From Actinacidiphila oryziradicis (GTDB lineage Bacteria; Actinomycetota; Actinomycetes; Streptomycetales; Streptomycetaceae): a stretch of 64,000 nucleotides of DNA. The translations under genes were made by a program, and so were the position numbers. Below the pieces are notes generated by a model that saw only the letters and a program-made list of their open reading frames with translations, was not told where the DNA came from and made no database searches. Positions 1 to 64,000 of the stretch are shown one piece after another; position 1 is the stretch's first letter; each line of letters begins with the position of its first letter. Where the stretch lies: NCBI RefSeq assembly GCF_005047355.1, contig NZ_SUMC01000041.1:1-64000 (forward strand). The letters are read 5' to 3'.

Positions 1-86
1 GCCGGAGCGGCGGCGTTGGCGGCCGTGGCGCCTCCTGCGACGAGCGCGGCGGACAGCGCGGCAACAGCGGCGATACGAGTATTCAA
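1..86 (-). CDS. Secreted protein, N-terminal fragment (runs off window)
   Basis: Only the first 28 codons are present. The reading frame starts at a TTG codon at 86-84, preceded by a GGGAG Shine-Dalgarno sequence with 5 bases of spacing. It encodes a short basic start followed by an Ala/Val/Leu-rich segment ending in an Ala-Asn-Ala-Ala-Ala stretch, the pattern of a Sec signal peptide with an AXA-type cleavage site. The mature protein lies outside the window, so no function can be given. Confidence 0.6.
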   Translation of the reverse strand, partial: MNTRIAAVAALSAALVAGGATAANAAAP

Positions 87-421
87 GGTGACTCCCAGAG
101 ACGGCCCGGATTGGGCTTGCGATGAGACATTAACTCGCACCGCACCCGAATTCTCTTAGATGCCGGTGAGGTCTCGGTGAGCTTTCTCATCCGGTGCGGA
201 AGCCACGGGTTTTTTCGCCCGCGTGACGGAATGTTCGCCACCCGTTTACTGAACTTCCCCATTGGTCTGGACAATTTGATAGCGGGATGAATGGTTCCCC
301 AAGGAAGGCGAAGTACCAGGAGGACCGCCCGCAGCGCAGCTGCGGGAGCATGTAGATTTTTTCGTGGCGACCCTCGGCCTGTCGACGCCGGGACGACTGC
401 CGGCAGGGGGTCGCTGCTTCC
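87..421. other. Intergenic, no gene recognised
   Basis: This stretch is upstream of the minus-strand secreted gene and ends at the inverted-repeat element. It is less GC-rich near 120-260, as expected for a promoter region. Short open frames on both strands lack a ribosome binding site and coding-type codon use. I see no RNA gene. Confidence 0.5.
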
Positions 422-645
422 TTAGAGGCCGCGCGAATAGGTGGGGCGGCGTCGCGTGCCGAGCTGTGACATCAGCCGACTCCGTCGGCGGGGGCGCCTG
501 GAAGTGTTGCCGTCGGTGTCGGTCGACGACTCTCCCCGAGACTCCGTCCGGGAGGTGCCCCCAGGAGGTGCCCCCACCTCCGCCTTGCCAGGCTTGCCCC
601 TCGCCCCGCTCCTTCACCCGCCCCACCTATTCGCGCGGCCTCTTA
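422..645. mobile_element. MITE-like element with 25-26 bp terminal inverted repeats
   Basis: The left end (425-449, starting GAGGCCGCGCGAATAGG) and right end (618-642) are perfect inverted copies. They are flanked by the same three bases, TTA, at 422-424 and 643-645, as a 3-bp target duplication would leave. No transposase is encoded in the about 218 bp. The inner part (about 507-563) contains a GTCGGTCGACGA block followed by GGGAGGTGCCCCC-type palindromic sequence also found at 25.6 kb and 55.8 kb. A single copy of the terminal sequence occurs at 58204-58228. The right end lies 46 bases past the SDR stop codon and could also act as a transcription stop. Confidence 0.55.
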
Positions 646-691
646 ACCGCTTAACCAACGGAGAGCCGGAGCGGCCCGTCGGCGAGCGTCG

Positions 692-1441
692 CTACAGCGG
701 GTTGAACCCGGCTGGGGTGAGCAGGTAGGCGAGGTTGTCCAGGCCGGGATCTCCGGACAGTTCCACCAGCTTCTCGCCCACCTGCTCCGGGGTCAGCGTC
801 GGCCCAAGTCCACGTAGAAAGGTCGGCACATCGACCTCTTGAAGTGCGGCATAGGCGGCCACCCCGCTCTCGCCAAGCTCAGTCGCCGGGGTCAACTTCG
901 GCAGGATCGAGACGAAACGGATGCCGAGGGACTGCCGCACCGATTCGCCCGCCGCGTAAGCGGAGATGAATCGAACGGTCGCCTTGGCCCCGGCGTACCC
1001 TCCGCTGAGCGGCGAACCCCCGATCGCCGCGCCACTGGAGAACGAGAGGACCGAGCTGCCGGGCGTCAGCGGCCGAAGGAGCGCCTCGCGTACCCAGTGG
1101 AACACCTGCTGGACGTCCACCTCCCAGTTGGTCCTGAAGGTGTCCCAGGTGTGCAACTGAATCGGCCTGGTCAGCGGATTCGCCCCCGCGTTGAGGATCA
1201 GCGTGTGCGGCTCGTACCTTTCGATCAGCCGACCGGCGATGACCGGATCGGCGGCGTCGGCGGTAACAGGGACGAACTCTTCGCCCAGTTTGCCGCGCAG
1301 CTCTTCAAGCGCACCGCCGTCGCGCGAGACCGCTACGACGCGGACCCCGGCGCCGACGAGCGCGGACGCGATCGCCCGGCCGAAGCCCCGGCTCGCGCCG
1401 GTGACGACCGCGGTGGTCCCGACTAGTTCTCGCATTGACAT
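692..1441 (-). CDS. SDR family NAD(P)-dependent oxidoreductase
   Basis: A 249-residue classical short-chain dehydrogenase/reductase. The nucleotide-binding glycine motif TGASRGFG is near residues 14-21, an NAG motif follows mid-protein, and the active site has the Ser of SFSSG and the YAGAK (YxxxK) pair. The ATG at 1441 is preferred because GAGGAG lies 6 bases upstream; a TTG two codons earlier has poorer spacing. Substrate cannot be deduced. It stands alone, with the inverted-repeat element downstream. Confidence 0.85.
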   Translation of the reverse strand: MSMRELVGTTAVVTGASRGFGRAIASALVGAGVRVVAVSRDGGALEELRGKLGEEFVPVTADAADPVIAGRLIERYEPHTLILNAGANPLTRPIQLHTWDTFRTNWEVDVQQVFHWVREALLRPLTPGSSVLSFSSGAAIGGSPLSGGYAGAKATVRFISAYAAGESVRQSLGIRFVSILPKLTPATELGESGVAAYAALQEVDVPTFLRGLGPTLTPEQVGEKLVELSGDPGLDNLAYLLTPAGFNPL

Positions 1442-1628
1442 GAGCAACTCCTCATTCTCTTCGTCACGTGAGCCGTTCGCCGGCCGGTGGCTCTACGAAT
1501 AGAGACCCTGAGAAGGTGCGGGATTCATCGGTCGGAGATCCGACTCCCCCTGCGCCTGCAGATCGGGGCCTGACGATCTGCAACCGGCGCGAGCAAGACC
1601 TCATCGACACAGGCGGGATACAAGACCC

Positions 1629-2435
1629 TCAGCCGGCTGTCAGCGTCTCCAGCCGTCGCTCGAGCTCGGCACGCTCCACCGCGTTCGCGGAAAGCGCGAT
1701 CGCCCGCTCGTAGGCGCGCACGGCGCCCGTCAGGTCACCGGCACGCTTGAGCAACTCGGCATGCGCGGCATGCAGCGGCTGGTAGCGCTCAAGCGCAGGG
1801 TCGCTTAGCAACGGCTCGAGCAACTCCAGACCGGTTTTGGCGCCATGGGCGAACCCGACCGCGGCCGCGTGATTGAGCTCGACCACCGGGGAGGGGTTGA
1901 GCCGGCCGAGCGCGCCATACAGCTCGGCGATCTGCGCCCAATCCGTCGCGTCGCCATCGGACGCCTGGATGTGCAACGCGGTGATCGCCGCCTGGAGCTG
2001 GTACTGGCCAGGCCGCCCGGACCGCACCGCGCGCTCAAGCGCGCGAAGCCCTTCGCGAATGCGGTCCCGGTCCCACAAGGACCGGTCCTGTTCCTGCAAC
2101 GCCACATAGCTCCCGTGTCCATCGACGCGCGCGGCGCTGCGCGCGTCGTGCAGCAACATCAGCCCCAGCAGCCCCCACGCCTCAGCCTCATCGGGCATCA
2201 ACTCGCAGACAAGGCGGCCCAGACGGATCGCCTCGTCACACAGTTCGCCCCGTACCAAACGATCGCCCTCGCTGGCGGAGTAGCCCTCGTTGAAGATCAG
2301 GTACACGACGCGGAGCACGCCGCGCACGCGGCCGGGAAGCTCCTCGCCGGCAGGTACCCGGTACGGGATGCGAGCATCAGCGATCTTGCGCTTGGCGCGG
2401 ACGATCCGCTTCCCCATCGTCGGCTCTGAGCGAGG
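1629..2435 (-). pseudogene. ECF42-type sigma factor, C-terminal remnant
   Basis: The readable part, from about codon 48 of the open frame (SEPTMGKRIVRAKRKI at about 2420) to the stop, matches the part of SigJ/ECF42-like sigma factors that follows region 4: the RAKRKI...IPYRVP linker, the VYLIFNEGYSAS segment and the long tetratricopeptide-like tail. Sigma regions 2 and 4, normally about 170 residues before this point, are missing. The frame upstream of 2435 is unrelated sequence running into the GntR operator, and no ribosome binding site precedes the ATG at 2417. The tail is intact and uses normal codons, so the deletion looks recent. A functional tail-only protein cannot be excluded. Confidence 0.7.
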
Positions 2436-2546
2436 TTCCCCAGAGGTTCCCCCTATGGGCTGGACCCAAGCTGCGGGCATGACCCCGTCGGGCCCGCGCC
2501 TCGTATTCGAGCCGATCGGCGATTCGCCCTCCCTGGGTGGTAGATT

Positions 2547-2567
2547 TTGCATACCAGCTGTATGCAA
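2547..2567. promoter_or_regulatory. GntR operator (perfect inverted repeat)
   Basis: TTGCATAC and GTATGCAA form a perfect 8-base inverted repeat with 5 bases between them. It lies 15 bases before the GTG start of the GntR gene. The core GCATAC-N5-GTATrC recurs with the same spacing between the MHS transporter and DUF2848 genes at 5536-5552. Autoregulation of the regulator is inferred from the position. Confidence 0.7.
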
Positions 2568-2582
2568 TCCATGGGAGTCTTG

Positions 2583-3209
2583 GTGAAGTCAGGCCGGGAG
2601 AAAGCCTATGAATTCCTCCGCGAGACGGTGCTGACCGACCCGGAGATGCAGGGGCGGTTTCTCACCGAGCAGGAGATCGCCGACCGGATCGGTGTCTCCC
2701 GTACGCCCATCCGCGAGGCGTTGCTGCTGCTGGCCGCCGAGGATCTGGTGCAGCTCGTGCCCAAGCGCGGAGCGTACATCGCACCGCTGTCGGGCCGGGA
2801 GATCACTGAACTCATGGAACTGCGCGGTGTGGTGGAACGCTACGCCGCCGAGCGGCTGATCGCCCTCGGCACGGCTCCGCTGGCCGAACTCACTGAAATC
2901 CTCCAGCGGCAGCGCGCCCTGCTCGGTGCCGAGCAGGCCAAGGAATTCATCGCCGCCGACCACCTCTTCCACTCCACCATGATCGCCGCGCTCGGCAACG
3001 AGCTGCTGGCCAAGCATTACGAGGGGCTGCGCAGCCGGCAGATCCGGGCCGGCGTGGTCGCCCTCTTCCGGGTGGAGGGACGCCAGCAGGCCGTCCTCGA
3101 TGAGCATCAGGCGATCCTTGACGCCCTGGTCGAGCAGAACGCGGACGCCGCGCGGGCGGCGATCACCTCCCACCTCGACGCGACGTCCAAAGTGCTGCTG
3201 GCCGGGTGA
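2583..3209 (+). CDS. GntR family regulator (FCD/FadR subfamily)
   Basis: A 208-residue repressor-type regulator. The N-terminal winged helix-turn-helix includes LTEQEIADRIGVSRTPIREAL; the C-terminal half is an all-helical FCD-type effector domain with the D...H...H pattern seen in metal-binding FCD proteins. The GTG at 2583 is chosen because GGGAG is 5 bases upstream; earlier in-frame starts would lie inside the operator palindrome at 2547-2567. Matching palindromes before this gene and between the MHS transporter (4132-5499) and DUF2848 gene (5607-6293) indicate that it controls those genes and itself. The inducer is unknown, probably the amide or acid the cluster handles. Confidence 0.88.
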   Translation: MKSGREKAYEFLRETVLTDPEMQGRFLTEQEIADRIGVSRTPIREALLLLAAEDLVQLVPKRGAYIAPLSGREITELMELRGVVERYAAERLIALGTAPLAELTEILQRQRALLGAEQAKEFIAADHLFHSTMIAALGNELLAKHYEGLRSRQIRAGVVALFRVEGRQQAVLDEHQAILDALVEQNADAARAAITSHLDATSKVLLAG

Positions 3210-3227
3210 CCGAAGCCGCGGCTGACG

Positions 3228-3269
3228 GCGATCGGCGACTGGCGACTGGCGACCGGCGACCGGCGATCA
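3228..3269. repeat. Six tandem 7-bp units (GCGAyyG)
   Basis: Units GCGATCG, GCGACTG, GCGACTG, GCGACCG, GCGACCG and GCGATCA follow each other without gaps. They start 18 bases after the GntR stop, and the last unit contains the stop codon of the convergent amidohydrolase gene. Length variation here could move that stop. Confidence 0.7.
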
Positions 3270-4064
3270 CAACCGCCGATTGGCCAGTACCGAGACCTTC
3301 CGGCGCACCTCAGCGACCTCGGCGGCGTCGATGTCGGTCAACAACAGGCCCGGTTCCGCCCCCAGCTGCTCCCTGATCCGGCCGTCCGGGCCGACCACCG
3401 CGCTGTAGCCGATGCCGGTCGGCGCACTGCCGCCCGCCGCGGGACCGGCGCCGCCCGCGGTCGGGTCCGCCTGGCCGACGGCGACCACCCATACGGTGGC
3501 ATCCAGCGCCCGAGCCCGTACCAGCAGCTCCCACTGGTCCCGCTTGCCGGGCCCGGCGCCCCAGGAGGCGGGGAGCAGCGACACCGTCGCGCCCGCGTCG
3601 GCGTGTGCCCTGAACAGCTCCGGGAACCGCACGTCGTAGCAGGTGGCCAGGCCGAGGCGGACGTCGTCCACGTCGATGGTGACGATCTTGTTCCCGGCCA
3701 ATACGGTGCTGGACTCGGCGAAGCCGAACGCGTCGTAGAGGTGGATCTTGTCGTAGCTCTCCTCGACGCCCGGGCCGGTGGCCAGCAGCGTGTTCGTGAC
3801 CCGGCCGTCGGGCGCCGGCGTGAACATCCCGGCGACGACCACGACGTCCGCCTGCCGCGCGATCCGGCGTACCTCGGTGGCCCATGGCCCGTCCAGTGGT
3901 TCGGCCAGCGGCGCCAACGGGATGCCGAAGCACGCCATCGTCGCCTCGGGGAAGACCACGACCCGCGCTCCGCCTTCCGCCGCGAGAAGCGTCTGTTCGC
4001 GGACGGTGTCGAGGTTTCGCCGGGGGTCGGGTACGGAGGTGAGCTGGCTCAGAGCGATCCGCAT
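3267..4064 (-). CDS. Carbon-nitrogen hydrolase (nitrilase superfamily)
   Basis: A 265-residue cytoplasmic amidase-like enzyme. The Glu-Lys-Cys triad is visible: Glu in VVFPEATMACF, Lys in YDKIHLYDAFGF and Cys in LATCYDVRFPEL. The motifs are closest to NIT2/omega-amidase-like members that hydrolyse small amides or deaminated glutamine-type acids; the substrate is not certain. The start at 4064 follows a purine-rich AGGAAAGAAG sequence. It lies 67 bases downstream of the MHS transporter on the same strand, so both are probably read from the operator-controlled promoter near 5.55 kb. Confidence 0.87.
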   Translation of the reverse strand: MRIALSQLTSVPDPRRNLDTVREQTLLAAEGGARVVVFPEATMACFGIPLAPLAEPLDGPWATEVRRIARQADVVVVAGMFTPAPDGRVTNTLLATGPGVEESYDKIHLYDAFGFAESSTVLAGNKIVTIDVDDVRLGLATCYDVRFPELFRAHADAGATVSLLPASWGAGPGKRDQWELLVRARALDATVWVVAVGQADPTAGGAGPAAGGSAPTGIGYSAVVGPDGRIREQLGAEPGLLLTDIDAAEVAEVRRKVSVLANRRL

Positions 4065-4131
4065 GGTCTGCTTCTTTCCTCTTTGCGTCGGGTCATCACT
4101 CGGGTCATCACTCAGGACGTGTATCGGAACG

Positions 4132-5499
4132 TCACCGGGTGGCGACGGTTTGTGCTTCCGCTCGCGCGAGGGAGCGGGTGAACTCGGCGTCCTCGGCGTG
4201 GTCAGCGTCCCGCCCCAGCAGCACACCGGCCACCGTGAGCGCCGCGGTGACCGCGATGTAGGCGGCTAGCGGCTGCCAGGTATGGAACGTACCCAGCAGC
4301 GCGGTGAACAGCAGCGGTGCGATGGCGCCGCCCACGACGCCGGCCAGGGTGTAGGCGAGCGAGGAACCGGTGTAGCGCAGCCGCGGGCTGAACTGCTCGG
4401 CGATGAAAGCCGCCTGTGGCCCGTACATCAGTGCGTGGATGACCAGGCCGACGATGACACCGAGAGCCAGCATGAACCACCGGCCGTGGCCGGCCGCGGC
4501 GACCATGGGAAAGAAGATGAACGGCCAGATGCCCGCCGCGACCGCCGCGCCCAGGTAGAGCTTGCGCCGGTTGACGCGGTCGGAGAGCGCTCCGGCCAGC
4601 GGCATCAAGAAGACCTGGAGCCCGGAGCCGATGAGCACGGTGGTCAGCGCCGAACCGCGTGACATGCCGAGGTGGTCGGTGGCATAGGTGAGAATGAAGA
4701 CGGTGAACATCGCGTACAGCACGTCCGGGGCGATCCGGCTGAGGATCGACGCGACCAGGGCCCTGGGCTGGGTGGTGAACACTTCGCGGATCGGTGCTTC
4801 CGGCCGGCTGTGTGCGGCCTCCATCGCCTTGAAGACCGGGGTTTCTTCGAGCTTGAGGCGGATCCAGAGGCCGAACGCCACCAGGACTCCGGACAGCAGG
4901 AACGCCACCCGCCAGCCCCACGCCAGGAACTGGCTCTCGGAGAGCATGACACCGAGCCCGGCCAGGACGCCGTTGGCCATCAGGTTTCCCACCGGAGGCC
5001 CGACCTGTGCCGCCGATGCCCAGAACCCCCTGCGCCGGGTGTCCCCGAACTCGCTGGTCAGCAGCACCGCGCCGCCCCACTCGCCGCCGACACCGACGCC
5101 CTGCGCGAAGCGCAGCAGCACCAGCACGACGGGAGCGGCCGGGCCGATCGCGCTGTACGTCGGCAGCAGACCGATGAGCAGCGTCGCGGTACCGATCAGC
5201 ACCAGCGTCGTGACCAGCACTTTCTTACGGCCGATGACATCGCCGAGCCGTCCGAAGACAAAGCCGCCCAGAGGTCGGGAGAGGTACCCGACGGCGTAGG
5301 TGGAGAACGCCAGCAGGGTGCTGGTCAGCGGGTTGGCGGAGGGGAAGAAGAGGCGGCCGAAGACCAGGGCGGCCGTCGCCGAGTAGACCGCGAAGTCGTA
5401 CCACTCAAGTGCCGTGCCGGTGAGGCTCGCGACGAACGCCCGGTGCAGCGTCGAGGGGTCCGGGTCCTGTTGCCCTGGGCGGTGAGTGGTACGCGTCAT
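4132..5499 (-). CDS. MFS transporter, metabolite:H+ symporter (MHS) family
   Basis: A 455-residue, 12-helix permease. The loop 2-3 signature GRLGDVIGRKKVL and the GVGGEWGGA segment in helix 4 are typical of MHS members, which import carboxylates, betaines and related compounds with protons. The ATG at 5499 replaces an upstream in-frame start that would run through the operator. Its promoter region, shared with the divergent DUF2848 gene, carries GntR operators, and an amidohydrolase follows. The likely job is uptake of the compound degraded by the neighbouring hydrolase. Confidence 0.88.
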   Translation of the reverse strand: MTRTTHRPGQQDPDPSTLHRAFVASLTGTALEWYDFAVYSATAALVFGRLFFPSANPLTSTLLAFSTYAVGYLSRPLGGFVFGRLGDVIGRKKVLVTTLVLIGTATLLIGLLPTYSAIGPAAPVVLVLLRFAQGVGVGGEWGGAVLLTSEFGDTRRRGFWASAAQVGPPVGNLMANGVLAGLGVMLSESQFLAWGWRVAFLLSGVLVAFGLWIRLKLEETPVFKAMEAAHSRPEAPIREVFTTQPRALVASILSRIAPDVLYAMFTVFILTYATDHLGMSRGSALTTVLIGSGLQVFLMPLAGALSDRVNRRKLYLGAAVAAGIWPFIFFPMVAAAGHGRWFMLALGVIVGLVIHALMYGPQAAFIAEQFSPRLRYTGSSLAYTLAGVVGGAIAPLLFTALLGTFHTWQPLAAYIAVTAALTVAGVLLGRDADHAEDAEFTRSLARAEAQTVATR

Positions 5500-5534
5500 G
5501 GTTTCCAACCTCGCACAGTCGCGGTTCAGTGCCT

Positions 5535-5563
5535 GGCATACTTCCTGTATACCGATGGTATGC
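5535..5563. promoter_or_regulatory. Overlapping GntR operators in a divergent promoter
   Basis: GCATAC-TTCCT-GTATAC at 5536-5552 matches the 6-5-6 layout of the operator before the GntR gene. It overlaps a second inverted repeat, GTATACC-GAT-GGTATGC (5547-5563). The pair sits between the MHS start (5499) and the DUF2848 start (5607), where a repressor could block both directions. Confidence 0.65.
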
Positions 5564-5606
5564 GCAACCCCCTCCCCGCTTCGCCCCCGTATCACCTGGA
5601 GTCCCC

Positions 5607-6293
5607 ATGACAGCCCTGACCTTCACCCTTCCCGACGGAACGACCCGCGACGTCGATGTCGTGCAGGTCTTCAACGCCGGTTACGCCGGGCGCAGGCAGC
5701 AGGACGTGGCGGCGCACGTCGCGGAACTCGCCGAGCTGGGCGTCCCGGCGCCGTCCACCACCCCCGCGCTGTATCCGGTCTCGCCGTACCTCGCCCAGCA
5801 GACCGAGCGGGTCGCGGTCCAGCACGGGCGTACGTCCGGCGAGGCCGAATGGGCCCTGGTGGTCGCCGACGACGGCGAGGTCCTGCTGACCGCCGCCTGC
5901 GACCACACCGACCGGGCCCTTGAGGTGCACGGCGTGGCCTGGAGCAAGAACGCCGGGCCCGACGTGCTGGCCCGCTCCGCCTGGCGTCTGGAGGACGTCG
6001 CCGACCGGATCGACGCGCTCACCCTGAAGGCGTGGGTCACCCATGGCGCCGAGGAGAGCGCGCTGCAGAGCGGCACGGCCGCCGAGCTGCTCACCCCGCA
6101 CTACTGGGTCGAGGTGCTCAAGGAACGCGGACAGTTCGTCCCCGGCACCGTGCTGATCTCCGGCACGATCCCGATGGCCGAAGGCATCGACCAGTTCGCC
6201 GAGCGCTGGCGGGTGGAGCTGGCCGACCCGACGACCGGCGCGAGCATCGAGCTCGCCTACGACGTCGTCCCGCTCCCGGCTCCCATCGGGTGA
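5607..6293 (+). CDS. DUF2848 family protein
   Basis: A 228-residue cytoplasmic protein of the DUF2848 family. The order of conserved segments is recognisable: VVQVFNAGYAGRRQQDVAAH, LGVPAPSTTPALYPVS, SGEAEWALV, SDHT-like ACDHTDRALE and the C-terminal PGTVLISGTIP. These features resemble fumarylacetoacetase-fold enzymes, but no activity is established that I can name. The ATG at 5607 was chosen over an in-frame upstream ATG that would lie in the operator. Divergence from an amide/acid transporter and hydrolase, with a shared operator, suggests the same catabolic pathway. Confidence 0.8.
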   Translation: MTALTFTLPDGTTRDVDVVQVFNAGYAGRRQQDVAAHVAELAELGVPAPSTTPALYPVSPYLAQQTERVAVQHGRTSGEAEWALVVADDGEVLLTAACDHTDRALEVHGVAWSKNAGPDVLARSAWRLEDVADRIDALTLKAWVTHGAEESALQSGTAAELLTPHYWVEVLKERGQFVPGTVLISGTIPMAEGIDQFAERWRVELADPTTGASIELAYDVVPLPAPIG

Positions 6294-6326
6294 GTGAGGC
6301 GAGAGTGAGGCGAGAGTGAGGCGAGA
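6294..6326. repeat. Three tandem copies of GTGAGGCGAGA
   Basis: Three identical 11-base units begin directly after the DUF2848 stop codon and run into the terminator hairpin. The unit boundary coincides with the stop, so the repeat lies wholly in the 3' untranslated region. Confidence 0.8.
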
Positions 6327-6351
6327 GAGGCGCCGCCCGGCGGCGCCTCTC
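6325..6351 (+). terminator. Hairpin terminator after DUF2848 gene
   Basis: GAGAGGCGCCGCC pairs perfectly with GGCGGCGCCTCTC around a single central base (in practice an 11-bp stem with a small loop). There is no U-tract, as is common in high-GC actinobacteria. Confidence 0.75.
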
Positions 6352-6730
6352 CGGCATCGGATTCAGTGCCGGTCAGAGGACCGCGTGGCCGCTCGCGAGG
6401 CCGCTCCCGGCGCAGGAAGTCGGCATCCGACCCAAGCCTGCCCCGGGCCGCGTCACGGCGACGTCAAAGTGCCATAGCGAGAGCATGCCGGTGAACTGTG
6501 CCGAGGTGGTGTCTGTCCGTGCCCCCCGCTGAACGCGGCGTGACGTGACCGTCCCGCACTCCGACGGTGACGACGACACTCTGCCGGTGCCCGTGGCGCC
6601 GAAGCCCTTCGCGGTCTTGGCGCCGGTGGCGGCTATACAGGACAAGCGCCCGATACGCCCGGCCGGTCAGTCGCCGGGCGCGTCCGTACGGCTGGACCCG
6701 GAGGCATCCGGGTGATGCGAGGATGGTGTC
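6352..6730. other. Intergenic, no gene recognised
   Basis: No frame here has both a start with a ribosome site and coding-like codon use. It must hold the cyclophilin promoter, but I cannot point to convincing -35/-10 boxes. Confidence 0.45.
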
Positions 6731-7225
6731 ATGACGAGCAACAATGTGTACTTCGATATCTCCATTGACGGCGAGGCCGCCGGCCGGATCGTCTTCAAGC
6801 TGTACGACGACGTGGTACCCAGGACGGCGGAGAACTTCCGCAAGCTGGCCACCGGCGAGCTCGGGTTCGGCTACGCGGGGTCGGGCTTCCACCGGGTCAT
6901 CCCCAACTTCATGCTGCAGGGCGGCGACTTCACCCGGCACAACGGTACGGGCGGCAAGAGCATCTACGGGGAGAAGTTCGCCGACGAGAACTTCGTGCGC
7001 AAGCACGACAGGCCGGGCCTGCTGTCCATGGCCAACGCCGGGCCCAACACCAACGGCTCCCAGTTCTTCATCACCACCGTCGTGACCAACTGGCTGGACG
7101 GCAAGCATGTCGTGTTCGGCGAGGTCGTCGAAGGCATGGACCTGGTCCAGAAGATCGAGGGCTACGGCATGGACTCCGGCAAGACCAAGGCACCCATCAA
7201 GATCACCGAGTCCGGAACGGTCTGA
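6731..7225 (+). CDS. ppiA: Cyclophilin-type peptidyl-prolyl cis-trans isomerase
   Basis: A 164-residue single-domain cytoplasmic cyclophilin. It has the active-site Arg and Phe in [15 protein letters not shown], the Gln in the same segment, NGSQFFITT and the Trp/His of [18 protein letters not shown]. It resembles eukaryote-like cyclophilin A as found in Streptomyces (about 165 residues) and has no signal peptide. The likely role is proline isomerisation in folding. Monocistronic. Confidence 0.93.
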
Positions 7226-7344
7226 CCCCCGGGACCTCGGGCACCCACCGGGCTCGGTCATACGTGCCCCGGTGGGGCGAGGTCTCAGGCGCGCCGGCGG
7301 TTGCGGGGGCGAGGAAGTAGCGGGCCACGCGGTCGACGCCTCCG

Positions 7345-7500
7345 ATGGCGGCGGCGTCGACCGCAGCCGCCGAGGTGAGTCCGACGAAGGCTCCGGTGGT
7401 GCCGAAGATCGTGCTGCTGGTCCGCACCTTCCGCTCGATCCTGCTGCCGCTGAAGGCCGTGCTGCTGAATCTGGTCAGCGTGTCCGCGACGACACGCTTC
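7345..7500 (+). pseudogene. MMPL transporter fragment
   Basis: A frame starting near 7345 contains a segment (about 7405-7490) reading LLVRTFRSILLPLKAVLLN followed by LVSVSAT. This matches the membrane helix region of MMPL/RND exporters (FRS-x-L-x-PLKA-x-x-x-NL-x-SV). MMPL proteins exceed 700 residues and nothing else of one is present. The opposite strand also has an open frame (7203-7553), but it resembles nothing I know. Confidence 0.5.
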
Positions 7501-7563
7501 GCGGGCGGGCGGGCGGAGGCGGCCGAGGCCGCCGGGGGGCTGGAGGTGGCCAAGGGGGCCCGG

Positions 7564-7725
7564 CTACAGCACGGTCAGCGCGACCTGGACCGGACGGACC
7601 TCGCCGTCGCCCAGGTGGAGCAGGCCACGGCCCGGCTGGACGGCCTGGCCTATCGAACCGCGCTGCAGCCGGACGCCGATCAGGTCGGCGTCCGACATGT
7701 TCTGCGGGGAGAGCAGCAGCCCGCG
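7564..7725 (-). pseudogene. FtsK/SpoIIIE-type ATPase, C-terminal remnant
   Basis: The last about 50 codons before a TAG at 7566-7564 read GLLLSPQNMSDADLIGVRL, then QRGSIGQAVQPGRGLLHL and a VRPVQVALTVL tail. That pattern ends FtsK/SpoIIIE-like (including type VII EccC-like) ATPases in Streptomyces. The ATPase core is absent upstream. With the MMPL fragment beside it, the segment 7.3-7.75 kb is a small graveyard between the cyclophilin and the lyase operon. Confidence 0.45.
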
Positions 7726-7802
7726 GCGGGCCTGCCGCGCCCGTGGGATGTCAGGGGGCCGTCGCGCGCCGTGACAAGGGTGTGACAGTCGCCCCCCGCG
7801 CA

Positions 7803-7840
7803 GCGGACAGGCCCGGCGCTTGTGCGCCGGGCCTGTCCGC
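7803..7840 (-). terminator. Strong hairpin terminator of the lyase operon
   Basis: A perfect 17-bp stem (GCGGACAGGCCCGGCGC paired with its complement) encloses a TTGT loop, 33 bases past the PL7 stop. Three AAGGACCT-type direct repeats lie between stem and stop codon (7851-7876). Confidence 0.85.
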
Positions 7841-7873
7841 ATTGCGTCGAAGGACCTGAAGGACCTGAAGGAC

Positions 7874-9046
7874 CTAACTGTGCGAGACGGTCAGCGCGTA
7901 GAAGGCGACTCGCGCACCGTTGGTGGTGCTGTCCGAGGACGACTGGTTGTACGAGCCGGCCTTGAAGTACTGCTTGTACGGGCTGAAGGACGACGGAATG
8001 GTGTAATGGGTCGTGCTGCCGTTGATCGTCAGATCGAGCGTGTTGCCGCCGGAGACACCGATCGTGTAGCTCCACTTCGTGCCGACCGCCACGTGGCCCA
8101 CCGTGTGCGGCGTCTGGCCACCGTCGGGTGAGTCCTCCGTGCCCACGATGATGTCGCCGTTCGCGTAGTAGTAGAGCTCCAGCAGCGGCTTGGTCGACGT
8201 ACCGCCCGAGCCGAGGTGGATCTGGCCCACGGCGACGTGGTTCGTGACCGACACCACACGCAGCGTCGCGTTCATCCGGTGGGTGCCGCTGAGCGACCAG
8301 TCGGCGGCGCTGCCGTCGCTGTTCATCTCACGGAGCTCGGACCGCGCATAGCTGGAGTTGGGCGTGGTGACGCCCTTCTCCGGAGCCCAGAACGTCATCG
8401 CGCCGTCGGAGGTGTCGGTGTAGAAGTACGAGTCGTGGAAGCCGTTCGCTCCCACGAGCTGGGACGGCGGGATCGTGGTCGGCGAGCCGGCCGAGCCCAC
8501 CGGCTCCTGCAGCTCCCACACCGACAGGTTGAAGTTGCCGCCGGGCGCGACCGAGGTGTTGAGGCTGCCGCTGGCGGGCAGCGTCCACAGCTGGTTGGCC
8601 GCGCCGGTGCAGGTCCAGATCTGCAGCTGGTTGCCGTTGGCCGAGGAGTTGCCGGTGGCGTCGAGACACTTGCCCGAGCCGGCGTTGACCAGCTCGCCGT
8701 TGCTCACTGTCCACTGCTGCGCGGCGGTGCCGTTGCAGTCGTAGAGCTGGACCTTGGCGCCGTTGGCGGTCGACGCCGAGGTCACGTCCATGCACTTGCC
8801 GAGCGTCTGTAGGGAGTTGTCGGAGTTGCCGACGGTCCAGGCCTGGGCGGCGGTGCCGTTGCAGTCGTACATCTGCACATGCGCGCCGTTGGCCGACGAT
8901 GCGCCGGCGACGTCGATGCACTTGCCGCCGAGGCCGGTGATGGGGCCGGCGGTGGCGGCGTGAGCGCTGGTGCTGCCGAGCAGGCCGATGGAGCCGGCGA
9001 CGGCCGCGGTAGTGGCTACCGCGAGGAGTTTGGAGCGGCGTTTCAT
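7874..9046 (-). CDS. Secreted PL7-type polysaccharide (alginate) lyase with ricin-type lectin domain
   Basis: A 390-residue exported protein. Residues 1-30 form a Sec signal ending STSAHA. Residues about 33-155 are a ricin B-type beta-trefoil (CBM13) with repeated CIDVAGASSANG, QMYDCNGTAAQAW and QxW motifs. Residues about 165-390 are a PL7/alginate-lyase-2 jelly roll carrying YARSELREM, the catalytic QIH and YFKAGSYNQ. PL7 enzymes cleave alginate or related glucuronan-type chains by beta-elimination. A strong AAGGAG precedes the ATG. It is last in an operon with a GH18 enzyme and an unclassified CBM protein, 24 bases after the GH18 stop. For a soil actinomycete, bacterial alginate or fungal polyuronate are as plausible as algal alginate. 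Confidence 0.9.
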   Translation of the reverse strand: MKRRSKLLAVATTAAVAGSIGLLGSTSAHAATAGPITGLGGKCIDVAGASSANGAHVQMYDCNGTAAQAWTVGNSDNSLQTLGKCMDVTSASTANGAKVQLYDCNGTAAQQWTVSNGELVNAGSGKCLDATGNSSANGNQLQIWTCTGAANQLWTLPASGSLNTSVAPGGNFNLSVWELQEPVGSAGSPTTIPPSQLVGANGFHDSYFYTDTSDGAMTFWAPEKGVTTPNSSYARSELREMNSDGSAADWSLSGTHRMNATLRVVSVTNHVAVGQIHLGSGGTSTKPLLELYYYANGDIIVGTEDSPDGGQTPHTVGHVAVGTKWSYTIGVSGGNTLDLTINGSTTHYTIPSSFSPYKQYFKAGSYNQSSSDSTTNGARVAFYALTVSHS

Positions 9047-9069
9047 GTGGGGGGCTCCTTAACGACCGG

Positions 9070-10551
9070 TCAGCCGGTGTACTTGGTGATGATCTTCGTG
9101 AAGTCGTAGGGGTTCTGAGCGACGCTGCTGCAAGCGCCGTCGGCCCAGTTGTGGACCGTGTTGGGGTCGCAGGCGCGGTCACGGTTGACGTCCCAGTAGG
9201 AGAACTGGGCGACGTGCTTGCTCTGGGCGAAGGCGAGCAGGTCGTTGAAGGTGCTCTGGGTGAACAGCTCGCTGGGCTGGTCGGTGTGGCCGTTCATCAG
9301 CTGGATCGAGGTGTGCGCCCAGGCGGTGGCGGCGTCCCAGCCGTAGAGCGACTGCAGCTGGGTGTTGACGTCGCCGGCGACCGTCTCGGCGGCCTGGGTC
9401 TCGGTGCCGCTGGTGAGGCCGAAGTCGAAGTCCATGATGTTGACGACATCGATCCGGGCACCCGTGCTGATGGCCTGTCGTATCTCGTCCTTGCCGGTGT
9501 CGGGCAGACCGACGGTGGTCATCGGGATGGTGAGGGTGACCTTCAGGCTGGGGTTGTTCTGCTCGAGGGTCTTGATGGCGCCCCAACGCACTGCCATGTT
9601 GGCGTCGAGGTCGTCGCCTTCCCAGTCGAGGTCGATCCGGGTGAGCTGGTACTTGTTGATCACCTTCTGGTACGCGGCGGCGAGCGCCGAGGAACTGCCG
9701 CAGGTGGCGCCCAGTTCGGTGCCGTTGTAGCCGCCGAAGGAGACGCTGACGTCGCCGCCGGCCGCGCGGACGGCCGTGACGTCGGCCTGGACGGTGGTGT
9801 CCGAGGCGACGGTGTGCGCGCTGTCGCCGTCCCAGGCGGGAGTGCAGCTGCCGGAGTCGAGCACGAAGGCGAGCAGGAGCTCCTTCTCCCCGGAGTTGCT
9901 GACGATGTCGGAGACGGATTGCGGGGTGTTGTCCAGCGGCATGAAGTACGCGGGGTGCTGGAAGCCGGTGTCGGCCGGCGCGGTGGGGGTGGGGGTGGGT
10001 GTGGGTGTCGGGGTAGTGGTGGGGGTCGGACTGCCGGTCGCCGAGGGGCCGATGAGCGACAGGGCGTCGGCTCCGAAGGTGCCCTGGCCGTACCAGCCGT
10101 GCACCCACACCGTGACGGAGGTCGTCGAGGCGCCGGTGGTGAAGGTGGTGGACAGGCCGGTCCATCCGGCTGAGGAGGTCCAGGTGCTGGTGTCCGAGGT
10201 CCCGGTCCCGGAATCGCCCAGGTAGACGTAGGAGCCCTGGACCTTGCCGGTAAGGGTGTAGGTCGCGCCTGGCTGGACGCTCACGGTCTGGGCGCACTGG
10301 GCGTAGTCGCTGCTGGTGGTGGTTCCCGACAGGGCGTACGAGTCCGCGGCGACCGGGCTGGTCACCACCTTGTCGCCCGACGAGCAGTTCCAGCCGGTCA
10401 GGTTGCCGGTTTCGAAACCGGGATTCTGCAGCAGCTGTACGGAGTCGGCGGAGGCGCTGGTGGCGCCGGTGGCGGTGATCGCCAGGCCTGCGGCGGCGAT
10501 GACGGCTGCCGAGGACAGTACGGCGACGAGCTGTCTTGGGCTGGTGGGCAT
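9070..10551 (-). CDS. Secreted GH18 chitinase-like enzyme with N-terminal CBM
   Basis: A 493-residue exported protein. A signal peptide (ending TSASA) is followed by a jelly-roll carbohydrate-binding module at about 37-170 (QLLQNPGFETGNLTGW). A Thr-Pro linker comes next, then a GH18 barrel at about 195-493. The catalytic signature is IDLDWEGDD, with the acid Glu of DxDxE intact; MDFDFG and the terminal WDVNRDRACD match bacterial ChiD-like chitinases. The CBM is very like that of the upstream gene (10584-12647), suggesting duplication. ATG 10551 has GGAGA upstream; 32 bases separate it from the previous stop. Expected to hydrolyse chitin or chitooligosaccharides outside the cell. Confidence 0.9.
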   Translation of the reverse strand: MPTSPRQLVAVLSSAAVIAAAGLAITATGATSASADSVQLLQNPGFETGNLTGWNCSSGDKVVTSPVAADSYALSGTTTSSDYAQCAQTVSVQPGATYTLTGKVQGSYVYLGDSGTGTSDTSTWTSSAGWTGLSTTFTTGASTTSVTVWVHGWYGQGTFGADALSLIGPSATGSPTPTTTPTPTPTPTPTAPADTGFQHPAYFMPLDNTPQSVSDIVSNSGEKELLLAFVLDSGSCTPAWDGDSAHTVASDTTVQADVTAVRAAGGDVSVSFGGYNGTELGATCGSSSALAAAYQKVINKYQLTRIDLDWEGDDLDANMAVRWGAIKTLEQNNPSLKVTLTIPMTTVGLPDTGKDEIRQAISTGARIDVVNIMDFDFGLTSGTETQAAETVAGDVNTQLQSLYGWDAATAWAHTSIQLMNGHTDQPSELFTQSTFNDLLAFAQSKHVAQFSYWDVNRDRACDPNTVHNWADGACSSVAQNPYDFTKIITKYTG

Positions 10552-10583
10552 GGCTGTCTCCTGACGGTGGGGCGTCACGGAAG

Positions 10584-12647
10584 TCACGGAAGCGGAGTCG
10601 GGCTGTTGAGGTAGGACTGCGTGCGGGTCGCCCAGTATCCGAAGTCGCCCGGCCCGGTCTGGTTCGTGCCGACCATCTCGGGCACGCCGTAGGTGCCGGT
10701 CCCGGTGCCGGCGCCGAAGAGGATCGCCACGACACCGGCCGCCGCGGCTTCCGGGATGTGCGATCCCCAGGTGACGGTGGAGCCGCTCACGGAGATCTTC
10801 GGGTCGGCTCCCGGGTTGCTGCTGTAGAAGGACAGGTTGTTGCCGCTCGAGGTGAAGGAATCGCCGTAGAAGAACGTGGACGCCGAGTCCTCGCTCTGCT
10901 CGGTCGTCACGTTGTCGAGGTCAGGGAACACCCCGGAGGAGTTCCAGTACGTCGGGCTCGGCGTGTGGGTCGAGTTGAGATGACCGACGGGGATCTGCCA
11001 CAGGACCGCCGGCAGGGCGAGGGATTGCCGGATCGTCTGGACGTAGAGCAGGTAGTTGCTCCAGTGCGCCGCGTTGAGGTAGCGGATGTCAGCCGCGGGG
11101 TTCGGGTCGCGCAGGATGCCGAAGTCCTGGCCCCACTGGTCGAACGCCACGAGGTCGGCGTCGTAGCCGATGTCGGCCGTCTTCACGAAGGCGGCGACCT
11201 GCGTCGCCACGTTGGTGACCGACTGGCGTCCGGCGCTCCAGCCCAGGGAGTCGGTGTCCTTCAGCGCGTCCCGCACGGCCCAGGTGTTGACCTGCCAGCC
11301 GACGAAGGCCGTCGGGTCGTACTTCTTGATCGTGTAGTTGATCGCCTCGGTCAGTCCCCGGAGGTTGTTGCCGAAGGCCGGGTCGCTGCCGCTGGCCAGC
11401 ACGCCGGAGGAGTAGACGGCGTTTGTGGCGGCCGGCATCTTGCTCGCGTCGTTGCCGTAGGTCGCCGCGTAGTTCTGCTGCAGGTAGCCGAGCATGTCGG
11501 GTTCGATCACCCAGCCGACCGGCTTTCCGGGCGCGGCGGCGTTGGCGGCTGCCGCGGCGTTCTTCAGGGACTGGAAGTAGGTGGTCAGCCAGCTGGCGCT
11601 CTGCATGTTGGTGAAGTCGACGCCTGTGCCGTCGACGTTGCCGTTCATCCCGTAGTCGACGAGTACGGGCGTCATCCCGAACTGCTGGGCGTGGCTGACC
11701 AGTGTGGTGGTCGTGGCCGCCCAGTTGGAGAAGTCGCCGCCGATCAGGTACTCGTACCCGTAGTTCGGTACCGGGCCGTGCGTCTTGAGGGTGCTGAAGA
11801 ACGAGTCGACGGTACTGCCCGGGGTGTACACGGTCCCGACCGACAGGTACGAAGGGTGCCACGCGGACGTGGACCCGCCGGTGCCCGCGGACTGGGTGGT
11901 CGCGGTGACGGCGGTCGACTTGGCCGATTCACCGGCGCTGTTGGTCGCGGTGACCGAGAACGCGTAGGACGTGCTCGCCGCGAGCCCGGTGACCGTGGCG
12001 GCGGTCGTCGTCACCGATGCCACCTTGGCCGAGCCCTGGTAGACGTTGTAGCCGGTCGCTCCGGTCGACGCGTTCCATGACAGCGACGCGGAACTACTGG
12101 TCGTCCCGGAGACCGCCAGGCCGGTCGGGGCGGCGGGTATCGTCACCGTGCCGCCGCCGCTGCCGCTGGGGCCGGTCAGGGACACATCGTCGGCGCGGTA
12201 GGTGCCCTGTGCGTACCAGCCATGCAGATAGATCTTGACCGAGGTGGTGGTGGCCCCGGTGGTGAACGTCGTGGACAGCTGCTGCCAACTCGTCGCGGAC
12301 GGCGTCCAGGTGGAGTTGTAGCCGTCGGCGCCCAGGTATACGTAGGCGCCCTCGACGTACGCCGACAAGGTGTACGCCGAGCCGGGCTGCACCGAGATGG
12401 TCTGCGTGCACTGGGCGGTGTCGGAACCGGTCGTGGTTCCGGCCAAGGAGTGTGTACCCCCGTGCACGGGGGTGGTGACCACGCTCGCGGTGGTCGCACT
12501 GCAGGCCCAGCCGGACAGATCCCCTGTCTCGAAGCCCGGGTTGACGGCCAGATTCGAGCTGTCGGCCGCCGCGACGGTGGCCAGTGATACGGAACCGAGC
12601 AGCATAAGGACGGCCGCGATGAACGCGGCCCATGATCTGCGGGCCAT
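10584..12647 (-). CDS. Secreted CBM-FnIII protein with uncharacterised catalytic-like domain
   Basis: A 687-residue exported protein. A signal peptide ends near VAAADSS; a CBM similar to that of the GH18 neighbour covers about 28-160; a fibronectin type III domain covers about 170-255 (PTGLAVSGTTSSSASLSW). The remaining about 420 residues have alternating strand/helix segments such as GMTPVLVDYGMNGN, PVGWVIEPDMLGYL, ADLVAFDQWGQDFG and PAVLWQIPVGH, as in a TIM-barrel hydrolase with possible acids in IEPDM and FDQWGQD. I cannot assign it to a known GH family. It has an excellent GAGGAGG site and is the first gene of the operon, behind a chitinase-type box at 12711, so a role in chitin or fungal-wall use is likely. 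Confidence 0.85.
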   Translation of the reverse strand: MARRSWAAFIAAVLMLLGSVSLATVAAADSSNLAVNPGFETGDLSGWACSATTASVVTTPVHGGTHSLAGTTTGSDTAQCTQTISVQPGSAYTLSAYVEGAYVYLGADGYNSTWTPSATSWQQLSTTFTTGATTTSVKIYLHGWYAQGTYRADDVSLTGPSGSGGGTVTIPAAPTGLAVSGTTSSSASLSWNASTGATGYNVYQGSAKVASVTTTAATVTGLAASTSYAFSVTATNSAGESAKSTAVTATTQSAGTGGSTSAWHPSYLSVGTVYTPGSTVDSFFSTLKTHGPVPNYGYEYLIGGDFSNWAATTTTLVSHAQQFGMTPVLVDYGMNGNVDGTGVDFTNMQSASWLTTYFQSLKNAAAAANAAAPGKPVGWVIEPDMLGYLQQNYAATYGNDASKMPAATNAVYSSGVLASGSDPAFGNNLRGLTEAINYTIKKYDPTAFVGWQVNTWAVRDALKDTDSLGWSAGRQSVTNVATQVAAFVKTADIGYDADLVAFDQWGQDFGILRDPNPAADIRYLNAAHWSNYLLYVQTIRQSLALPAVLWQIPVGHLNSTHTPSPTYWNSSGVFPDLDNVTTEQSEDSASTFFYGDSFTSSGNNLSFYSSNPGADPKISVSGSTVTWGSHIPEAAAAGVVAILFGAGTGTGTYGVPEMVGTNQTGPGDFGYWATRTQSYLNSPTPLP

Positions 12648-12710
12648 GGACTCCTCCTCGTCTCGCACGGGCAGGAAACGGGAGGGGGCGCCGCACCTCC
12701 ACAAGGAGAA

Positions 12711-12722
12711 TGGTCCAGACCT
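12711..12722 (-). promoter_or_regulatory. Chitinase-type operator TGGTCCAGACCT
   Basis: TGGTCCAGACCT is followed directly by TTGGTCC, a partial second copy. This is the 12-base motif known from direct repeats in Streptomyces chitinase promoters and resembles the DasR-type core TGGTCTAGACCA. It lies 64 bases before the first ATG of the secreted operon. Regulation by chitin/GlcNAc is inferred. Confidence 0.65.
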
Positions 12723-13142
12723 TTGGTCCGCGTCAAGGGCGCGACGGACTACGGGACTTGTCCGAAGGCCAGGCCGGTTTCGCCCCGCAGGCTGTGCGCC
12801 ATTCGGATCAGGACGCTGCCGCCCGGCGCGGGCCTTCCGGCAGGGGGTGGATCATGCAGAGGGCCTTCGGGATATGCCTGGTGTGCGAGCGGCCCCGCAA
12901 ACGCCAAGCCCCCGACGCTGGACCCGGACCCGGGCCGAACCTCGCTGACCAGCATCACTGGTCTGCGATCAGTCGCAACAGGCTGCTGGGCTTGGTGGGG
13001 CAGCGTGGCGAGTTTGAAGTGGTGTGGTCCCGCGCGCTGTGTCGAGATGAGCGCCCATACCGTTGATGGGTGGGGCGACCCACGATCCGGTGCACCGCCG
13101 TGGTGTCGTTCGCTCGGTTCGTCGGACCCTTCTCCGACGCTG
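12723..13142. other. Intergenic, no gene recognised
   Basis: Open frames cross this stretch on both strands, but none has a plausible start or recognisable product. Part of it is the promoter of the secreted operon. The rest may be decayed DNA. Confidence 0.4.
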
Positions 13143-13664
13143 TCAGCCGAAGAAACCGCCGTGTCCGCCGCGGCCGCCGTGTCCGCCGTTCGCGTCTTCG
13201 GTGGGCGCGGCGGTGGGGGCGGTGGCGCCGTCGGCAGCCTTGAATTTGGCTTTGTCTAGGGCTGACTGGAGGGATGCGGCGTAGCTCTTACTGGTGTAAG
13301 TAGCACCGCTGACGGTGTCGATGGCGGCGCTCTGCTTGGTGAGAGCGCTCTGCTGGAGCGTGGGTATGGCGATGTTGCTGATCTGCGCCGACCGGGGATC
13401 GCTGCCGGGGACCTGCAGCGCTTTGACGTCTGTGATCTTTCCGTTCTTGATGGTGACGCTCACCTGCGTGGTGCCGAACTGCGTGCTGACCGGCGTGCCG
13501 GTGGCGATGGTCGAGCCCGCGCTCTTCTTGACGGTGGCCTGTTTGCCAGTGGATGTGGAGGAGGCCGAGGAGGCCACGGAAATCGTCGCCTCGCGCGGTT
13601 TGAACATGAGGACGCCGGTGGTGCCCAGGATGGTGGCGACCAGCACGATGGGAGCACGTCGCAT
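13143..13664 (-). CDS. FMN-binding domain protein (covalent flavin carrier)
   Basis: A 173-residue membrane-anchored protein. An N-terminal hydrophobic segment is followed by an extracytoplasmic FMN-binding domain of the NqrC/RnfG type. DTVSGATYTS matches the [DN]xxSGATxT motif whose last Thr receives FMN covalently from ApbE. The tail after residue 150 is Ala/Gly/His-rich. It is third in a unit with ApbE and a ferric-reductase-like protein (47 bases after the latter), so it probably accepts electrons from that flavoprotein outside the membrane. GGAG precedes the ATG. Confidence 0.88.
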   Translation of the reverse strand: MRRAPIVLVATILGTTGVLMFKPREATISVASSASSTSTGKQATVKKSAGSTIATGTPVSTQFGTTQVSVTIKNGKITDVKALQVPGSDPRSAQISNIAIPTLQQSALTKQSAAIDTVSGATYTSKSYAASLQSALDKAKFKAADGATAPTAAPTEDANGGHGGRGGHGGFFG

Positions 13665-13711
13665 CGGAATCTCCAGGAGTCAGAGGAACACAGCGGGGGG
13701 CCGGTCGGGGG

Positions 13712-15136
13712 TCAGAAGGCGAAGTCTTCGTGGTGGATACGTGCGGCGGGCACTCCGGCCTCCAGGGCCGCGCTGACGACGGCGCGGGTGAAGGCGTCCG
13801 GGCCGCAGATGAAGACATCGCGGCGTGACACGTCGGTGACGAGGGTCCGCAGGGCGGCGGCGTCCAGGCGGACCTCGTCGCGAGGCCCGGTCAACGTCTG
13901 CAGTCGGCCCGGCCGGTGGGCGAGGAGTTTGGTGAACTCGTCGAGGTGCGCGATGTCCTCGGGGCGCGAGCCGCGCAGGATGACGATGACGTGGGTGTCG
14001 CGGGGGAATTCCTCCAGCAGTGCCCGGATGGGCGTTGTGCCTACGCCCGCGCCGATGAGCAGGACATATCGGGAGCGTCGGGCGTCGGGGGTGAACACCC
14101 CGTAGGGCCCTTCGAACGCCACCCGGGTGCCGGGTGTGAGCTGCGCCAGAGCCGTGCTGTGGTCACCCAGCTCCTTGACGGTGATACGCAGGTGCCCCGG
14201 CTTGGGCGCGGCCGACAGGGAGTAGGGGTGGGCCTGCCACCACAGGCCGCGCCGCAGGAACCGCCACATCATGAACTGGCCGCCCGCCACCGGCAGCCGC
14301 TCCAGGCGGCGTCCGGTGAGAACCACCGACCAGGTGCGCGGCCCGGCCGGCTTGACCTCGGCGATGCGCAGGTCATGGCGGACGGAGCGCCACAGCGGCA
14401 GCGCCACCCGGAAGGCCAGTACGACGGCGAGCGCGCCCACCCACAGGGCGGTCCACCAGGCGCGGGCCAGGGGATGCCCCACGAACGGTGCGCCGTTGTC
14501 GACCTGGTGGACGAAGGACAGGCCCAGGCCCAGATACGTATAGAGGTGGACGGCCCACCATGTCTCGTACTTCATCCGGCGCCGTGCCCGCCGGTAGGAG
14601 GTGACGCCGGCCATCAGCAGCAATCCGGTGCCGACGGCGGTGGACAGCACCCCGGGGTACGTCCACAACAGCTGGCCTACCTCGGCGAGCAGGCCGGTCT
14701 TCGCCGCCCGCGCGTAACCGATGGTGATGAGCAGCGCGTGAGCCGTGACCAGGTACAGCCCCCACGGGCCGAGCCGGCGGTGCCAGACGATCAGACGGTC
14801 CTGGCCAAGGGTGCGCTCCAGCGGGGGGATGCGCGCGGAGAGCAGGACGGTGATGACCATGGCGTACCCGGAGAGCATGCCGGTGACCCGTCCCAGCGCG
14901 GTCGCCACCCCGCCGGGCGCACTCAGTGCGCTCACACTCTGCGCGGACACACCGAGCGCGAGCGAAGCGCCCAGACCCAGCCCTGCCGCAGCCGCCAGCA
15001 GATCCACCGCGAGCGGGCGGCGGCGGGCCGGGCGGCGGCGCGGGACCGGGGCCTGACGCCGGGGGCGCGCCGGCGGTCGGCCTGCCTGCTTGGGCGTGGC
15101 CGGTCGCGGCGGCTGAGATGTGCGCGGCACGGTCAT
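13712..15136 (-). CDS. Ferric reductase-like transmembrane flavoprotein
   Basis: A 474-residue membrane oxidoreductase. A Pro/Arg-rich cytoplasmic start of about 40 residues precedes about six helices (45-235) with His residues in WHRRLGPWGL, TAHALL, WAVHLYTYLGL and FVHQVDNG, suited to bind two hemes. A ferredoxin-reductase module follows, with the FAD motif HPYSLSAAP and NAD(P) motifs LLIGAGVGTTPIRALLEE and CGPDAF. Family members pass cytosolic NAD(P)H electrons across the membrane. The ATG overlaps the ApbE stop (ATGA), so the two are translationally coupled. The likely partner is the FMN-binding protein downstream. Confidence 0.88.
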   Translation of the reverse strand: MTVPRTSQPPRPATPKQAGRPPARPRRQAPVPRRRPARRRPLAVDLLAAAAGLGLGASLALGVSAQSVSALSAPGGVATALGRVTGMLSGYAMVITVLLSARIPPLERTLGQDRLIVWHRRLGPWGLYLVTAHALLITIGYARAAKTGLLAEVGQLLWTYPGVLSTAVGTGLLLMAGVTSYRRARRRMKYETWWAVHLYTYLGLGLSFVHQVDNGAPFVGHPLARAWWTALWVGALAVVLAFRVALPLWRSVRHDLRIAEVKPAGPRTWSVVLTGRRLERLPVAGGQFMMWRFLRRGLWWQAHPYSLSAAPKPGHLRITVKELGDHSTALAQLTPGTRVAFEGPYGVFTPDARRSRYVLLIGAGVGTTPIRALLEEFPRDTHVIVILRGSRPEDIAHLDEFTKLLAHRPGRLQTLTGPRDEVRLDAAALRTLVTDVSRRDVFICGPDAFTRAVVSAALEAGVPAARIHHEDFAF

Positions 15137-15945
15137 CGGGTGTCCTGTCCGGGATCGGCCAGGGGAAAGCTCGGGGTGGTGAACACGGTGTCGTCCTCCG
15201 TTACCGTCATGGCCTCGTATCCGTCGAGGCTCAGGGTCCATGCGGCGGCTTCGTGGCCCATGGCGAAGGCAGCTGTCGAATAGGCGTCGGCGGTGCCCAG
15301 GTCCGGGCCGCAGACCGTCACCGAGACCACTGCCCGGGGGGCACGGCGGGTGTGTGGGTCGACAATGTGGGAGCCGCGTTCGTAGGTTCCCGAGGTGGCC
15401 ACCGCGAGGTCGGTGGCTTGCAGCACGGCCGCTACGGCGGCGCGGTCGTAAGGGTGCTGGATGCCGATCCTCCAGGGCAGCCCGGGTTCTCTGCCGCCGC
15501 GGCAGACGACGTCTCCGCCGGCGGAGAGGCAGAAATCGGTGATACCCCGGCGCGTCAGATCGTCCGCGGCCCGTTGTACCGCCCAGCCTTTGACCAGGGC
15601 CGAGGGGTCCAGGGGGCCGTGCGCCCGTGCGTCGAAGAACCCGTCTGTCTCTCGGCGCAGCTCTTCGCACCGGCCGAGTACCCATGCGATGTCGTCGTCG
15701 GCTTGGCCGATCGTCAACTCACCGCGTTCGATGCGGGATATGGCGCTGTCGGGCCGGTAGGTGCTGAAAGCGGCGTCGACCTCGTGCAGCCACCGTATGA
15801 CACCTGCGGTACCTGCCTCGGCAGTGTCGGCCGTGCAGCCGCGCAAGTCGATGGATACTGTCGTGCCCATGACATGCTCCACATGGACGTACGGACCGGC
15901 AGCGCCTTGCGCCTTCTGGGCGCTCAGCTCGTTTGCTGTACTCAT
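15133..15945 (-). CDS. apbE: FAD:protein FMN transferase
   Basis: A 270-residue ApbE/Ftp-family enzyme that uses FAD and Mg2+ to attach FMN to Thr/Ser of flavin-carrier proteins. Visible motifs are MGTTVSIDL near the start, ALVKGWAV, the LSAGGDVVCRG loop and SGTYERGSHIVDPHTRRAP with the catalytic region. No signal peptide or lipobox is evident, which is unusual for the periplasmic type but common in actinobacterial members. It leads the operon whose third product carries the matching SGATYT target. An internal ATG at residue 26 is possible but would cut the family N-terminus. Confidence 0.9.
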   Translation of the reverse strand: MSTANELSAQKAQGAAGPYVHVEHVMGTTVSIDLRGCTADTAEAGTAGVIRWLHEVDAAFSTYRPDSAISRIERGELTIGQADDDIAWVLGRCEELRRETDGFFDARAHGPLDPSALVKGWAVQRAADDLTRRGITDFCLSAGGDVVCRGGREPGLPWRIGIQHPYDRAAVAAVLQATDLAVATSGTYERGSHIVDPHTRRAPRAVVSVTVCGPDLGTADAYSTAAFAMGHEAAAWTLSLDGYEAMTVTEDDTVFTTPSFPLADPGQDTR

Positions 15946-16298
15946 CTCGTCGCACCTGCCCTCTCCGGCGGTCCTGCTTGCCGCAAGTGCCCCTTCATAA
16001 TCGGCCGTTGTCAGCGGCGGGCCGCGCTTACGCGCCGCTGTACGTCTCTCGGCACCTTGCCCGGTGGACCTCTGAGTCTGCTCTGAGCCCGCACCCGGCC
16101 GAAGAGGTGTGCGAACGTGCCGTCCGCCCGGCGACAGCGCTGCTACCAGGCCGTCTGTGCCGGCACGGGGCTTGAAGGGCGCGGGGTCCAGGGATTGGTG
16201 CCGCGTTCAGCGCGCGGAGGTTTAAGTTAAATCTCAGAAGCGGTGATGTATATGAAGGAATGATGAAAACACTCAGACGGTGGGCAGAGTGCCGCCGC
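15946..16298. other. Intergenic, no gene recognised
   Basis: This is the upstream region of the apbE operon. No intact frame has recognisable content. The lower-GC patch near 16220-16270 may be promoter DNA or the edge of the dehydrogenase remnant. Confidence 0.4.
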
Positions 16299-16475
16299 CG
16301 CGGACGACCCCACCACGGCGAGATTCTCCGTGAAGCGGCCGCCCTCGCCGACGCCGGAGCGCTCAAGCCCATCGTCGACCCGCGGCGGTTCACTCTCCGC
16401 ACTGTCACCGACGCCCACGAGGCAGTGGAAAACGGAACCGCCGCAGGCAAGGTCGTCATCGACATCGTCGACTGA
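16299..16475 (+). pseudogene. Zinc-type alcohol dehydrogenase/quinone oxidoreductase, C-terminal remnant
   Basis: The frame ending at 16475 reads AALADAGALKPIVDPRRFTL, then VTDAHEAVENGTAAGKVVIDIVD. This is the usual last 45 residues of MDR-superfamily reductases (LxDAGxLxPVVD...AHxxxExGxxxGKxV). The about 280 preceding residues are missing, so this is a truncated gene end. Confidence 0.6.
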
Positions 16476-16497
16476 ACTCAGGGCCCGAACATCCGGC

Positions 16498-16790
16498 TCA
16501 GGGTGTGGACTTGCGGCTGGAGGCCGGATGACCAAGTGCCTGCGAGCCGGTGATCGTGGTCAGTGTCTCCACGTTGGACGTGGTGTTGCCGCTGATGAGG
16601 ATCTGACCGCGGGAGTTGACGGTGTACCCCTGCGCGGAGGCGAAGTCGGCGGGGACGGTGAAGGTGCCCGTCTGGCTGGTGGCGGGGTTGGAGGTGTCGG
16701 GAACCGCTGCGGTGACGGGGTAGTCGACGAAGGCGGTGGCGTGGGTGCCGGCGGTGCCGGACGGTCTGTTTCCGCAGGGGACCGGGCGCC
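16498..16790 (-). pseudogene. C-terminal fragment of an unknown secreted-type protein
   Basis: Minus-strand codons up to a TGA at 16500-16498 have strongly GC-ending third positions. They encode a Thr/Ser/Gly-rich stretch (THATAFVDYPVTAAVPDTSN... ILISGNTTSNVETLT) typical of extracellular beta-rich proteins. No start or 5' part exists because the MFS stop lies just upstream. I do not recognise the family. It may be the surviving end of a gene replaced by the MFS gene. Confidence 0.35.
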
Positions 16791-16794
16791 GTGC

Positions 16795-18039
16795 TCAGCT
16801 GTCGATGCCGGAGACGAGAGGCGACCGGCCGGCCGCGTCCGGGGCGGTGTCCCCCCGGACGCGGCCCCGGGCGGGGGAACGCAGCGCGGAGGCGCCGAGT
16901 GCCACAAAGAGGACCAGCAGCGCGGGGATGGCCAGGGCCCCGGGCAGCCCGATGAAGGTGCTGACGCTGCCGATGACGACAGGGCCGATGAGGAAGCCGA
17001 CGTATCCCAGGCTGACCACCAGGGACAGCGCGGCGCCCGCGCGGGCGGGATCACGCTGTCCGGCCGCGGAGTAGACCTGCGGGGCGATGCAGGACATACC
17101 CGCCCCCAGGCAGGCGAAGCCGATGACGCCGGCCACCGGCCGGTCGATCAGCAGGGCCGCGGTCATGCCGACCGAAGCGAACACCCCGCAGGCGCGTACG
17201 AGCAGCACCGGCCCGAACCTGGCCGCGAGACGGTCGCCGAGCAGGCGTCCGACGGTCATCATGACGGAGAAAGCGGCGAAGGCCGCTGCGGCGAAGCCGG
17301 CCGTACTGTCCAGGCTGTCGCGCAGATACACGGCACTCCAGTCGGCGGCGGTGCCCTCGCCCACCAGCGCGCACATCGCCAGTGTTCCGAGGAACCACAG
17401 GTCGAACGAGCGGATGACGCTCTTCGACGGGGAGCCGGTCGGCGCCTTCTCCGGCAGCGCGGGCACCAGCGCACGCGGCAGGGCCCACGACGCCGCCCAC
17501 ACAGCCATGATCACGACCGCACCGCCCACCGAGGCAAAGGTCACCCCCGCGCTCGCGCCCTGACGGGCGAACAGGCCCCCGGCCGCGGAACCGAGGAAGC
17601 CGCCGATGCTGTACACGGCGTGGAACGACGACATGATCGGACGGCCCCAGGCACGCTGGATCTCGATCGCGTTGGCGTTCATGGCGATGTTCAGGGTGCC
17701 GTGCACCAGACCGAACAGGAACAGTGCCAGCATCAGGGCCGGCAGACCGGGCATGTAGGCCGGGGGGACGAGCAGCAGCCCTTCCAGCACCGCTGTCGGT
17801 ATCATGACGCGCGTACTGCCGTAGCGGTCGGCGAGTCTGCCGAGCACCAGCATTCCGACGATGGCGCCCGTGGCGAAGGCCAGCAGGGCAAGACTCAACA
17901 GGCCGTCACTCAGCCCGAGACGGGTCTTGACGGTGGGTATGCGGCTTGTCCAGGCGCCCAGAGCGGTACCGAACAGTAAAAACAGCAGGGTCGTGGCGGT
18001 GCGGCCCCGCCGCAACGCTCCACGGGCTGTCCGGTCCAT
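16795..18039 (-). CDS. MFS transporter (YbjJ-like)
   Basis: A 414-residue, 12-helix major facilitator. The first helix reads LLFGTALGAWTSRIPTVK, followed by the loop motif GRLADRYGSTRVM, an arrangement seen in YbjJ/MdfA-like exporters of unknown substrate. It has normal length and a soluble Arg/Gly-rich tail. The ATG at 18039 has only a weak ribosome site; GTG 18045 is an alternative. Neighbours are remnants, so context gives no function. Confidence 0.82.
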   Translation of the reverse strand: MDRTARGALRRGRTATTLLFLLFGTALGAWTSRIPTVKTRLGLSDGLLSLALLAFATGAIVGMLVLGRLADRYGSTRVMIPTAVLEGLLLVPPAYMPGLPALMLALFLFGLVHGTLNIAMNANAIEIQRAWGRPIMSSFHAVYSIGGFLGSAAGGLFARQGASAGVTFASVGGAVVIMAVWAASWALPRALVPALPEKAPTGSPSKSVIRSFDLWFLGTLAMCALVGEGTAADWSAVYLRDSLDSTAGFAAAAFAAFSVMMTVGRLLGDRLAARFGPVLLVRACGVFASVGMTAALLIDRPVAGVIGFACLGAGMSCIAPQVYSAAGQRDPARAGAALSLVVSLGYVGFLIGPVVIGSVSTFIGLPGALAIPALLVLFVALGASALRSPARGRVRGDTAPDAAGRSPLVSGIDS

Positions 18040-18179
18040 TATCACGCGTGGCGTCTTCGTTCGTCGACTGTTCCCCGCGTCTATTGAGGTGTCATCGGTT
18101 CACTTTCGTCCAGGGGGCAATTATGGATAAGGCCCAATTGGGCCAATAGTGGCTTCACGCCGAGCGCGGGAAACAGGCG

Positions 18180-18404
18180 TCAGGTCCGCTGGGCGGCGAA
18201 GAGCTCCAGATGTGCGCAGTTGGGGCAGCGGAAGGCGTCGACCTGCCAGCGCTGCTTGCCCATGCGTTTGGCGCCGCCGAGCGGGCCTCGCTCAAGGGGG
18301 CCTGCGATCCAGCGCGCGTACCCCTGTGCGCCTTGGCCGGAGTCCTCGACGAAGCCCTGCTCCAGTCCGACCACACCGCACTGGGTGCACCGTATGTTGT
18401 TCAT
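18180..18404 (-). CDS. Small zinc-ribbon protein
   Basis: A 74-residue protein with CTQCG at residues 6-10 and CPNC near residue 60, forming a four-cysteine zinc ribbon. Between them are the conserved GFVEDSGQGAQGYARWI and RWQVDAFRCPNCAHLELFA segments of a small Streptomyces family with no known function. It starts at ATG 18404. No operon partner is evident. Confidence 0.7.
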   Translation of the reverse strand: MNNIRCTQCGVVGLEQGFVEDSGQGAQGYARWIAGPLERGPLGGAKRMGKQRWQVDAFRCPNCAHLELFAAQRT

Positions 18405-18520
18405 CGGGGCAGCGCGGCCGGCCGGATCCGGGGCAAGGTCGTGCTCACTCCGACCCCCTGATACCCCGGCCCGGGCGCTGACCGCTGCGGTGGCACCGCG
18501 CCGGTGAAATGTCGAGACAC

Positions 18521-18856
18521 CCGAGAGCGACCCGTCGTCCGTCCTGCTGTACCTTCACGGCGGCGCGTACGCCCTCGGCTCGGCAGCCGACTCCGTAGGC
18601 CTGGCCGCCGACGTCGCCCGCCGCGCCGGCGCCCGCGTCATCTCGGTGGAATTCGTGGGCGAGTCCGCGGGCAGCGGCCTGGTCATAGCGACGCTTGTCG
18701 CGCTCAAGGCTGGCGGCTCGCGCCGCCGAGCAGGACGTGCCGGTCCAGTTGCAGGTCTGGCCGCAGGTCCCGCACGTCTTCCAGGGTTTCGCCGCGCTGC
18801 TCGACGAGGCCGACGCCGCCCTGCAGGCCGCCGCCGCCTTCACCCGGGCACACTGA
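18521..18856 (+). pseudogene. Alpha/beta hydrolase (HSL-type esterase) remnant
   Basis: Three blocks survive in order but not in one frame. An oxyanion block, SSVLLYLHGGAYALGSAAD, starts near 18530; a nucleophile block, VGESAGSGLVIATLVAL, lies near 18655-18705; a C-terminal block, PVQLQVWPQVPHVFQGFAALL, ends at the TGA 18854-18856 and contains the catalytic His. The segments between blocks 1 and 2 and between 2 and 3 are deleted, so the protein is not functional. Confidence 0.7.
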
Positions 18857-18903
18857 TCAGCCGGCTGACGGGATCCCCGGCTTCGCCATGACCCGGGATC
18901 CCG

Positions 18904-19686
18904 TCAGATCCTTGGCTGGCCGGTGGATGCGGTGGTGCCGCCATCGACCGGGAGCACGACTCCGGTGATGTACCGGGCCGCGTCGCTGGCAAGAAAGAGG
19001 ACGGCGGGTGCGACGTCTTCCGCATCTCCGATCCGGCCCAGAGCGATGCGGTCCTCGAACCGGGCAGCGAGCGTCGGATCATTCACGATGGCAGCGACAG
19101 GCTCGGTCTTGATGAGTGACGGGGCGACGGCATTCACCCGCACGCCGCGGCCGCCCCAGTCAAGGGCGAGCGAACGGACGAAATTCGACACCGCGGCCTT
19201 ACTGGCGTTGTAGACCGCCTGGTTCCAGTCACCGGCGAGGCCGGAGACACTACTCGTCGCGATGAACGAGCCGCCCGATACGGCCAGGTGCGGCAGGACG
19301 GTCTTCGCGAGGTGGAAGAAGCCGTCGACGTTGGTCCTCCGTAGGCCCTCCCAGCCGGAGGTGCTGACGTCGAGGATGTCGCCGGCAACGTAGCCCGCGG
19401 CGTTGCTGACCACGATGTCCAGCCGGCCAAAGCGCTCAAGGGTGCCATCGACAAGACGGGCCACGTCGTCAGGATCCCCGACGTCGGTCCGGATCGCGAC
19501 GGCACGCGACGCGGGCAGGGAAGCCACAGCGGCGTCCAGCTTGTCCTGCGACCGCCCGGCGATCACCACGGTCGCACCCGAGCGGGCGAACAGGTCAGCG
19601 ATGGCGTATCCGATTCCGGTTGCGCCGCCGGTTACGACAACGACCCTTCCGTCGAAATCAAAGGAGACATTAGAGTTTTCGGTCAT
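18904..19686 (-). CDS. SDR family NAD(P)-dependent oxidoreductase (FabG-like)
   Basis: A 260-residue classical SDR with TGGATGIG at about 20-27, SNAAG, the catalytic Ser of ATSSVSG, YNASK (YxxxK) and the C-terminal YITGVVLPVDGG seen in FabG-like enzymes. Substrate unknown. It lies downstream of the exopolysaccharide operon on the same strand (135 bases past the GH135 stop), but nothing ties it to that pathway. Confidence 0.87.
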   Translation of the reverse strand: MTENSNVSFDFDGRVVVVTGGATGIGYAIADLFARSGATVVIAGRSQDKLDAAVASLPASRAVAIRTDVGDPDDVARLVDGTLERFGRLDIVVSNAAGYVAGDILDVSTSGWEGLRRTNVDGFFHLAKTVLPHLAVSGGSFIATSSVSGLAGDWNQAVYNASKAAVSNFVRSLALDWGGRGVRVNAVAPSLIKTEPVAAIVNDPTLAARFEDRIALGRIGDAEDVAPAVLFLASDAARYITGVVLPVDGGTTASTGQPRI

Positions 19687-19821
19687 GATGCCGATGTCCT
19701 TCGTCCGAGGTGTTCGTCTGTCGTCCGAGGTATTCGTCTCTTGATGACCTGCCGCCCAATGCGACCTTTGGCTGCCGTGTTTCCAGAACTCCGTCGGTAA
19801 AACGTCCGGGAATCTATTTTT

Positions 19822-20487
19822 CTAGCCTGCGTGCAACGCCTCCGGCAGGGCGTCCCACGGATTGGCGCCGTCGCCGGTCACCGCGCAGTGCACGGCGGCG
19901 CCGCGCAGCCGGGCGGTACGGGCGGCCAGCCCGGACAGGCCGGCCGGGACGCCGTGGATGAGGTGACAGAAGCGCTCCGGCGGGTGATCCGCCGTCCACC
20001 CGGGTGTCCCGGCGCGGTGGTAGGTGTCCCAGCCGCCTTCGTATGTGACGAGCAGGTCGGCGATCCGGGCGTATCCGGGATCGGGGTGGACCCCCGGGTT
20101 GAGTACGACGGTGTGCGCGCCCAGCGTCCTGGCCTCGGCTGCCAGTCGCCGGTAATGCGGGACCAACTGCCCTTCGGCTGCGGCCTGGTCGAGGAAGAGG
20201 CCGTCGGTCCCGTACCACTGCCGGTGACGGCGCGCGTCGGCGACGATATCGCCGACGGGACGGTCTCCGTAGGCCGTGTCGACGTACCCGAGGACGCGGA
20301 TGCCCGCCGCGCGCAGCAGCTCGGCCGCGTCCGCGAAGGCCGGGTCGTAGGTGCTGCCCGGCCCGTCGGCGGCGTTGAGCACAACGCCGTAGAGCCGGGG
20401 AGCGGATCGGGCCAGGGCTTCCCAGGCGGCCGGATCCACCAGTGGGTGCACATAGAGCGGTACAAGCATGCTGCGGGTTTCCACCAT
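19822..20487 (-). CDS. Spherulin-4-like (GH135-type) glycosidase
   Basis: A 221-residue barrel protein of the spherulation-specific family 4. Conserved elements are MLVPLYVHPLVDPAAWEAL, VVLNAADGPG, GIRVLGYVDTAYGDRP, the acidic DGLFLDQAAAEGQL, VVLNPGVHPDP and DLLVTYEGGWDTY. The fungal family member Sph3 (GH135) hydrolyses alpha-1,4-N-acetylgalactosamine and is needed for galactosaminogalactan synthesis. No signal peptide is visible, so export or a cytoplasmic role is open. It is the last gene of the operon, 24 bases after the GH114 stop. The start has a weak ribosome site; ATG 20469 is an alternative. Confidence 0.82.
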   Translation of the reverse strand: MVETRSMLVPLYVHPLVDPAAWEALARSAPRLYGVVLNAADGPGSTYDPAFADAAELLRAAGIRVLGYVDTAYGDRPVGDIVADARRHRQWYGTDGLFLDQAAAEGQLVPHYRRLAAEARTLGAHTVVLNPGVHPDPGYARIADLLVTYEGGWDTYHRAGTPGWTADHPPERFCHLIHGVPAGLSGLAARTARLRGAAVHCAVTGDGANPWDALPEALHAG

Positions 20488-20511
20488 GGCACCGTACGCG
20501 TACGCCGTGGT

Positions 20512-21300
20512 TCAGCAGGGTTCGCGCCATGCGCCGAGGGCAGGCCGCTTCGCCATGGAGCTGAGGCGCAGCCGCCGTGACTGGGGGCAGAACTCGCGGG
20601 TGGGCACCGTGTATTCGACGTGGAAGACGGCCTTGTCCGCCCGTACGAACGGCTCCAGCGCCGCGCATTCGCCGTACTGGGCGCATTGCTCGTTGACCGC
20701 GAAGTCGAAGTCGCCGATCAGCCGCGGGATCTGCGCCAGGTCGTTCTTCAGCCCGACCGCGAGCCCGCGGTCGTGCGCCAGGCCGGCGATCATGCGGTTG
20801 TACGCGAGCTGGTCGGCGGCCGTCAGCGGGAAACCGGTGCGGTTGGTGTACGCGTCGGCCAGGTCGGGCTCGACGGCGTCGAAGCCCTTGGCGCGGCACA
20901 TGTCCAGCCGCTTGGCCATGAGCGGCCGGAGGACGTCGATACGGCGGATGTCCAGCCATCGTTCGCCGCTCCAGCCGTCCCCGCGCCCGCGTACCGAGGC
21001 GGGGAACGCATTGCGGTCGGGACGGAAGTCCTCCCAGGCGCCCGCGTTGATGTAGCAGATCACTTTGCGGCCCCTGGCGTGCAGCGCCGCCACGGTCGAG
21101 GCGCTGTTCTCGAAGCCGTCGATGTCGTACACGGGGACGTCGACATCCAGGTCGATCCGCCCGCTGAGCTGCCACTGCCAGGCGGTGCCCGGCCTGGGGC
21201 GCCATCGCCGGCCGCCGTCCGAACCGCCGCTTCCGGCGCATCCGACGAACGGCAGCAGGACCAGCAGCAAGGCCAGCAGCGGGGCGGCCCGCCGGATCAT
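20512..21300 (-). CDS. Lipoprotein GH114 endo-alpha-1,4-polygalactosaminidase
   Basis: A 262-residue enzyme. Residues 1-20 form a lipoprotein signal (LLLVLLPFVGCAGSG) that would anchor it outside the membrane. The rest is a GH114/TM1410-like barrel: TAWQWQLSGRID, VYDIDGFEN, GRKVICYINAGAWE, the acidic FDAVEPDLADAY, TNRTGFPLTAADQLAYNR, AVGLKNDLAQ and FAVNEQCAQYGEC. GH114 includes PelA hydrolase domains and fungal Ega3, which cut alpha-1,4-galactosamine chains. The ATG overlaps the stop of the upstream reductase (ATGA), proving it belongs to this operon. It probably trims or releases the polymer made by the cluster. Confidence 0.88.
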   Translation of the reverse strand: MIRRAAPLLALLLVLLPFVGCAGSGGSDGGRRWRPRPGTAWQWQLSGRIDLDVDVPVYDIDGFENSASTVAALHARGRKVICYINAGAWEDFRPDRNAFPASVRGRGDGWSGERWLDIRRIDVLRPLMAKRLDMCRAKGFDAVEPDLADAYTNRTGFPLTAADQLAYNRMIAGLAHDRGLAVGLKNDLAQIPRLIGDFDFAVNEQCAQYGECAALEPFVRADKAVFHVEYTVPTREFCPQSRRLRLSSMAKRPALGAWREPC

Positions 21301-22208
21301 TCCGCGGCCCCGGCCGGTGCGTCCACATCCGCACCCGCCTTCCACAGGTCGGCGAGCGAGACCGCCAGCGGCCGCTGCGGGCGCCAGGACAGCGCGGCCC
21401 GGGCCGCCGAGGTGTCCGCCTCCTGCCAGGAGACCGCCGCCGAGCGCGCCGAGCCTCCGCCCGTCTCCTCGATCCGGCCGCGGAACCCCGAGGCCGCGAC
21501 CAGGCCGTCGGCGACGGCCCGTACCGGGTTGGCCGTGCCGCTGCCGATGTTCAGGACGCGGGGGAGCGGGCCCGGCGCGGTGGCGGCCAGCGCGGCGGCC
21601 CGGGCCACATCCCGTACGTCCACGAAGTCCCGGTACGCGGACAGGTCGCCGACCCGCACCGTCCGGTCCGGGAAGGCCCGGCGCAGCTCGGCGGCGAGCC
21701 GCCCGGGGAGGCCGGTGGCGGGTGCGCCAGGCCCCACGGGGTTGAAGACCCGCAGCACCACCGCGTCCAGTGCCGATGAGGTGACCGCCAGCGTGCCGGC
21801 GAGTTTGGCGGCGCCGTACAAGCCGGCCGGCCGGGTGTCGCAGGACTCGGTGAGCGGTGTCCCCGCCGGGGTCGCCCCGTATTCGGCGGCCGACCCGAGG
21901 TGGACCAGCCGTACGGACGGGACGGCCGCCGCCAGTGCCTCGCAGAGCGCGGCCGGTCCGCGGGCGTTGGTCCCGGCCAGGTCCACCGGGCCGCCGCTGA
22001 CGGCCCCCGCGCAGTTGACGACGGCGTCGGGCGCGAGCTCGCGCAGGGCCCGGGCGAGCTCGGGGACGGCCGCGGTGGCCAGGTCGGCCGGCAGGTCGGC
22101 GCCGGGGGCGCGGCCGCCGCCGAGCAGCCGCACGCCCGGCAGGGCGCGCAGCTGCTCGGCGGTGTGCCGGCCCAGGAAGCCGGAGGCACCGAGGACGAGG
22201 ATGCGCAT
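21297..22208 (-). CDS. NAD-dependent epimerase/reductase (extended SDR)
   Basis: A 303-residue nucleotide-sugar SDR. The N-terminal MRILVLGASGFLGRHTAEQL binds NAD(P). HLGSAAEYG supplies the Ser and YGAAKLAG the Tyr/Lys pair. Its short, RmlD/Gmer-like build suits reduction of a 4-keto-6-deoxy sugar, the step after the 4,6-dehydratase encoded two genes upstream. The ATG at 22208 lies 10 bases after the nucleotidyltransferase stop and the stop overlaps the GH114 start. Exact sugar unknown. Confidence 0.82.
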   Translation of the reverse strand: MRILVLGASGFLGRHTAEQLRALPGVRLLGGGRAPGADLPADLATAAVPELARALRELAPDAVVNCAGAVSGGPVDLAGTNARGPAALCEALAAAVPSVRLVHLGSAAEYGATPAGTPLTESCDTRPAGLYGAAKLAGTLAVTSSALDAVVLRVFNPVGPGAPATGLPGRLAAELRRAFPDRTVRVGDLSAYRDFVDVRDVARAAALAATAPGPLPRVLNIGSGTANPVRAVADGLVAASGFRGRIEETGGGSARSAAVSWQEADTSAARAALSWRPQRPLAVSLADLWKAGADVDAPAGAAE

Positions 22209-22218
22209 GGCGGCGCCG

Positions 22219-22932
22219 TCACGCTCCCTTGAGAAGCAGGTCGCGGTGGGTGGTGAATTCGGCGTTGGCCCGGTCGTAGTCGTCCGGGCGGCCGATGTCG
22301 AGCCAGTAGCCGCCGAACTCGTAGGAGGCGGGCGGGGCGTCGGTCTTGAGCAGGTCCAGTACCAGGTCGTCGAAACCGAGCGGCAGCCCCGGGGTGTAGC
22401 CGGCGAGGGTGGCGCGGGAGATTCCGTACACACCCATCGACACCCGGTAGTCCATGGTGGGTTTCTCGATGAAGCCGGTCACCAGGCCGGACTCGGTGGT
22501 GAGCACTCCGAAGTCGATGTTCACCGGCCGGACGTAGGTCGCGATGGTCAGTGGCGCCCCGGACTCGTCGTGCCGGCGGAAGACGTCCCCGAAGTCCAGG
22601 TCGGTGAGTATGTCGCCGTTCATGACGAGGAAGTGCTCGGGCAGCCGGTCCAGCATGGTCAGCAGCGGCCCCATCGTGCCGAGCGGGCTGTCCTCCGTCG
22701 AGTAGCCGACCCGCAGACCCCACTGGGAGCCGTTGCCGACGTACGCGCGGATGATGTGTCCCAGATGTCCGATCGCGAGAGTGACCGTGGTGAACCCGGC
22801 GGCGGCCAGCTGCCGCATCACGATCTCCAAAATCGCGTGCTGGTCGCCGATCGGCACCAGCGGCTTGGGTAACGCGGTGGTGTACGGCATCAGTCGGACG
22901 CCTTTTCCGCCGGCCAGAATGACTGCGTGCAT
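22219..22932 (-). CDS. Sugar-1-phosphate nucleotidyltransferase
   Basis: A 237-residue nucleotidyltransferase. It has the signature AVILAGGKGVRLMPYTTALPKPL, the Lys of PKPLVPIG, VMNGDILTDLDF with the metal-binding Asp, VTGFIEKP and GGYWLDIGRPDDY. It lacks the left-handed helix or mannose isomerase domain of longer enzymes. It should activate a hexose-1-phosphate with NTP. Base and sugar cannot be read from sequence. It sits 16 bases after the 4,6-dehydratase and 10 before the reductase; the three together form a deoxysugar-nucleotide pathway. Confidence 0.87.
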   Translation of the reverse strand: MHAVILAGGKGVRLMPYTTALPKPLVPIGDQHAILEIVMRQLAAAGFTTVTLAIGHLGHIIRAYVGNGSQWGLRVGYSTEDSPLGTMGPLLTMLDRLPEHFLVMNGDILTDLDFGDVFRRHDESGAPLTIATYVRPVNIDFGVLTTESGLVTGFIEKPTMDYRVSMGVYGISRATLAGYTPGLPLGFDDLVLDLLKTDAPPASYEFGGYWLDIGRPDDYDRANAEFTTHRDLLLKGA

Positions 22933-22948
22933 GGGTGGCCCCCTGGTG

Positions 22949-23956
22949 TCAGATGTTGTAGATCGCGGTCTTGAACCGGGCGAGGTTCACCGGGTCGCGG
23001 AAGAAACCGATCGTTTGCTCAAGCCCCCGTTCCAGGCTGTGAGCCGGTGCCCAGCCGGTGGCGGCGCGCAGCCGGGAGGCGTCGCAGACCAGCCGCATCA
23101 CCTCGGAGTTCGCCGGCCGGATGCGCTGCACGTCCTCGGTCACGTCCAGCTCGACGCCCATCAGCTTGCCGATCAGGCCGACCAGTTCGCCGACCGAGAT
23201 CTCGCCGCCGGTGCCGGCGTTGAACGTGCGGCCGACGACGGCCTCGGCGGGCGCCGTGCCCACGGCGAGGAAGGCGGCGGCGGTGTCCTTCACATACGTG
23301 AAGTCACGGGTCGGCCGCAGATCGCCGAGCGTGATGATGCGCTCCCCGGCGGCGACCTGGCCGATCACCGTGGGGATGACGGCCCGCATGGACTGCCGCG
23401 GCCCGAAGGTGTTGAACGGGCGCAGAGTGACCACCGGGGTGCCGAAGCTCGCGTGGTAGCTGTCCGCCAGGCGGTCACCGCCCGCCTTTGAGGCGGCGTA
23501 CGGCGACTGGGTGTTGATCGGGTGGTCCTCGGTGATGGGGACGGTTCGCGCGGTGCCGTACGTCTCGCTCGTGGAGGTGTGCACCATGCGCGGGATCTCC
23601 AGGTGGCGCACGGCCTCCAGGACGTTGAGCGTTCCGGTGACATTGGTGTCGACGTAGGAGTGCGGCGCCCGGTAGGAGTACGGGATCGCGATCAGCGCCG
23701 CCAGGTGGTACACGGCCTCCGTACCGGCGACCAGTTCGTGGACGGAGCCGGGATCGCGTACGTCGCCGAGCACGACCTCGACGCTGTCCAGGACGTCGGG
23801 CGCCAGGTTCTCCAGCCAGCCGTAGGAGGAGAAGGAGTTGTACTGGGCCATCGCGCGCACCCGGTGGCCCGCGGCGACGAGCGCCTCGACCAGGTGCGAA
23901 CCGATGAAGCCTTCCGCGCCGGTGACGGCGACGGTGACAGGTGGGGGTGGGATCAC
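22949..23956 (-). CDS. LegB-type nucleotide-sugar 4,6-dehydratase/epimerase
   Basis: A 335-residue extended SDR. It has VTGAEGFIGSHLVEALVAAG, then AQYNSFSSYGWLENL, YHLAALIAIPYSY, the catalytic region TSTSETYGTA...SPYAASKAG, and RPFNTFGPRQS, in the order seen in LegB and related UDP-GlcNAc or GDP-mannose 4,6-dehydratases. In the pathway it would oxidise C4 and deoxygenate C6 of an activated hexose or N-acetylhexosamine. The fungal galactosaminogalactan cluster has a UDP-glucose 4-epimerase (Uge3) in this position; this protein is closer to the dehydratases, so the sugars may differ. Confidence 0.85.
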   Translation of the reverse strand: MIPPPPVTVAVTGAEGFIGSHLVEALVAAGHRVRAMAQYNSFSSYGWLENLAPDVLDSVEVVLGDVRDPGSVHELVAGTEAVYHLAALIAIPYSYRAPHSYVDTNVTGTLNVLEAVRHLEIPRMVHTSTSETYGTARTVPITEDHPINTQSPYAASKAGGDRLADSYHASFGTPVVTLRPFNTFGPRQSMRAVIPTVIGQVAAGERIITLGDLRPTRDFTYVKDTAAAFLAVGTAPAEAVVGRTFNAGTGGEISVGELVGLIGKLMGVELDVTEDVQRIRPANSEVMRLVCDASRLRAATGWAPAHSLERGLEQTIGFFRDPVNLARFKTAIYNI

Positions 23957-24005
23957 GTTCAGGTCTCCTGTGCGTGCGTGGGGGGATGGATGGGGGGATT
24001 GGGGA

Positions 24006-25901
24006 TCAGCGATGGGCTGTCGCCCGGCCGAGCAGGAAGTACGCGAGAGTGAGCAGCAGGACCGCCGACACGACGCTGACGGCGGACCGCAGGACCGCCG
24101 GGTCGGCCGTGGGGGCCGCCCTGGCGGTCTCGGCCAGGGCCGCGCCCAGGCAGACCGCCGCGGGCGGCCACGGGCTGCCGAACGCCTGGAGCAGCAGCGC
24201 CACCCAGAGGACGGCGCCCAACGCGACCGCCGCGACGAGTGACCGCGGCACGCCGTGCGGGGGGCCGCCCGGCCACAGCGCCCCGGCGACGGCGGCCAGA
24301 GCGGCGAGTACGGCGAGGTAGCCGGTCAGACACAGTGCCAGCGCGCCCCCTGCCCGGACCCGGAACCCCGCCGCCGTAGGGCTGCGCCGCAGCGCGGCCA
24401 GGCCGAGCCCCCGGTACCGGTACAGCAGCCACTCCGCCGCCCCCATGCTCAGCGCTAGCGCGGCCACGGCGTGCGCGTCCGCCGACGACCGGAGGATCAG
24501 CGCCCCGCTGCCCAGCCCGAACAGCCCGTACGGGACGGAGTCGGCCAACGCCGGGCCGGCCGTCGGCCGCGACTCGGGCTCACGACCTGGCGCACTACCC
24601 GGATCGCCCGAACGCGCACAGGAGACCAGCCTGAGCGCGTTCCGTCGCCTCGCGATCAAAGCCGAGACGGAGGCCCGGGCCGAAGCCGTGAGCGAAGCCG
24701 CCCGAGGCCGCAGGCTGGTCCACTGCCTTTCGTGCGCCTGGCTGTTCCCGGCGGCGGCCTTTCCTGGGCCGGTCCGCCGGGCCCGCACGATCGCGGGGCC
24801 GGCCGCGGCGAGCGCGCCCGCCAGCGAGGCGATGAGCAGCCCGGTGCGCAGGACGTCCGGCAGCAGGGCGCCGGCCGCGGTCGGTGCGAGCGCCAGCAGC
24901 AGGAGGCGCTCCCGCCCCAGCACCAGCAGCACGGTCGCCGCCGCCAGATACACCGCCTGCCCGGCGGCGAAGACCGATACCGCCCCGGGGCCGGACAGGA
25001 CGAGCGAGACGCAGGTCGCGCCCGCCGCCCCCGCCGGGGCACCCAGCAGCAGAGCGCCTGCCATGGACCGGCGGTCGCCCAGGCCCAGCCATACGTACGC
25101 ACGGTGGGCCAGCGCCTGATTCCACGCCCAGGCGAACAGGGCCGACGCGCCCAGCGCAGTCGTCCCCGCCGCCCTGCCCGCCAGCAGCGGGGCCGCCAGC
25201 ACATACCCCAGCCCCGGCAGCGCGAAGACCACCCCGCGCAGTACGCACCGCCACGGATCCGCCCGCCAGGGATCGGCCACCGGCCCGGCGTCGGGGAAGC
25301 GGCGCGGCACTCGCGCGTACAGTTCCTGGGCGACCTCGAACAGGTCCTGCCGCCCGTATCGCCGTTTGATCTGCTCCTCGGCCAGCCCGTCCGACTCCAG
25401 CACGGCCGCGATCTCGTCCGGGTGCACCGCCGCTCCGCAGACGTCCGCCAGCCGCTCCGCCAGTTCGTCGAGCGGGTCCGTGGCCCATGACGGTCTCGGG
25501 GCCTGTCCGGCCGCTGCGGCTGATATGCCTCCCCCGGCTGCTACCGCTGGGAGGTGCCCCCAGTTGCGGCGTGGCCGTGGCGTCGTGTGCCCTGGCACCA
25601 GCGCTCGCGGCGTTGTCGTCGGTCGACGACTCTCTCCCGGACTCCGTCCGGGAGGTGCTCCCACCAAGCTCTCGGCTCCGCTCGAGCAGGGGGCACACCC
25701 CATCGCGTCGCCTCCTCCCCCAGGCTCCGGCCGCGAGGTGCCGCCACCTCCGCCCGCTCCCTGCGATTCACAGGCACCAGACCCCGCTCCTTCCTCCACG
25801 GACGGCCGGACAGGCCCCGCGGCCGGCCGCGGCAGGAAGGGCAGGGCGCCCTCGTCGCCTTCTGTCGTCAGTTTTTTGACCAGGTGCAGCGGCCCGCTCA
25901 T
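24006..25901 (-). CDS. Polytopic membrane protein, candidate polysaccharide exporter (PelG position)
   Basis: A 631-residue protein whose start overlaps the GT4 stop (ATGA). After a short start (1-36) comes a Gly/Pro-rich stretch (about 37-138) that is a dispersed repeat read in frame. A helical soluble domain follows (about 140-210, DELAERLADVCGAAVHPDEIAAVLESDGL...YGRQDLF), then about 11-12 hydrophobic segments. A second segment of unusual codon use (about residues 380-440) divides the helices into two groups. Without the two inserts it would have about 470 residues, near PelG size (12 helices), and it follows the PelF-like gene as PelG does. No residue motif proves homology; flippase/export role is inferred. 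Confidence 0.6.
   Translation of the reverse strand: MSGPLHLVKKLTTEGDEGALPFLPRPAAGPVRPSVEEGAGSGACESQGAGGGGGTSRPEPGGGGDAMGCAPCSSGAESLVGAPPGRSPGESRRPTTTPRALVPGHTTPRPRRNWGHLPAVAAGGGISAAAAGQAPRPSWATDPLDELAERLADVCGAAVHPDEIAAVLESDGLAEEQIKRRYGRQDLFEVAQELYARVPRRFPDAGPVADPWRADPWRCVLRGVVFALPGLGYVLAAPLLAGRAAGTTALGASALFAWAWNQALAHRAYVWLGLGDRRSMAGALLLGAPAGAAGATCVSLVLSGPGAVSVFAAGQAVYLAAATVLLVLGRERLLLLALAPTAAGALLPDVLRTGLLIASLAGALAAAGPAIVRARRTGPGKAAAGNSQAHERQWTSLRPRAASLTASARASVSALIARRRNALRLVSCARSGDPGSAPGREPESRPTAGPALADSVPYGLFGLGSGALILRSSADAHAVAALALSMGAAEWLLYRYRGLGLAALRRSPTAAGFRVRAGGALALCLTGYLAVLAALAAVAGALWPGGPPHGVPRSLVAAVALGAVLWVALLLQAFGSPWPPAAVCLGAALAETARAAPTADPAVLRSAVSVVSAVLLLTLAYFLLGRATAHR
24585..24750. 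repeat. Foreign-codon segment inside the membrane-protein gene
   Basis: Read on the minus strand, codons here use many A/T-ending or rare forms (GAA, AGG, CCT, GCT, TTG, CGA, TGT, AGT, CCA), unlike the gene on both sides. The encoded peptide (HERQWTSLRPRAASLTASAR...) is hydrophilic between hydrophobic helices. It looks like a second inserted repeat; I see no other copy in the window. Confidence 0.4.
25505..25790. repeat. Dispersed repeat (copy B) within a coding sequence
   Basis: This segment aligns with 55766-55965: CGGCyGATATGCC, GGCGTGGCCGTGGCG, CGTTGTCGTCGGTCGACGA and CCACCTCCGCCC...CTCCCTGCG occur in the same order. It also shares the GTCGGTCGACGACTCTC...ACTCCGTCCGGGAGGTG block with 526-563. 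The other two copies are intergenic. Here it is read in frame through the membrane-protein gene as about 100 Gly/Pro/Ala-rich residues. Confidence 0.7.
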
Positions 25902-27388
25902 CGTCGGCCTCCCGCGATCGCCTCGTACTGGAACGCCGGTTCCGCAGCCCGCAGGCCGGCCGCCGGCTCCGCGGTGAGGTCGCCGTAGATGGCGCGGAAG
26001 GCGTCGATGGTCTGGCGCAGGGTGAACTGCTCGATCACCCGGAGCCGGGCGGCCTCGCCCATCGCCAGGCGGCGTGCCGGGTCCCGCAGCAGTTCCAGCG
26101 CGGCCGCGGCCATGGCCTTGGGCTCACGCGGGGGGACCACCAGTCCTGTGTCGCCGACCGCTTCGCGGACGCCTCCGACGTCCGTCGAGACGGTGGGCCT
26201 GGCACAGGACATGGCCTCGATGAGGGTGAACGGGAAACCCTCGCTGATGCTGGAGAGCATCACCACGCTGCCCGCCGCGTAGGCGTCGCGGATGTCCGGC
26301 ACCCGGCCCTCGAAGACCACGGCGTCGGCGACGCCCAGTTCGGTGGCGAGCGCCTCGCACCGCTCGCGGTAGGCCTCGCCGCCGCGCGGGGTGCCCCCGA
26401 ACAGCCGTAGCCGGGCCTCGGGGACCTCGTGCCGGACCAGGGCGAACGCACGGATCAGGGTCTCCAGGTCCTTGATCGGGTCCACCCGGCCGGCCCAGGT
26501 GAGGGTCGGCAGTCGCGGCTCGGGGCCGGCCGGCGGGAAGGCGCTGGGGTCGACGCCGTTGTAGACGGTGCGGATGCGTTCGGGCGGGGTGCCGCCGTGC
26601 TCCTCCCAGCGGCGGTTGTAGCGGTTGCCGGGGGTGACCAGGTCCGCGCGGGTGTATATCTCCTCGGCGAGCAGCCGGAAGAAACCGAGCAGGAGGGCCT
26701 TGACCGGCCAGCTGTAGGGGCCCGTCCGGTAGCCGAGATAGCGTTCGCGCAGGTAGACGCCGTGCTCGGTGAGCAGCAGCGGCGTGCCGTGCCAACGCTT
26801 GGCCACCAGCCCCGGCAGGGCGGCCAGGCCGCCGCTGACGGCGTGCGACACGCCCCCCTCGCGGAGGACCGCCGCCAGCGGGCGCAGCGCGTGTTCGAGC
26901 AACTCGGTGGCGGTGAGCGCGTCGTGCAGGGTGGGGCGGGCGGCGGAGGCGGCGATGTTCGGTCGGCGCCAGACGTCCGCGAGGAGGCGTACCGCGGCCT
27001 CCGAGCGCAGTGCGGCGGCCAGCGATCCCCGCCGCGCGTGCCCGGCCATCGCGTACAGCGCGGTCGGGAAGCGCGGTTCCTCCTGCGGGTCGAGCAAGGA
27101 CAGCAGGAACTGCTCGTACATGGCCAGAAAGGCCCTGCGGTGCTTCCCTTTGGGGGCCCGGCCCTGCGGCACGGGCCCCCAAAGGGGGAGCGACCTCACG
27201 TCATGGACGTTGGCGGGCAGCTTCCAGGCGAGCGGTTCCTGGCCGCTGCCCGTGATCGCGACGACCCGGAAGTCGACGTCGGGCATGCCCTCGACCAACT
27301 GGTCGCACCACACGCTCACCCCGCCGAGGCTGTGCGGATACGTTCCTTCGGTGAGCAGGGTCACCGTGGAGCGGAGTGGTTTGTCCAT
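25898..27388 (-). CDS. PelF-like GT4 glycosyltransferase
   Basis: A 496-residue cytoplasmic glycosyltransferase. The N-terminal TLLTEGTYPHSLGGVSVW and the later LLTEHGVYLRER match PelF, the GT4 enzyme thought to polymerise Pel from UDP-GlcNAc/GalNAc. The C-terminal Rossmann half has VYNGVDPSAF and the donor-site motif EGFPFTLIEAMSCARPTV (EX7E). Fungal Gtb3 of the galactosaminogalactan cluster contains a related GT4 domain. It starts 50 bases after the deacetylase stop and overlaps the membrane-protein start. Expected to build the polymer backbone on the inner face. Confidence 0.88.
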   Translation of the reverse strand: MDKPLRSTVTLLTEGTYPHSLGGVSVWCDQLVEGMPDVDFRVVAITGSGQEPLAWKLPANVHDVRSLPLWGPVPQGRAPKGKHRRAFLAMYEQFLLSLLDPQEEPRFPTALYAMAGHARRGSLAAALRSEAAVRLLADVWRRPNIAASAARPTLHDALTATELLEHALRPLAAVLREGGVSHAVSGGLAALPGLVAKRWHGTPLLLTEHGVYLRERYLGYRTGPYSWPVKALLLGFFRLLAEEIYTRADLVTPGNRYNRRWEEHGGTPPERIRTVYNGVDPSAFPPAGPEPRLPTLTWAGRVDPIKDLETLIRAFALVRHEVPEARLRLFGGTPRGGEAYRERCEALATELGVADAVVFEGRVPDIRDAYAAGSVVMLSSISEGFPFTLIEAMSCARPTVSTDVGGVREAVGDTGLVVPPREPKAMAAAALELLRDPARRLAMGEAARLRVIEQFTLRQTIDAFRAIYGDLTAEPAAGLRAAEPAFQYEAIAGGRR

Positions 27389-27438
27389 GGCTGCTGGTCC
27401 GTTCTCCCCGGGAGCGGAATGCGGTTGCCGGCCTCAGC

Positions 27439-29619
27439 TCAGCGCTGTCCGGCGGCGGTGGCCGGCTGAAACGGCACCGGGTCCGAGGCACCGGCGGGCA
27501 CCGGCAGCCTGTGTGCGGGCGCCGGCACGGTCACGTCCGCCGTTGTGGCGGAGGCGGCGACCGCGGCGGGCGTGGCCGAGGACGCCAAGGTCAGGCTGAC
27601 GTCGCTCTGCAGATCGCCGGGGGCCGTCCATCCGGAAAGCAGGCCGGCGTAGGAAGTGCCGAAGGCGCTGTCGCCCAGCGCGAGCGACTGCGTGGTGCCG
27701 GCGGGCATGGTGGCGATGGCCGGGACGCCGTCCGGGGCGCTGATGGTGACTGCGGAGCCGATGCGGTACGCGGTGACCTGCCCGGCCTTGAGGGCCGCCT
27801 TCCACGTGGCGCGGTGCTGCAGCTCGGTGGCGGTGTCCTGCATCCGCAGGTTGACGATCGGTGTGTTGTCCGCGAAGAGGTTCTGGTAGTCGCCGAGGAT
27901 CTTCTCCAGCAGCGGGTACGCGATGCGGTCCTCGGCGAAGTTCGACTGGTGGATGTAGTGCGGCAGCGGGTCGTTGCCCAGCACGTGGTCCAGCGCGGTC
28001 CGGCTCTCCAGCGGAACGATGTACGAGGCGTAGCCGGTGCTCGTGTCCAGCGGGGCGGACAGGCAGGTGGACGTGGTGGACGTCTCGCAGGTGCCGCTGC
28101 CGCCGTTGGCCACACTAGTGTAGATCCAGTTGTACTCGTCCACCTCCTCGTTCGTCCGGCCGGCGTTGTAGAAGACGTTCATGGGGTGGCGCGGCACGGT
28201 CAGCGCCGAACCGGCCGCGCGCTGTTCGGATTCCCGCGAGGCGTCACTGGCCAGGGCGGTCACTCCGTTGGCGGCGAGCGCGGGGGCGAGGTTGGGATTG
28301 TCCTCCGGCTGCTGCGGCAGGATCTTCAGCCCGGAGTGCTCACCGGTGACCAGTTCGCCGGTGTCGAGGCTGATCCCGTTCGCCGCCGCCCAGTCGGTGT
28401 TCTGGGTGATCTGCGAGCTGATGTCGGACTCGCTCACCCACTGTGTCGCACCGGAAGCGTCGGTGGCGCACTTCCAGGGCACGACGGTGACGTCCTGGAC
28501 GCAGCCGAGGAAGGGGTGGTTGTAGGTGTGGTCGACCCACCGGTAGGTGTCCTTGCCGGCGATCAGTTGTTGTGCCAGCGGGTCGGTGCCGCCGTTCGCG
28601 GCCACGTAGTCCGCGCTGCCGCCGCCGTTGAACACCAGGTCCAGGGTCATCCCGTGCGCCTTCGACCACTGCGTCGCGTACTGCGCGTCGGCCGCGGTCA
28701 TGCGGATCGGGTTGGCGTCGTCGCCGGTGCCCGCGGGGCAGTCGATGTCGCCCGGAGTGCAGTTGAGCTCGGTGTTCCAGCGGTCGTCGCCGAGGAAGAC
28801 GTCATCGACGTGCACCGAGAAGTAGTTGCGGTCGGCGCCCAGATGGATACCCTGGGTCATCCACTCCACCATGCCCCGCACCAGCAGCCTGAACTGCTGC
28901 TGGTACTGGTTGTACACGAAGGTGACGACCAGCTCGCTGCGCCCGTCGTGGTCGTACTCGCCGATGAGCGAGCCGCTCCCGGAGCCCCCGGGAATGGGCG
29001 CCCCGACGTACTCGGTGAAGGTGGCGCCGGCCGCCTGCTGCGCCAGCGGCACAGCCAGATAGCCGTAACTCTCGGACACCGTGGTGGAGTTGTCCTCGAA
29101 CGGGACGCTCCCTTTGAGGTAGCCGAAGGGGCCCGCGGTCCCGGCGGGAGTGACCTCGGCGGTGGTGCCGTCCAGCGAACCGATGTAGCCGGGGTTCTGT
29201 GCGTAGTTCAGCCCGACCTCGGGCCTCGCGTAGGTGTAGGCGTCGACCTGCCGGATGCCGAAGGACTGCTCATACGAGGTCAGCGCGGTCATCTCCGCCG
29301 ACCCGCTGCCGAACGGGCTGTCGTTCGGCACCACCACGGCTTGGTACTTCGCCCGGGGCCGTCCGTCGACGGTGTCGCTGAGAAAGCTCGCGGTGATCTG
29401 CGGGCGGGCGGCATCGGTGAGATCTACGCGCGTATACGGTGAGCCTGAGGCGTCCAGTTCGGCGGTAATCGCCCCGGTGGCCGGGCCGCCGTCGTCGACG
29501 ACGAGGATCTGCAGGTCTATTCGGGGGGTCGACGCGGTATCGGCGTGTGCGGCCGGTGACGCGGCGACCAGCAGTAATGCGGCAACGCAGGCCTCTGCGG
29601 CTCTGGCTGTCCAGCCCAT
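27439..29619 (-). CDS. Secreted Agd3-like (CE18) polysaccharide deacetylase
   Basis: A 726-residue exported protein, first gene of the operon. The signal peptide ends SPAAHA (about residue 27). Residues about 35-290 correspond to the N-terminal carbohydrate-binding region of fungal Agd3 (ILVVDDGGPATGAITAEL..., EQSFGIRQVDAY). The deacetylase domain follows with the metal/catalytic Asp motif YFSVHVDDVFLGDDRW, a DLVFNGGGSADY strand, HTYNHPF (HxxxH) and later ELVTGEHSGL, ending in a beta-rich tail. Agd3 removes acetyl groups from N-acetylgalactosamine in galactosaminogalactan. The ATG at 29619 has AAGGAGA 6 bases upstream and directly precedes the signal peptide. No lipobox, so it is probably released or wall-associated. 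Confidence 0.83.
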   Translation of the reverse strand: MGWTARAAEACVAALLLVAASPAAHADTASTPRIDLQILVVDDGGPATGAITAELDASGSPYTRVDLTDAARPQITASFLSDTVDGRPRAKYQAVVVPNDSPFGSGSAEMTALTSYEQSFGIRQVDAYTYARPEVGLNYAQNPGYIGSLDGTTAEVTPAGTAGPFGYLKGSVPFEDNSTTVSESYGYLAVPLAQQAAGATFTEYVGAPIPGGSGSGSLIGEYDHDGRSELVVTFVYNQYQQQFRLLVRGMVEWMTQGIHLGADRNYFSVHVDDVFLGDDRWNTELNCTPGDIDCPAGTGDDANPIRMTAADAQYATQWSKAHGMTLDLVFNGGGSADYVAANGGTDPLAQQLIAGKDTYRWVDHTYNHPFLGCVQDVTVVPWKCATDASGATQWVSESDISSQITQNTDWAAANGISLDTGELVTGEHSGLKILPQQPEDNPNLAPALAANGVTALASDASRESEQRAAGSALTVPRHPMNVFYNAGRTNEEVDEYNWIYTSVANGGSGTCETSTTSTCLSAPLDTSTGYASYIVPLESRTALDHVLGNDPLPHYIHQSNFAEDRIAYPLLEKILGDYQNLFADNTPIVNLRMQDTATELQHRATWKAALKAGQVTAYRIGSAVTISAPDGVPAIATMPAGTTQSLALGDSAFGTSYAGLLSGWTAPGDLQSDVSLTLASSATPAAVAASATTADVTVPAPAHRLPVPAGASDPVPFQPATAAGQR

Positions 29620-30010
29620 GGTGTCTCCTTCTCCGGTTCTCCGGGAGGTTGGCTGCGGCAGGCCGCTGCCGCACTCCCCTGTGTAACGCCTATGGAATTC
29701 CCATGTAATGCCTATGGACTTGGACATGACAATCCTTCGGCTGGACGTGCCCGACGTTGTCGTCCGCTGCCCCGCCATATCTTCCAGGGTGGTGCGGATG
29801 TTCTGTAGAGCTTCTGTTGAGTTGGCTGAATGATGTCTGCCGCTGTTTTCCTTCCGTACGGTCAGATTTACGTTGCCGTAACAAAAACGCCGGGACGTAT
29901 GGCCGGTGAAACAGCGACGCCCGCCGCTGCGAATCGGCTCACCCGTATCGTGCCGATCCCATCGTCCGACGGGAAGTTGGCCCCACAACCGTCCATACGC
30001 CGACGGCGTG
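29620..30010. other. Upstream region of the exopolysaccharide operon
   Basis: About 390 bases without a supported gene. The stretch 29690-29900 is markedly richer in A/T than its surroundings, consistent with a promoter reading leftward into the deacetylase gene. I cannot define -35/-10 boxes with confidence. Confidence 0.45.
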
Positions 30011-30331
30011 ATGGAACAGCGGATGGTGAACGGCCAGAGTCGGGCGTCGGCGGTCGCCGGGCACCTGCGGTGGACTCACGACCTGCTCGGCAGCCTTCCC
30101 CTCCCGGCTGAACGCCGGGACGAGCTGCGGTCCCGGCTCCGTGCGGTCCAAGCGCGCGCCGCCCGGTGCCTTCGGCCGGATCAGGATGCGGGCGGCACTC
30201 GGGCAGGGCTCCATCTCCCCGGCCGCAGAGCGGGCCCGGTGCACGCAGCGGTTGACGTCATGAATAGGCCCCCGAAGCACCGTTCATTTTCGGCCAGGAT
30301 GCCGCCTGTCACATATTATGATCACTCCTGA
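30011..30331 (+). CDS. Hypothetical protein (doubtful)
   Basis: A possible 106-residue product starting MEQRMVNGQSRASAVAGHLR. The first 60 codons are GC-ending and predict helices (HDLLGSLPLPAERRDELRSRLRAVQARAARCL), but the last 35 codons look random and there is no clear ribosome site. It may be a truncated or false gene. Confidence 0.25.
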   Translation: MEQRMVNGQSRASAVAGHLRWTHDLLGSLPLPAERRDELRSRLRAVQARAARCLRPDQDAGGTRAGLHLPGRRAGPVHAAVDVMNRPPKHRSFSARMPPVTYYDHS

Positions 30332-30724
30332 TGGTTCTTGCCCAGAGATTGGGCGCTTTGCTCTGACCATTCGGTTGGATCAGCTCGCCGGGCGAGTCGC
30401 GTGCTACACGGTGTCGGCCGGCCCTGTCCGTACGGCGGACGGCCGCCAGGCGCGGCGCCGGCACGGTCGTGGCGCCCGGGATGGCGGGTCCGGCCTGGGG
30501 CCCGGCGACGCTTGAAACAATCTCGCGGGATCGCTTGACCACGGGGCAAATCGGAGTAATCGTAGGAAATAGGACCGGTCAACCACGACAGGGCCTTGCA
30601 AGAGGCACCTGCCGGGTACCGGCCAGGTTCCCGGCGGCTTCTGATATACGCGACGAGTTGTTCAGAAAATTCCGGGAACCGCCCTTTGGGACGGCCTCCT
30701 TTTGAACGACCTCCGAAGAAGACC
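30332..30724. other. Intergenic, no gene recognised
   Basis: No frame has a convincing start or codon use. The 3' end approaches the terminator of the convergent DUF2267 gene. Confidence 0.45.
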
Positions 30725-30763
30725 ACACGTAGGGCCCGGGTCAAGCACCCGGGCCCTACGTGT
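30725..30763 (-). terminator. Hairpin terminator of the DUF2267 unit
   Basis: A perfect 17-bp stem (ACACGTAGGGCCCGGGT and its complement) with loop CAAGC, 18 bases past the DUF2267 stop. Confidence 0.85.
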
Positions 30764-30781
30764 CGCTCCGGAGGCGGCGGC

Positions 30782-31210
30782 CTACGGCAGCAGGGCTGCC
30801 AAATCCCTCGGGACGGTGGATTTGATGTCCTCCCACTCACCTTCACTGACGTGGGGGCTCAGGGCCCGCAGTACCGTGCGGACGAGCGGCTCCGTGCCGC
30901 CCTCCACCGTGTAGGGGAACTCGTGCCGCACCCGGGCGAGGAACTCGTCCCTGTCCATCTTCACGGGCACGCGGCTCGGGTCCCAGCCCTCGTAGTAGAT
31001 GCCTCGTACAAGCATCGGCAGCTGCGCGCCGAGCTGTGCGATTTCTTCGACCGTCAGGCGGTCCCGGAGCTGATGGAGGACGGCTCGCAGAGCCGCGTAC
31101 GACATGTTCCGGAGCTCTTTCGGCCATCCGTAGGCCTCTTCGATCTGCCTGAGTATCCGATTGGTTTTGTCCACCGTCGTGTTGAACGATGCGAATCCCG
31201 TCTCGGCCAT
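30782..31210 (-). CDS. DUF2267 family protein
   Basis: A 142-residue cytoplasmic, mostly helical protein. The conserved DUF2267 features are present: ALRAVLHQLRDRLTVEEIAQLGAQLPMLVRGIYYEGW and, near the end, LRALSPHVSEGEWEDIKSTVP. Function is unknown; in actinobacteria such genes often accompany stress genes. ATG 31210 follows AGGAAGGA. It is 50 bases downstream of the phosphoribosyltransferase-esterase fusion and likely shares its transcript. Confidence 0.85.
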   Translation of the reverse strand: MAETGFASFNTTVDKTNRILRQIEEAYGWPKELRNMSYAALRAVLHQLRDRLTVEEIAQLGAQLPMLVRGIYYEGWDPSRVPVKMDRDEFLARVRHEFPYTVEGGTEPLVRTVLRALSPHVSEGEWEDIKSTVPRDLAALLP

Positions 31211-31260
31211 GGGCTCGGTCCTTCCTGGAGAAGCGGGGGTTTCGGGGAAGCACGGTCCGC

Positions 31261-33279
31261 TCAGAGCGCGAACGGGTAGGTCTCGGGCACCTCGCCCGAC
31301 TCCCACCCGGGGGTGCGCTCCAGCGGCTCCACCGCCCGGGTCTCGTCGATGTGGATCACGGCGTCGAACTGGTCGGCCATCCGTACCCGGAAGTAGTGGC
31401 TCTGCCGCTCGGTCTCCGGGCGGTAGATGACGCCGATGGCCCGCTCCAGCTTCGCCGCACGCAGTGCCTCCGCTACCCGCGGCGCACGGTCGAACGGGAT
31501 CAGGAACTCCTTCTGGGCGGCCTCGTGGAACAGCTCCTCGACGCTGTCGGCCAGTGCCGGGCGCACCGCCTTTCGTTCGGCCGGCCCTCCCCAGTCGTCG
31601 GCGGCGGTCACTGTGCCGGCGTGCGTGGTGAAGCCCAGGAGGCGGCAGTCGCCGGGGTGTCCCTCGCGTACGAGCTGGCCGACGTTGAGCTCGCCCCGGG
31701 ACGCGGCCTCCGTGGCCCGGGCGTCACCGAGATGCGAATTGTGCTCCCAGACCACGATCTTCGCGGGCCCGCCCCGCTGCTGACCGAGGTGGTCCGCCAG
31801 CGCGTCGAGGGTCTCGGCCATGTGCCGGTCGCGCAGATTCCAGGAGGAGACCTGGCCGCCGAACATCATGCGGTAGTAAGTCGCCGCGTCCCGCACCGTG
31901 CGCGCGTTCTGCTCGGCGTAGAAGAGATCGTCCTCGGCGAGAAGTCCGTCCTGCCGCGCGTACTCCACCGCGTGCCGCCGCAGGTCGACCAGCTGCTCGA
32001 CCACTTCCCGCTCGCAGGTCTCGCCCGCTCCGAAGGCCGCCTCGAAGCCCCAGGCCTGCGCGTCGTCCTCGCCGCGGTAGTGGTCGAAGCAGGCGTACCG
32101 CTCACGGGCGCGAGCCGCGGCCTGCGGATCGACGTGGTCCAGGTAGGAGATGACCTCGTCGATCGACCGGTACAAGCTGTAGACGTCGAGTCCGTAGAAG
32201 CCCGCCTTGGCCCGCTCGTCGGGACGGTGCCGGTCGTTGTGCTCCCGGAGCCAGCCCACGAAGTCGAGTACGGCGGTGTTCCGCCACATCCAGGTCGGGA
32301 AGCGTTCAAATCCGCGCAGTGCCTCCTCGGCAGCGGCGTCGTCGCTGCTGCGACCCCGGACGAACCGGTTCACCCGGTAGGCGTCCGGCCAGTCGGCCTC
32401 GGCCGCCACGGCGCAGAACCCCTTCTCCTCGATGAGGCGCCGGGTCATGTGCGCACGAGCGGCGTAGAACTCGTGGGTGCCGTGCGACGCTTCGCCGATC
32501 AGCACGAAGTGCGCGTCGCCCACCAGGGCGAACAGCGCTTCGTCGCTGGGCACGCCGTCCTCGACCGGCAGCGCCTCGGCCCGGATGAGGGCCACCTCCG
32601 TCAGACCCCCGTCGTCCGCTGAAACGCGGCTCGTCCTCGCCGCCGCCCGCAGGAGGTCCCGCACTTCCTCATCCGTCGTCTGGGTGAAGTCCCAGTACGA
32701 CTCGCCCACCGCGACGAACGGCGACGGCGTCGTGGCGCACACCACCTCGTCCACCGTGCCGGCCAGCTCCTCACAGGTCACCCCGGGCGCGGCGGGCACC
32801 GCGACGACCAGGCGCGCCGGCCGGTGACGGCGCAGGGCTCCGATGGCGGCCCGCATGCTCGCGCCGGTCGCGAGGCCGTCATCGACCAGGATGACCGTCC
32901 TGCCCTCCAGCTCCGGCGAGGGGCGCCCCTCGCGGTAGGCCTGCTCCCGTCGCAGCAACTCCCGGCTCTCGTGCTCGGCCACCCGCCGGATGGCCTCCGG
33001 CGGGATGTCCAGGCCACGGATGACGTCGTCGTTGAGCACCGCCACCCCGCCGTCGGCGATCGCCCCCATCGCCACCTCTTCACGGCCCGGGACACCGAGC
33101 TTGCGGACCAGGAAGATGTCGAGCGGGGCACCGAGCGCCATGGCGACCTCGTAGGCCACCGGCACACCGCCGCGCGGCAACCCCAGCACAATGACCGCCG
33201 GGTCGCCCGAGTAGTGCTCAAGAAGCCCGGCCAGGCTCCGGCCGGCGTCCCTTCGGTCCCGGAACAGACGAACCGCCAT
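31261..33279 (-). CDS. Phosphoribosyltransferase-erythromycin esterase fusion protein
   Basis: A 672-residue two-domain protein. Residues about 1-215 are a type I phosphoribosyltransferase: [16 protein letters not shown] and the PRPP-binding [14 protein letters not shown]. Residues about 230-672 match the erythromycin esterase (EreA/EreB) fold: [18 protein letters not shown] with catalytic Glu/His, [10 protein letters not shown] and [13 protein letters not shown]. Such fusions occur in Streptomyces and may not act on macrolides; resistance should not be assumed. One base separates it from the preceding small gene, so the 33634-30782 genes form one unit. Confidence 0.87.
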
Positions 33280-33280
33280 C

Positions 33281-33634
33281 TCAACCCCTCAATTGGTCGA
33301 GCATTCCATGCAGGTGCGCGGCTGCGAGCTCAATGTCGGTGTATTTGTACTGCCCGGCACGTGACTCCACGGTGAGCAGACCGCACCGGTGCACTTTCTC
33401 GAAGTCTCCGTACGGGAACTTGTACCGGCCTTTGTTTTCCTCGGCCTGCTCATCGTCCAGGCCGAGATACCACACCTGGTATCCGGCGAAGCCGTGTTCT
33501 TCGAGGTAGCTGTTCTCTTCCTTGGCCGAGGGCCGGTGCTCGCTCCAGTCATCCCGTTCGTCCAGGACGACCAGCTGCTCCTTGACCAGCCTTTTGGCAT
33601 GATCGAAAGCCCGATTGTTCAGCCTCACCGCCAT
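33281..33634 (-). CDS. Conserved hypothetical protein, first gene of a stress-type unit
   Basis: A 117-residue soluble, charged protein ([21 protein letters not shown], then [22 protein letters not shown] and [14 protein letters not shown]). No family with known function is recognised; similar small proteins accompany PRT-esterase fusions in Streptomyces. GGAGG lies 5-6 bases before ATG 33634, which is favoured over an upstream in-frame start. One base separates it from the fusion gene, indicating cotranscription. Confidence 0.7.
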
Positions 33635-33842
33635 AAGCCACCTCCGACGCCCGGACCGTGCCGTGGGTCTGTGGGGATTCTGCGGGGAATTCTGCGGGGA
33701 AAAAGCGTCTGTCACTTCGGGAATGCCGCTGCTACGAGCCTACCTCCGTTCACTTCGGGGCGTCCGGTCCAGGCAGGCAGGTCCGTGGCGCTGGGCGGGC
33801 CGGTCCCGCCCAGCGGGGGAAGATCGGAGAGGGTCGGAGAAG

Positions 33843-34559
33843 TCAGGCCTGGTGGCGCGTGCGCCGGATCAACTGGTCCACATCGGCGAGATGCAGGATC
33901 ATGGCCCCGGCCGCCGCCGCCGGGTCACGGGCCTCGAGCGCGTCACGGATCGCCCGGTGGCCGGCCAGGGACGACCGGCGTCCCTCCCGGGTGCTGTGGG
34001 AGTCCTTGCGTACCGGGGTGGTCCACGAACTGACCATCGTGCTCAATGCGGTGAGCAGCGGATTGTGGCTCGCCCGGGCCAGAGTCAGATGGAACTGGAT
34101 GTCCAGCTCCAGCGACTTGGCGCCCAGCAGGTTCTCGTCCGTGGCGTGCAGGATGTCGTCCATCTGCAGTAGGTCGGCGCTGGTCGCCCGCAATGCCGCG
34201 AACTCGGCGATCTTCGGCTCGATGACCGTCCGCAGCTCGGCCACATTCGCCAGCTCCCGGTCGGTCTCGCCCAACTCGGCCAGCCTGGCGTAGAGCTCAT
34301 TGACCTGCGCGGGCGGCGCCAGCACCACGGTGCCCCTGCCCTGCCGTCGCTCGATGAGGTGCTTGTCCTCCAGCTTGTGCAGGGCTTCCCGTAGCGAGGT
34401 CCGTGACACCGACAGCGACTCGGCCAGTTCGCGCTCCGACGGCAGCCTGTCACCCGGGCCGAGTTCGCCCAGTGCGATCATCTGCTCCAGGTGGGCGACG
34501 AGCGCGTCGCTTACGCTGCGGACACGGGTGCGCAGCGGCGGCACCTTCGCCACTCCCAT
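33843..34559 (-). CDS. GntR family regulator (FadR/FCD subfamily)
   Basis: A 238-residue regulator. The winged helix region has LPSERELAESLSVSRTSLREALHKLEDKHLIERRQGRGTVV; the C-terminal FCD domain shows the H-containing pattern of ligand-binding members (DIQFHLTLARASHNPLL, AMILHLADV). ATG 34559 has GGAGG 7 bases upstream. It lies just beyond the 38694-34663 transporter/amidase operon on the same strand, about 100 bases after its stop. FCD regulators bind TGGTnnnACCA-like sites; such a site lies before that operon at 38741. Confidence 0.88.
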   Translation of the reverse strand: MGVAKVPPLRTRVRSVSDALVAHLEQMIALGELGPGDRLPSERELAESLSVSRTSLREALHKLEDKHLIERRQGRGTVVLAPPAQVNELYARLAELGETDRELANVAELRTVIEPKIAEFAALRATSADLLQMDDILHATDENLLGAKSLELDIQFHLTLARASHNPLLTALSTMVSSWTTPVRKDSHSTREGRRSSLAGHRAIRDALEARDPAAAAGAMILHLADVDQLIRRTRHQA

Positions 34560-34578
34560 GCCCTGTACCTCCTCGACC

Positions 34579-34600
34579 ACTGTGCAGTCAGCGTACAGTG
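34579..34600. promoter_or_regulatory. Inverted repeat upstream of the FadR-like gene
   Basis: CACTGT and ACAGTG face each other across 10 bases, 20 bases before the regulator start. It is a candidate operator for autoregulation but does not match the site at 38741. Confidence 0.35.
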
Positions 34601-34662
34601 CCCGTTCACCGCGGTCCGGGCTTCAATCCCCGGCCGGGGCGGGCACCGAGAGTCTTCTACGA

Positions 34663-35778
34663 TCATGTCCATGCGGCGAAGTCGCTCTTACGGATCAGGC
34701 AGTGGACGCCCTTGACGTCGTCCACCACCTGGGTCACCACGAAGTCCGCGGCGGCACTCAGATAGGCGTAGCCGTCGTCGGTCGGCACCTGGTACAGATC
34801 GGTGAGTACGCGAAGGGCCTCGCGGACCGCCTCGCGGAACGCCTCATTGAGGTCGCGGTGCAGGCCGAGCGCGATCCAGTGCTCCGAGGTCTCGCCGAAG
34901 GGCCGCTGCAGCAAGCCCAGCAGAGCGCGGCTTTCCTCCGCCGGCAGCACCGTCGCACGCAGGGTCGCGCGCAGCGGGGCCTCCAGCGCGGTGAGAGCCA
35001 CCTCGCCGTGCCCCTGGGCGTAGTGCGGGTCTCCCATGAACAGCCCGGCGCCGTCCACCTGCACCGGCAGGTACAGGCTGGTGCCCGCGACCAGGTCCTT
35101 GACGTCCATGTTGCCGCCGAACGGCCCGGGCGGCACGGAGTTGAGGGCAGTGGCACCACTGGGCGTCACCCCGATGAGCCCGAGGAACGGCGCGAGGGGA
35201 AAGCGCAGCTCCCGGCCGCCCGGCACCGCCAGGCTCCCTGTGAAGTCCGCCGAGGCCCGGCAGAACTTGGAGACGTGGCCGGCCTTCTCCGGGTCGCTCG
35301 GATCGGGCTCGAAGCCGGCGTACGGCAGCGGCGGGAGCTCCCCGGCCAGGGCGCCGTAACCGTGCCTGCTGGAGATGACTCCGTACGGCGCTCGCGGCAC
35401 GAGCTCCAGGAAGTCGATCTTCAGTACGTCGCCGGGCCTGGCCCCGCTGACCGCGATCGGCCCGGTGACGACATGCGGTCCGTCGGCACTTGCGTCGCGG
35501 ACGGGGAATCCGGCCGCGATGTCGACGGCGTCGCGCAACACGTCGTCGGGGCCGACCCCGAACTGTCCGAAGAAGGTCCGGGGATCTCTGCCGTGGTCCT
35601 CCACGATGCCCTCGTGCGAGACGGTGTCCACGGTGATCGTCTCCCCGGAGCCCATCTCGGCGATCTGTGTGGCGCCCTCGGTGGGGAGCCATCCCCAGGT
35701 GACCGTTTCGACGGTCGACGCCAGGTAGTGCCGGCCGGGGATGGGTCCCTCGTGGGGCTGAAGGAGGGGCATGTTCAT
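34663..35778 (-). CDS. Acetamidase/formamidase family protein
   Basis: A 371-residue FmdA/AmdA-type amidohydrolase. Recognisable segments are the N-terminal GRHYLASTVETVTWGWLP, MGSGETITVDTVSHEGI, VTGPIAVSGARPGDVLKIDFLEL, PFGGNMDVKDLVAGTSLYLPVQV and LFMGDPHYAQGHGEV. The family hydrolyses short amides to acid and ammonia; exact substrate unknown. Its ATG overlaps the RidA stop (ATGA). Sharing an operon with an amino-acid-type importer and RidA points to nitrogen scavenging from an imported amide or amino-acid-like compound. Confidence 0.9.
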   Translation of the reverse strand: MNMPLLQPHEGPIPGRHYLASTVETVTWGWLPTEGATQIAEMGSGETITVDTVSHEGIVEDHGRDPRTFFGQFGVGPDDVLRDAVDIAAGFPVRDASADGPHVVTGPIAVSGARPGDVLKIDFLELVPRAPYGVISSRHGYGALAGELPPLPYAGFEPDPSDPEKAGHVSKFCRASADFTGSLAVPGGRELRFPLAPFLGLIGVTPSGATALNSVPPGPFGGNMDVKDLVAGTSLYLPVQVDGAGLFMGDPHYAQGHGEVALTALEAPLRATLRATVLPAEESRALLGLLQRPFGETSEHWIALGLHRDLNEAFREAVREALRVLTDLYQVPTDDGYAYLSAAADFVVTQVVDDVKGVHCLIRKSDFAAWT

Positions 35779-36185
35779 GACTCGTTCCTCTCCGGTATTC
35801 CGGCGATCAGGTCAATCTCGATTTCGGCGCCCACGGCCAGCCCGGTGACGCCGACGCATGTGCGGCTCGGCAGGGGGCCGCCGAACCATGTTTCGTAGGC
35901 CTTGTTGAAGACGCCGAAGTCGTCGAAGGAGGTCAGGTAGACCCGGACCATCAGCGCGTCATCGAGCGTGAGGCCGAACTGCCGGAGTACGGCCTCCAGA
36001 TTGCGGCACACCTGCTCCGCCTGGGCGACCACACCGCCCTCCACCAACCGGCCTGTCGCCGGGTCGGTGGGCATCTGCCCGGTGATGAAGACCAGCGATC
36101 CGAAGCGGGTCGCGTGCGCGAACGGGCCCACCTGCGGCGGCACTCCGTCCTCGGGCGAGAAGACGAAGGTCTCTTTCTCTGTCAT
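35775..36185 (-). CDS. RidA family protein (enamine/imine deaminase)
   Basis: A 136-residue Rid protein with ATRFGSLVFITGQMPTDP, AEQVCRNLEAVLRQFGLTLDDALMVRVYLT and the C-terminal PSRTCVGVTGLAVGAEIEIDLIA, including the active-site Arg of the RidA class. It hydrolyses reactive enamines or imines released by PLP enzymes or amine oxidation. Start overlaps the ABC gene stop and its stop overlaps the amidase start. Confidence 0.9.
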   Translation of the reverse strand: MTEKETFVFSPEDGVPPQVGPFAHATRFGSLVFITGQMPTDPATGRLVEGGVVAQAEQVCRNLEAVLRQFGLTLDDALMVRVYLTSFDDFGVFNKAYETWFGGPLPSRTCVGVTGLAVGAEIEIDLIAGIPERNES

Positions 36186-37786
36186 GCGACCTCTCCAACG
36201 CTTTCCGCGCCCATGATCCGCAGGAACCGCGCGGTGGCCGGGTGCTTGGGACGGGTGAGGATCTCCTCGGCGGGCCCCTCCTCGGTGACGGACCCGTCAC
36301 TCATGAACACGACCCGGTCGGCGACCTCCTGAGCGAAGCGCAGCTGGTGGGTGGCGATGAGCATGGTCAGCCCGTCCTCGCGGGCGAGCCCGCGGATCAC
36401 CTCGAGCACTTCGTGGATGAGTTCCGGGTCGAGGGCCGACGTCGGCTCGTCGAGCAGCAGCACCCGGGGGTTGGGCGCGAGCGCCCGGGCGATGGCCACG
36501 CGCTGCTGCTGACCGCCCGACAGGTGCCGCGGCAGGGCGTCCGCCCGATGGGCCAGACCGACCTGTTCCAGCAGCTCGTCCGCCCTGCTTTCGGCCCGCG
36601 CGGCCGGCATCCCGTGCACCCACCGCAGCGGTCCCGCCACGTTCTCACGGGCGGTGAGGTGGCTGAAGAGGTTGAAGTGCTGGAAGACCATGCCAACTCC
36701 GGCCTGCGCGCGGGCACCGGCGACCTTCGTGGGGGAGAGCGGCCTGCCGTCGTCCGTGTAGCCGATACGGCGGCCGCCGATCAGGACCGCCCCCGACTCC
36801 ACGTCCTCCAGGTGGTTGATGCCGCGCAGCAGCGTGCTCTTGCCGGACCCGCTGGGGCCGAGCAGAGCGACGACCTCGCCGGTCGTCACGGTCATGTCCA
36901 GCCCGTTGAGCACGACGTGCTCCCCGTACCGCTTGTGCAGGTCGCGGACCTCGACGGCCGCCGGGGCGCCGTTGAGCGCCGCGGCGCGGGCTTCCCGTTC
37001 CCACGGCTCGGGCGGGGCCGGCGGCAGCCATGGTTCCTCGGCCTCGGCGGGCGCCGCGGCACCGGCGTCCTTCTCCGCGAGCGGTGCGACCGGCCGGCGG
37101 ACCGGCAGCAGCCGGGCCGCCCACGACCGGGACGCGGGGCGATCCAGGTCCAGCGCGCGCTCGGCCGCCAGCTGTATGGCGCTGATGGCTCCGGTGAGGG
37201 CGAGATACATCACCCCTGACGCGAAGAAGATCGAGAAGAAGTCGAAGGTGGACGAGGCGAGCTGGGTGCTGCGCAGGGTCAGTTCCTGGACGGCGATGAA
37301 CGAGGCGAGCGAGGAGTTCTTGAGCGTCGTCACGGCTTCGTTGCCGAGGGCCGGGACCATCAGGCGGATCGCCTGCGGAGCGACAACGCGCCTCATGATC
37401 ACGCGCGGTGTCATACCGAGCGCCTGGCCGGCGGTGACCTGGCCCTTGTCCACCCCGAGCACACCGGACCGGAAGACCTCCGCGATGAAGGTGGCCTCGT
37501 TGGCCGCGAGCGCGAGTCCGGCCGCCATCATCGGGCTCAGCATGAGCCCGATGTGCGGCAGGGCGTCGTAGGCGAAGACCAGCTGCAGGATCAGCGGGGT
37601 GCCCCGGAAGATGACCGTGTATCCGCGCGCCACCGCGGACAGCGCCCGATGCCTGGACAACTGCATGCTCGCCAGTGCCAACCCCAGCACCAGACCGCCG
37701 AGCAGCCCCAGCGCGGTCAGCTGCAGGGTGATGAGGATGCCCTGCAGCAGATACGGCATCTCCAGGTAGTGAAGGAAGCCGGACAT
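36182..37786 (-). CDS. Amino-acid ABC transporter, permease and ATPase fused
   Basis: A 534-residue fusion. Residues about 1-225 are a HisM/GlnP-type permease (YLLQGILITLQLTALGLLGG, the EAA loop around AGQALGMTPRVIMRRVVAPQAIRL, VTTLKNSSLASFIAVQEL). A Pro/Ala/Glu-rich linker covers about 225-280. The rest is a GlnQ/HisP-type ATPase with Walker A GPSGSGKST, signature LSGGQQQRVAIARAL, Walker B VLLLDEPTSALD and the switch His. These are normally two genes. The start overlaps the binding-protein stop by one base. One copy provides both halves of an inner-membrane homodimer. Confidence 0.92.
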   Translation of the reverse strand: MSGFLHYLEMPYLLQGILITLQLTALGLLGGLVLGLALASMQLSRHRALSAVARGYTVIFRGTPLILQLVFAYDALPHIGLMLSPMMAAGLALAANEATFIAEVFRSGVLGVDKGQVTAGQALGMTPRVIMRRVVAPQAIRLMVPALGNEAVTTLKNSSLASFIAVQELTLRSTQLASSTFDFFSIFFASGVMYLALTGAISAIQLAAERALDLDRPASRSWAARLLPVRRPVAPLAEKDAGAAAPAEAEEPWLPPAPPEPWEREARAAALNGAPAAVEVRDLHKRYGEHVVLNGLDMTVTTGEVVALLGPSGSGKSTLLRGINHLEDVESGAVLIGGRRIGYTDDGRPLSPTKVAGARAQAGVGMVFQHFNLFSHLTARENVAGPLRWVHGMPAARAESRADELLEQVGLAHRADALPRHLSGGQQQRVAIARALAPNPRVLLLDEPTSALDPELIHEVLEVIRGLAREDGLTMLIATHQLRFAQEVADRVVFMSDGSVTEEGPAEEILTRPKHPATARFLRIMGAESVGEVA

Positions 37787-38694
37787 CAGCCGGTCACCAG
37801 CTTGGGTGCCTCCAGAGTGCCCGTCTGAAGCGCCCACTTCTTGAGCAGCTTCGTCTCGGTGCCGCTCTTCTGTACCTCGGTGACCGCGGCCTTGATGGCG
37901 TCGCGGAACTGGGTCTTGTTCTTCGGTACGGCGATGCCGATGGAGTACGGCAGCGTCACGGCGGTCGCCTTGTCCAGGGTCCCCGGGTTCGCTTTGACCG
38001 CCTGGTCCACGGTGTTGACGTCGTTGATGTAGGTGTCCGCCCGGCCGGCGAGGATCGCCTGGATGCACTGGGCGTTGTTGTCGTACAGCTGCACCTGCGG
38101 AGCAGGACGGCCGGCGGCCTTGCACGCACTGGCGAGGTTCTGGACGAGCGGCACCTCGACGAAGCCGGTGTTGAGCGCGGCCGTGGACCCGCAGAGGGAG
38201 GTGTTGATGCCCGTGAGCTTCTTCGGGTTGCCCTTGCGCACCAGCACTCCGTCGTAGACCTTGGAGTAGGTGACGAAGTCCGCCGCCTTGGCGCGCTGGG
38301 CGGTGGCGTAGATGTCGGAGATGACGAGGTCGGCCTGGCCGCTCTGCAGCGTGGTCAGCAGCGCCGGGAAGGCCACCGCCTTGTAGTTCAGCTTGAAGCC
38401 CAGACAGTCGCCCAGGGCGGTGCCGAGATCGATGTCGAATCCGACGTATTTGCTCGGATCCTTGGGATCGAGTGCCTCGTAGCCCGGCGTGTGCGGGTTG
38501 ATCGCGTTCGTGAACGTCTTGCCCTTGAGCGTCGGGTACGTGGTCTGCAGCTGCTTGCAGGCGGCCGAGACCGGGGCGGTGGATGCTGCGGCGTTTGTTG
38601 TCGAGCCGGAGCCCGAGCCCGAGCTTGAGCCGCAGGCCGTCAGAAGGGCGAGTGAAGCGGCGGACACCGCTGCTATCGGCAGAAGGTGGCGCAT
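37786..38694 (-). CDS. Amino-acid-type ABC transporter substrate-binding lipoprotein
   Basis: A 302-residue lipoprotein with lipobox LALLTACGSS followed by a Ser/Gly linker and a type II periplasmic binding fold of family 3: YVGFDIDLGTALGDCLGF, SGQADLVISDIYATAQRAKAADF and GRADTYINDVNTVDQAV. Four extra cysteines suggest disulfides. Ligand unknown, probably a polar amino acid or amide. It is the first gene of a four-gene operon; a FadR-type operator lies 47 bases upstream of ATG 38694. Confidence 0.9.
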   Translation of the reverse strand: MRHLLPIAAVSAASLALLTACGSSSGSGSGSTTNAAASTAPVSAACKQLQTTYPTLKGKTFTNAINPHTPGYEALDPKDPSKYVGFDIDLGTALGDCLGFKLNYKAVAFPALLTTLQSGQADLVISDIYATAQRAKAADFVTYSKVYDGVLVRKGNPKKLTGINTSLCGSTAALNTGFVEVPLVQNLASACKAAGRPAPQVQLYDNNAQCIQAILAGRADTYINDVNTVDQAVKANPGTLDKATAVTLPYSIGIAVPKNKTQFRDAIKAAVTEVQKSGTETKLLKKWALQTGTLEAPKLVTG

Positions 38695-38740
38695 AGGGCT
38701 GTGCCTCTCGGTCACTGGTGCGGGGGAGTCAGTGGACGGA

Positions 38741-38751
38741 TGGTCCGACCA
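38741..38751. promoter_or_regulatory. FadR/FCD-type operator TGGTCCGACCA
   Basis: A perfect TGGTC-C-GACCA palindrome matching the TGGTnnGACCA-type sites bound by FadR-subfamily GntR proteins. It lies 47 bases upstream of the binding-protein gene. The FCD regulator at 33843-34559 is the obvious candidate. Confidence 0.6.
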
Positions 38752-38983
38752 ATTCAGAGTCACCTGCGAACGCCCGTCCGTCAGTAGCCGACCGCAAACG
38801 TTAACCCGTTCTTACAGGAATGCAACAAACTGAGGCCGCCATGGAGGTCCCGGACATCCAGGCGAAACCGGACCGCCGCAAATGCTGCGGCCGGCCGCGG
38901 CGTCACGTCACGTCCTCCCCGGCGGGTACCCGCCGGTTCGGTGAGTGCTCGTCGAACCGGCACGGGAGGAGCTTCCGTCGGAC

Positions 38984-39038
38984 CGAGGCCCGAGCCCGAG
39001 CCTGGGCCCGAGCCCGGGCCCGAGCTTGGGCCCGAGGG
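38984..39038. repeat. GC-rich tandem GAGCCC/GGGCCC tract
   Basis: Imperfect 6-base units (CGAGCC, TGGGCC, CGGGCC) alternate in a mostly self-complementary tract about 270 bases before rho. It could fold into several hairpins. No coding content. Confidence 0.6.
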
Positions 39039-39097
39039 CGGATGGCGGGCGCGCCCCTGGCCGTGCGGGCGTTCATGGCGTTTCCGCTCCCGGGGTG

Positions 39098-39310
39098 TTA
39101 TCATGGGAACCAGCACTTGTGTACGCCGGTCTCCGGCGCCGGTGCTTCAATGCCCTTGACGGCGCGGCTGGGCCCGTCCTTCTCTGATCGGCAATCCAGC
39201 GCTGTCGTACTTACCTCCCCGGCCCCTGGCCTCCCGCGTGTGGCGTGGTTTTTCCGCCCCCGCCGGACCGCCGGGCCTCTGTCTCACCTTGTCCGTTGAA
39301 AGGACTCTGC
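39098..39310 (+). promoter_or_regulatory. Leader region of the rho paralog
   Basis: A long untranslated stretch before rho contains TGTTATCAT at 39097-39105, which could be a -10 region, and a hairpin CGCCGG-TCT-CCGGCG at 39124-39138. It is pyrimidine-rich near 39160-39295, as is typical of Rho-loading RNA, so autoregulation is possible. AAAGGA lies just before the ATG. Confidence 0.4.
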
Positions 39311-40453
39311 ATGACCAGCACTCTTGAACGCCCGCTTGCCCGCCAACAGCACCTTCAGGCCGTCCCGGTCGCCGGGGTCCTCGACATCGTGAACAGCCAG
39401 GGCTTCCTGCGCGCCGCCGGCTATCTGCCTACGTCGGGTGACGTACAGGTGCCGCCGGCTCAGATCCATCAGTACGGCCTGCGCAAGGGCGACGCCATCG
39501 AAGGCGTCACGGGCCGGCCGCGTTCACTCGCCCAGGTGGAGCGTGTCAACGGCCGTCCGCCCGAGGCACTGCGCGGACGGGTGCACTTCGGCGACCTGAC
39601 CCCGCTCCACCCCCGGCAGCGGCTGGGACTGGAGACCTCGGCCGGCATTCTGACGACCCGTGTCGTCGACCTGGTCGCCCCCGTCGGGAAAGGGCAGCGC
39701 GGCCTGATCGTGGCGCCCCCCAGGACCGGCAAGACCGTGCTCCTGCAACAACTCGCCGCCGCCGTCGCCGACAACCACCCCGATTGCCATCTGATGGTGG
39801 TCCTGCTCGACGAGCGGCCCGAGGAAGTCACCGACATGCGCCGCTCCGTACGCGGCGAGGTGCTCGCCTCGACCTTCGACCGCCCGGCCAAGGAGCACAT
39901 CGCGCTCGCCGAACTCGCCGTGGAACGCGCCAAGCGGCTGGTCGAACTCGGCCAGGACGTGGTCATCCTCCTGGACTCCCTGACCCGGCTGTGCCGGGCC
40001 TACAACAACGCGGCTGCCAGCGGTGGCCGCACCCTCACCGGCGGCGTCGACGCCGCAGCCCTGCAAGGGCCCAAGCGGCTCTTCGGCACGGCGCGCCTCG
40101 CCGAGGAGGGCGGCTCGCTGACCATTCTCGCCACCGCGCTGGTGGACACCGGCTCCCGGGCCGACGACTACTACTTCGAGGAGTTGAAGGGCACCGGCAA
40201 CATGGAGCTGCGGCTGGACCGTTCGCTCGCGGACAAGCGGATCTTCCCGGCGATCGATGTCATCCAGTCCGGCACCCGGCGTGAGGAACTCCTGCTTCCG
40301 GCGGCGGAACTGACAGCCGTGCACGGATTGCGCCGGGCCCTGCTCGGCAGGGAGTCGCACACGACGCTCGAGGTGCTGCTGGAGAAGATCAAGAAGACGC
40401 CGAGCAACGCGGCGTTCCTCCAGCAGATCCACCAGACCGTCCCCGGTGCCTGA
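39311..40453 (+). CDS. rho: Short transcription termination factor Rho (paralog)
   Basis: A 380-residue Rho. The RNA-binding N-terminal domain is present ([37 protein letters not shown]). The ATPase core has [12 protein letters not shown] (Walker A), [29 protein letters not shown] (Walker B) and the secondary RNA site [20 protein letters not shown]. The main actinobacterial Rho carries a long N-terminal insertion (often above 600 residues in total). This one lacks it, resembling the compact E. coli form, so it is probably a second copy. It stands alone. Confidence 0.88.
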
Positions 40454-41119
40454 GTCCCGGCGCCTGACCCCCGGGCGCCGGGCGGGCCTGCGCGGTCGGC
40501 CCTCATGCCATCAGCGCGGGACGCGTCCCAGGGATTCGGATACTTTCCTGCCAGGCGTTTTCCTGGCGAGCTGATCGGCGAGCAGGCGCTGCTGGTGATC
40601 CTTGGCGACGACGGGCTGGACATCGCCGCCCTGCACCGCGAGGCCCCGGCCTCGGTCGAGCGTCTGGCCAAGCTCCTGGACGTGAGCCCCACGACGTAGC
40701 GCCTGTGGACGGGGGACCGCGCCCTCGCGCCGCACGAGCCCCAACCGCCCAAGGCACTCGTACGCACGCTCGTGACTCAAACCAGTATCCCTGATCGAAA
40801 TGGGGAGCGTATTCGGTCGATACGAAGCTGTATTCGATAGCGCAAACGCACGTACGTATCTTTCTGAACGTATGACCGAAGCAAGCGCATTCCGCCAACT
40901 GCCGTGAATCGAATACCCAGTGACGGTGACTCAGTACGTATGGGAACCCGTTATGCTGCTTGCGGCTCAGCGTGACGGGGCAATTGCCGTACGTTGTTGC
41001 CACTGATCGCTGCCGCTGCTCGGGCCGTGCGTTTTGGGCCCCCGCGGGCCGTCGTCGGCGCCGTATTCATTTGCGTTGTCGTTCCAGTTCCATAGTCTTT
41101 TGATGGTTTGAGGATGCTG
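40454..41119. other. Intergenic between rho and the conservon
   Basis: A small plus-strand frame at 40505-40699 has no ribosome site and no recognised product. The segment 40790-40980 is relatively A/T-rich with several TACGTA/CGTACG-type palindromes, as expected for the conservon promoter region. Confidence 0.45.
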
Positions 41120-42688
41120 ATGGTTCATGCTGGATCGTCACCCGGAGGCCAACGCCGTGCCTCTGCCCTTGTGTGGTTACTGCCTTCGGTGGTGACCGCT
41201 GCGGCTGCCGCGCTCACCGTGCTGGCCGTTGATGCCGGGGCGCGCACCGCCGTCATGTGGTGCGGCGTGGCCGCGACCATAGCCGTGGCGGTCATAGCCG
41301 CGGAGACCGCCCGCCGAGGGCGGGCGCTCGCCGCGATGCGCGAGCGGCTCGCCGAGCGGGAGGCCGCGCTGCAGCATCAGCTGGGGCGGCAGGAGGCCGA
41401 GACGGTACGGCTGGCCGAGAAGCTGCTGCCACAGGTGGTGGCCCGGATGCAGCAGGGCAATTTCGCCGACGACGCATTGTCCAGGGTGAGTTACGAGAAC
41501 GAAGAAGACCTCAGCGCCGACTTCAAGGCCGCGCACGGCGAGGTGCTGCGTTCGGTCGTGGAGGCGGTTCAGGCCGAGGAGGATCTGCGCGAGTCCGCGC
41601 AGCGGGCGTTCGTGAACATCGCCCGCCGTGTGCAGGCGATCGTGCACCAGCAGGCGACCGACCTGCGGGCGATGGAGGACCGGCACGGCCGGGACGCGAT
41701 GGTCTTCGGAGACCTGCTGAAGCTCGACCACGGCACCGCGCTCATCGGCCGCCTCGCCGACTCCATCGCTGTGCTCGGCGGTGCCCGCCCCGGCCGCCAG
41801 TGGAGCCGGGCCGTGCCGCTGTTCAGCGTGCTGCGCGGCGCCATGTCGCGGATCGTGGAATACCAGCGCGTCGACCTTCACGCGGTGACCGAGATCGCCG
41901 TCACCGGCCCCGCCGTCGAGCCGCTGATCCACGCGCTCGCTGAGCTGCTCGACAACGCGACCCGCTACTCGCCGCCGCAGACCCGGGTGCACCTGACCGC
42001 GGTCGAGGTGCAGTCCGGGATCGCCATCGAGATCGAGGACGGCGGCGTCAGCCTGAGCGAGGAGGCCCGGTCCAGGGCCGAGCGGATGCTCCAGCAGGCG
42101 CAGGCCGGTATCGACCTCAACGACCTGGGCGAGACCCCGCGCCTCGGCCTGGCCGTGGTCGGCAGGCTGGCGCAGGCGTACGGGTTCCAGGTGTCGCTGC
42201 GCTCGTCCGCGTACGGCGGTGTGCGCGCCGTGCTGATCGTGCCGCAGGATTTGGTCACCACGGCCCCGGCGACCGGCCGGGCGCACGGTATCGGCGCCTC
42301 GTCCGGGCCGCGCCCGGAGCCGCTTCCCACCACTGCGGCCCCGGCCCCGGAGGCTGCGCCGGCCGCCGCGCCGGTCCGGGCCGCCCGGCCGGTCACCGGG
42401 CCCCGGCCCGTCGAGCTGGACGACGATGCCCCGATCGTCACCGAGCGCAACTCCAACGGCCTGCCTCAGCGCCGCCGTCGTACCCCGACGGTTCCGACGG
42501 CCCGGACGGCCGACGCGCCTGCCGCCGCCGGTCCTGTCACTGCTTCGCCTGCCTCGGCGACGGACGAGCAGCAGCCCGTGCAGCCCGGTATGTGGCTGGC
42601 GGACTTCATGAGCGGAGTGAACGGTGAGACCCCGACGACCGCTCCTGTCCGCCAAAACAGTGACGAGTCGTCAGATAAGGGTGAGTAG
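41120..42688 (+). CDS. cvnA: Conservon sensor-kinase-like protein CvnA
   Basis: A 522-residue membrane protein. Two hydrophobic segments (about 15-60) are followed by a coiled region, then a histidine-kinase-like ATP-binding domain with LAELLDNATRYSPPQT (N box) and LGLAVVGRLAQAYGFQVSL (G box). The tail (about 390-522) is Pro/Ala-rich and disordered, ending in a conserved WLADFMSGV patch. It heads a conservon; CvnA proteins form a membrane complex with CvnB-D similar to G-protein-coupled signalling. ATG 41120 has GAGG 6 bases upstream; ATG 41114 is an alternative. Confidence 0.9.
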   Translation: MVHAGSSPGGQRRASALVWLLPSVVTAAAAALTVLAVDAGARTAVMWCGVAATIAVAVIAAETARRGRALAAMRERLAEREAALQHQLGRQEAETVRLAEKLLPQVVARMQQGNFADDALSRVSYENEEDLSADFKAAHGEVLRSVVEAVQAEEDLRESAQRAFVNIARRVQAIVHQQATDLRAMEDRHGRDAMVFGDLLKLDHGTALIGRLADSIAVLGGARPGRQWSRAVPLFSVLRGAMSRIVEYQRVDLHAVTEIAVTGPAVEPLIHALAELLDNATRYSPPQTRVHLTAVEVQSGIAIEIEDGGVSLSEEARSRAERMLQQAQAGIDLNDLGETPRLGLAVVGRLAQAYGFQVSLRSSAYGGVRAVLIVPQDLVTTAPATGRAHGIGASSGPRPEPLPTTAAPAPEAAPAAAPVRAARPVTGPRPVELDDDAPIVTERNSNGLPQRRRRTPTVPTARTADAPAAAGPVTASPASATDEQQPVQPGMWLADFMSGVNGETPTTAPVRQNSDESSDKGE

Positions 42689-42690
42689 CC

Positions 42691-43098
42691 GTGATGCAGC
42701 AGCGGGCCAATATGGACTGGATGCTCAAGGACCTGGCGGAGAGCGTTCCGCAGACCCGTCAGGTGGTGGTGCTGTCGGCGGACGGCCTGCGGATGGCCCA
42801 GTACGGCGCCGACACCGACAGCGCCGACCGTCTGGCGGCGGCCTGTGCCGGGCTGCAGAGCCTGGCGGTCGCGGTCGCCTCCGAGTTCCCGGGCAGCGAC
42901 GGTCGGATGCGGCTGGTGGTGATCGAGGTCACCGGCGGCCTCTTCTACCTGATGGCGGCCGGCGCCGGAGCGTATCTGGCGGTACTGGCCGACGACGGGG
43001 TTGACGCCGGGCTGATCGGAGCGCGGATGCGCGACCTGGTGGCCCGGATCGGTGAACACCTCAGCAGCCCACCGCGTAGCGACGGGCAGGTTGCATGA
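42691..43098 (+). CDS. cvnB: Conservon roadblock/LC7 protein CvnB
   Basis: A 135-residue roadblock/LC7 protein: MDWMLKDLAESVPQTRQVVVLSADGLRMA, DSADRLAAACAGLQSLA and GRMRLVVIEVTGGLFYLMAAG. Roadblock proteins act as partners of MglA/Rab-like GTPases such as CvnD. The GTG at 42691 lies 2 bases after the cvnA stop; ATG 42694 is equally possible. Its stop overlaps the cvnC start. Confidence 0.92.
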   Translation: MMQQRANMDWMLKDLAESVPQTRQVVVLSADGLRMAQYGADTDSADRLAAACAGLQSLAVAVASEFPGSDGRMRLVVIEVTGGLFYLMAAGAGAYLAVLADDGVDAGLIGARMRDLVARIGEHLSSPPRSDGQVA

Positions 43099-43454
43099 GT
43101 GATTCGGACCCGGGGTGGGGGGAGGACGATCCCGAGCGGCTGTATGTGATCACGGGGGGGCGCAGTGCCTCCGGCGGGGATGCCGGTCTCGACCTGGTCA
43201 CGTTGATCGTGGCCCAGTCGGGGCCCCGGCCGGGGATGCAGCCGGAACACGCCGCGATCGTACGGATGTGCCACTCCCCTCTGTCGGTGGCCGAGATCTC
43301 CGCATATCTGTGCCTGCCGATCAGCGTGGTGACCGTACTCCTCGCCGATCTGCTGGGCGACAAAAAGGTGGTGGCCCGCGCGCCGGTGCCGCCCGCCCTA
43401 CTTCCTGACGCTGCACTGCTGGAGGCGGTGATGCATGGACTTCAAAAGCTCTGA
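43095..43454 (+). CDS. cvnC: Conservon DUF742 protein CvnC
   Basis: A 119-residue DUF742 protein: RLYVITGGRSA, LDLVTLIVA and a winged-helix-like part PEHAAIVRMCHSPLSVAEISAYLCLPISVVTVLLADL. It starts in the ATGA overlap with cvnB and overlaps cvnD by 20 bases. Part of the CvnA-D signalling complex. Confidence 0.92.
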   Translation: MSDSDPGWGEDDPERLYVITGGRSASGGDAGLDLVTLIVAQSGPRPGMQPEHAAIVRMCHSPLSVAEISAYLCLPISVVTVLLADLLGDKKVVARAPVPPALLPDAALLEAVMHGLQKL

Positions 43455-44076
43455 CACCGTCGGCGTGACCGACACGGTCGTGGGGCCGCGGACCGAGGAC
43501 ATATTGCCGTCATCGGCCACAGCCGCGGTGAAGGTCGTGATCGTGGGCGGCTTCGGGGTCGGCAAGACGACCCTGGTCGGTTCGGTGAGCGAGATCCGTC
43601 CGCTCACCACCGAGGAGACCATGACCCAGGCCGGCGTCGGTGTCGATGACACCGTCGGCATCGAACGCAAGAGCGCGACGACGGTCGCGATGGACTTCGG
43701 ACGGATCAGCCTCAACGAGGAGCTGGTGCTGTATCTGTTCGGCACACCGGGCCAGCAGCGTTTCTGGTTTCTGTGGAACGGCCTGTTCGAGGGCGCCCTG
43801 GGCGCGGTGGTACTCGTCGACACCCGCCGCCTGGAGGTCAGCTTCGATGTCATCGGGCGGCTGGAGGAGCGCGGTGTGCCCTTCGTCGTCGCGATAAACA
43901 CCTTCGCTGAGGCGCCCGGCTACCCCTTCGAGGACCTGCGGGCGGCCCTGGACCTGCCGCCTTATGTACCGATTGTCAACTGTGACGCCCGGCTGCGTTC
44001 GTCCAGCCGTGACGTGCTGATGACGCTGATGCGCTATCTCCACTCCCTCGCCGTGACTCCGGAGCCCACATCGTGA
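43435..44076 (+). CDS. cvnD: Conservon Ras-like GTPase CvnD
   Basis: A 213-residue small GTPase. The P-loop is GGFGVGKTT; switch/G3 is replaced by LFGTPGQQRFWFLW, typical of the MglA-like CvnD group; INTFAEAP stands where NKxD is expected. It acts as the G-protein-like switch of the conservon. Its stop overlaps the P450 start (ATGA). Confidence 0.92.
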   Translation: MDFKSSDTVGVTDTVVGPRTEDILPSSATAAVKVVIVGGFGVGKTTLVGSVSEIRPLTTEETMTQAGVGVDDTVGIERKSATTVAMDFGRISLNEELVLYLFGTPGQQRFWFLWNGLFEGALGAVVLVDTRRLEVSFDVIGRLEERGVPFVVAINTFAEAPGYPFEDLRAALDLPPYVPIVNCDARLRSSSRDVLMTLMRYLHSLAVTPEPTS

Positions 44077-45536
44077 CCTCCCCCTCGTTCTCCTCCGACG
44101 CCGACAGCGCCGTCGGCCCCACGCCCGCGGCCTCCGCCGCCCCGCCCCCCGGCTGCCCCGCGCACGGCCTGGGCCCCGGCGGTCTGCGACGGCTCTTCGG
44201 GCACGAGGCCGAGACCGACCCCATGGGGCTGTACGAGAGGCTGCGCGCCGAACACGGCCCGGTCGCCCCGGTCCTGGTCAACGGCGACATCCCGGCCTGG
44301 ATCGTGCTCGGCCACCGGGAGAACATGGAGCTCGCCCGCACACCGTCCCGGTTCTCCCGGGACTCCCGGCACTGGCGCGAGATGCAGGAGGGGAAGGTCC
44401 CGCCGGACCACCCGCTGGCCCCCCTCACCACCTGGCAGCCGATCGCCAACCTCACCGAGGGCGAGGAGCACGAGCGGTACCGCAAGGCGATCACCGAGTC
44501 CATGGGACGGTTCGACCGGCGCGGTATCCGCCGCCATGTGACCCGCTTCGCCAACCAGTTGGTCGACGAGTTCTCCGCCGACGGCCGGGCCGAGCTGGTC
44601 AGCCAGTTCTCCGAGCACCTGCCGATGCTCGCCATGACGCAGCTGCTCGGCATGCCCGACGAGTACGGCCCCCGTCTCGTCTCCGCCGCCCGCGACATGC
44701 TCAAGGGCACCGAGACGGCCGTCGCCAGCAACGAGTACGTCGTCATGACGCTGCGGCAGACGGTCGCGAACAAGCGTGAGAAGCCCGCCCAGGACTTCAC
44801 CACCTGGCTCATCACCCACCACTCCGAGCTCAGCGACGAGGAGCTGGAGCAGCACTTGCGGCTGGTCCTCATCGCCGCCTTCGAGACCACCGCGAACCTG
44901 ATCACCAACACCCTGCGGATGGTGCTCACCGACCACCGCTTCCGTGCCAATCTGGCCGGCGGCCACATGACCCTCCCGGACGCGCTGGAGCAGGTGCTCT
45001 GGGACGAGCCGCCCTTCATCACCCTCCTCGGCCGCTGGGCCACCGGCGACACCGAGCTCGGCGGCAAGCCCATCCGCAAGGGCGACCTGATCATCTCCGG
45101 GCTCGCCGCCGGCAATGTCGACCCCGAGATCCGCCCCGATCTCTCGGTGCCCGTGCACGGCAACCGCTCGCACCTCGCCTTCAGCGGCGGCCCCCACGAA
45201 TGCCCCGGCCAGGACATGGCCCGCGCGATCGCCGACACCGGCATCGACGCCCTGCTCGCACGGCTGCCCGATCTCCGGCTCGCCGTCCCCGAGGGCGAAC
45301 TGCGCTGGGTCTCCTCCATCATGTCCCGGCACCTCGTCGCCCTGCCGGTGGAATTCAGCCCCCACCGTGCCATCGCCCAGGGCGGCACCACCGGCCAGAC
45401 CGAACTCCCGCTCACCGTCGCCACGGCCGGGGCGCCCCTTCCGGATGCCGCGGTTGTCGCCGTGGCGGGGGTGAGCGAGCCGCAGCTGCGCAGGTCGTGG
45501 TGGGTCAGGCTGCTGCGGAGCCTGCGCCGCCACTGA
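44073..45536 (+). CDS. CYP157-like cytochrome P450 of the conservon
   Basis: A 487-residue P450. The heme-ligand loop is FSGGPHECPGQD with the axial Cys; the I helix has AAFETTANL. The K helix, where P450s carry ExxR, reads EQVLW, so both motif residues are replaced. CYP157 enzymes of Streptomyces conservons are known for EQSLW at this position. A Pro/Ala-rich start (about 35 residues) and an extra C-terminal 60 residues ending in a basic amphipathic stretch are present. It is translationally coupled to cvnD. Substrate unknown. Confidence 0.9.
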   Translation: MTSPSFSSDADSAVGPTPAASAAPPPGCPAHGLGPGGLRRLFGHEAETDPMGLYERLRAEHGPVAPVLVNGDIPAWIVLGHRENMELARTPSRFSRDSRHWREMQEGKVPPDHPLAPLTTWQPIANLTEGEEHERYRKAITESMGRFDRRGIRRHVTRFANQLVDEFSADGRAELVSQFSEHLPMLAMTQLLGMPDEYGPRLVSAARDMLKGTETAVASNEYVVMTLRQTVANKREKPAQDFTTWLITHHSELSDEELEQHLRLVLIAAFETTANLITNTLRMVLTDHRFRANLAGGHMTLPDALEQVLWDEPPFITLLGRWATGDTELGGKPIRKGDLIISGLAAGNVDPEIRPDLSVPVHGNRSHLAFSGGPHECPGQDMARAIADTGIDALLARLPDLRLAVPEGELRWVSSIMSRHLVALPVEFSPHRAIAQGGTTGQTELPLTVATAGAPLPDAAVVAVAGVSEPQLRRSWWVRLLRSLRRH

Positions 45537-45559
45537 CGCGCTGACGCGCGGGCAATCCA

Positions 45560-45585
45560 GCCCGTCCGGCGTTTGAGGACCGGGC
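45560..45585. terminator. Hairpin between convergent genes (common Streptomyces repeat)
   Basis: The sequence GCCCGTCCGGCGTTTGAGGA plus CCGGGC folds with GCCCG..TCC against GGA..CGGGC. Close variants of this sequence are widespread between Streptomyces genes. It lies between the P450 and terpene synthase stops and could end transcription from both sides. Confidence 0.6.
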
Positions 45586-45591
45586 ACCGCG

Positions 45592-46701
45592 CTAGCGGTT
45601 CAGCTGGTCCCACCACCAGGCGATGGTCGGGATGGGCAACGGTTCCAGGCTGTCGTCGTAGGGGCTCGGCTTCCACCAGCCGGTGCCCGAGGGTATGCCG
45701 TCGGCGTAGCGGGCGCAGACCTGGGCCCAGTCGAGGTGGCCGCGGACGAACTGGGCGAGGCCGTCGAGGTAGCGGCGGAGAACGTCGTTGGCGGTCGGGA
45801 GGACCTGCTCGCGGAGCCGGAGGAAGAGGACCATGACGCGGTCGCGCATCATATTGGCCTCTTCGAGGGCGTAGGCCGCTTCGTGGCCCCGCTCGTGGAC
45901 AAGGACGTCGACAAGGTTGAGGTGGTCCTCGGCGCGCAGGATCTCCTTGTTGCGGGAGTAGAAGTCGTTGTCCCAGCTGACCAGGGTCCAGGTCATCTCG
46001 GTGAGGGCGCGGACCTCGGGCCGCTCCAGGTCGTGGTCGGAGACCTGGAAGCCGCCCACTATGTCGATCATTGTCGTGGACGGCGCCATGCCGATCGCGC
46101 GCATCCACATCGTGACGTAGTCGTTGAGCGACGGCAGTACAGGATCGTGGCGGCAGGCCGCTTCCCAGACCAGGCCGGAGAGGTAGGTGCGCATGCCCTC
46201 GGTCCAGCGCCGGACCTGGCTCGGGGTGGCGTGCTGGGCGAGCTCCAGCCGGATCTCGCGGAGGGCGGCGGCCCATGGGGTGTCATCGGGCCACTGGGGA
46301 GCGGGGGCCTCCAGGGCGCGCAGGATGCGCTGGGTCTCATGGGCGAGGCCGTGTGCGGTGGCACCGACCTCGTCGCAGAGGCCGTCGTCGAGCGAGAAGA
46401 GCACCGAGTGCAGCTTGGCCATGAGGGTCAGCGGGGCTGACTGGCCGTAGGGCATGGTCTTGGCGGTGAGGCCGCCGAAGTCGCAGAGCGCGAGACGCTG
46501 GCGCTGCCGGTGGTCGGTGTCGAGGCCGTGTTGGAACATCCACGCGATGGACGCTGTATCGAATGCGCGTTCACCTGGATGTACGGCAGGGGCTATCGGG
46601 CAGTAAAAGGGCTTGACGGCCAGGGCTTGCACCGGTGTCTGCGGTGATTCTTGAACTGGTGTTCGAGTTTCCGCGCGCGCGGTATCCGCTAAGTCCGTCA
46701 T
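45592..46701 (-). CDS. Class I terpene synthase (sesquiterpene-type)
   Basis: A 369-residue bacterial terpene cyclase. The Mg-binding acidic motif is LFSLDDGLCDE (DDxxxD form) near residue 105 and the second motif is NDFYSRNKE (NDxxSxxxE) near residue 240. The N-terminal about 30 residues are Thr/Gln-rich and the conserved FYCPIAPAVHP segment follows. It would ionise an allylic diphosphate, probably farnesyl diphosphate; product cannot be predicted. It converges on the conservon P450, but opposite orientation makes coupling uncertain. The start at 46701 has a GGAGAAG-type site. Confidence 0.88.
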   Translation of the reverse strand: MTDLADTARAETRTPVQESPQTPVQALAVKPFYCPIAPAVHPGERAFDTASIAWMFQHGLDTDHRQRQRLALCDFGGLTAKTMPYGQSAPLTLMAKLHSVLFSLDDGLCDEVGATAHGLAHETQRILRALEAPAPQWPDDTPWAAALREIRLELAQHATPSQVRRWTEGMRTYLSGLVWEAACRHDPVLPSLNDYVTMWMRAIGMAPSTTMIDIVGGFQVSDHDLERPEVRALTEMTWTLVSWDNDFYSRNKEILRAEDHLNLVDVLVHERGHEAAYALEEANMMRDRVMVLFLRLREQVLPTANDVLRRYLDGLAQFVRGHLDWAQVCARYADGIPSGTGWWKPSPYDDSLEPLPIPTIAWWWDQLNR

Positions 46702-47175
46702 GCTCTTCTTCTCCTTGTCGGCGGCATGCCTGGCCTCCTGTGTACCGGCCGGAAGGTGATTTTTCGGCCAACGGAAGACGTCCGTCCACCATTACTCTCA
46801 ATTGCGGATGTGTCGATTAACCACCTGATCAAATGGCTGAATTGACCATTTCTGGGTGTTGGTTGGCGCGAACATGCACCTGGCAAAGCCGTCGCACGCG
46901 CCAGGACTTCATGGGCGGTGTGCAGGGCTGTGCGCCGTGGTGATGGAGTTGTCACGGAGCGCACGGGTGCGCCCGCGCTGCGCGGTGCCCGATCGGCGGA
47001 GGGGCTTGAAAGTGCCTCCCAGGGAAGATCGGCCTGGGGGTGATGAATACCGGATTGGCCGTTCTGGGGTGGTCTCCGGGGCCCGGGAGAGGGAGGATGC
47101 AGAGGGTGGAGCCGTGTATTCCGGACCTGCGGAGGACCCGGGCCGGGGCGCGGTGTGGGCGAGAGACAGGCAGGT
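46702..47175. other. Divergent promoter region
   Basis: This lies between the terpene synthase and PP2C phosphatase starts. The A/T-richer part (46755-46870) adjoins the terpene synthase. No gene or hairpin is convincing. Confidence 0.45.
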
Positions 47176-49362
47176 ATGGAAGCAGACCCGGCCCAAAGGC
47201 CGGACGGCACCGGCACGGCCTCGGCCGCCGAATTGCGGGACTGGACGCTGGCCCAGATACCCATCCCGCTGGCGGTCTACGACCATGAGGCGCGGCTGGT
47301 GGAGGCGAACGACGCCATGGGGCGGCAGATCGGCATGCCCATGGACAAGCTGGTCGGCAAGCGGCTCAAGGACTTCATGCCACTGCCGGCCTTCGCCGAG
47401 TACGACCGGCTTCAGGAGCAGGTGATCCGGACCGGCGAGACGGTACGCCTGGAAACCTACGCCCGCGCCCCCGGCGACACCCGCGAGCACGCCTGGACGA
47501 TGTACTTCTTCCCGCTGAAGGACGAGACCGGCCGGGTCCACGGCGTATCCGCCGCCGTCTTCGACACCACCGAGCAGTTGCGGGCCCGCGAGCGGCTCGC
47601 CGTGCTCAACGAAGCCAGTAAGAGCATCGGCAGCACCCTCGACGTCACCCGCACCGCCCAGGAGCTGGCCGAGGCCTCCGCCGGGAGACTCGCCGACTTC
47701 GTCAGCGTCGACCTGTTCGAGTCCGTACTGCAGGGTGAGGAGCCCGCGCCGCCCGCCGACGGGCAACCGGTCGAGCTGCGCCGGACCGCGCACCAGTCGG
47801 TCCTGGACGGGGCCCCCGAATCGGTGGTGGCGGTGGGCAGCACGCACAGCTACCCCGACTACATCGCCCGCGCGGTCGTCAGCGGCCGGGCCACCCGGCA
47901 CTCGGTCGGCGACCCGGTGATCCGCAGATGGATCGCGAACGACCCGATCCGCGCCCGCGCGGCCAAGGAAGTAGGCGTGCACTCGCTGATGTTCGTGCCA
48001 CTGCGGGCCCGTGGCACCACCCTCGGCATGGCCTTCTTCATCCGCCATCGCACCCCGGATCCCTTCAGCTCGGACGACCTCCTCCTGGCCGACGAGATCA
48101 CCGCGCGAGCCGCCGTAAGCATCGACAACGCCCGCCGCTTCACCCGTGAGCGCAAGACCTCCCTGGCCCTCCAGCGCAGTCTGCTCCCGCAGCGCCTGCC
48201 CCGCCAGGCCGCTGTCGAGGTCGCCTCCCGCTATCTGCCCGCCGACTCCCAGGCAGGCGTCGGCGGTGACTGGTTCGACGTCATCCAGCTCTCCAGCGCC
48301 CGCGTCGCGCTCGTCGTCGGCGATGTCGTCGGCCACGGCATCCATGCCTCCGCCCACATGGGACGCCTGCGCACCGCGGTCCGCACGCTCGCCGACGTCG
48401 ATCTGCCGCCCGCCGAACTCCTCACCCAGCTCGACGACCTCGTGCTGCGCCTGGACCGCGAGCAGGACACCGCGGGCCGCCTCGCCGGTGACGTCGGCGA
48501 GGTCGGCGCCAGCTGCCTCTACGCCGTCTACGACCCCGTCTCCCGCCGAGCCACCGTCGCCCGGGCCGGGCACCCCCCGCCCGTCGTCGTGCGCCCCGAC
48601 GGCACCGCCGACTTCCTGGACCTACCGCAGGGGCCGCGGCTCGGCGTGGGCGGCCTGCCCTTCGAGTCCGCCGAGGTGGAGCTTCCCGAGGGCAGCCTGC
48701 TCGCCCTCTACACCGACGGCCTCGTCGAGTCCGCCGAGCGCTCCATGGACGACGGGTTCGGCCTGCTGCGCCGCACCCTCCAGGACCCCGGGTCCTCACT
48801 GGAGGACCTCTGCGAACAGGTAATCCGCGAGCTCCGGCCGAATCGCCGGGTCGACGACATGGCCCTGGTCCTCGCCCGCACCCGGGCGCTGGACGCCGGG
48901 CAGGTCGCCATCTGGGACCTGGAGGCCAAGCCGGCCGTGGTCGCCGAGGCCCGCAAACAGGTCAGCGAGCAGCTGTCGACCTGGGGCCTGGGCGAGGTCG
49001 CCTTCACCACCGAGCTCGTCGTCAGCGAGCTCGTCACCAACGCCATCCGTTACGCCGGCGGCCCCATCCAGCTCCGTCTCATCCATGACGCCACCCTCAT
49101 CGTCGAGGTCTCCGACGCCAGCTCCACAGCCCCCCACCTGCGTCGGGCCCGTATCTTCGACGAAGGCGGCCGGGGCCTGCTCCTGGTCGCCCAGCTCACC
49201 CAGCGCTGGGGCAGCAGGCAGACCCCCGCCGGCAAGACCATCTGGGCCGAGCAGACCCTGGGGAGCGAGGCGCTACCGGAGGCTGCCCAGCAGGATGCCG
49301 CTTCGCCAGTACTTCTGCGGGGCGAACATGAAGACCAGACCGCGGATGATGGACAGCATTGA
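47176..49362 (+). CDS. PAS-GAF-SpoIIE phosphatase with C-terminal anti-sigma-type ATPase
   Basis: A 728-residue signalling protein. A PAS domain (about 20-125, IPIPLAVYDHEARLVEAND), a GAF domain (about 140-335) and a PP2C/SpoIIE phosphatase (about 345-570, with GGDWFDV, DVVGHG, YTDGLVE and DDMALVLAR metal-site residues) precede a HATPase_c domain of the RsbW type (about 590-700, SELVTNAIRY and GGRGLLLV). Such proteins dephosphorylate anti-anti-sigma factors and may bind them, tuning sigma-B-like regulons. ATG 47176 and GTG 47155 are both possible. Confidence 0.88.
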   Translation: MEADPAQRPDGTGTASAAELRDWTLAQIPIPLAVYDHEARLVEANDAMGRQIGMPMDKLVGKRLKDFMPLPAFAEYDRLQEQVIRTGETVRLETYARAPGDTREHAWTMYFFPLKDETGRVHGVSAAVFDTTEQLRARERLAVLNEASKSIGSTLDVTRTAQELAEASAGRLADFVSVDLFESVLQGEEPAPPADGQPVELRRTAHQSVLDGAPESVVAVGSTHSYPDYIARAVVSGRATRHSVGDPVIRRWIANDPIRARAAKEVGVHSLMFVPLRARGTTLGMAFFIRHRTPDPFSSDDLLLADEITARAAVSIDNARRFTRERKTSLALQRSLLPQRLPRQAAVEVASRYLPADSQAGVGGDWFDVIQLSSARVALVVGDVVGHGIHASAHMGRLRTAVRTLADVDLPPAELLTQLDDLVLRLDREQDTAGRLAGDVGEVGASCLYAVYDPVSRRATVARAGHPPPVVVRPDGTADFLDLPQGPRLGVGGLPFESAEVELPEGSLLALYTDGLVESAERSMDDGFGLLRRTLQDPGSSLEDLCEQVIRELRPNRRVDDMALVLARTRALDAGQVAIWDLEAKPAVVAEARKQVSEQLSTWGLGEVAFTTELVVSELVTNAIRYAGGPIQLRLIHDATLIVEVSDASSTAPHLRRARIFDEGGRGLLLVAQLTQRWGSRQTPAGKTIWAEQTLGSEALPEAAQQDAASPVLLRGEHEDQTADDGQH

Positions 49363-49564
49363 ATCCTCCCCCAGTTGAAGCAGCGGGATTCCTGGCTCAC
49401 GCTGCCTGCGGGTCAGCGACCCAGCAGGTCTTCCACGATCAACGCCAGCCGGGTTGAAACCAGCCTGGGTCGCTACAGCAAAGCTCGGAGGTGCGTGTGC
49501 TGTCTTGGCTCTCGATCAGCACGGTTTACGCGCTTCGTTCTCGCAACGCACGGCGCTCGGTGTA
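49363..49564. other. Intergenic, no gene recognised
   Basis: This follows the phosphatase stop. Short frames continue into the structured segment, but none has a start with a ribosome site. Confidence 0.35.
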
Positions 49565-49660
49565 CCCGACCGGGTGGGCGGTCTTTCGCCCTGGGGGCGA
49601 AACCCCGTTCCCTGCCCTGCTCCGCAGGAGTCCGATTCCTCCCCGGCCTGAAGGCCGGGG
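49565..49660. other. Multi-hairpin segment, possible IS200/IS605 end remnant
   Basis: Three perfect hairpins follow each other: ACCCG-AC-CGGGT (49565-49576), TTTCGCCC-TGG-GGGCGAAA (49584-49602) and CCCCGGCC-TGAA-GGCCGGGG (49641-49660). The last, with flanking TTCCT and CATCCTCGGAGG, resembles the palindromic ends of IS200/IS605-type elements in actinobacteria. No tnpA or tnpB is left. It may now act as a terminator between the convergent phosphatase and protease genes. Confidence 0.4.
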
Positions 49661-49700
49661 CATCCTCGGAGGTTCCCGGTGACCCACCGGCGGAGAAACG

Positions 49701-50912
49701 TCACAGCCCTCCGGTGAAGGCGAGCTTCCGGGGCGTGCCCCAGGGCGCGGCCAGCGGGACATTGGGGGTGGCGTTGTCGACGAGCCACTTCTTGAGGGTC
49801 TCGAAGGGGACATCGCCGTGCGTGGCCTTGTAGAGGACCGCGATGCCGGTGACGTGCGGGGCGGCCATGGAGGAGCCGTTCATGTCGGCGTACGAGTTGT
49901 CCAGGTAGGCCGAGGTGATGCCGACACCGGGGGCGTTGAGATTGACGCAGCTGCCGTAGTTGCTGAAGGACGCCTTGCGGTCGTTCTCGTCGGTGGCGGC
50001 GACGGTGAAGGCCTGGGAGGCGCTGGCGGGGGAGGTGATGCAGGCGTTGACGTTGTCGTTGCCGGCCGCGACGACCGGGAAGACGCCTGAGCGGGCGAGG
50101 CCGTCCACGGCACTGTTCATGGTCGGCGAGTAGTAGCCGCCGAGTGAGAGATTGGCGACGGCGGGCTTCTTGGCGTTGGCGGCCACCCAGTTCATCCCGG
50201 CGATGACGCCGGAGTTGGGGCCGGTGTTCGTACAGTCCAGGACCTTGACGGAGACCAGCGTCGCCTGCCGGGCCACCCCGGTCGTCGTACCGCCGATGGT
50301 GCCCGCCACATGGGTGCCGTGACCGGCGCAGTCCTCGCCGTTGCCGGCCGGGTTGGTCTGGTCCGTGCCGGGGACGGCCCGGCCGCCGAACTCGGGATGG
50401 GTGTACTCGATGCCGCTGTCGATGACGTACGCGGTGACCTTGCCGCCGGTCGACTTGACGGAGAAGCCGTGCTGGTTGGGCGCCTGCTGGTTGATCCGCT
50501 CCAGGCCCCACGGGGTGCCGCGGCCCGCCCGACGGACCGTGCGGGCAGCGATCCGCTCCTCCGGCGGGACCGTCACCGTCGAGTCCTGCTCGACGGCGGC
50601 GACCGACTTGATGCCCCGTACGGTGGCGAGCTGCGGCCCGGTCAGGGGCGCCGCGAAGCCCAGCAGGGCGCTCCGGTACACGTAACGGGGCGTCACCCCC
50701 ACCTTGTCGGTGACCGTCTTCGGGTCGGCGCCCGGCGTGAGTGTGATGATGTACTCCCCCGGGATGGCGTCCCGCACGGAAAGCAACGGGGCGGGGACAG
50801 CCCTGGTGCCCGGCGTGGGAGCGGGAGAGGCGGCCGTAGCGGCCGGCACGGCGAGCGCGGCGACCGCCGCCGCCACGGCGGCGAAGGCGGTCCAGCGGCG
50901 GGACAGACGCAT
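49701..50912 (-). CDS. Secreted subtilisin-like serine protease (S8)
   Basis: A 403-residue preproenzyme. The signal peptide ends ATAAS (about 28). An inhibitor I9 propeptide follows (about 40-120, [16 protein letters not shown]). The S8 domain has the Asp of AYVIDSGI, the His of [11 protein letters not shown], the oxyanion Asn of VVAAGNDN and the Ser of [10 protein letters not shown]. Cysteines suggest disulfides as in proteinase K-like enzymes. AAGGAG lies upstream of ATG 50912. Likely an extracellular nutrient or morphogenetic protease. Confidence 0.93.
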
Positions 50913-51012
50913 TGCGGCGAGCTCCTTGACAGGCTGGTGATCCTTACGCCCCCTCAGAGCCTGTCTACAGCGGTGCCGTCCGCCCTGCGAGCGCTGCTGG
51001 GCCAAACGCGTG

Positions 51013-51041
51013 CCAGGGCCTGTCCGGCGGACAGGCCCTGG
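51013..51041 (-). terminator. Hairpin terminator of the nuclease gene
   Basis: CCAGGGCCTGTCC pairs perfectly with GGACAGGCCCTGG around GGC, 20 bases past the nuclease stop. Confidence 0.85.
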
Positions 51042-51060
51042 GCCCAGCAGCCGCCCGGTA

Positions 51061-53490
51061 CTACTTCCGGTGCTTGCCGCAGTTCTTGACGTCGATCCGT
51101 ACGATCTGCGGATCGTGGTCGCTGGCCTGGTCGGCGAACTCGGCGTTGAGGTGCACCACGTCGTAGTCCACGTCGTCCAGTGCGGGGCTGGTCAGGATGT
51201 GGTCGAGGGTCTGGGAATTGCCCTCGTAGACATAGGTGTAGCGCTCGTCGGCCGGGAGGGTGGTCAGCAGGTCGGTGAGGACGCCACCATTCGTGAGGAT
51301 GGCATCGGTGTTCGAGAACTCGTAGTCGTTGAGGTCACCGAGCACCACGACCTTGGCGTTCTTGTCGGCCGCGAGCAGCTGGGCGGTGAAGTCATGGACC
51401 TCTGCCGCCTGCAGTACGCGCTTGGTCTCCGAGCTGCGCACCGGCGGCTGGTAGCGGCTGGTCATCGGCTGGTCGCCGCCCTTGGAGGCGAAGTGATTGG
51501 CGATGACGAAGACGCTCTCGCCCTGGAAACGGAATTCGCCCGCCAGCGGCTTGCGGCTGTCGGCCCAGGCGGCGTCGTTCGTGGGGTCGATCCGGCCGGG
51601 AGAGACGGAGAGCCGCACGCCGTGCTTGGTCTTCACAGCGGCGACGGCGGTGGTGGAGTCGCCGCCGGCGCGGTCGGTGAAGGAGACCCGCTTGGGGTTG
51701 AAGAGGAAGACCTGGCGGATGTTGCCGCCGGGCTCGCCGCCGTCCTGGTCATTGACCGGGTTGATCGAGCGCCAGTCGTAGCGGGGGCCGCCGGCCGCGA
51801 CGATGGCGTCGGTGAACTTGACTATGGTCTGGTCGGCGGCGACGGTGCCGTCGTCGGTGGCGCCGTTGTTGTCCTGGATCTCTTCCAGGGCGACGATGTC
51901 GGGCGAGGAGAGGTTGACGGCGACGCCCTCGGCGAGCCGGGCGAACTTCGCGTCGCTGTCGCCCGGGTCCAGGTTCTGCACGTTGTACGTGGCGACGGCC
52001 AGCTCGTCGCGCCGCTGCTTCTTGGTGACCTCGCGGGTGATGCCGCCGGAGGTGAGCGTGCCGACGGCGGTGGCCTGGAGGTTGTAGCCGCCGTAGGTGT
52101 CGTAGTCCAGCGGTCCGGTGGTGGTGCCGGCGAGGGTGTCACCGACGTTCGCGGTCGGGACGGGGTTCGCGGGGTCGAGTGACATCACCTTGACGCGGCC
52201 GGTGTTGGGCTGGTCGTAGGAGCCGTAGACGGTGCCGCCGCGCACGGACGGGTTCTCGCCGGGCTTGGCGGTGACCCATACCTCGCCGTACGCGGTGGTG
52301 GCGCCGACCACGCGGGCGTTGTCGACCTGGACGCGCTCGCCCTCCAGGGACTCGTAGAAGTCCAGGGCGTACGTCGTCGGGTTCAGGGCGAGCGATTCGA
52401 TGCTGCCGCCGTCGGCGGCGGCGGGCGTGTACTCGGCGGGTATGGACGAGGCGTCCAGGGTGACGGCCGCCGGGAGCGCGTTGCCGGAGGAGAGAACGGT
52501 GACGGCGGGGCTGCTCAGCTCGGTGACGGACTGGGCGGTGCTGCTCGGGTAGTACTCGCTGACCTTGCCGCTGACCAGCACCGAGTCCCCGACCGCGACC
52601 GTCGGCGCGGCGCTGCCGGTGTAGACGAACACGCCCTCACTGGTGCGCGGGTCCGCGTCCGGCGCCGGGTCCTGGATCCAGTACCCCTTCGAGCCCGACG
52701 TACGGACGCCGGTCACGATGCCCGGCAGCCCGGTCACCTTCTGCCCGGCGAGCGGTGAGAGCCGGGTCGTGCCCTGCACATCGTGGATCCGGAACGCTCC
52801 CGGCTCGGTCGGGCCCGTCGGGCCTCCGCCGTCACCGCCGGAAGCCGTCTCGCCCGCCGAGTTGACGGCGGCCGGGGCGGCGGCGGTGAAGTCCGCCGAG
52901 TTGTCGTCCGTGTCGGCCAGACTCGCCGCTCGGGCCACGGCGGTGGTGTTGCTCGCGGCCGGTGCGGCCGTGCCCTCCCTGACCACGGCGGTGCCATAGC
53001 CCAGCAGGTCGACCACCCGCCTGTCGCCGGTGCAGTCCGCGGCTGTCTTGCAGGTCAGCGCTGTTGTGCCGGACACCAGCGCGACCGTGCCGCTCGCCGC
53101 CGCCATCGAGATCGTGCCGGTGGCGTCGGCGGTCGGCAGCGCCGTCGTACCGCCGCTGCCCGCCGCCTCGGCGACCAGATAGCTGCCGCCGGGCGCCAGC
53201 GCGCCGGTGAGCGGCGTGACCTGCCACGCCGAGCTCGCGCTCGCGGCGGCGGGCAGGTACTGGACGCTGTAGCCGTCCAGGGGGTATGCGGTCGTCGAGC
53301 GGTTCGCCAGCTCGACGAAGTCGCGGGTCAGTGTCGCGCTGGAGTTGCCCCCGCCGCCGTACGCCTCGGAGATCACGGCAGTGGCGGAGGGCGCGGCGAA
53401 CGCCGCCGGGAGCGGGGTCAGCACGAGCGAGGTGGCGATCGCGGCCGGTATCAGCGCGATGCGGCGTCTGGGCGTTCGGGCGTGGGCCAT
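51061..53490 (-). CDS. Secreted nuclease with lamin-tail and endonuclease/exonuclease/phosphatase domains
   Basis: An 809-residue exported protein. The signal peptide ends AAFAA. A lamin-tail domain follows (about 38-150, AVISEAYGGGGNSSATLTRDFVELAN), then a linker and OB-like region (about 235-480, FRIHDVQGTTRLSPLAGQKV, WIQDP), then an EEP domain (about 500-800) with VATYNVQNLDP, DIVALEEIQD, FVIANHFASKGGD, VVVLGDLNDYEF and DHILTSPAL...SDHDPQIV as catalytic motifs. This layout matches ExeM/NucH-type extracellular DNases. Probably used to obtain phosphate or remodel extracellular DNA. Confidence 0.9.
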   Translation of the reverse strand: MAHARTPRRRIALIPAAIATSLVLTPLPAAFAAPSATAVISEAYGGGGNSSATLTRDFVELANRSTTAYPLDGYSVQYLPAAASASSAWQVTPLTGALAPGGSYLVAEAAGSGGTTALPTADATGTISMAAASGTVALVSGTTALTCKTAADCTGDRRVVDLLGYGTAVVREGTAAPAASNTTAVARAASLADTDDNSADFTAAAPAAVNSAGETASGGDGGGPTGPTEPGAFRIHDVQGTTRLSPLAGQKVTGLPGIVTGVRTSGSKGYWIQDPAPDADPRTSEGVFVYTGSAAPTVAVGDSVLVSGKVSEYYPSSTAQSVTELSSPAVTVLSSGNALPAAVTLDASSIPAEYTPAAADGGSIESLALNPTTYALDFYESLEGERVQVDNARVVGATTAYGEVWVTAKPGENPSVRGGTVYGSYDQPNTGRVKVMSLDPANPVPTANVGDTLAGTTTGPLDYDTYGGYNLQATAVGTLTSGGITREVTKKQRRDELAVATYNVQNLDPGDSDAKFARLAEGVAVNLSSPDIVALEEIQDNNGATDDGTVAADQTIVKFTDAIVAAGGPRYDWRSINPVNDQDGGEPGGNIRQVFLFNPKRVSFTDRAGGDSTTAVAAVKTKHGVRLSVSPGRIDPTNDAAWADSRKPLAGEFRFQGESVFVIANHFASKGGDQPMTSRYQPPVRSSETKRVLQAAEVHDFTAQLLAADKNAKVVVLGDLNDYEFSNTDAILTNGGVLTDLLTTLPADERYTYVYEGNSQTLDHILTSPALDDVDYDVVHLNAEFADQASDHDPQIVRIDVKNCGKHRK

Positions 53491-53722
53491 GGGCGGTTTC
53501 GTCTCCTTCAGCCTGAAGTCGGCCCAAGTTACGCGCGTAGAACTGGACATGACAAGATGTCGGAGGTTAAATCTGTGCGTCGGGCCAATGCGTCGGGATA
53601 ACCCTCGACGCCTCCCGGCTGCGCCTTTGGTGCCGCCGGCAAGGGCTGACGGCCTTGACCTGGAGCACGCTCCAAGGCATACCGTCGTGACTGTCTAGAC
53701 GACGACGCGGACGGAGACCCAC

Positions 53723-54604
53723 GTGCGACTGGGTGTACACATCAACAAGTTCGATCACCCCCAGGGGTCCGCCGGTCTCGGGCCGGAGCTGGCCGCGGCC
53801 GGCGCGGCCGCGGAGGCAGCCGGCGTGAGCTGGCTGTCGGTGATGGACCACTACTTCCAGATGGAGCACAACGGCGGCGCCGAGGCCGCGATGCTGGAGT
53901 GCTACACGACGCTGGGCTACCTCGCGGCCCACACCTCCTCGGTGCGGCTCGGGGTGCTCGTCACCGGGACGACCTACCGCCACCCCGGGCTGCTGGCGAA
54001 GATCGCCACCACGCTCGACATCCTCTCCGGCGGCCGGGCGACCCTGGGCATCGGCGCCGCGTGGTACGAGCGCGAGCACCAGGGCCTGGGCGTGCCGTTC
54101 CCGCCGCTCGCCGAGCGCTTCGAGCGCCTGGAGGAGACGCTGCGCATCTGTCTGCAGATGTGGGACCAGGACAACAACGGCCCCTTCGAGGGGAAGCACT
54201 ACCAACTCGCCGAGACCAGGTGCACGCCGCCGCCCGTGAGCGCGCCGCGCCCCGAGATCATGATCGGGGGCGGGGGCGAGAAGAAGACGCTCCGGCTGGT
54301 CGCCCAGTACGGGGACGCCTGCAACCTCTTCGGCTCGTCCCAGGCCGAGGTCGCCCACAAGCTCGACGTGCTGCGCAGGCACTGCGACGAGGCCGGACGC
54401 GACTACTCCCGCATCCGCAAGACCATGATCTACGTCGGTGCCTCGATCCGGGACGGTGACATCGACGCGTTCGTCGACGACATGGCCGGCTACGCCAAGC
54501 TCGGCATCGAGACCGCCATCGTCGCGCCGGAGGACGCCGTCGCGGCCACGTGGATCGAGAGCCGCTGCGCACCCGCGGCACGGCGCCTGGCCGAGCTCGG
54601 CTGA
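53723..54604 (+). CDS. LLM class F420-dependent oxidoreductase
   Basis: A 293-residue luciferase-like monooxygenase-fold protein: MRLGVHINKFDH, SVMDHYFQ, RLGVLVTGTTYRHPGLLAKIATTLDILSGGRATLGIGAAWYEREH and PEIMIGGGGEKKTLRLVAQYGD are standard for F420-dependent family members. The GTG at 53723 follows GGAGA. Substrate unknown. Stands alone. Confidence 0.9.
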   Translation: MRLGVHINKFDHPQGSAGLGPELAAAGAAAEAAGVSWLSVMDHYFQMEHNGGAEAAMLECYTTLGYLAAHTSSVRLGVLVTGTTYRHPGLLAKIATTLDILSGGRATLGIGAAWYEREHQGLGVPFPPLAERFERLEETLRICLQMWDQDNNGPFEGKHYQLAETRCTPPPVSAPRPEIMIGGGGEKKTLRLVAQYGDACNLFGSSQAEVAHKLDVLRRHCDEAGRDYSRIRKTMIYVGASIRDGDIDAFVDDMAGYAKLGIETAIVAPEDAVAATWIESRCAPAARRLAELG

Positions 54605-54660
54605 CCGCGCACTGACCCAACGGGGCCCCGCCCGGGGGAGGGCGGTCGGCGCCGGATGCG

Positions 54661-55740
54661 ATGCTGGGCGGCGTGGCAGCACGTATGAACGAAACAGCAC
54701 AGGCTGTCGAGGCGGCGTACCTCGGGGCGCTGAACGCCCCCGACCGGGGCGTTGAGGCGGCGGTCGACGCCGGGGCGTCGGTGATAGCGGCGGCGCCCGG
54801 CGGCCTGGCGGCGGCCGAGGCGCTGGCGGCGCGGGTGGTGCGGGCGTGCGAGGACCGGGGGTGGCTGGCGGCGGACCTGGTACGGATGGCGCGGCGCGAG
54901 CTGGGGGCGGCCCATGTGCGGCCGGCCGAGGAGCTGAGCGGGGGCGGGGGCCTGCGGCTGGAGAGGCTCGACCGGTTCGGGGCGGCGACGTGTGTACTGG
55001 AGCTGCTGCGGTTGTGGGGGCGGCTGCCGAGGATCACGCCGCTGGCGGTACCCGCCGGGGACCACCGGGGCGGTGAGCACAAGATGCTGGGGCGGATCCG
55101 GGCGCTGCTCGCCAAGGCCGAGTCGACGGCCTTCCCGGAGGAGGCGGAAGCGCTCAGCGCGAAAGCGCAGCACCTGATGGCGCGGCACAGCATCGACGAG
55201 GCGCTGCTCGCGGGAGCGGCCGGAGCGGGGGCGACGGGGGACGGCCCCGGGGCGCGGCGGGTCGGGGTGGACCCGCCGTACGAGGGGGCGAAGGCGCTGC
55301 TGCTGGACGCGGTGGCGGCGGCGAACCGGTGCCAGGCGGTGTGGTCGTCGGAGTTCGGATTCTCGACGGTCGTCGGATACGAGGCCGACCTCGAAGCCGT
55401 CGAGCTGCTCTACACCTCGCTGCTGGTGCAGGCGGACAAGGCGCTGAACCGGGGCCGTTCCCGGTCGAAGAACTTCCGGCAGTCCTTCCTGATCGCCTAC
55501 GCCGGCCGGATCCGGGAGCGGCTGGCCGCCGCGACCGGGGAGGCGGCGGCCGAGGCGGCGGCGGAGGAGGAGGCCGCCGGGCCCCGGCTGCTCCCCGTAC
55601 TGGCCGCACGCGAGGTCGCGGTCGGGGCCGCCGCCCAGCGGATGTTCCCCGAGACGACCACCCACCGCCTCCGGGTCCGGGACGGCGAGGGCTGGGAGCA
55701 CGGCACAGCGGCGGCGGACCGGGCTGCCCTGGGGCGGTGA
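54661..55740 (+). CDS. DUF2786 domain protein
   Basis: A 359-residue cytoplasmic protein. The DUF2786 motif MLGRIRALLAKAESTAFPEEAEALSAKAQHLMARHSID lies at about 141-180. A C-terminal part (YEGAKALLLDAVAAANRCQAVWS, LLVQADKALNRGRSRSKNFRQSFLIAYAGRI) resembles other long family members. No function is known. It begins 56 bases after the LLM gene on the same strand and may be cotranscribed. The first ATG is used; GTG 54673 is possible. Confidence 0.82.
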   Translation: MLGGVAARMNETAQAVEAAYLGALNAPDRGVEAAVDAGASVIAAAPGGLAAAEALAARVVRACEDRGWLAADLVRMARRELGAAHVRPAEELSGGGGLRLERLDRFGAATCVLELLRLWGRLPRITPLAVPAGDHRGGEHKMLGRIRALLAKAESTAFPEEAEALSAKAQHLMARHSIDEALLAGAAGAGATGDGPGARRVGVDPPYEGAKALLLDAVAAANRCQAVWSSEFGFSTVVGYEADLEAVELLYTSLLVQADKALNRGRSRSKNFRQSFLIAYAGRIRERLAAATGEAAAEAAAEEEAAGPRLLPVLAAREVAVGAAAQRMFPETTTHRLRVRDGEGWEHGTAAADRAALGR

Positions 55741-55765
55741 GTACGGGGCCGCCGGGGCGTTACGG

Positions 55766-55965
55766 CATGTCCGGCCTCTGCGGCCGATATGCCGCCGGCG
55801 CGGCGTGGCCGTGGCGGTCGCGCCGCCCGGCACCGGCACACGCGTCGTTGTCGTCGGTCGACGATGGTGCCGTCGCCGTCTCCGCCAGCCACCGCTGTGA
55901 GGGAGGTACCACCACCTCCGCCCCTCCCTGCGGTCGCAGGGATCCCCTCCCGCGGAGCCCGGCCG
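55766..55965. repeat. Dispersed repeat (copy D)
   Basis: An intergenic copy of the repeat inside the exopolysaccharide membrane-protein gene (25505-25790). Shared blocks in order are GCGGCCGATATGCC, GGCGTGGCCGTGGCG, TCGTTGTCGTCGGTCGACGA and CCACCTCCGCCCCTCCCTGCG. It separates the convergent DUF2786 and APC genes. Confidence 0.7.
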
Positions 55966-55973
55966 GGCAGGCC

Positions 55974-57197
55974 CTACGTGCGGGCCGCGCGCACCCCGTA
56001 CGCGGCCGCGCCCACCGCCAGCACCGCGATGCCGGCCACGACGGACGACGGCGGAAGAGCGAAGGCCAGCGTCACACACCCGGCCAGCCCGAGGGCCGGG
56101 ACGACGCGGGGCAGGCGGCCTTCGTCGGCCCGCAGCGTCCATGCGCTGGCATTGGCGATCGCGTAGTAGGCGAGGACGCCGAATGACGAGAAGCCGATCG
56201 CGCCACGCAGGTCCGCCCCGGTGGCCAGGACCGCCAGCACCACCGCGCCGACGGCGAGTTCGGCATGGCGCAGGTTCGCCAGGCCCGTCGGCAGATACCG
56301 GTCGCGTGCCATCGCCAGCGTCGTACGCGATACGCCGAGAATGAGCGCCAGCAGCGAGCCCAGCGCGGCGACAGCGGCCCCGACGCGCACCACCGGCGCC
56401 AGCCCGGGTGCCCCCGCCGCGCGCACGGCTTCCGCCAGCGGCGCGGCGGCATGCCCGAGCCGGTCCGGGCCCAGCACCGCCAGTACGGCGGCGGCCACGG
56501 CCGCGTACACCACCAGGGTGATCCCCAGCGCGACCGGGATCGCCCTCGGGATCGTCCGGGCCGGGTCCCGGACCTCCTCCCCGAGCGTCGCGATCCGCGC
56601 GTATCCCGCGAAGGCGAAGAACAGCAGTCCCGCCGCCTCCAGCACCCCTTCCGCGGACGCGTCGCCGCCCAACTCCAGCCGTGCCGCCCGCGCGCTGCCT
56701 CCCGCGAACGAGGCGACCGCCACCGCTGCCAGCACCGCCAGCACGATCGCCACGATCGCCCGGGTGAGCCACGCCGCCTTCTGCACGCCCAGGTAGTTGA
56801 CGGCGGTCAGCGCCACCACCGCCGCCACGGCGACCGCGCGCTCCTGTCCCGGCCATATATAGGAGCCGGCGGTCAGCGCCATCGCCGCGCACGACGCCGT
56901 CTTCCCCACCACGAAGCTCCAGCCGGCGAGATATCCCCAGACACGCCCAAGCCGCTCCCGCCCGTACACATATGTGCCGCCCGACGCCGGATACAGCGCC
57001 GCCAGCCGTGCTGAAGACATCGCATTGCAGTACGCGACGACGGCTGCCGCCGCCAGCCCCACCAGCAGCCCCGACCCGGCCACCCGCGCCGCCGGGGCGA
57101 ACGCGGCGAACACTCCTGCTCCCAGCATCGAGCCGAGACCGATCGTGACGGCGTCGAGGACGCCGAGCCGGCGGTGGAGCTCTTGCGGTTGGGCCAT
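55974..57197 (-). CDS. APC family amino-acid permease
   Basis: A 407-residue, about 12-helix transporter. The first helix VTIGLGSMLGAGVFAAFAPAA contains the GSMxGAG backbone-binding motif, followed by YCNAMSSARLAALYPASGGTYVYG and, in helix 6, FFAFAGYARIATLGEEVRDPARTIPRAI. This is the usual APC signature for amino-acid or polyamine exchange or symport. ATG 57197 is used, with a weak ribosome site; ATG 57203 is close. Confidence 0.88.
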   Translation of the reverse strand: MAQPQELHRRLGVLDAVTIGLGSMLGAGVFAAFAPAARVAGSGLLVGLAAAAVVAYCNAMSSARLAALYPASGGTYVYGRERLGRVWGYLAGWSFVVGKTASCAAMALTAGSYIWPGQERAVAVAAVVALTAVNYLGVQKAAWLTRAIVAIVLAVLAAVAVASFAGGSARAARLELGGDASAEGVLEAAGLLFFAFAGYARIATLGEEVRDPARTIPRAIPVALGITLVVYAAVAAAVLAVLGPDRLGHAAAPLAEAVRAAGAPGLAPVVRVGAAVAALGSLLALILGVSRTTLAMARDRYLPTGLANLRHAELAVGAVVLAVLATGADLRGAIGFSSFGVLAYYAIANASAWTLRADEGRLPRVVPALGLAGCVTLAFALPPSSVVAGIAVLAVGAAAYGVRAART

Positions 57198-57348
57198 GCA
57201 CATATGGTGCCTGGCGCGGTTTGTCGCCCGCGCGGCGGGCCGGAGAAGCCCGCCCCGGACGCGGCCGCCCGGCAGCTCTCGACGGCGGGCGGCCCACGCC
57301 GCGCGGCGCAGTAGACAGCACGTCAGCAAGCTGCCATGGTTTCTAGCC

Positions 57349-58203
57349 ATGGCACAACGCTGGGTGACAGCCTCCGACGGTGTGCGGCTGGCCGTGTACG
57401 AACACGGGGACCCCGCCGCACCTACGGTGCTGTGCGTCCACGGCTTCCCCAACGACCACCGGGTCTGGGACGAAATCGTATCCCGCCTGGCCGGACGCTT
57501 TCATATAGTGACGTACGACGTACGAGGCTCCGGCAAATCCGGGGCGCCGCGCCCGACCAGCGCCTATCGCCTGCCGCAGCTGGCGGCCGACACCACGGCG
57601 ATCGCGGACACGGTCAGCCCGGGTGTGCCGGTGCATCTGCTGACGCACGACTGGGGCTCGGTGCAGAGCTGGCACGCCGTCAGCACCCCGCAGCTGGCGC
57701 ACCGGTTCGCGTCGCTGACCTCGGTGTCCGGGCCGGACCTGGACCATACTGGCAGGTGGTACCGGGAGCAGCTGCGGCGGCCGAGTCCGGCTCGGCTGGC
57801 GAAGTTCGCACGGCAGTCGCTGGCGTCCTGGTACGTGGCCTTCTTCCACCTCTACGGGGTCGCGGACCTGGCCTGCCTGCTGGGCCTGGTCGACCTGCTC
57901 TCCCGGGTCCCGCACGCCACGGGGCTCGCCGCCCGCAACCGCGCGGGGCTGAAGCTCTACCGTGCCAATGTGCTGCCCAGGCTTTGGCGGCCCGGCAAAC
58001 GATGGGCGGAGCTGCCCGCGCAGGTGCTGGCCCCCAACCAGGACGCGTTCGTCCGGCCGCCGTGGCAGACCGAGATCACGGACTGGGTGCCCACGGCGGA
58101 GATCCACCATGTGGACGGCGGCCACTGGCTCCCGGTCGACCAGCCCGAGCTGGTCGCCGACTACGCCGCCGCCCTGGTGGAGCGCGCAGAGAAACAGCGC
58201 TAA
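57349..58203 (+). CDS. Alpha/beta hydrolase, epoxide hydrolase/dehalogenase type
   Basis: A 284-residue cytoplasmic hydrolase. It has the oxyanion motif HGFPNDHRVWD, DVRGSGKSG, and a nucleophile elbow reading THDWGSVQSW; the nucleophile is Asp, as in epoxide hydrolases and haloalkane dehalogenases. The catalytic His lies in DGGHWLPVDQPE. The middle about 110 residues form a lid. The stop TAA coincides with the edge of the repeat hairpin at 58201. Confidence 0.87.
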   Translation: MAQRWVTASDGVRLAVYEHGDPAAPTVLCVHGFPNDHRVWDEIVSRLAGRFHIVTYDVRGSGKSGAPRPTSAYRLPQLAADTTAIADTVSPGVPVHLLTHDWGSVQSWHAVSTPQLAHRFASLTSVSGPDLDHTGRWYREQLRRPSPARLAKFARQSLASWYVAFFHLYGVADLACLLGLVDLLSRVPHATGLAARNRAGLKLYRANVLPRLWRPGKRWAELPAQVLAPNQDAFVRPPWQTEITDWVPTAEIHHVDGGHWLPVDQPELVADYAAALVERAEKQR

Positions 58204-58235
58204 GAGGCCGCGCGAATAGGTGGGGCGGCCTCTAA
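58201..58235 (+). terminator. Hairpin made of the inverted-repeat element end
   Basis: AGAGGCCGC (58203-58211) and GCGGCCTCT (58225-58233) form a perfect 9-bp stem around GCGAATAGGTGGG. The first 25 bases from 58204 equal the terminal repeat of the 422-645 element. Flanks are TAA (58201-58203, the hydrolase stop) and TAA (58233-58235), again a 3-base direct repeat. It probably now ends the hydrolase transcript. Confidence 0.65.
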
Positions 58236-58612
58236 GTCCGGTCCCCCCGCCGTGACCGGGAAGCGTTGGCTCAACGAGAGCACCAACGGCCTGCCGCAGC
58301 AGCGCTTCCCCAAGGACGCCGCCCTTGCCCGCCCACACCCGCGACCACCTCGTCGCCGCACGACCGCCGGAATCCGCCCTGGACCGTTACGCGGGGGCGG
58401 GGCCATTTCGGCGCGGGTGGCGTGGCGGACTATCCCGCCATCCCGCCATCCCGCTACGGCGTACGGGCCGGACAGCTCCGGTGACGGACGCCCGCGCGGA
58501 ATGGCTGTCTGAACTGCCCGCCCGGCGTCACTCAACCAACCATGTGTTGCACGGCCGCTGGATCCCGCCGACCCGCCGATCCTGCCGACGGGTCGCAGCG
58601 GGCGGGCGGGCG
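58236..58612. other. Intergenic, no gene recognised
   Basis: This lies between the hairpin and the MreB-like gene. Plus-strand frames run through it, but without a start, ribosome site or recognised product. It may hold decayed coding DNA. Confidence 0.4.
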
Positions 58613-59647
58613 CTACGCGGCAAGCGGGTCGATGTGCATGGGCAGCACCAGGCCCTCCATCATGGCCCCCAGTCCCCGCACGGCGCAGATGTCGGGCCGC
58701 TCGGCGATGCTGACCGGCATGCGGGTGCCCTGTCGGAGCATGGTCTCCAGGCCGGGCATCAGGGCGCTGCCGCCGGCCAGCATGATGCCGCGGTCGGTCA
58801 GGTCGGCGACCAGGTCGGGCGGGCAGTGGCGGAGGACGGCTCCCACGCCGTCGACGATGGCGGCCATGGGGATGCGGATGGCCTCGCGTACGCCATCGGT
58901 GTCGACCCTGACGGTGCGGGCGATCCCGCTGGCGACGTCGCGGCCCTGGACGTCGGTGCTGCGCAGCTGGGGGTCGGGGGAGCTGAGCATGAGGTGCAGG
59001 GGACGGACGGACTGGCTGGGCAGCATGAGCTCGTGTTCGTTGCGGAAGTGCTGGACGACGGCGTAGTCGATGGCCTCACCGCCGACGGCGACGGTCTCGG
59101 CAGCGACGATCGAGCCCAGGCAGAGGACCGCTATCTGGGTCGTGGAGGCGCCGCACAGCATGATCATGGTGGCTTCGGGCTGCTCGACCGGCAGTCCGCA
59201 GCCGACGGCTGCGGCGATGAGCGAGTCGACCATCTCGACGCGGCGGGCGCCTATCCCATAGAGGGTCTCGGTGATCGCTCGCTGGGCGAGCGGCTCACAG
59301 GCGTGCGGGGCGCAGACGGCGGCGCGCAGCATGGGCAGCGGCCTGCGGAGCCGGGCTCGGCGGAGCTGGCTGCCCAGGAGCTGGCGGAGCATACGCTGGG
59401 CCATGGAGACGTCGACCACGATGCCGCTCTGCACCGGGCGCACGACGCGGATGTGGTCGGGGGTGCGGCCGGTCATCTTCTCGGCCAGTGCGCCCACTGC
59501 TATCAGTGCTCCGCTGCGGATGTCGACGGCGGCCACGCTGGGCTCGTCGACGACGACCCCGGAGCCCTTGAGATATACCCGGGTTCTGGCGGCACCGAGA
59601 TCGACGGCTATGGAACAACGGCGCAGTTGCGTGAGACTGACGGACAC
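58613..59647 (-). CDS. MreB-like actin-family protein
   Basis: A 344-residue actin/Hsp70-fold protein: CSIAVDLGAARTRVYLKGSG (phosphate 1), RPVQSGIVVDVSMAQRMLRQLL, MVDSLIAAAVGCGLPV, ATMIMLCGASTTQIAVL (phosphate 2) and GIMLAGGSALMPGLETML (adenosine). It is close to MreB/Mbl but with many substitutions (no NG in the LGTANT motif), as in the divergent extra MreB-like proteins of Streptomyces. The GTG at 59647 has GGGAGGA 6 bases upstream. It is divergent from a SpoIIE phosphatase; a developmental or cell-wall role is possible. Confidence 0.85.
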   Translation of the reverse strand: MSVSLTQLRRCSIAVDLGAARTRVYLKGSGVVVDEPSVAAVDIRSGALIAVGALAEKMTGRTPDHIRVVRPVQSGIVVDVSMAQRMLRQLLGSQLRRARLRRPLPMLRAAVCAPHACEPLAQRAITETLYGIGARRVEMVDSLIAAAVGCGLPVEQPEATMIMLCGASTTQIAVLCLGSIVAAETVAVGGEAIDYAVVQHFRNEHELMLPSQSVRPLHLMLSSPDPQLRSTDVQGRDVASGIARTVRVDTDGVREAIRIPMAAIVDGVGAVLRHCPPDLVADLTDRGIMLAGGSALMPGLETMLRQGTRMPVSIAERPDICAVRGLGAMMEGLVLPMHIDPLAA

Positions 59648-59863
59648 GGAAAGTCCTCCCCTTGGGGCGGTTGGGAAGAGCGGCGCCGCAACGCGGCGGC
59701 CCTTTCGATCATCGTGCGGCCGGACCGGGAGTCGCGCCCGCTGGACTGCTCCGAATGCGGGGTGCCGTGCGCGGGCCGAACATGGGAGGCGGGCGGCGGC
59801 GACGGACGACAAGGCCCCGAGGAGAAGAGGAGACACGGAGACGAGGGACGAGGAGGCGCACGG

Positions 59864-61594
59864 GTGAGCCATTGCGAGGCCTGGTCATTCCCGGAGCTGG
59901 ACCAACGGGTCCTGCAGCAGGTTATGGACGGCAGCCAGGCGGCGGTGGGCATTCTGGACACGGGGCTGCGCTACCGCTACGTGAATCCGGCGTTGGCCGA
60001 GATGAACGGCGTACCGCCCGCCGAGCACATCGGCCGCACCGTCGCGGAGGTGCTGCCGGACGTGGACGCGGGCGAGGACCTGATGCGGGAGGTGCTCGCC
60101 GACGGGCGGTCGCGGGAGTGGACGACGAGCGGGCAGACGCGGGCGGCGTCGGCGCTGGAGCGGCGCTACTGGCACGGCGCGTACCACCGTCTGGAGGACG
60201 CCGACGGGCGGCCGCTCGGCCTGGTGGGGATCGTGCTGGAGGTGAGTGCGTCCCGGCTGCAGCAGCGGGACCTGGAGCGGGCGAGGGCGCGGCTGGCGCT
60301 GCTGGACAGGGCGGCGAAACGGATCGGCACCGGTCTGGACATGGACACGACCTGCGGTGAGCTCGCCGAGTTCCTGGTGCCGATTTTCGCCGATGTGGCG
60401 ACAGTGATGGTGTTCCCGCCGGAGGAGACCGACGGACTGCGGCTGCCGCCGCACGGCGTCGTGCGGATGCGCAGGGCGGCGATCGCCGCCCTGCCCGCGA
60501 TGATGGGCACGTGGACGAAGGTCTTCGGGCCGTTGGGAGGGTACGTGGACTTCCCGGTTGGTGCCGCGATCCCGCGCTGTCTCAAAACCGGCCGCCCGGT
60601 AGTGCTGAACCTCGTCTCGGACGACGAGTTCGGCACGGCCGCCCCGCATCCGGACCGCGTCCGGGACTACCGCGCCGCCGGCATCCACTCCGCGCTCGTG
60701 GTGCCGCTGGTGGCCCGCGGCGAGTCGCTCGGCGCCCTCACGATGACCCGCACCGGGGACTCGCCGCCTTTCTCCGACGATGACGCCGTCGCCGCCGAGG
60801 CCCTCGCCGGACGCGCCGCGATCAGCCTCGACAACGCCCGCCGCTTCACCCGCGAGCACGGCATCGCCCTGGAGCTGCAGCGCGCCCTGCTCTCCGAACC
60901 CGGCCCCCCGCACCCGGGACTCGAGGTCGCCTCACGCTATCTGCCGGCCGGCAACAGCGCGCTGGTCGGCGGCGACTGGTACGACATGGTGCGGCTCTCC
61001 TACGGACGGACGCTGCTGGCGATGGGCGATGTGATGGGCCACGGTGTCGAGGCCGCCGTCGACATGAGCCACTACCGCTCCATGCTCCGGGTCGTGGCCG
61101 GCTCCGAACTCCCGCCCCACCTCATCCTGCGCCGCCTCGACCAGCTCATCGCCGAGGATCCGGCCAGCCGCCCCGCCACCTGTGCCCTCGCCCTCATGGA
61201 CCCGGCCCGGGGTGTCTGCTCCTACGCCAGCGCCGGCCACCTCCCCCCGGCCATCCTCAGGCACGACGCCACGGCCTCCATCCTTCCCGTGCCAACCGCC
61301 CCGCCCCTGGGCACCGGCCATGGCGGCTACAAGCCCGTCAAGCTGACGTGTCTCCCCGGCGAGGTCCTCCTCCTCTACACCGACGGTCTCATCGAGCGCC
61401 GGGGCGAGGACATAGACGTCTCCCTCGCCCGCCTCACCGGCCTCCGGCTGCGCCTCCCCCCGCGCGGGGACCTGGGCACCCTGGTCGACGAGATCCTGTC
61501 CCGGTTCGTCAACCGCCCCGCCCAGGACGACGTGGCGGTGCTGGCGTCCCGTCTCATGCGTAGATCGTGCGCGGAACGCCCTCTGACGCCCTGA
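59864..61594 (+). CDS. PAS-GAF-SpoIIE serine phosphatase
   Basis: A 576-residue protein. A PAS domain (about 15-130, VMDGSQAAVGILDTGLRYRYVNPALAEMNG), a GAF domain (about 150-335) and a PP2C/SpoIIE domain (about 350-565) with GGDWYDM, DVMGHG, YTDGLIE and DDVAVLA metal-site residues are present. It lacks the C-terminal HATPase found in the 47176 protein. It should dephosphorylate anti-anti-sigma partners in response to a PAS/GAF signal. The GTG at 59864 follows AGGAGG; a much longer upstream open frame has no coding character. Confidence 0.88.
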   Translation: MSHCEAWSFPELDQRVLQQVMDGSQAAVGILDTGLRYRYVNPALAEMNGVPPAEHIGRTVAEVLPDVDAGEDLMREVLADGRSREWTTSGQTRAASALERRYWHGAYHRLEDADGRPLGLVGIVLEVSASRLQQRDLERARARLALLDRAAKRIGTGLDMDTTCGELAEFLVPIFADVATVMVFPPEETDGLRLPPHGVVRMRRAAIAALPAMMGTWTKVFGPLGGYVDFPVGAAIPRCLKTGRPVVLNLVSDDEFGTAAPHPDRVRDYRAAGIHSALVVPLVARGESLGALTMTRTGDSPPFSDDDAVAAEALAGRAAISLDNARRFTREHGIALELQRALLSEPGPPHPGLEVASRYLPAGNSALVGGDWYDMVRLSYGRTLLAMGDVMGHGVEAAVDMSHYRSMLRVVAGSELPPHLILRRLDQLIAEDPASRPATCALALMDPARGVCSYASAGHLPPAILRHDATASILPVPTAPPLGTGHGGYKPVKLTCLPGEVLLLYTDGLIERRGEDIDVSLARLTGLRLRLPPRGDLGTLVDEILSRFVNRPAQDDVAVLASRLMRRSCAERPLTP

Positions 61595-61739
61595 CGCCCT
61601 GATCCCGTGCTGTGACGCACACACGCCATCTCCCGCCATCTCCCGCCACCCCCGCCACAGCGGTGTCACAGCTCCCCGCTAGGATGCGGCCTCCGGCGCT
61701 TCTATTGACGCCGCTTCTGACCTGTGGGGGGTCTCGAAC

Positions 61740-63428
61740 ATGCGCGTATCGCGCACATATCGGCCTGCCGTCCTCCGGACCGCAGCCGGATGGTTCATCG
61801 CGTCCGCGATGGCCGTCACGCCGCTCGTCGCCGCACCCGCCGCTTTCGCGGCCAACGCCGACGTCACCAGCGTGTCCACTTACGGTGATGGCACGCTGTC
61901 CGTCGGCCTCAACGACGGTGACGCACTCTGGATCAAGATCAGCGTCCGGGCCTCGGCCACGGCCGACGCGCCCGTGCTCGCCTCGACCGACGCACTGCAC
62001 TACGACAGCGTGCGCGGCTGGCTCACCGAGCAGCCGATCAGCCTGCCGTCCGGCACGGGGTACGGCGACTACCCGGTCGACGTCGACTACCGCCTGCCTG
62101 GCGGCACCGTCCAGCACTGGGCCGGCGCCGACCACGGCACCTCCGGTCTGCTGGACTACCGGCTGCACACCAGTGTCACCGCGGTGTCCTTCGACCGTGA
62201 CCACACCGACTTCGACAACCGCACCGCCGTGCTCAACGGCACGGTGACGACCTTCGACCCGGCGACCGCCACCAGCCGCCCGGCCGACGCCGGCACCCAG
62301 GTCCGGGTCGACTGGCCCTCCGGGGCCGTGAGCACCGCGACGACGGTCACCACGGCCGGCGCCACCGGTGCCTTCGCGGCGCCGGTCACCGCGAAGGGCG
62401 CGCTGAGCGGCGGCGGCGACGCCGTCGTCGTCGGGGCGGGCCCCGACACCACCGTCGCTGAAGGAACGTCACTTCCCGCGCTCCCGGCGGAGACCACCAG
62501 GTACCGGATCAGTGCCGACCCGAGCGCCACCCGGGTGCACAAGGGCACGACCTTCACCGTCGGCGGCACCGTCCAGCGGCTGACCGCCGACGGCTGGAAG
62601 CCGTTCGCGGCGGCTCCGGTGGTCACCACCACCGATACCCCGGACACCACCGGCTACACCACGCCCGGCCTGCTGGGCAGCGGCACGTCGGACAGCACGG
62701 GCACCTTCTCGTACAAGGCGACGGTGACGACGTCGACGTACCACCGCACCTACGTCAAGCCGTCGGCGTACCTGGAGAACTCCCCGTACGCCGAGAACTA
62801 CGTCCACGTGCCCACCGCCGGCTCCATCTCCGGCCTCACGGCGTCGATCGACCAGTACGGCCAGGTGAAGGCCTCCGGCAAACTGGGCGGCGCCTGCATC
62901 GACGAGCCGGTGGCGCTGCAGTACTCCAAGAACGGCAAGACCGGCTGGTCGACCCTCGTCAAGGGCACGGTCGGATACCCGTCCTCGGGCAAGTGCGCCT
63001 TCTCCCTCACCGCCTGGGGCTACATCGACGGCTACTACCGCGTCTCGCACGCCGAGACCGACGCGATGCTGGCCGTCAACTCGGCCACCAAGCGGCTGCA
63101 CCGCACCGACACCCGGTTCACGTCCTTCGACATGACGCCGCACAACCCGAAGGCGTCGGCCAAGTTCGTCGCGACCGGCAAGCTGCAGTACAAGTCGGGC
63201 AGTACGTGGAAGGGCTACAAGGGCGCAAACCTTGTCCTGGTCTTCAAGCCCAAGGGCGACAACACCTGGTACTGGGTCGTCAAGGGCAAGAGCGGTGCCA
63301 ACGGCTCGTTCACGTTCAAGGGCGACCAGTACGGCTACTACGGGGACGGCACCTGGGCCGTGTACCTGAACGCCGACTCCACGCATTTCTACAGCGAGTC
63401 CAAGACCGTCTACGTCAACGTCCGCTAG
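61740..63428 (+). CDS. Secreted protein with Ig-like repeats
   Basis: A 562-residue exported protein. The signal peptide ends AAFAA (about 38). The mature part is Thr/Ser/Gly/Asp-rich with repeating beta-sandwich-like units (TAVLNGTVTTFDPATATSRPADA..., RVHKGTTFTVGGTVQRL, GSISGLTASIDQYGQVKASGKL, KASAKFVATGKLQYK) like actinobacterial surface proteins. Two cysteines (in GGACIDEP and SGKCAFS) may pair. Function unknown. A related protein begins 19 bases downstream. Confidence 0.82.
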   Translation: MRVSRTYRPAVLRTAAGWFIASAMAVTPLVAAPAAFAANADVTSVSTYGDGTLSVGLNDGDALWIKISVRASATADAPVLASTDALHYDSVRGWLTEQPISLPSGTGYGDYPVDVDYRLPGGTVQHWAGADHGTSGLLDYRLHTSVTAVSFDRDHTDFDNRTAVLNGTVTTFDPATATSRPADAGTQVRVDWPSGAVSTATTVTTAGATGAFAAPVTAKGALSGGGDAVVVGAGPDTTVAEGTSLPALPAETTRYRISADPSATRVHKGTTFTVGGTVQRLTADGWKPFAAAPVVTTTDTPDTTGYTTPGLLGSGTSDSTGTFSYKATVTTSTYHRTYVKPSAYLENSPYAENYVHVPTAGSISGLTASIDQYGQVKASGKLGGACIDEPVALQYSKNGKTGWSTLVKGTVGYPSSGKCAFSLTAWGYIDGYYRVSHAETDAMLAVNSATKRLHRTDTRFTSFDMTPHNPKASAKFVATGKLQYKSGSTWKGYKGANLVLVFKPKGDNTWYWVVKGKSGANGSFTFKGDQYGYYGDGTWAVYLNADSTHFYSESKTVYVNVR

Positions 63429-63447
63429 AAACCGGAAGGAGCGCATC

Positions 63448-64000
63448 ATGCGTACCAGCAGCCTTCGCACCATAGCCACGCTCACCGTCGTGGCCGCCCT
63501 CTCCGGCGGCGGGCTCGCGACCGCCCCGGCAGCCCTCGCCGTCCAAGTCCAAGCCGGGCCGCTCGGCATCGGCGTCGCCCGCACCGATGACGCCCAGCGG
63601 GGCATCTTCACCGTGCCGGTCTGGACCGATGACACCAGCGACCCGCTCAGCACCGTCACGGCGACGGTCCGCGACGGCGACACGGTCATCGCCGACGGGC
63701 TGGCGCTGACCCAGTCCGGCGACACCTGGCAGGTGCCGTCCGGCGACCCGCTCAAGCTGGCGGAGGACGGCGGCCCGGTCCCGCACCTCGGCCACTACGC
63801 GATCGACGTCACGGCGACGGACGGCCAGGGCCACACCATCACCCGGACCGGAGCCGGCACGCTGGACTTCACCCTGCGTCCCGAACTCACCGGCACCGCC
63901 CTCACCCAGCCCGCCCTGGACTTCGACCACCGGTCGACGGCCGTCACGGGCACCCTCGTCGGCATCCAGCCGGGCAGCGGCGACACGGTGCCGCTCGACG
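63448..64000 (+). CDS. Secreted protein, paralog of the preceding gene (partial)
   Basis: ATG 63448 follows GGAAGGAG; the frame is open to the window end (184 codons). The signal peptide ends in an AALAV region (about 31). The mature part reads GPLGIGVARTDDAQRGIFTVPVW, then GHYAIDVTATDGQGHTITRTG and DFDHRSTAVTGTLVGIQPGSG. The last two segments align with GDYPVDVDYRLPGGTVQHWAG and DFDNRTAVLNGTVTTFDP of the upstream protein, so the two are tandem paralogs. Confidence 0.8.
   Translation, partial: MRTSSLRTIATLTVVAALSGGGLATAPAALAVQVQAGPLGIGVARTDDAQRGIFTVPVWTDDTSDPLSTVTATVRDGDTVIADGLALTQSGDTWQVPSGDPLKLAEDGGPVPHLGHYAIDVTATDGQGHTITRTGAGTLDFTLRPELTGTALTQPALDFDHRSTAVTGTLVGIQPGSGDTVPLD

What the first reader, a model, noticed from the sequence alone, without database searches (positions are those of the whole stretch)
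19822..29619. Bacterial operon assembling the families of the fungal galactosaminogalactan cluster
Eight closely spaced minus-strand genes (two ATGA overlaps, gaps of 10-50 bases) encode an Agd3-like CE18 deacetylase, PelF-like GT4, polytopic membrane protein, LegB-type dehydratase, sugar nucleotidyltransferase, SDR reductase, lipoprotein GH114 and spherulin-4/GH135. In Aspergillus the galactosaminogalactan cluster contains a 4-epimerase (Uge3), Sph3 (GH135), Gtb3 (GT4), Ega3 (GH114) and Agd3 (CE18): four enzyme families are the same, and an SDR sugar enzyme fills the fifth place. Bacterial Pel shares GT4, GH114 and a deacetylase but has no GH135. The inferred product is a partly deacetylated, cationic alpha-1,4-linked aminosugar polymer, possibly with a 6-deoxysugar. 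This would be a hyphal adhesin or biofilm matrix, and perhaps a relative of the ancestor of the fungal pathway.
Basis: partly seen in the sequence, partly recalled or inferred. Interest (0 to 1): 0.9.

Follow-up and report, generated by a model that had tools for sequence, protein, structure and literature searches.

The report
Bacterial operon resembling fungal GAG cluster
Eight adjacent bacterial genes look like a machine for making a sticky, positively charged sugar polymer; it resembles the fungal galactosaminogalactan cluster, a resemblance already published in general, but this version carries its own pathway for what is probably an unusual 6-deoxy sugar.

Summary
Eight minus-strand genes (19822-29619) encode an Agd3/CE18-type deacetylase, a PelF-type GT4, a membrane protein with a MOP-exporter-like fold, a LegB-type dehydratase, a sugar nucleotidyltransferase, an SDR, a lipoprotein GH114 and a GH135. 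The fungal parallel is real but in print: Bamford et al. 2020 (PMC7229062) described bacterial Agd3 operons with a GT, a membrane protein, GH114 and, in some Actinobacteria, spherulin-4. The CE18 gene is common: 89 of 199 genomes of one genus of the window's family.

What I did not find in print is the modularity. CE18-PelF-membrane protein-GH135-GH114 occurs with no sugar gene, with GalE (one locus), or, as here, with LegB-NTP-SDR (59 of 80 loci, always all three). The trio is also on Deinococcus plasmids, there without GH135. Its GMD-like TSE signature and the lack of an aminotransferase make a GDP-6-deoxy-HexNAc the likeliest product. PelF is the operon's only glycosyltransferase. GH135 lacks a signal peptide and is probably cytoplasmic, unlike fungal Sph3.

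In a small tree the fungal GH114 groups with Pseudomonadota, not with this operon. New variant of a known kind.

The parts
27439..29619 (-). Agd3-like deacetylase (CE18 fold with CBM87-like N-domain), secreted by its N-terminus; D272 D273 H364 H368 H557 invariant
25898..27388 (-). PelF-type GT4 glycosyltransferase, the only glycosyltransferase in the operon
   Evidence: NF038011 186.3 bits over cut-off 100; DUF3492 207.4 bits
24006..25901 (-). multispanning membrane protein with MOP-superfamily-like (MATE/Wzx/MurJ) fold and a small helical N-domain; probable polymer exporter
22949..23956 (-). LegB-type NDP-sugar 4,6-dehydratase, GMD-like TSE...YxxxK signature
   Evidence: TIGR04180 452.3 bits (cut-off 475); TSE aligned to TDE of DesIV 1r66; signature in 60 of 60
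22219..22932 (-). sugar-1-phosphate nucleotidyltransferase
   Evidence: PF00483 120.3 bits; best PDB relative mannose-1-phosphate guanyltransferase beta 7d72, E 2e-27
21297..22208 (-). SDR, probable NDP-4-keto-6-deoxysugar reductase
   Evidence: PF01370 124.3 bits; best PDB relative GDP-6-deoxy-D-lyxo-4-hexulose reductase 2pk3, E 1e-19; Y and K of YxxxK in 59 of 60
20512..21300 (-). GH114 endo-galactosaminidase-type lipoprotein
   Evidence: PF03537 283.8 bits; Ega3 6oj1 E 8e-54; lipobox LPFVGC by eye; overlaps SDR by 4 nt
19822..20487 (-). GH135 (spherulin-4), no signal peptide, catalytic Asp and Glu kept
   Evidence: PF12138 116.3 bits; Sph3 5c5g E 1.9e-14; catalytic D and E in 69 of 69 rows

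Best explanation
The operon makes, exports and matures a cell-surface, partly de-N-acetylated (cationic) hexosamine polymer of the GAG/Pel type. PelF polymerises in the cytoplasm, the MOP-fold protein carries the chain across the membrane, the secreted CE18 enzyme removes acetyl groups outside, and the lipoprotein GH114 trims the deacetylated chain at the cell surface. In this variant a dedicated trio (nucleotidyltransferase, 4,6-dehydratase, 4-keto-reductase) makes an NDP-, probably GDP-, linked 6-deoxy-HexNAc such as FucNAc or QuiNAc, which PelF, the operon's only glycosyltransferase, builds into the chain. GH135 works on the cytoplasmic side, clearing or sizing nascent acetylated chains. 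Shown: families, the CE18 fold and a MOP-like fold, conserved order, trio always complete in the 80 loci, no GH135 signal. Inferred: polymer, linkage, monomer, nucleotide, and the roles of the MOP-like protein and GH135.
For: Conserved order in 59 of 80 loci with the trio always complete. Agd3 match along all three domains and catalytic residues in 81 of 81. PelF above its curated cut-off. GH114 close to Ega3. MOP-like fold. TSE signature in 60 of 60, which PMC8987622 Table 1 (passages) lists for GDP-Man 4,6-dehydratase, while GalE has no acid/base pair; C. jejuni LegB acts on GDP-GlcNAc (PMC7439481 passage); best PDB relatives of the other two trio members are GDP-sugar enzymes. No aminotransferase in the operon, so the 2-N-acetyl remains for CE18. 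The core occurs with GalE (L124), with no sugar gene (L126, L128, Kocuria) or with the trio, also in four Deinococcus plasmids where LegB is 66-68% identical with TSE kept: consistent with exchangeable sugar supply. GH135: 56 of 63 copies have no usable start further upstream and 0 of 63 a hydrophobic N-terminus, against signal peptides in two Pel-linked GH135. Weak: PelF column 254 separates 67 trio from 13 non-trio rows.
Against: I read no chemistry on any bacterial CE18 operon. LegB is below the curated cut-off of its model and its own best PDB relative is a dTDP-glucose dehydratase. Nucleotide (GDP or UDP) and C4 configuration are not fixed by sequence. One trio cluster, Deinococcus grandis (L178), has no SDR. 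PelF column 254 is post hoc: 3 of 182 clade partitions, the true one counted, give as many separating columns. UDP-GalNAc from elsewhere in the genome could still be the main donor. A working cytoplasmic hydrolase beside the synthase is odd and could mean that GH135 is not hydrolytic here; the residue after its catalytic Asp is R or Q in 67 of 69 rows, Glu in Sph3. The MOP-like match is at fold level only.
Confidence: 0.55

Rival explanations
1. The main chain is ordinary alpha-1,4-GalNAc/GalN made from UDP-GalNAc supplied elsewhere in the genome, and the trio adds a minor 6-deoxy co-monomer, cap or primer.
For: Some clusters make do without any sugar gene; GH114 and CE18 are families known on GalN/GalNAc polymers (PMC7229062, PMC12054363 passages).
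Against: Only one glycosyltransferase in the operon; the trio is complete in 59 of the 59 loci among 80 that hold any of it, which fits a main donor better than a trace one.
Confidence: 0.27
2. The locus is catabolic: it degrades fungal galactosaminogalactan or Pel from neighbours.
For: A secreted deacetylase and surface GH114 could act on foreign polymer.
Against: PelF, a MOP-fold protein and sugar-nucleotide synthesis in the same tight operon; GH135 not secreted; no importer among the eight genes.
Confidence: 0.05
3. PelF decorates another surface polymer or lipid and the hydrolases remodel that.
For: GT4 enzymes have many acceptors (general knowledge); the polymer has not been shown.
Against: PelF family above cut-off and repeated co-occurrence with CE18, GH114 and GH135, three families whose studied members act on galactosaminans.
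Confidence: 0.1

Closest known systems
Fungal galactosaminogalactan cluster (Uge3, Sph3, Gtb3, Ega3, Agd3), Aspergillus
   Same: CE18 deacetylase, GH114, GH135 and a glycosyltransferase (GT4 by recall) in one cluster
   Different: No GalE-type epimerase here but a LegB-NTP-SDR trio; GT and membrane protein are separate genes, Gtb3 being described as an integral membrane GT; GH135 lacks a membrane anchor or signal
Bacterial Agd3-homologue operons (Bamford et al. 2020, PMC7229062)
   Same: GT, multispanning membrane protein, Agd3 homologue, GH114, spherulin-4 in some Actinobacteria: this operon belongs to that described set
   Different: The section and passages I read do not mention a 6-deoxysugar trio, its exchange with GalE, a cytoplasmic GH135 or plasmid copies; figures and supplements were not seen
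Pel operons (pelABCDEFG; Gram-positive pelDEADAFG)
   Same: PelF, a polytopic membrane partner, a deacetylase and a hydrolase of related fold
   Different: No PelD, PelE or PelB among the eight genes; membrane protein not recognisable as PelG; PelA hydrolase is GH166

Membership tests
CE18 (Agd3) | three-domain Agd3 fold | tested here: met
CE18 (Agd3) | CM1 Asp-Asp and CM2 HxxxH metal/base residues | tested here: met
   D272, D273, H364, H368 in 81 of 81, assigned by motif and order; no residue-level superposition was printed
CE18 (Agd3) | curated Pfam Agd3_CE cut-off | tested here: not met
   window protein no match at E<=10; 14 of 15 in the set match; five close homologues scanned score 18.5-27.1 bits, cut-off 27.6
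CE18 (Agd3) | deacetylates alpha-1,4-GalNAc polymer | not testable with these tools
   needs enzyme assay
GH135 (Sph3) | Pfam Spherulin4 above cut-off and catalytic Asp/Glu | tested here: met
   116.3 bits, cut-off 30.2; D and E 69 of 69 rows
GH135 in the Sph3 role | extracellular catalytic domain on a membrane anchor | tested here: not met
   protein begins at barrel strand 1; 38 of 63 copies start in a 4-nt overlap with the preceding gene, 56 of 63 have no further start, 0 of 63 a hydrophobic N-terminus; no signal-peptide program was run
GH114 (Ega3) | Pfam GH114 above cut-off | tested here: met
   283.8 bits, cut-off 27
PelF | NCBIfam NF038011 above cut-off | tested here: met
   186.3 bits, cut-off 100
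PelG | recognisable PelG sequence | tested here: not met
   PF16933 not among matches of 15 members up to E 10; hhalign probability 0.1% (only 3 PelG rows); a shared MOP-type fold is not excluded
LegB (TIGR04180) | model cut-off | tested here: not met
   452.3 against 475 bits
Fungal GAG cluster | UDP-sugar 4-epimerase in the cluster | tested here: not met
   SDR 56.9 bits against GalE cut-off 262.3; met in relative L124 (336.1 bits)
Fungal GAG cluster | glycosyltransferase and membrane part in one protein (Gtb3) | tested here: not met
   separate ORFs with a 4-nt overlap; no fusion among the best 120 of a joined query
Pel operon | PelD and PelE in the operon | tested here: not met
   none among the eight genes; the rest of the genome was not searched for PelD or PelE

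The most novel reading that the evidence does not exclude
A widespread exopolysaccharide class of streptomycetes and Deinococcus in which the galactosaminogalactan machine has been re-fed: a dedicated GDP-6-deoxy-HexNAc pathway replaces UDP-GalNAc, giving a cationic 1,4-linked poly-6-deoxyhexosamine (FucN/FucNAc or QuiN/QuiNAc). In the actinobacterial form a GH135 hydrolase works inside the cell at the synthase as a length- or stall-control enzyme, and the polymer cassette, with exchangeable sugar module, travels on plasmids.
Probability: 0.3. Interest if true: 0.72.

Novelty: new variant of a known kind. Interest (0 to 1): 0.45.

Why it matters
Streptomyces cell walls are reported to hold low levels of galactosamine-containing polysaccharide, and S. 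griseus secretes a galactosaminidase (PMC7229062 Discussion passage); the passages I read assign no genes to either. This operon, whose CE18 gene is in 89 of 199 sampled genomes of one genus of the family, is a testable candidate. If the trio feeds the chain, it would be a polymer of a medically studied class (GAG, Pel) with a different monomer, and the natural exchange between GalE and the trio would let donor choice by PelF be studied by comparison. A cytoplasmic GH135 would give a clean way to test why these synthases go with a hydrolase.

Tried and rejected
Tried without result: PDB sequence search with the CE18 protein and its profile found nothing, until the structure comparison. A joined PelF+membrane-protein query to find natural fusions such as Gtb3 returned only 491-565 aa PelF proteins among its best 120, so a link of the membrane protein to the membrane part of Gtb3 is untested. 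hhalign of the membrane protein with PelG found nothing, with only three PelG rows. Rfam on 18000-33500 gave only three sub-threshold animal miRNA models, so no riboswitch was seen. A BldD-like pattern (my own, from memory) was in 3 of 81 upstream stretches and not in the window's; recurring upstream words in other loci were not followed. No relative of PelF was confirmed in viral contigs (close relatives only).

Considered and rejected: catabolic locus (synthesis genes in the same operon); SDR as Uge3 equivalent (far under GalE cut-off); special kinship with the fungal cluster (GH114 tree: Ega3 and a second GH114 structure with 3 Pseudomonadota rows, 98/95; partial sequences, one of the two 'fungal' rows, 9ep6, taken to be the Fusarium enzyme without check and on a long branch: a weak negative). 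CE18 and GH135 trees with fungi were not made because no full fungal sequences were obtained.

Counts and rows left out: the tool kept 80 of 181 CE18 loci. Of the 80, 61 had 7.5 kb or more of downstream room; the other 19 were counted apart. GH135 starts were chosen nearest to the window's start, then checked for upstream alternatives. The 69 GH135 rows leave out one cut-off copy (L075) and include one second, non-operon GH135 of L124. The PelF tree used 12 of 59 trio loci and 8 five-gene or related loci of the 80. 'Other', unlabelled and the three Pel rows were left out of the partition control. Deinococcus L178 was labelled trio although it lacks the SDR.
Full report

Spread. A scan of genome contigs with the CE18 protein gave 181 loci, 80 kept, all Streptomycetaceae by record title. 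Of the 61 with 7.5 kb or more downstream, 44 have CE18-PelF-MEM-LegB-NTP-SDR-GH135-GH114, 9 the same without GH114, 1 without both hydrolases, 6 have CE18-PelF-MEM-GH135-GH114 with no sugar genes, and 1 only CE18-PelF-MEM. Over all 80, the three sugar genes occur in 59 and always together. CE18 matches at E 0.001 or better in 21 of 61 relatives, 27 of 394 genomes of the class and 89 of 199 genomes of one genus of the family, weak and fragment matches included. The window's own genome has a second operon (L123), with the trio but no GH135 found.

Beyond the family the core appears with different sugar genes: GalE-PelF-MEM-GH135-GH114 with a divergent CE18 in L124 (GalE 336 bits, cut-off 262), which holds all the fungal enzyme families; the trio in L127; none in L126 and L128 (in L128 the membrane protein is assumed from its place, a 442-aa ORF that tblastn does not match); NTP-SDR-NDP-sugar dehydrogenase-dehydratase in L129. 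Among plasmids the core sits on Streptomyces californicus linear plasmids with the trio. On four Deinococcus plasmids it has LegB (66-68% identity, TSE kept) and NTP, with the SDR in three of four and no GH135 match. On a Thermus plasmid PelF and CE18 occur without the trio. On a mobilizable Kocuria rosea plasmid CE18-PelF-MEM-GH135-GH114 lies between two identical inverted 944-nt copies of an insertion sequence. On a PelF tree of 37 rows the trio label needs 4 changes, of which starred branches force at least 2. So the sugar module was gained, exchanged or lost more than once.

What the trio makes. LegB has T-S-E followed by YxxxK in 60 of 60 sequences; aligned with DesIV, TSE takes the place of T-D-E. 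PMC8987622 Table 1 (passages) gives [ST]SE for GDP-mannose 4,6-dehydratase, [ST]DE for dTDP- and retaining UDP-GlcNAc types, DK forms for others and no acid/base pair for GalE; it has no row for LegB. C. jejuni LegB dehydrates GDP-GlcNAc (PMC7439481 passage). The best PDB relatives of the other two are mannose-1-phosphate guanyltransferase beta and a GDP-4-keto-6-deoxysugar reductase; LegB's own best PDB relative is a dTDP-glucose dehydratase. Each hint is weak; together they favour a GDP-6-deoxy-HexNAc. There is no aminotransferase in the operon, so the 2-acetamido group that CE18 would attack stays. PelF is the only glycosyltransferase in the operon. One PelF column (254) is G or A in 67 of 67 trio rows and C or V in 13 of 13 non-trio rows, but 3 of 182 comparable clade partitions, the true one counted, reach as many separating columns, so this is only a lead.

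GH135. The catalytic pair is kept in 69 of 69 rows. Of 63 copies in the 80 loci, 38 start in a 4-nt overlap with the preceding gene, 56 have no start further upstream that would overlap it by 20 nt or less, and none has a hydrophobic stretch at the N-terminus; L124, L127 and L128 look the same. By contrast the GH135 genes of two PelG-bearing genomes (G454, G482), about 3 kb from PelG, have clear signal peptides by eye and the Asp-Glu of Sph3, whereas 67 of 69 rows have Asp-Arg or Asp-Gln. This argues for a cytoplasmic role here. GH135 is rare in the phylum sample (7 of 296 genomes).

Relation to fungi. In a GH114 tree of 54 rows, Ega3 and a second structure (9ep6, taken to be the Fusarium enzyme) group with Burkholderia, Vibrio and Pseudoalteromonas (98/95), not with the operon GH114. 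The best bacterial match to Ega3 in that set is Burkholderia (225 bits, 55% identity); the best operon copy has 201 bits, 49%.

Literature. PMC7229062 (abstract, section 13, passages) reports Agd3 homologues in 45 bacterial species, operons with GT, membrane protein and GH114, spherulin-4 in some Actinobacteria operons, and operons 'containing most, or all' GAG genes. The core of the finding is therefore known. In Gram-positive Pel loci galE is an accessory gene thought to supply UDP-GalNAc (PMC7112168 passages). I found no mention of the trio, the GalE exchange or a cytoplasmic GH135 in searches (open-licence PMC papers only, mostly judged from listings; supplements and figures not seen).

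Noticed in passing
L167 1663-10999 (NZ_CP126484.1, Kocuria rosea plasmid): Five-gene CE18-PelF-MEM-GH135-GH114 cluster between two identical inverted 944-nt insertion-sequence copies on a mobilizable plasmid; looks like a composite transposon, no target duplication established. No other record of the plasmid collection holds it at high identity.
   Followed up: partly
   Followed up: partly
window 19822-21300: GH114 comes before GH135 here, whereas in the 44 complete trio loci GH135 comes first.
   Followed up: no
L179, L180 (G454, G482): Secreted GH135 of about 500 aa with a long C-terminal part, about 3 kb from PelG.
   Followed up: partly
L123 and L141 (G000:C379 and C223): The window's genome has a second trio operon without GH135 and a third GH114 gene elsewhere.
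   Followed up: partly
window 31261-33279: Fusion of a phosphoribosyltransferase domain with an erythromycin-esterase domain upstream of the operon.
   Followed up: no
window 7874-12704: A ricin-B lectin plus alginate lyase protein and two CBM4_9 proteins in a row, another carbohydrate locus about 7 kb downstream of the operon.
   Followed up: no
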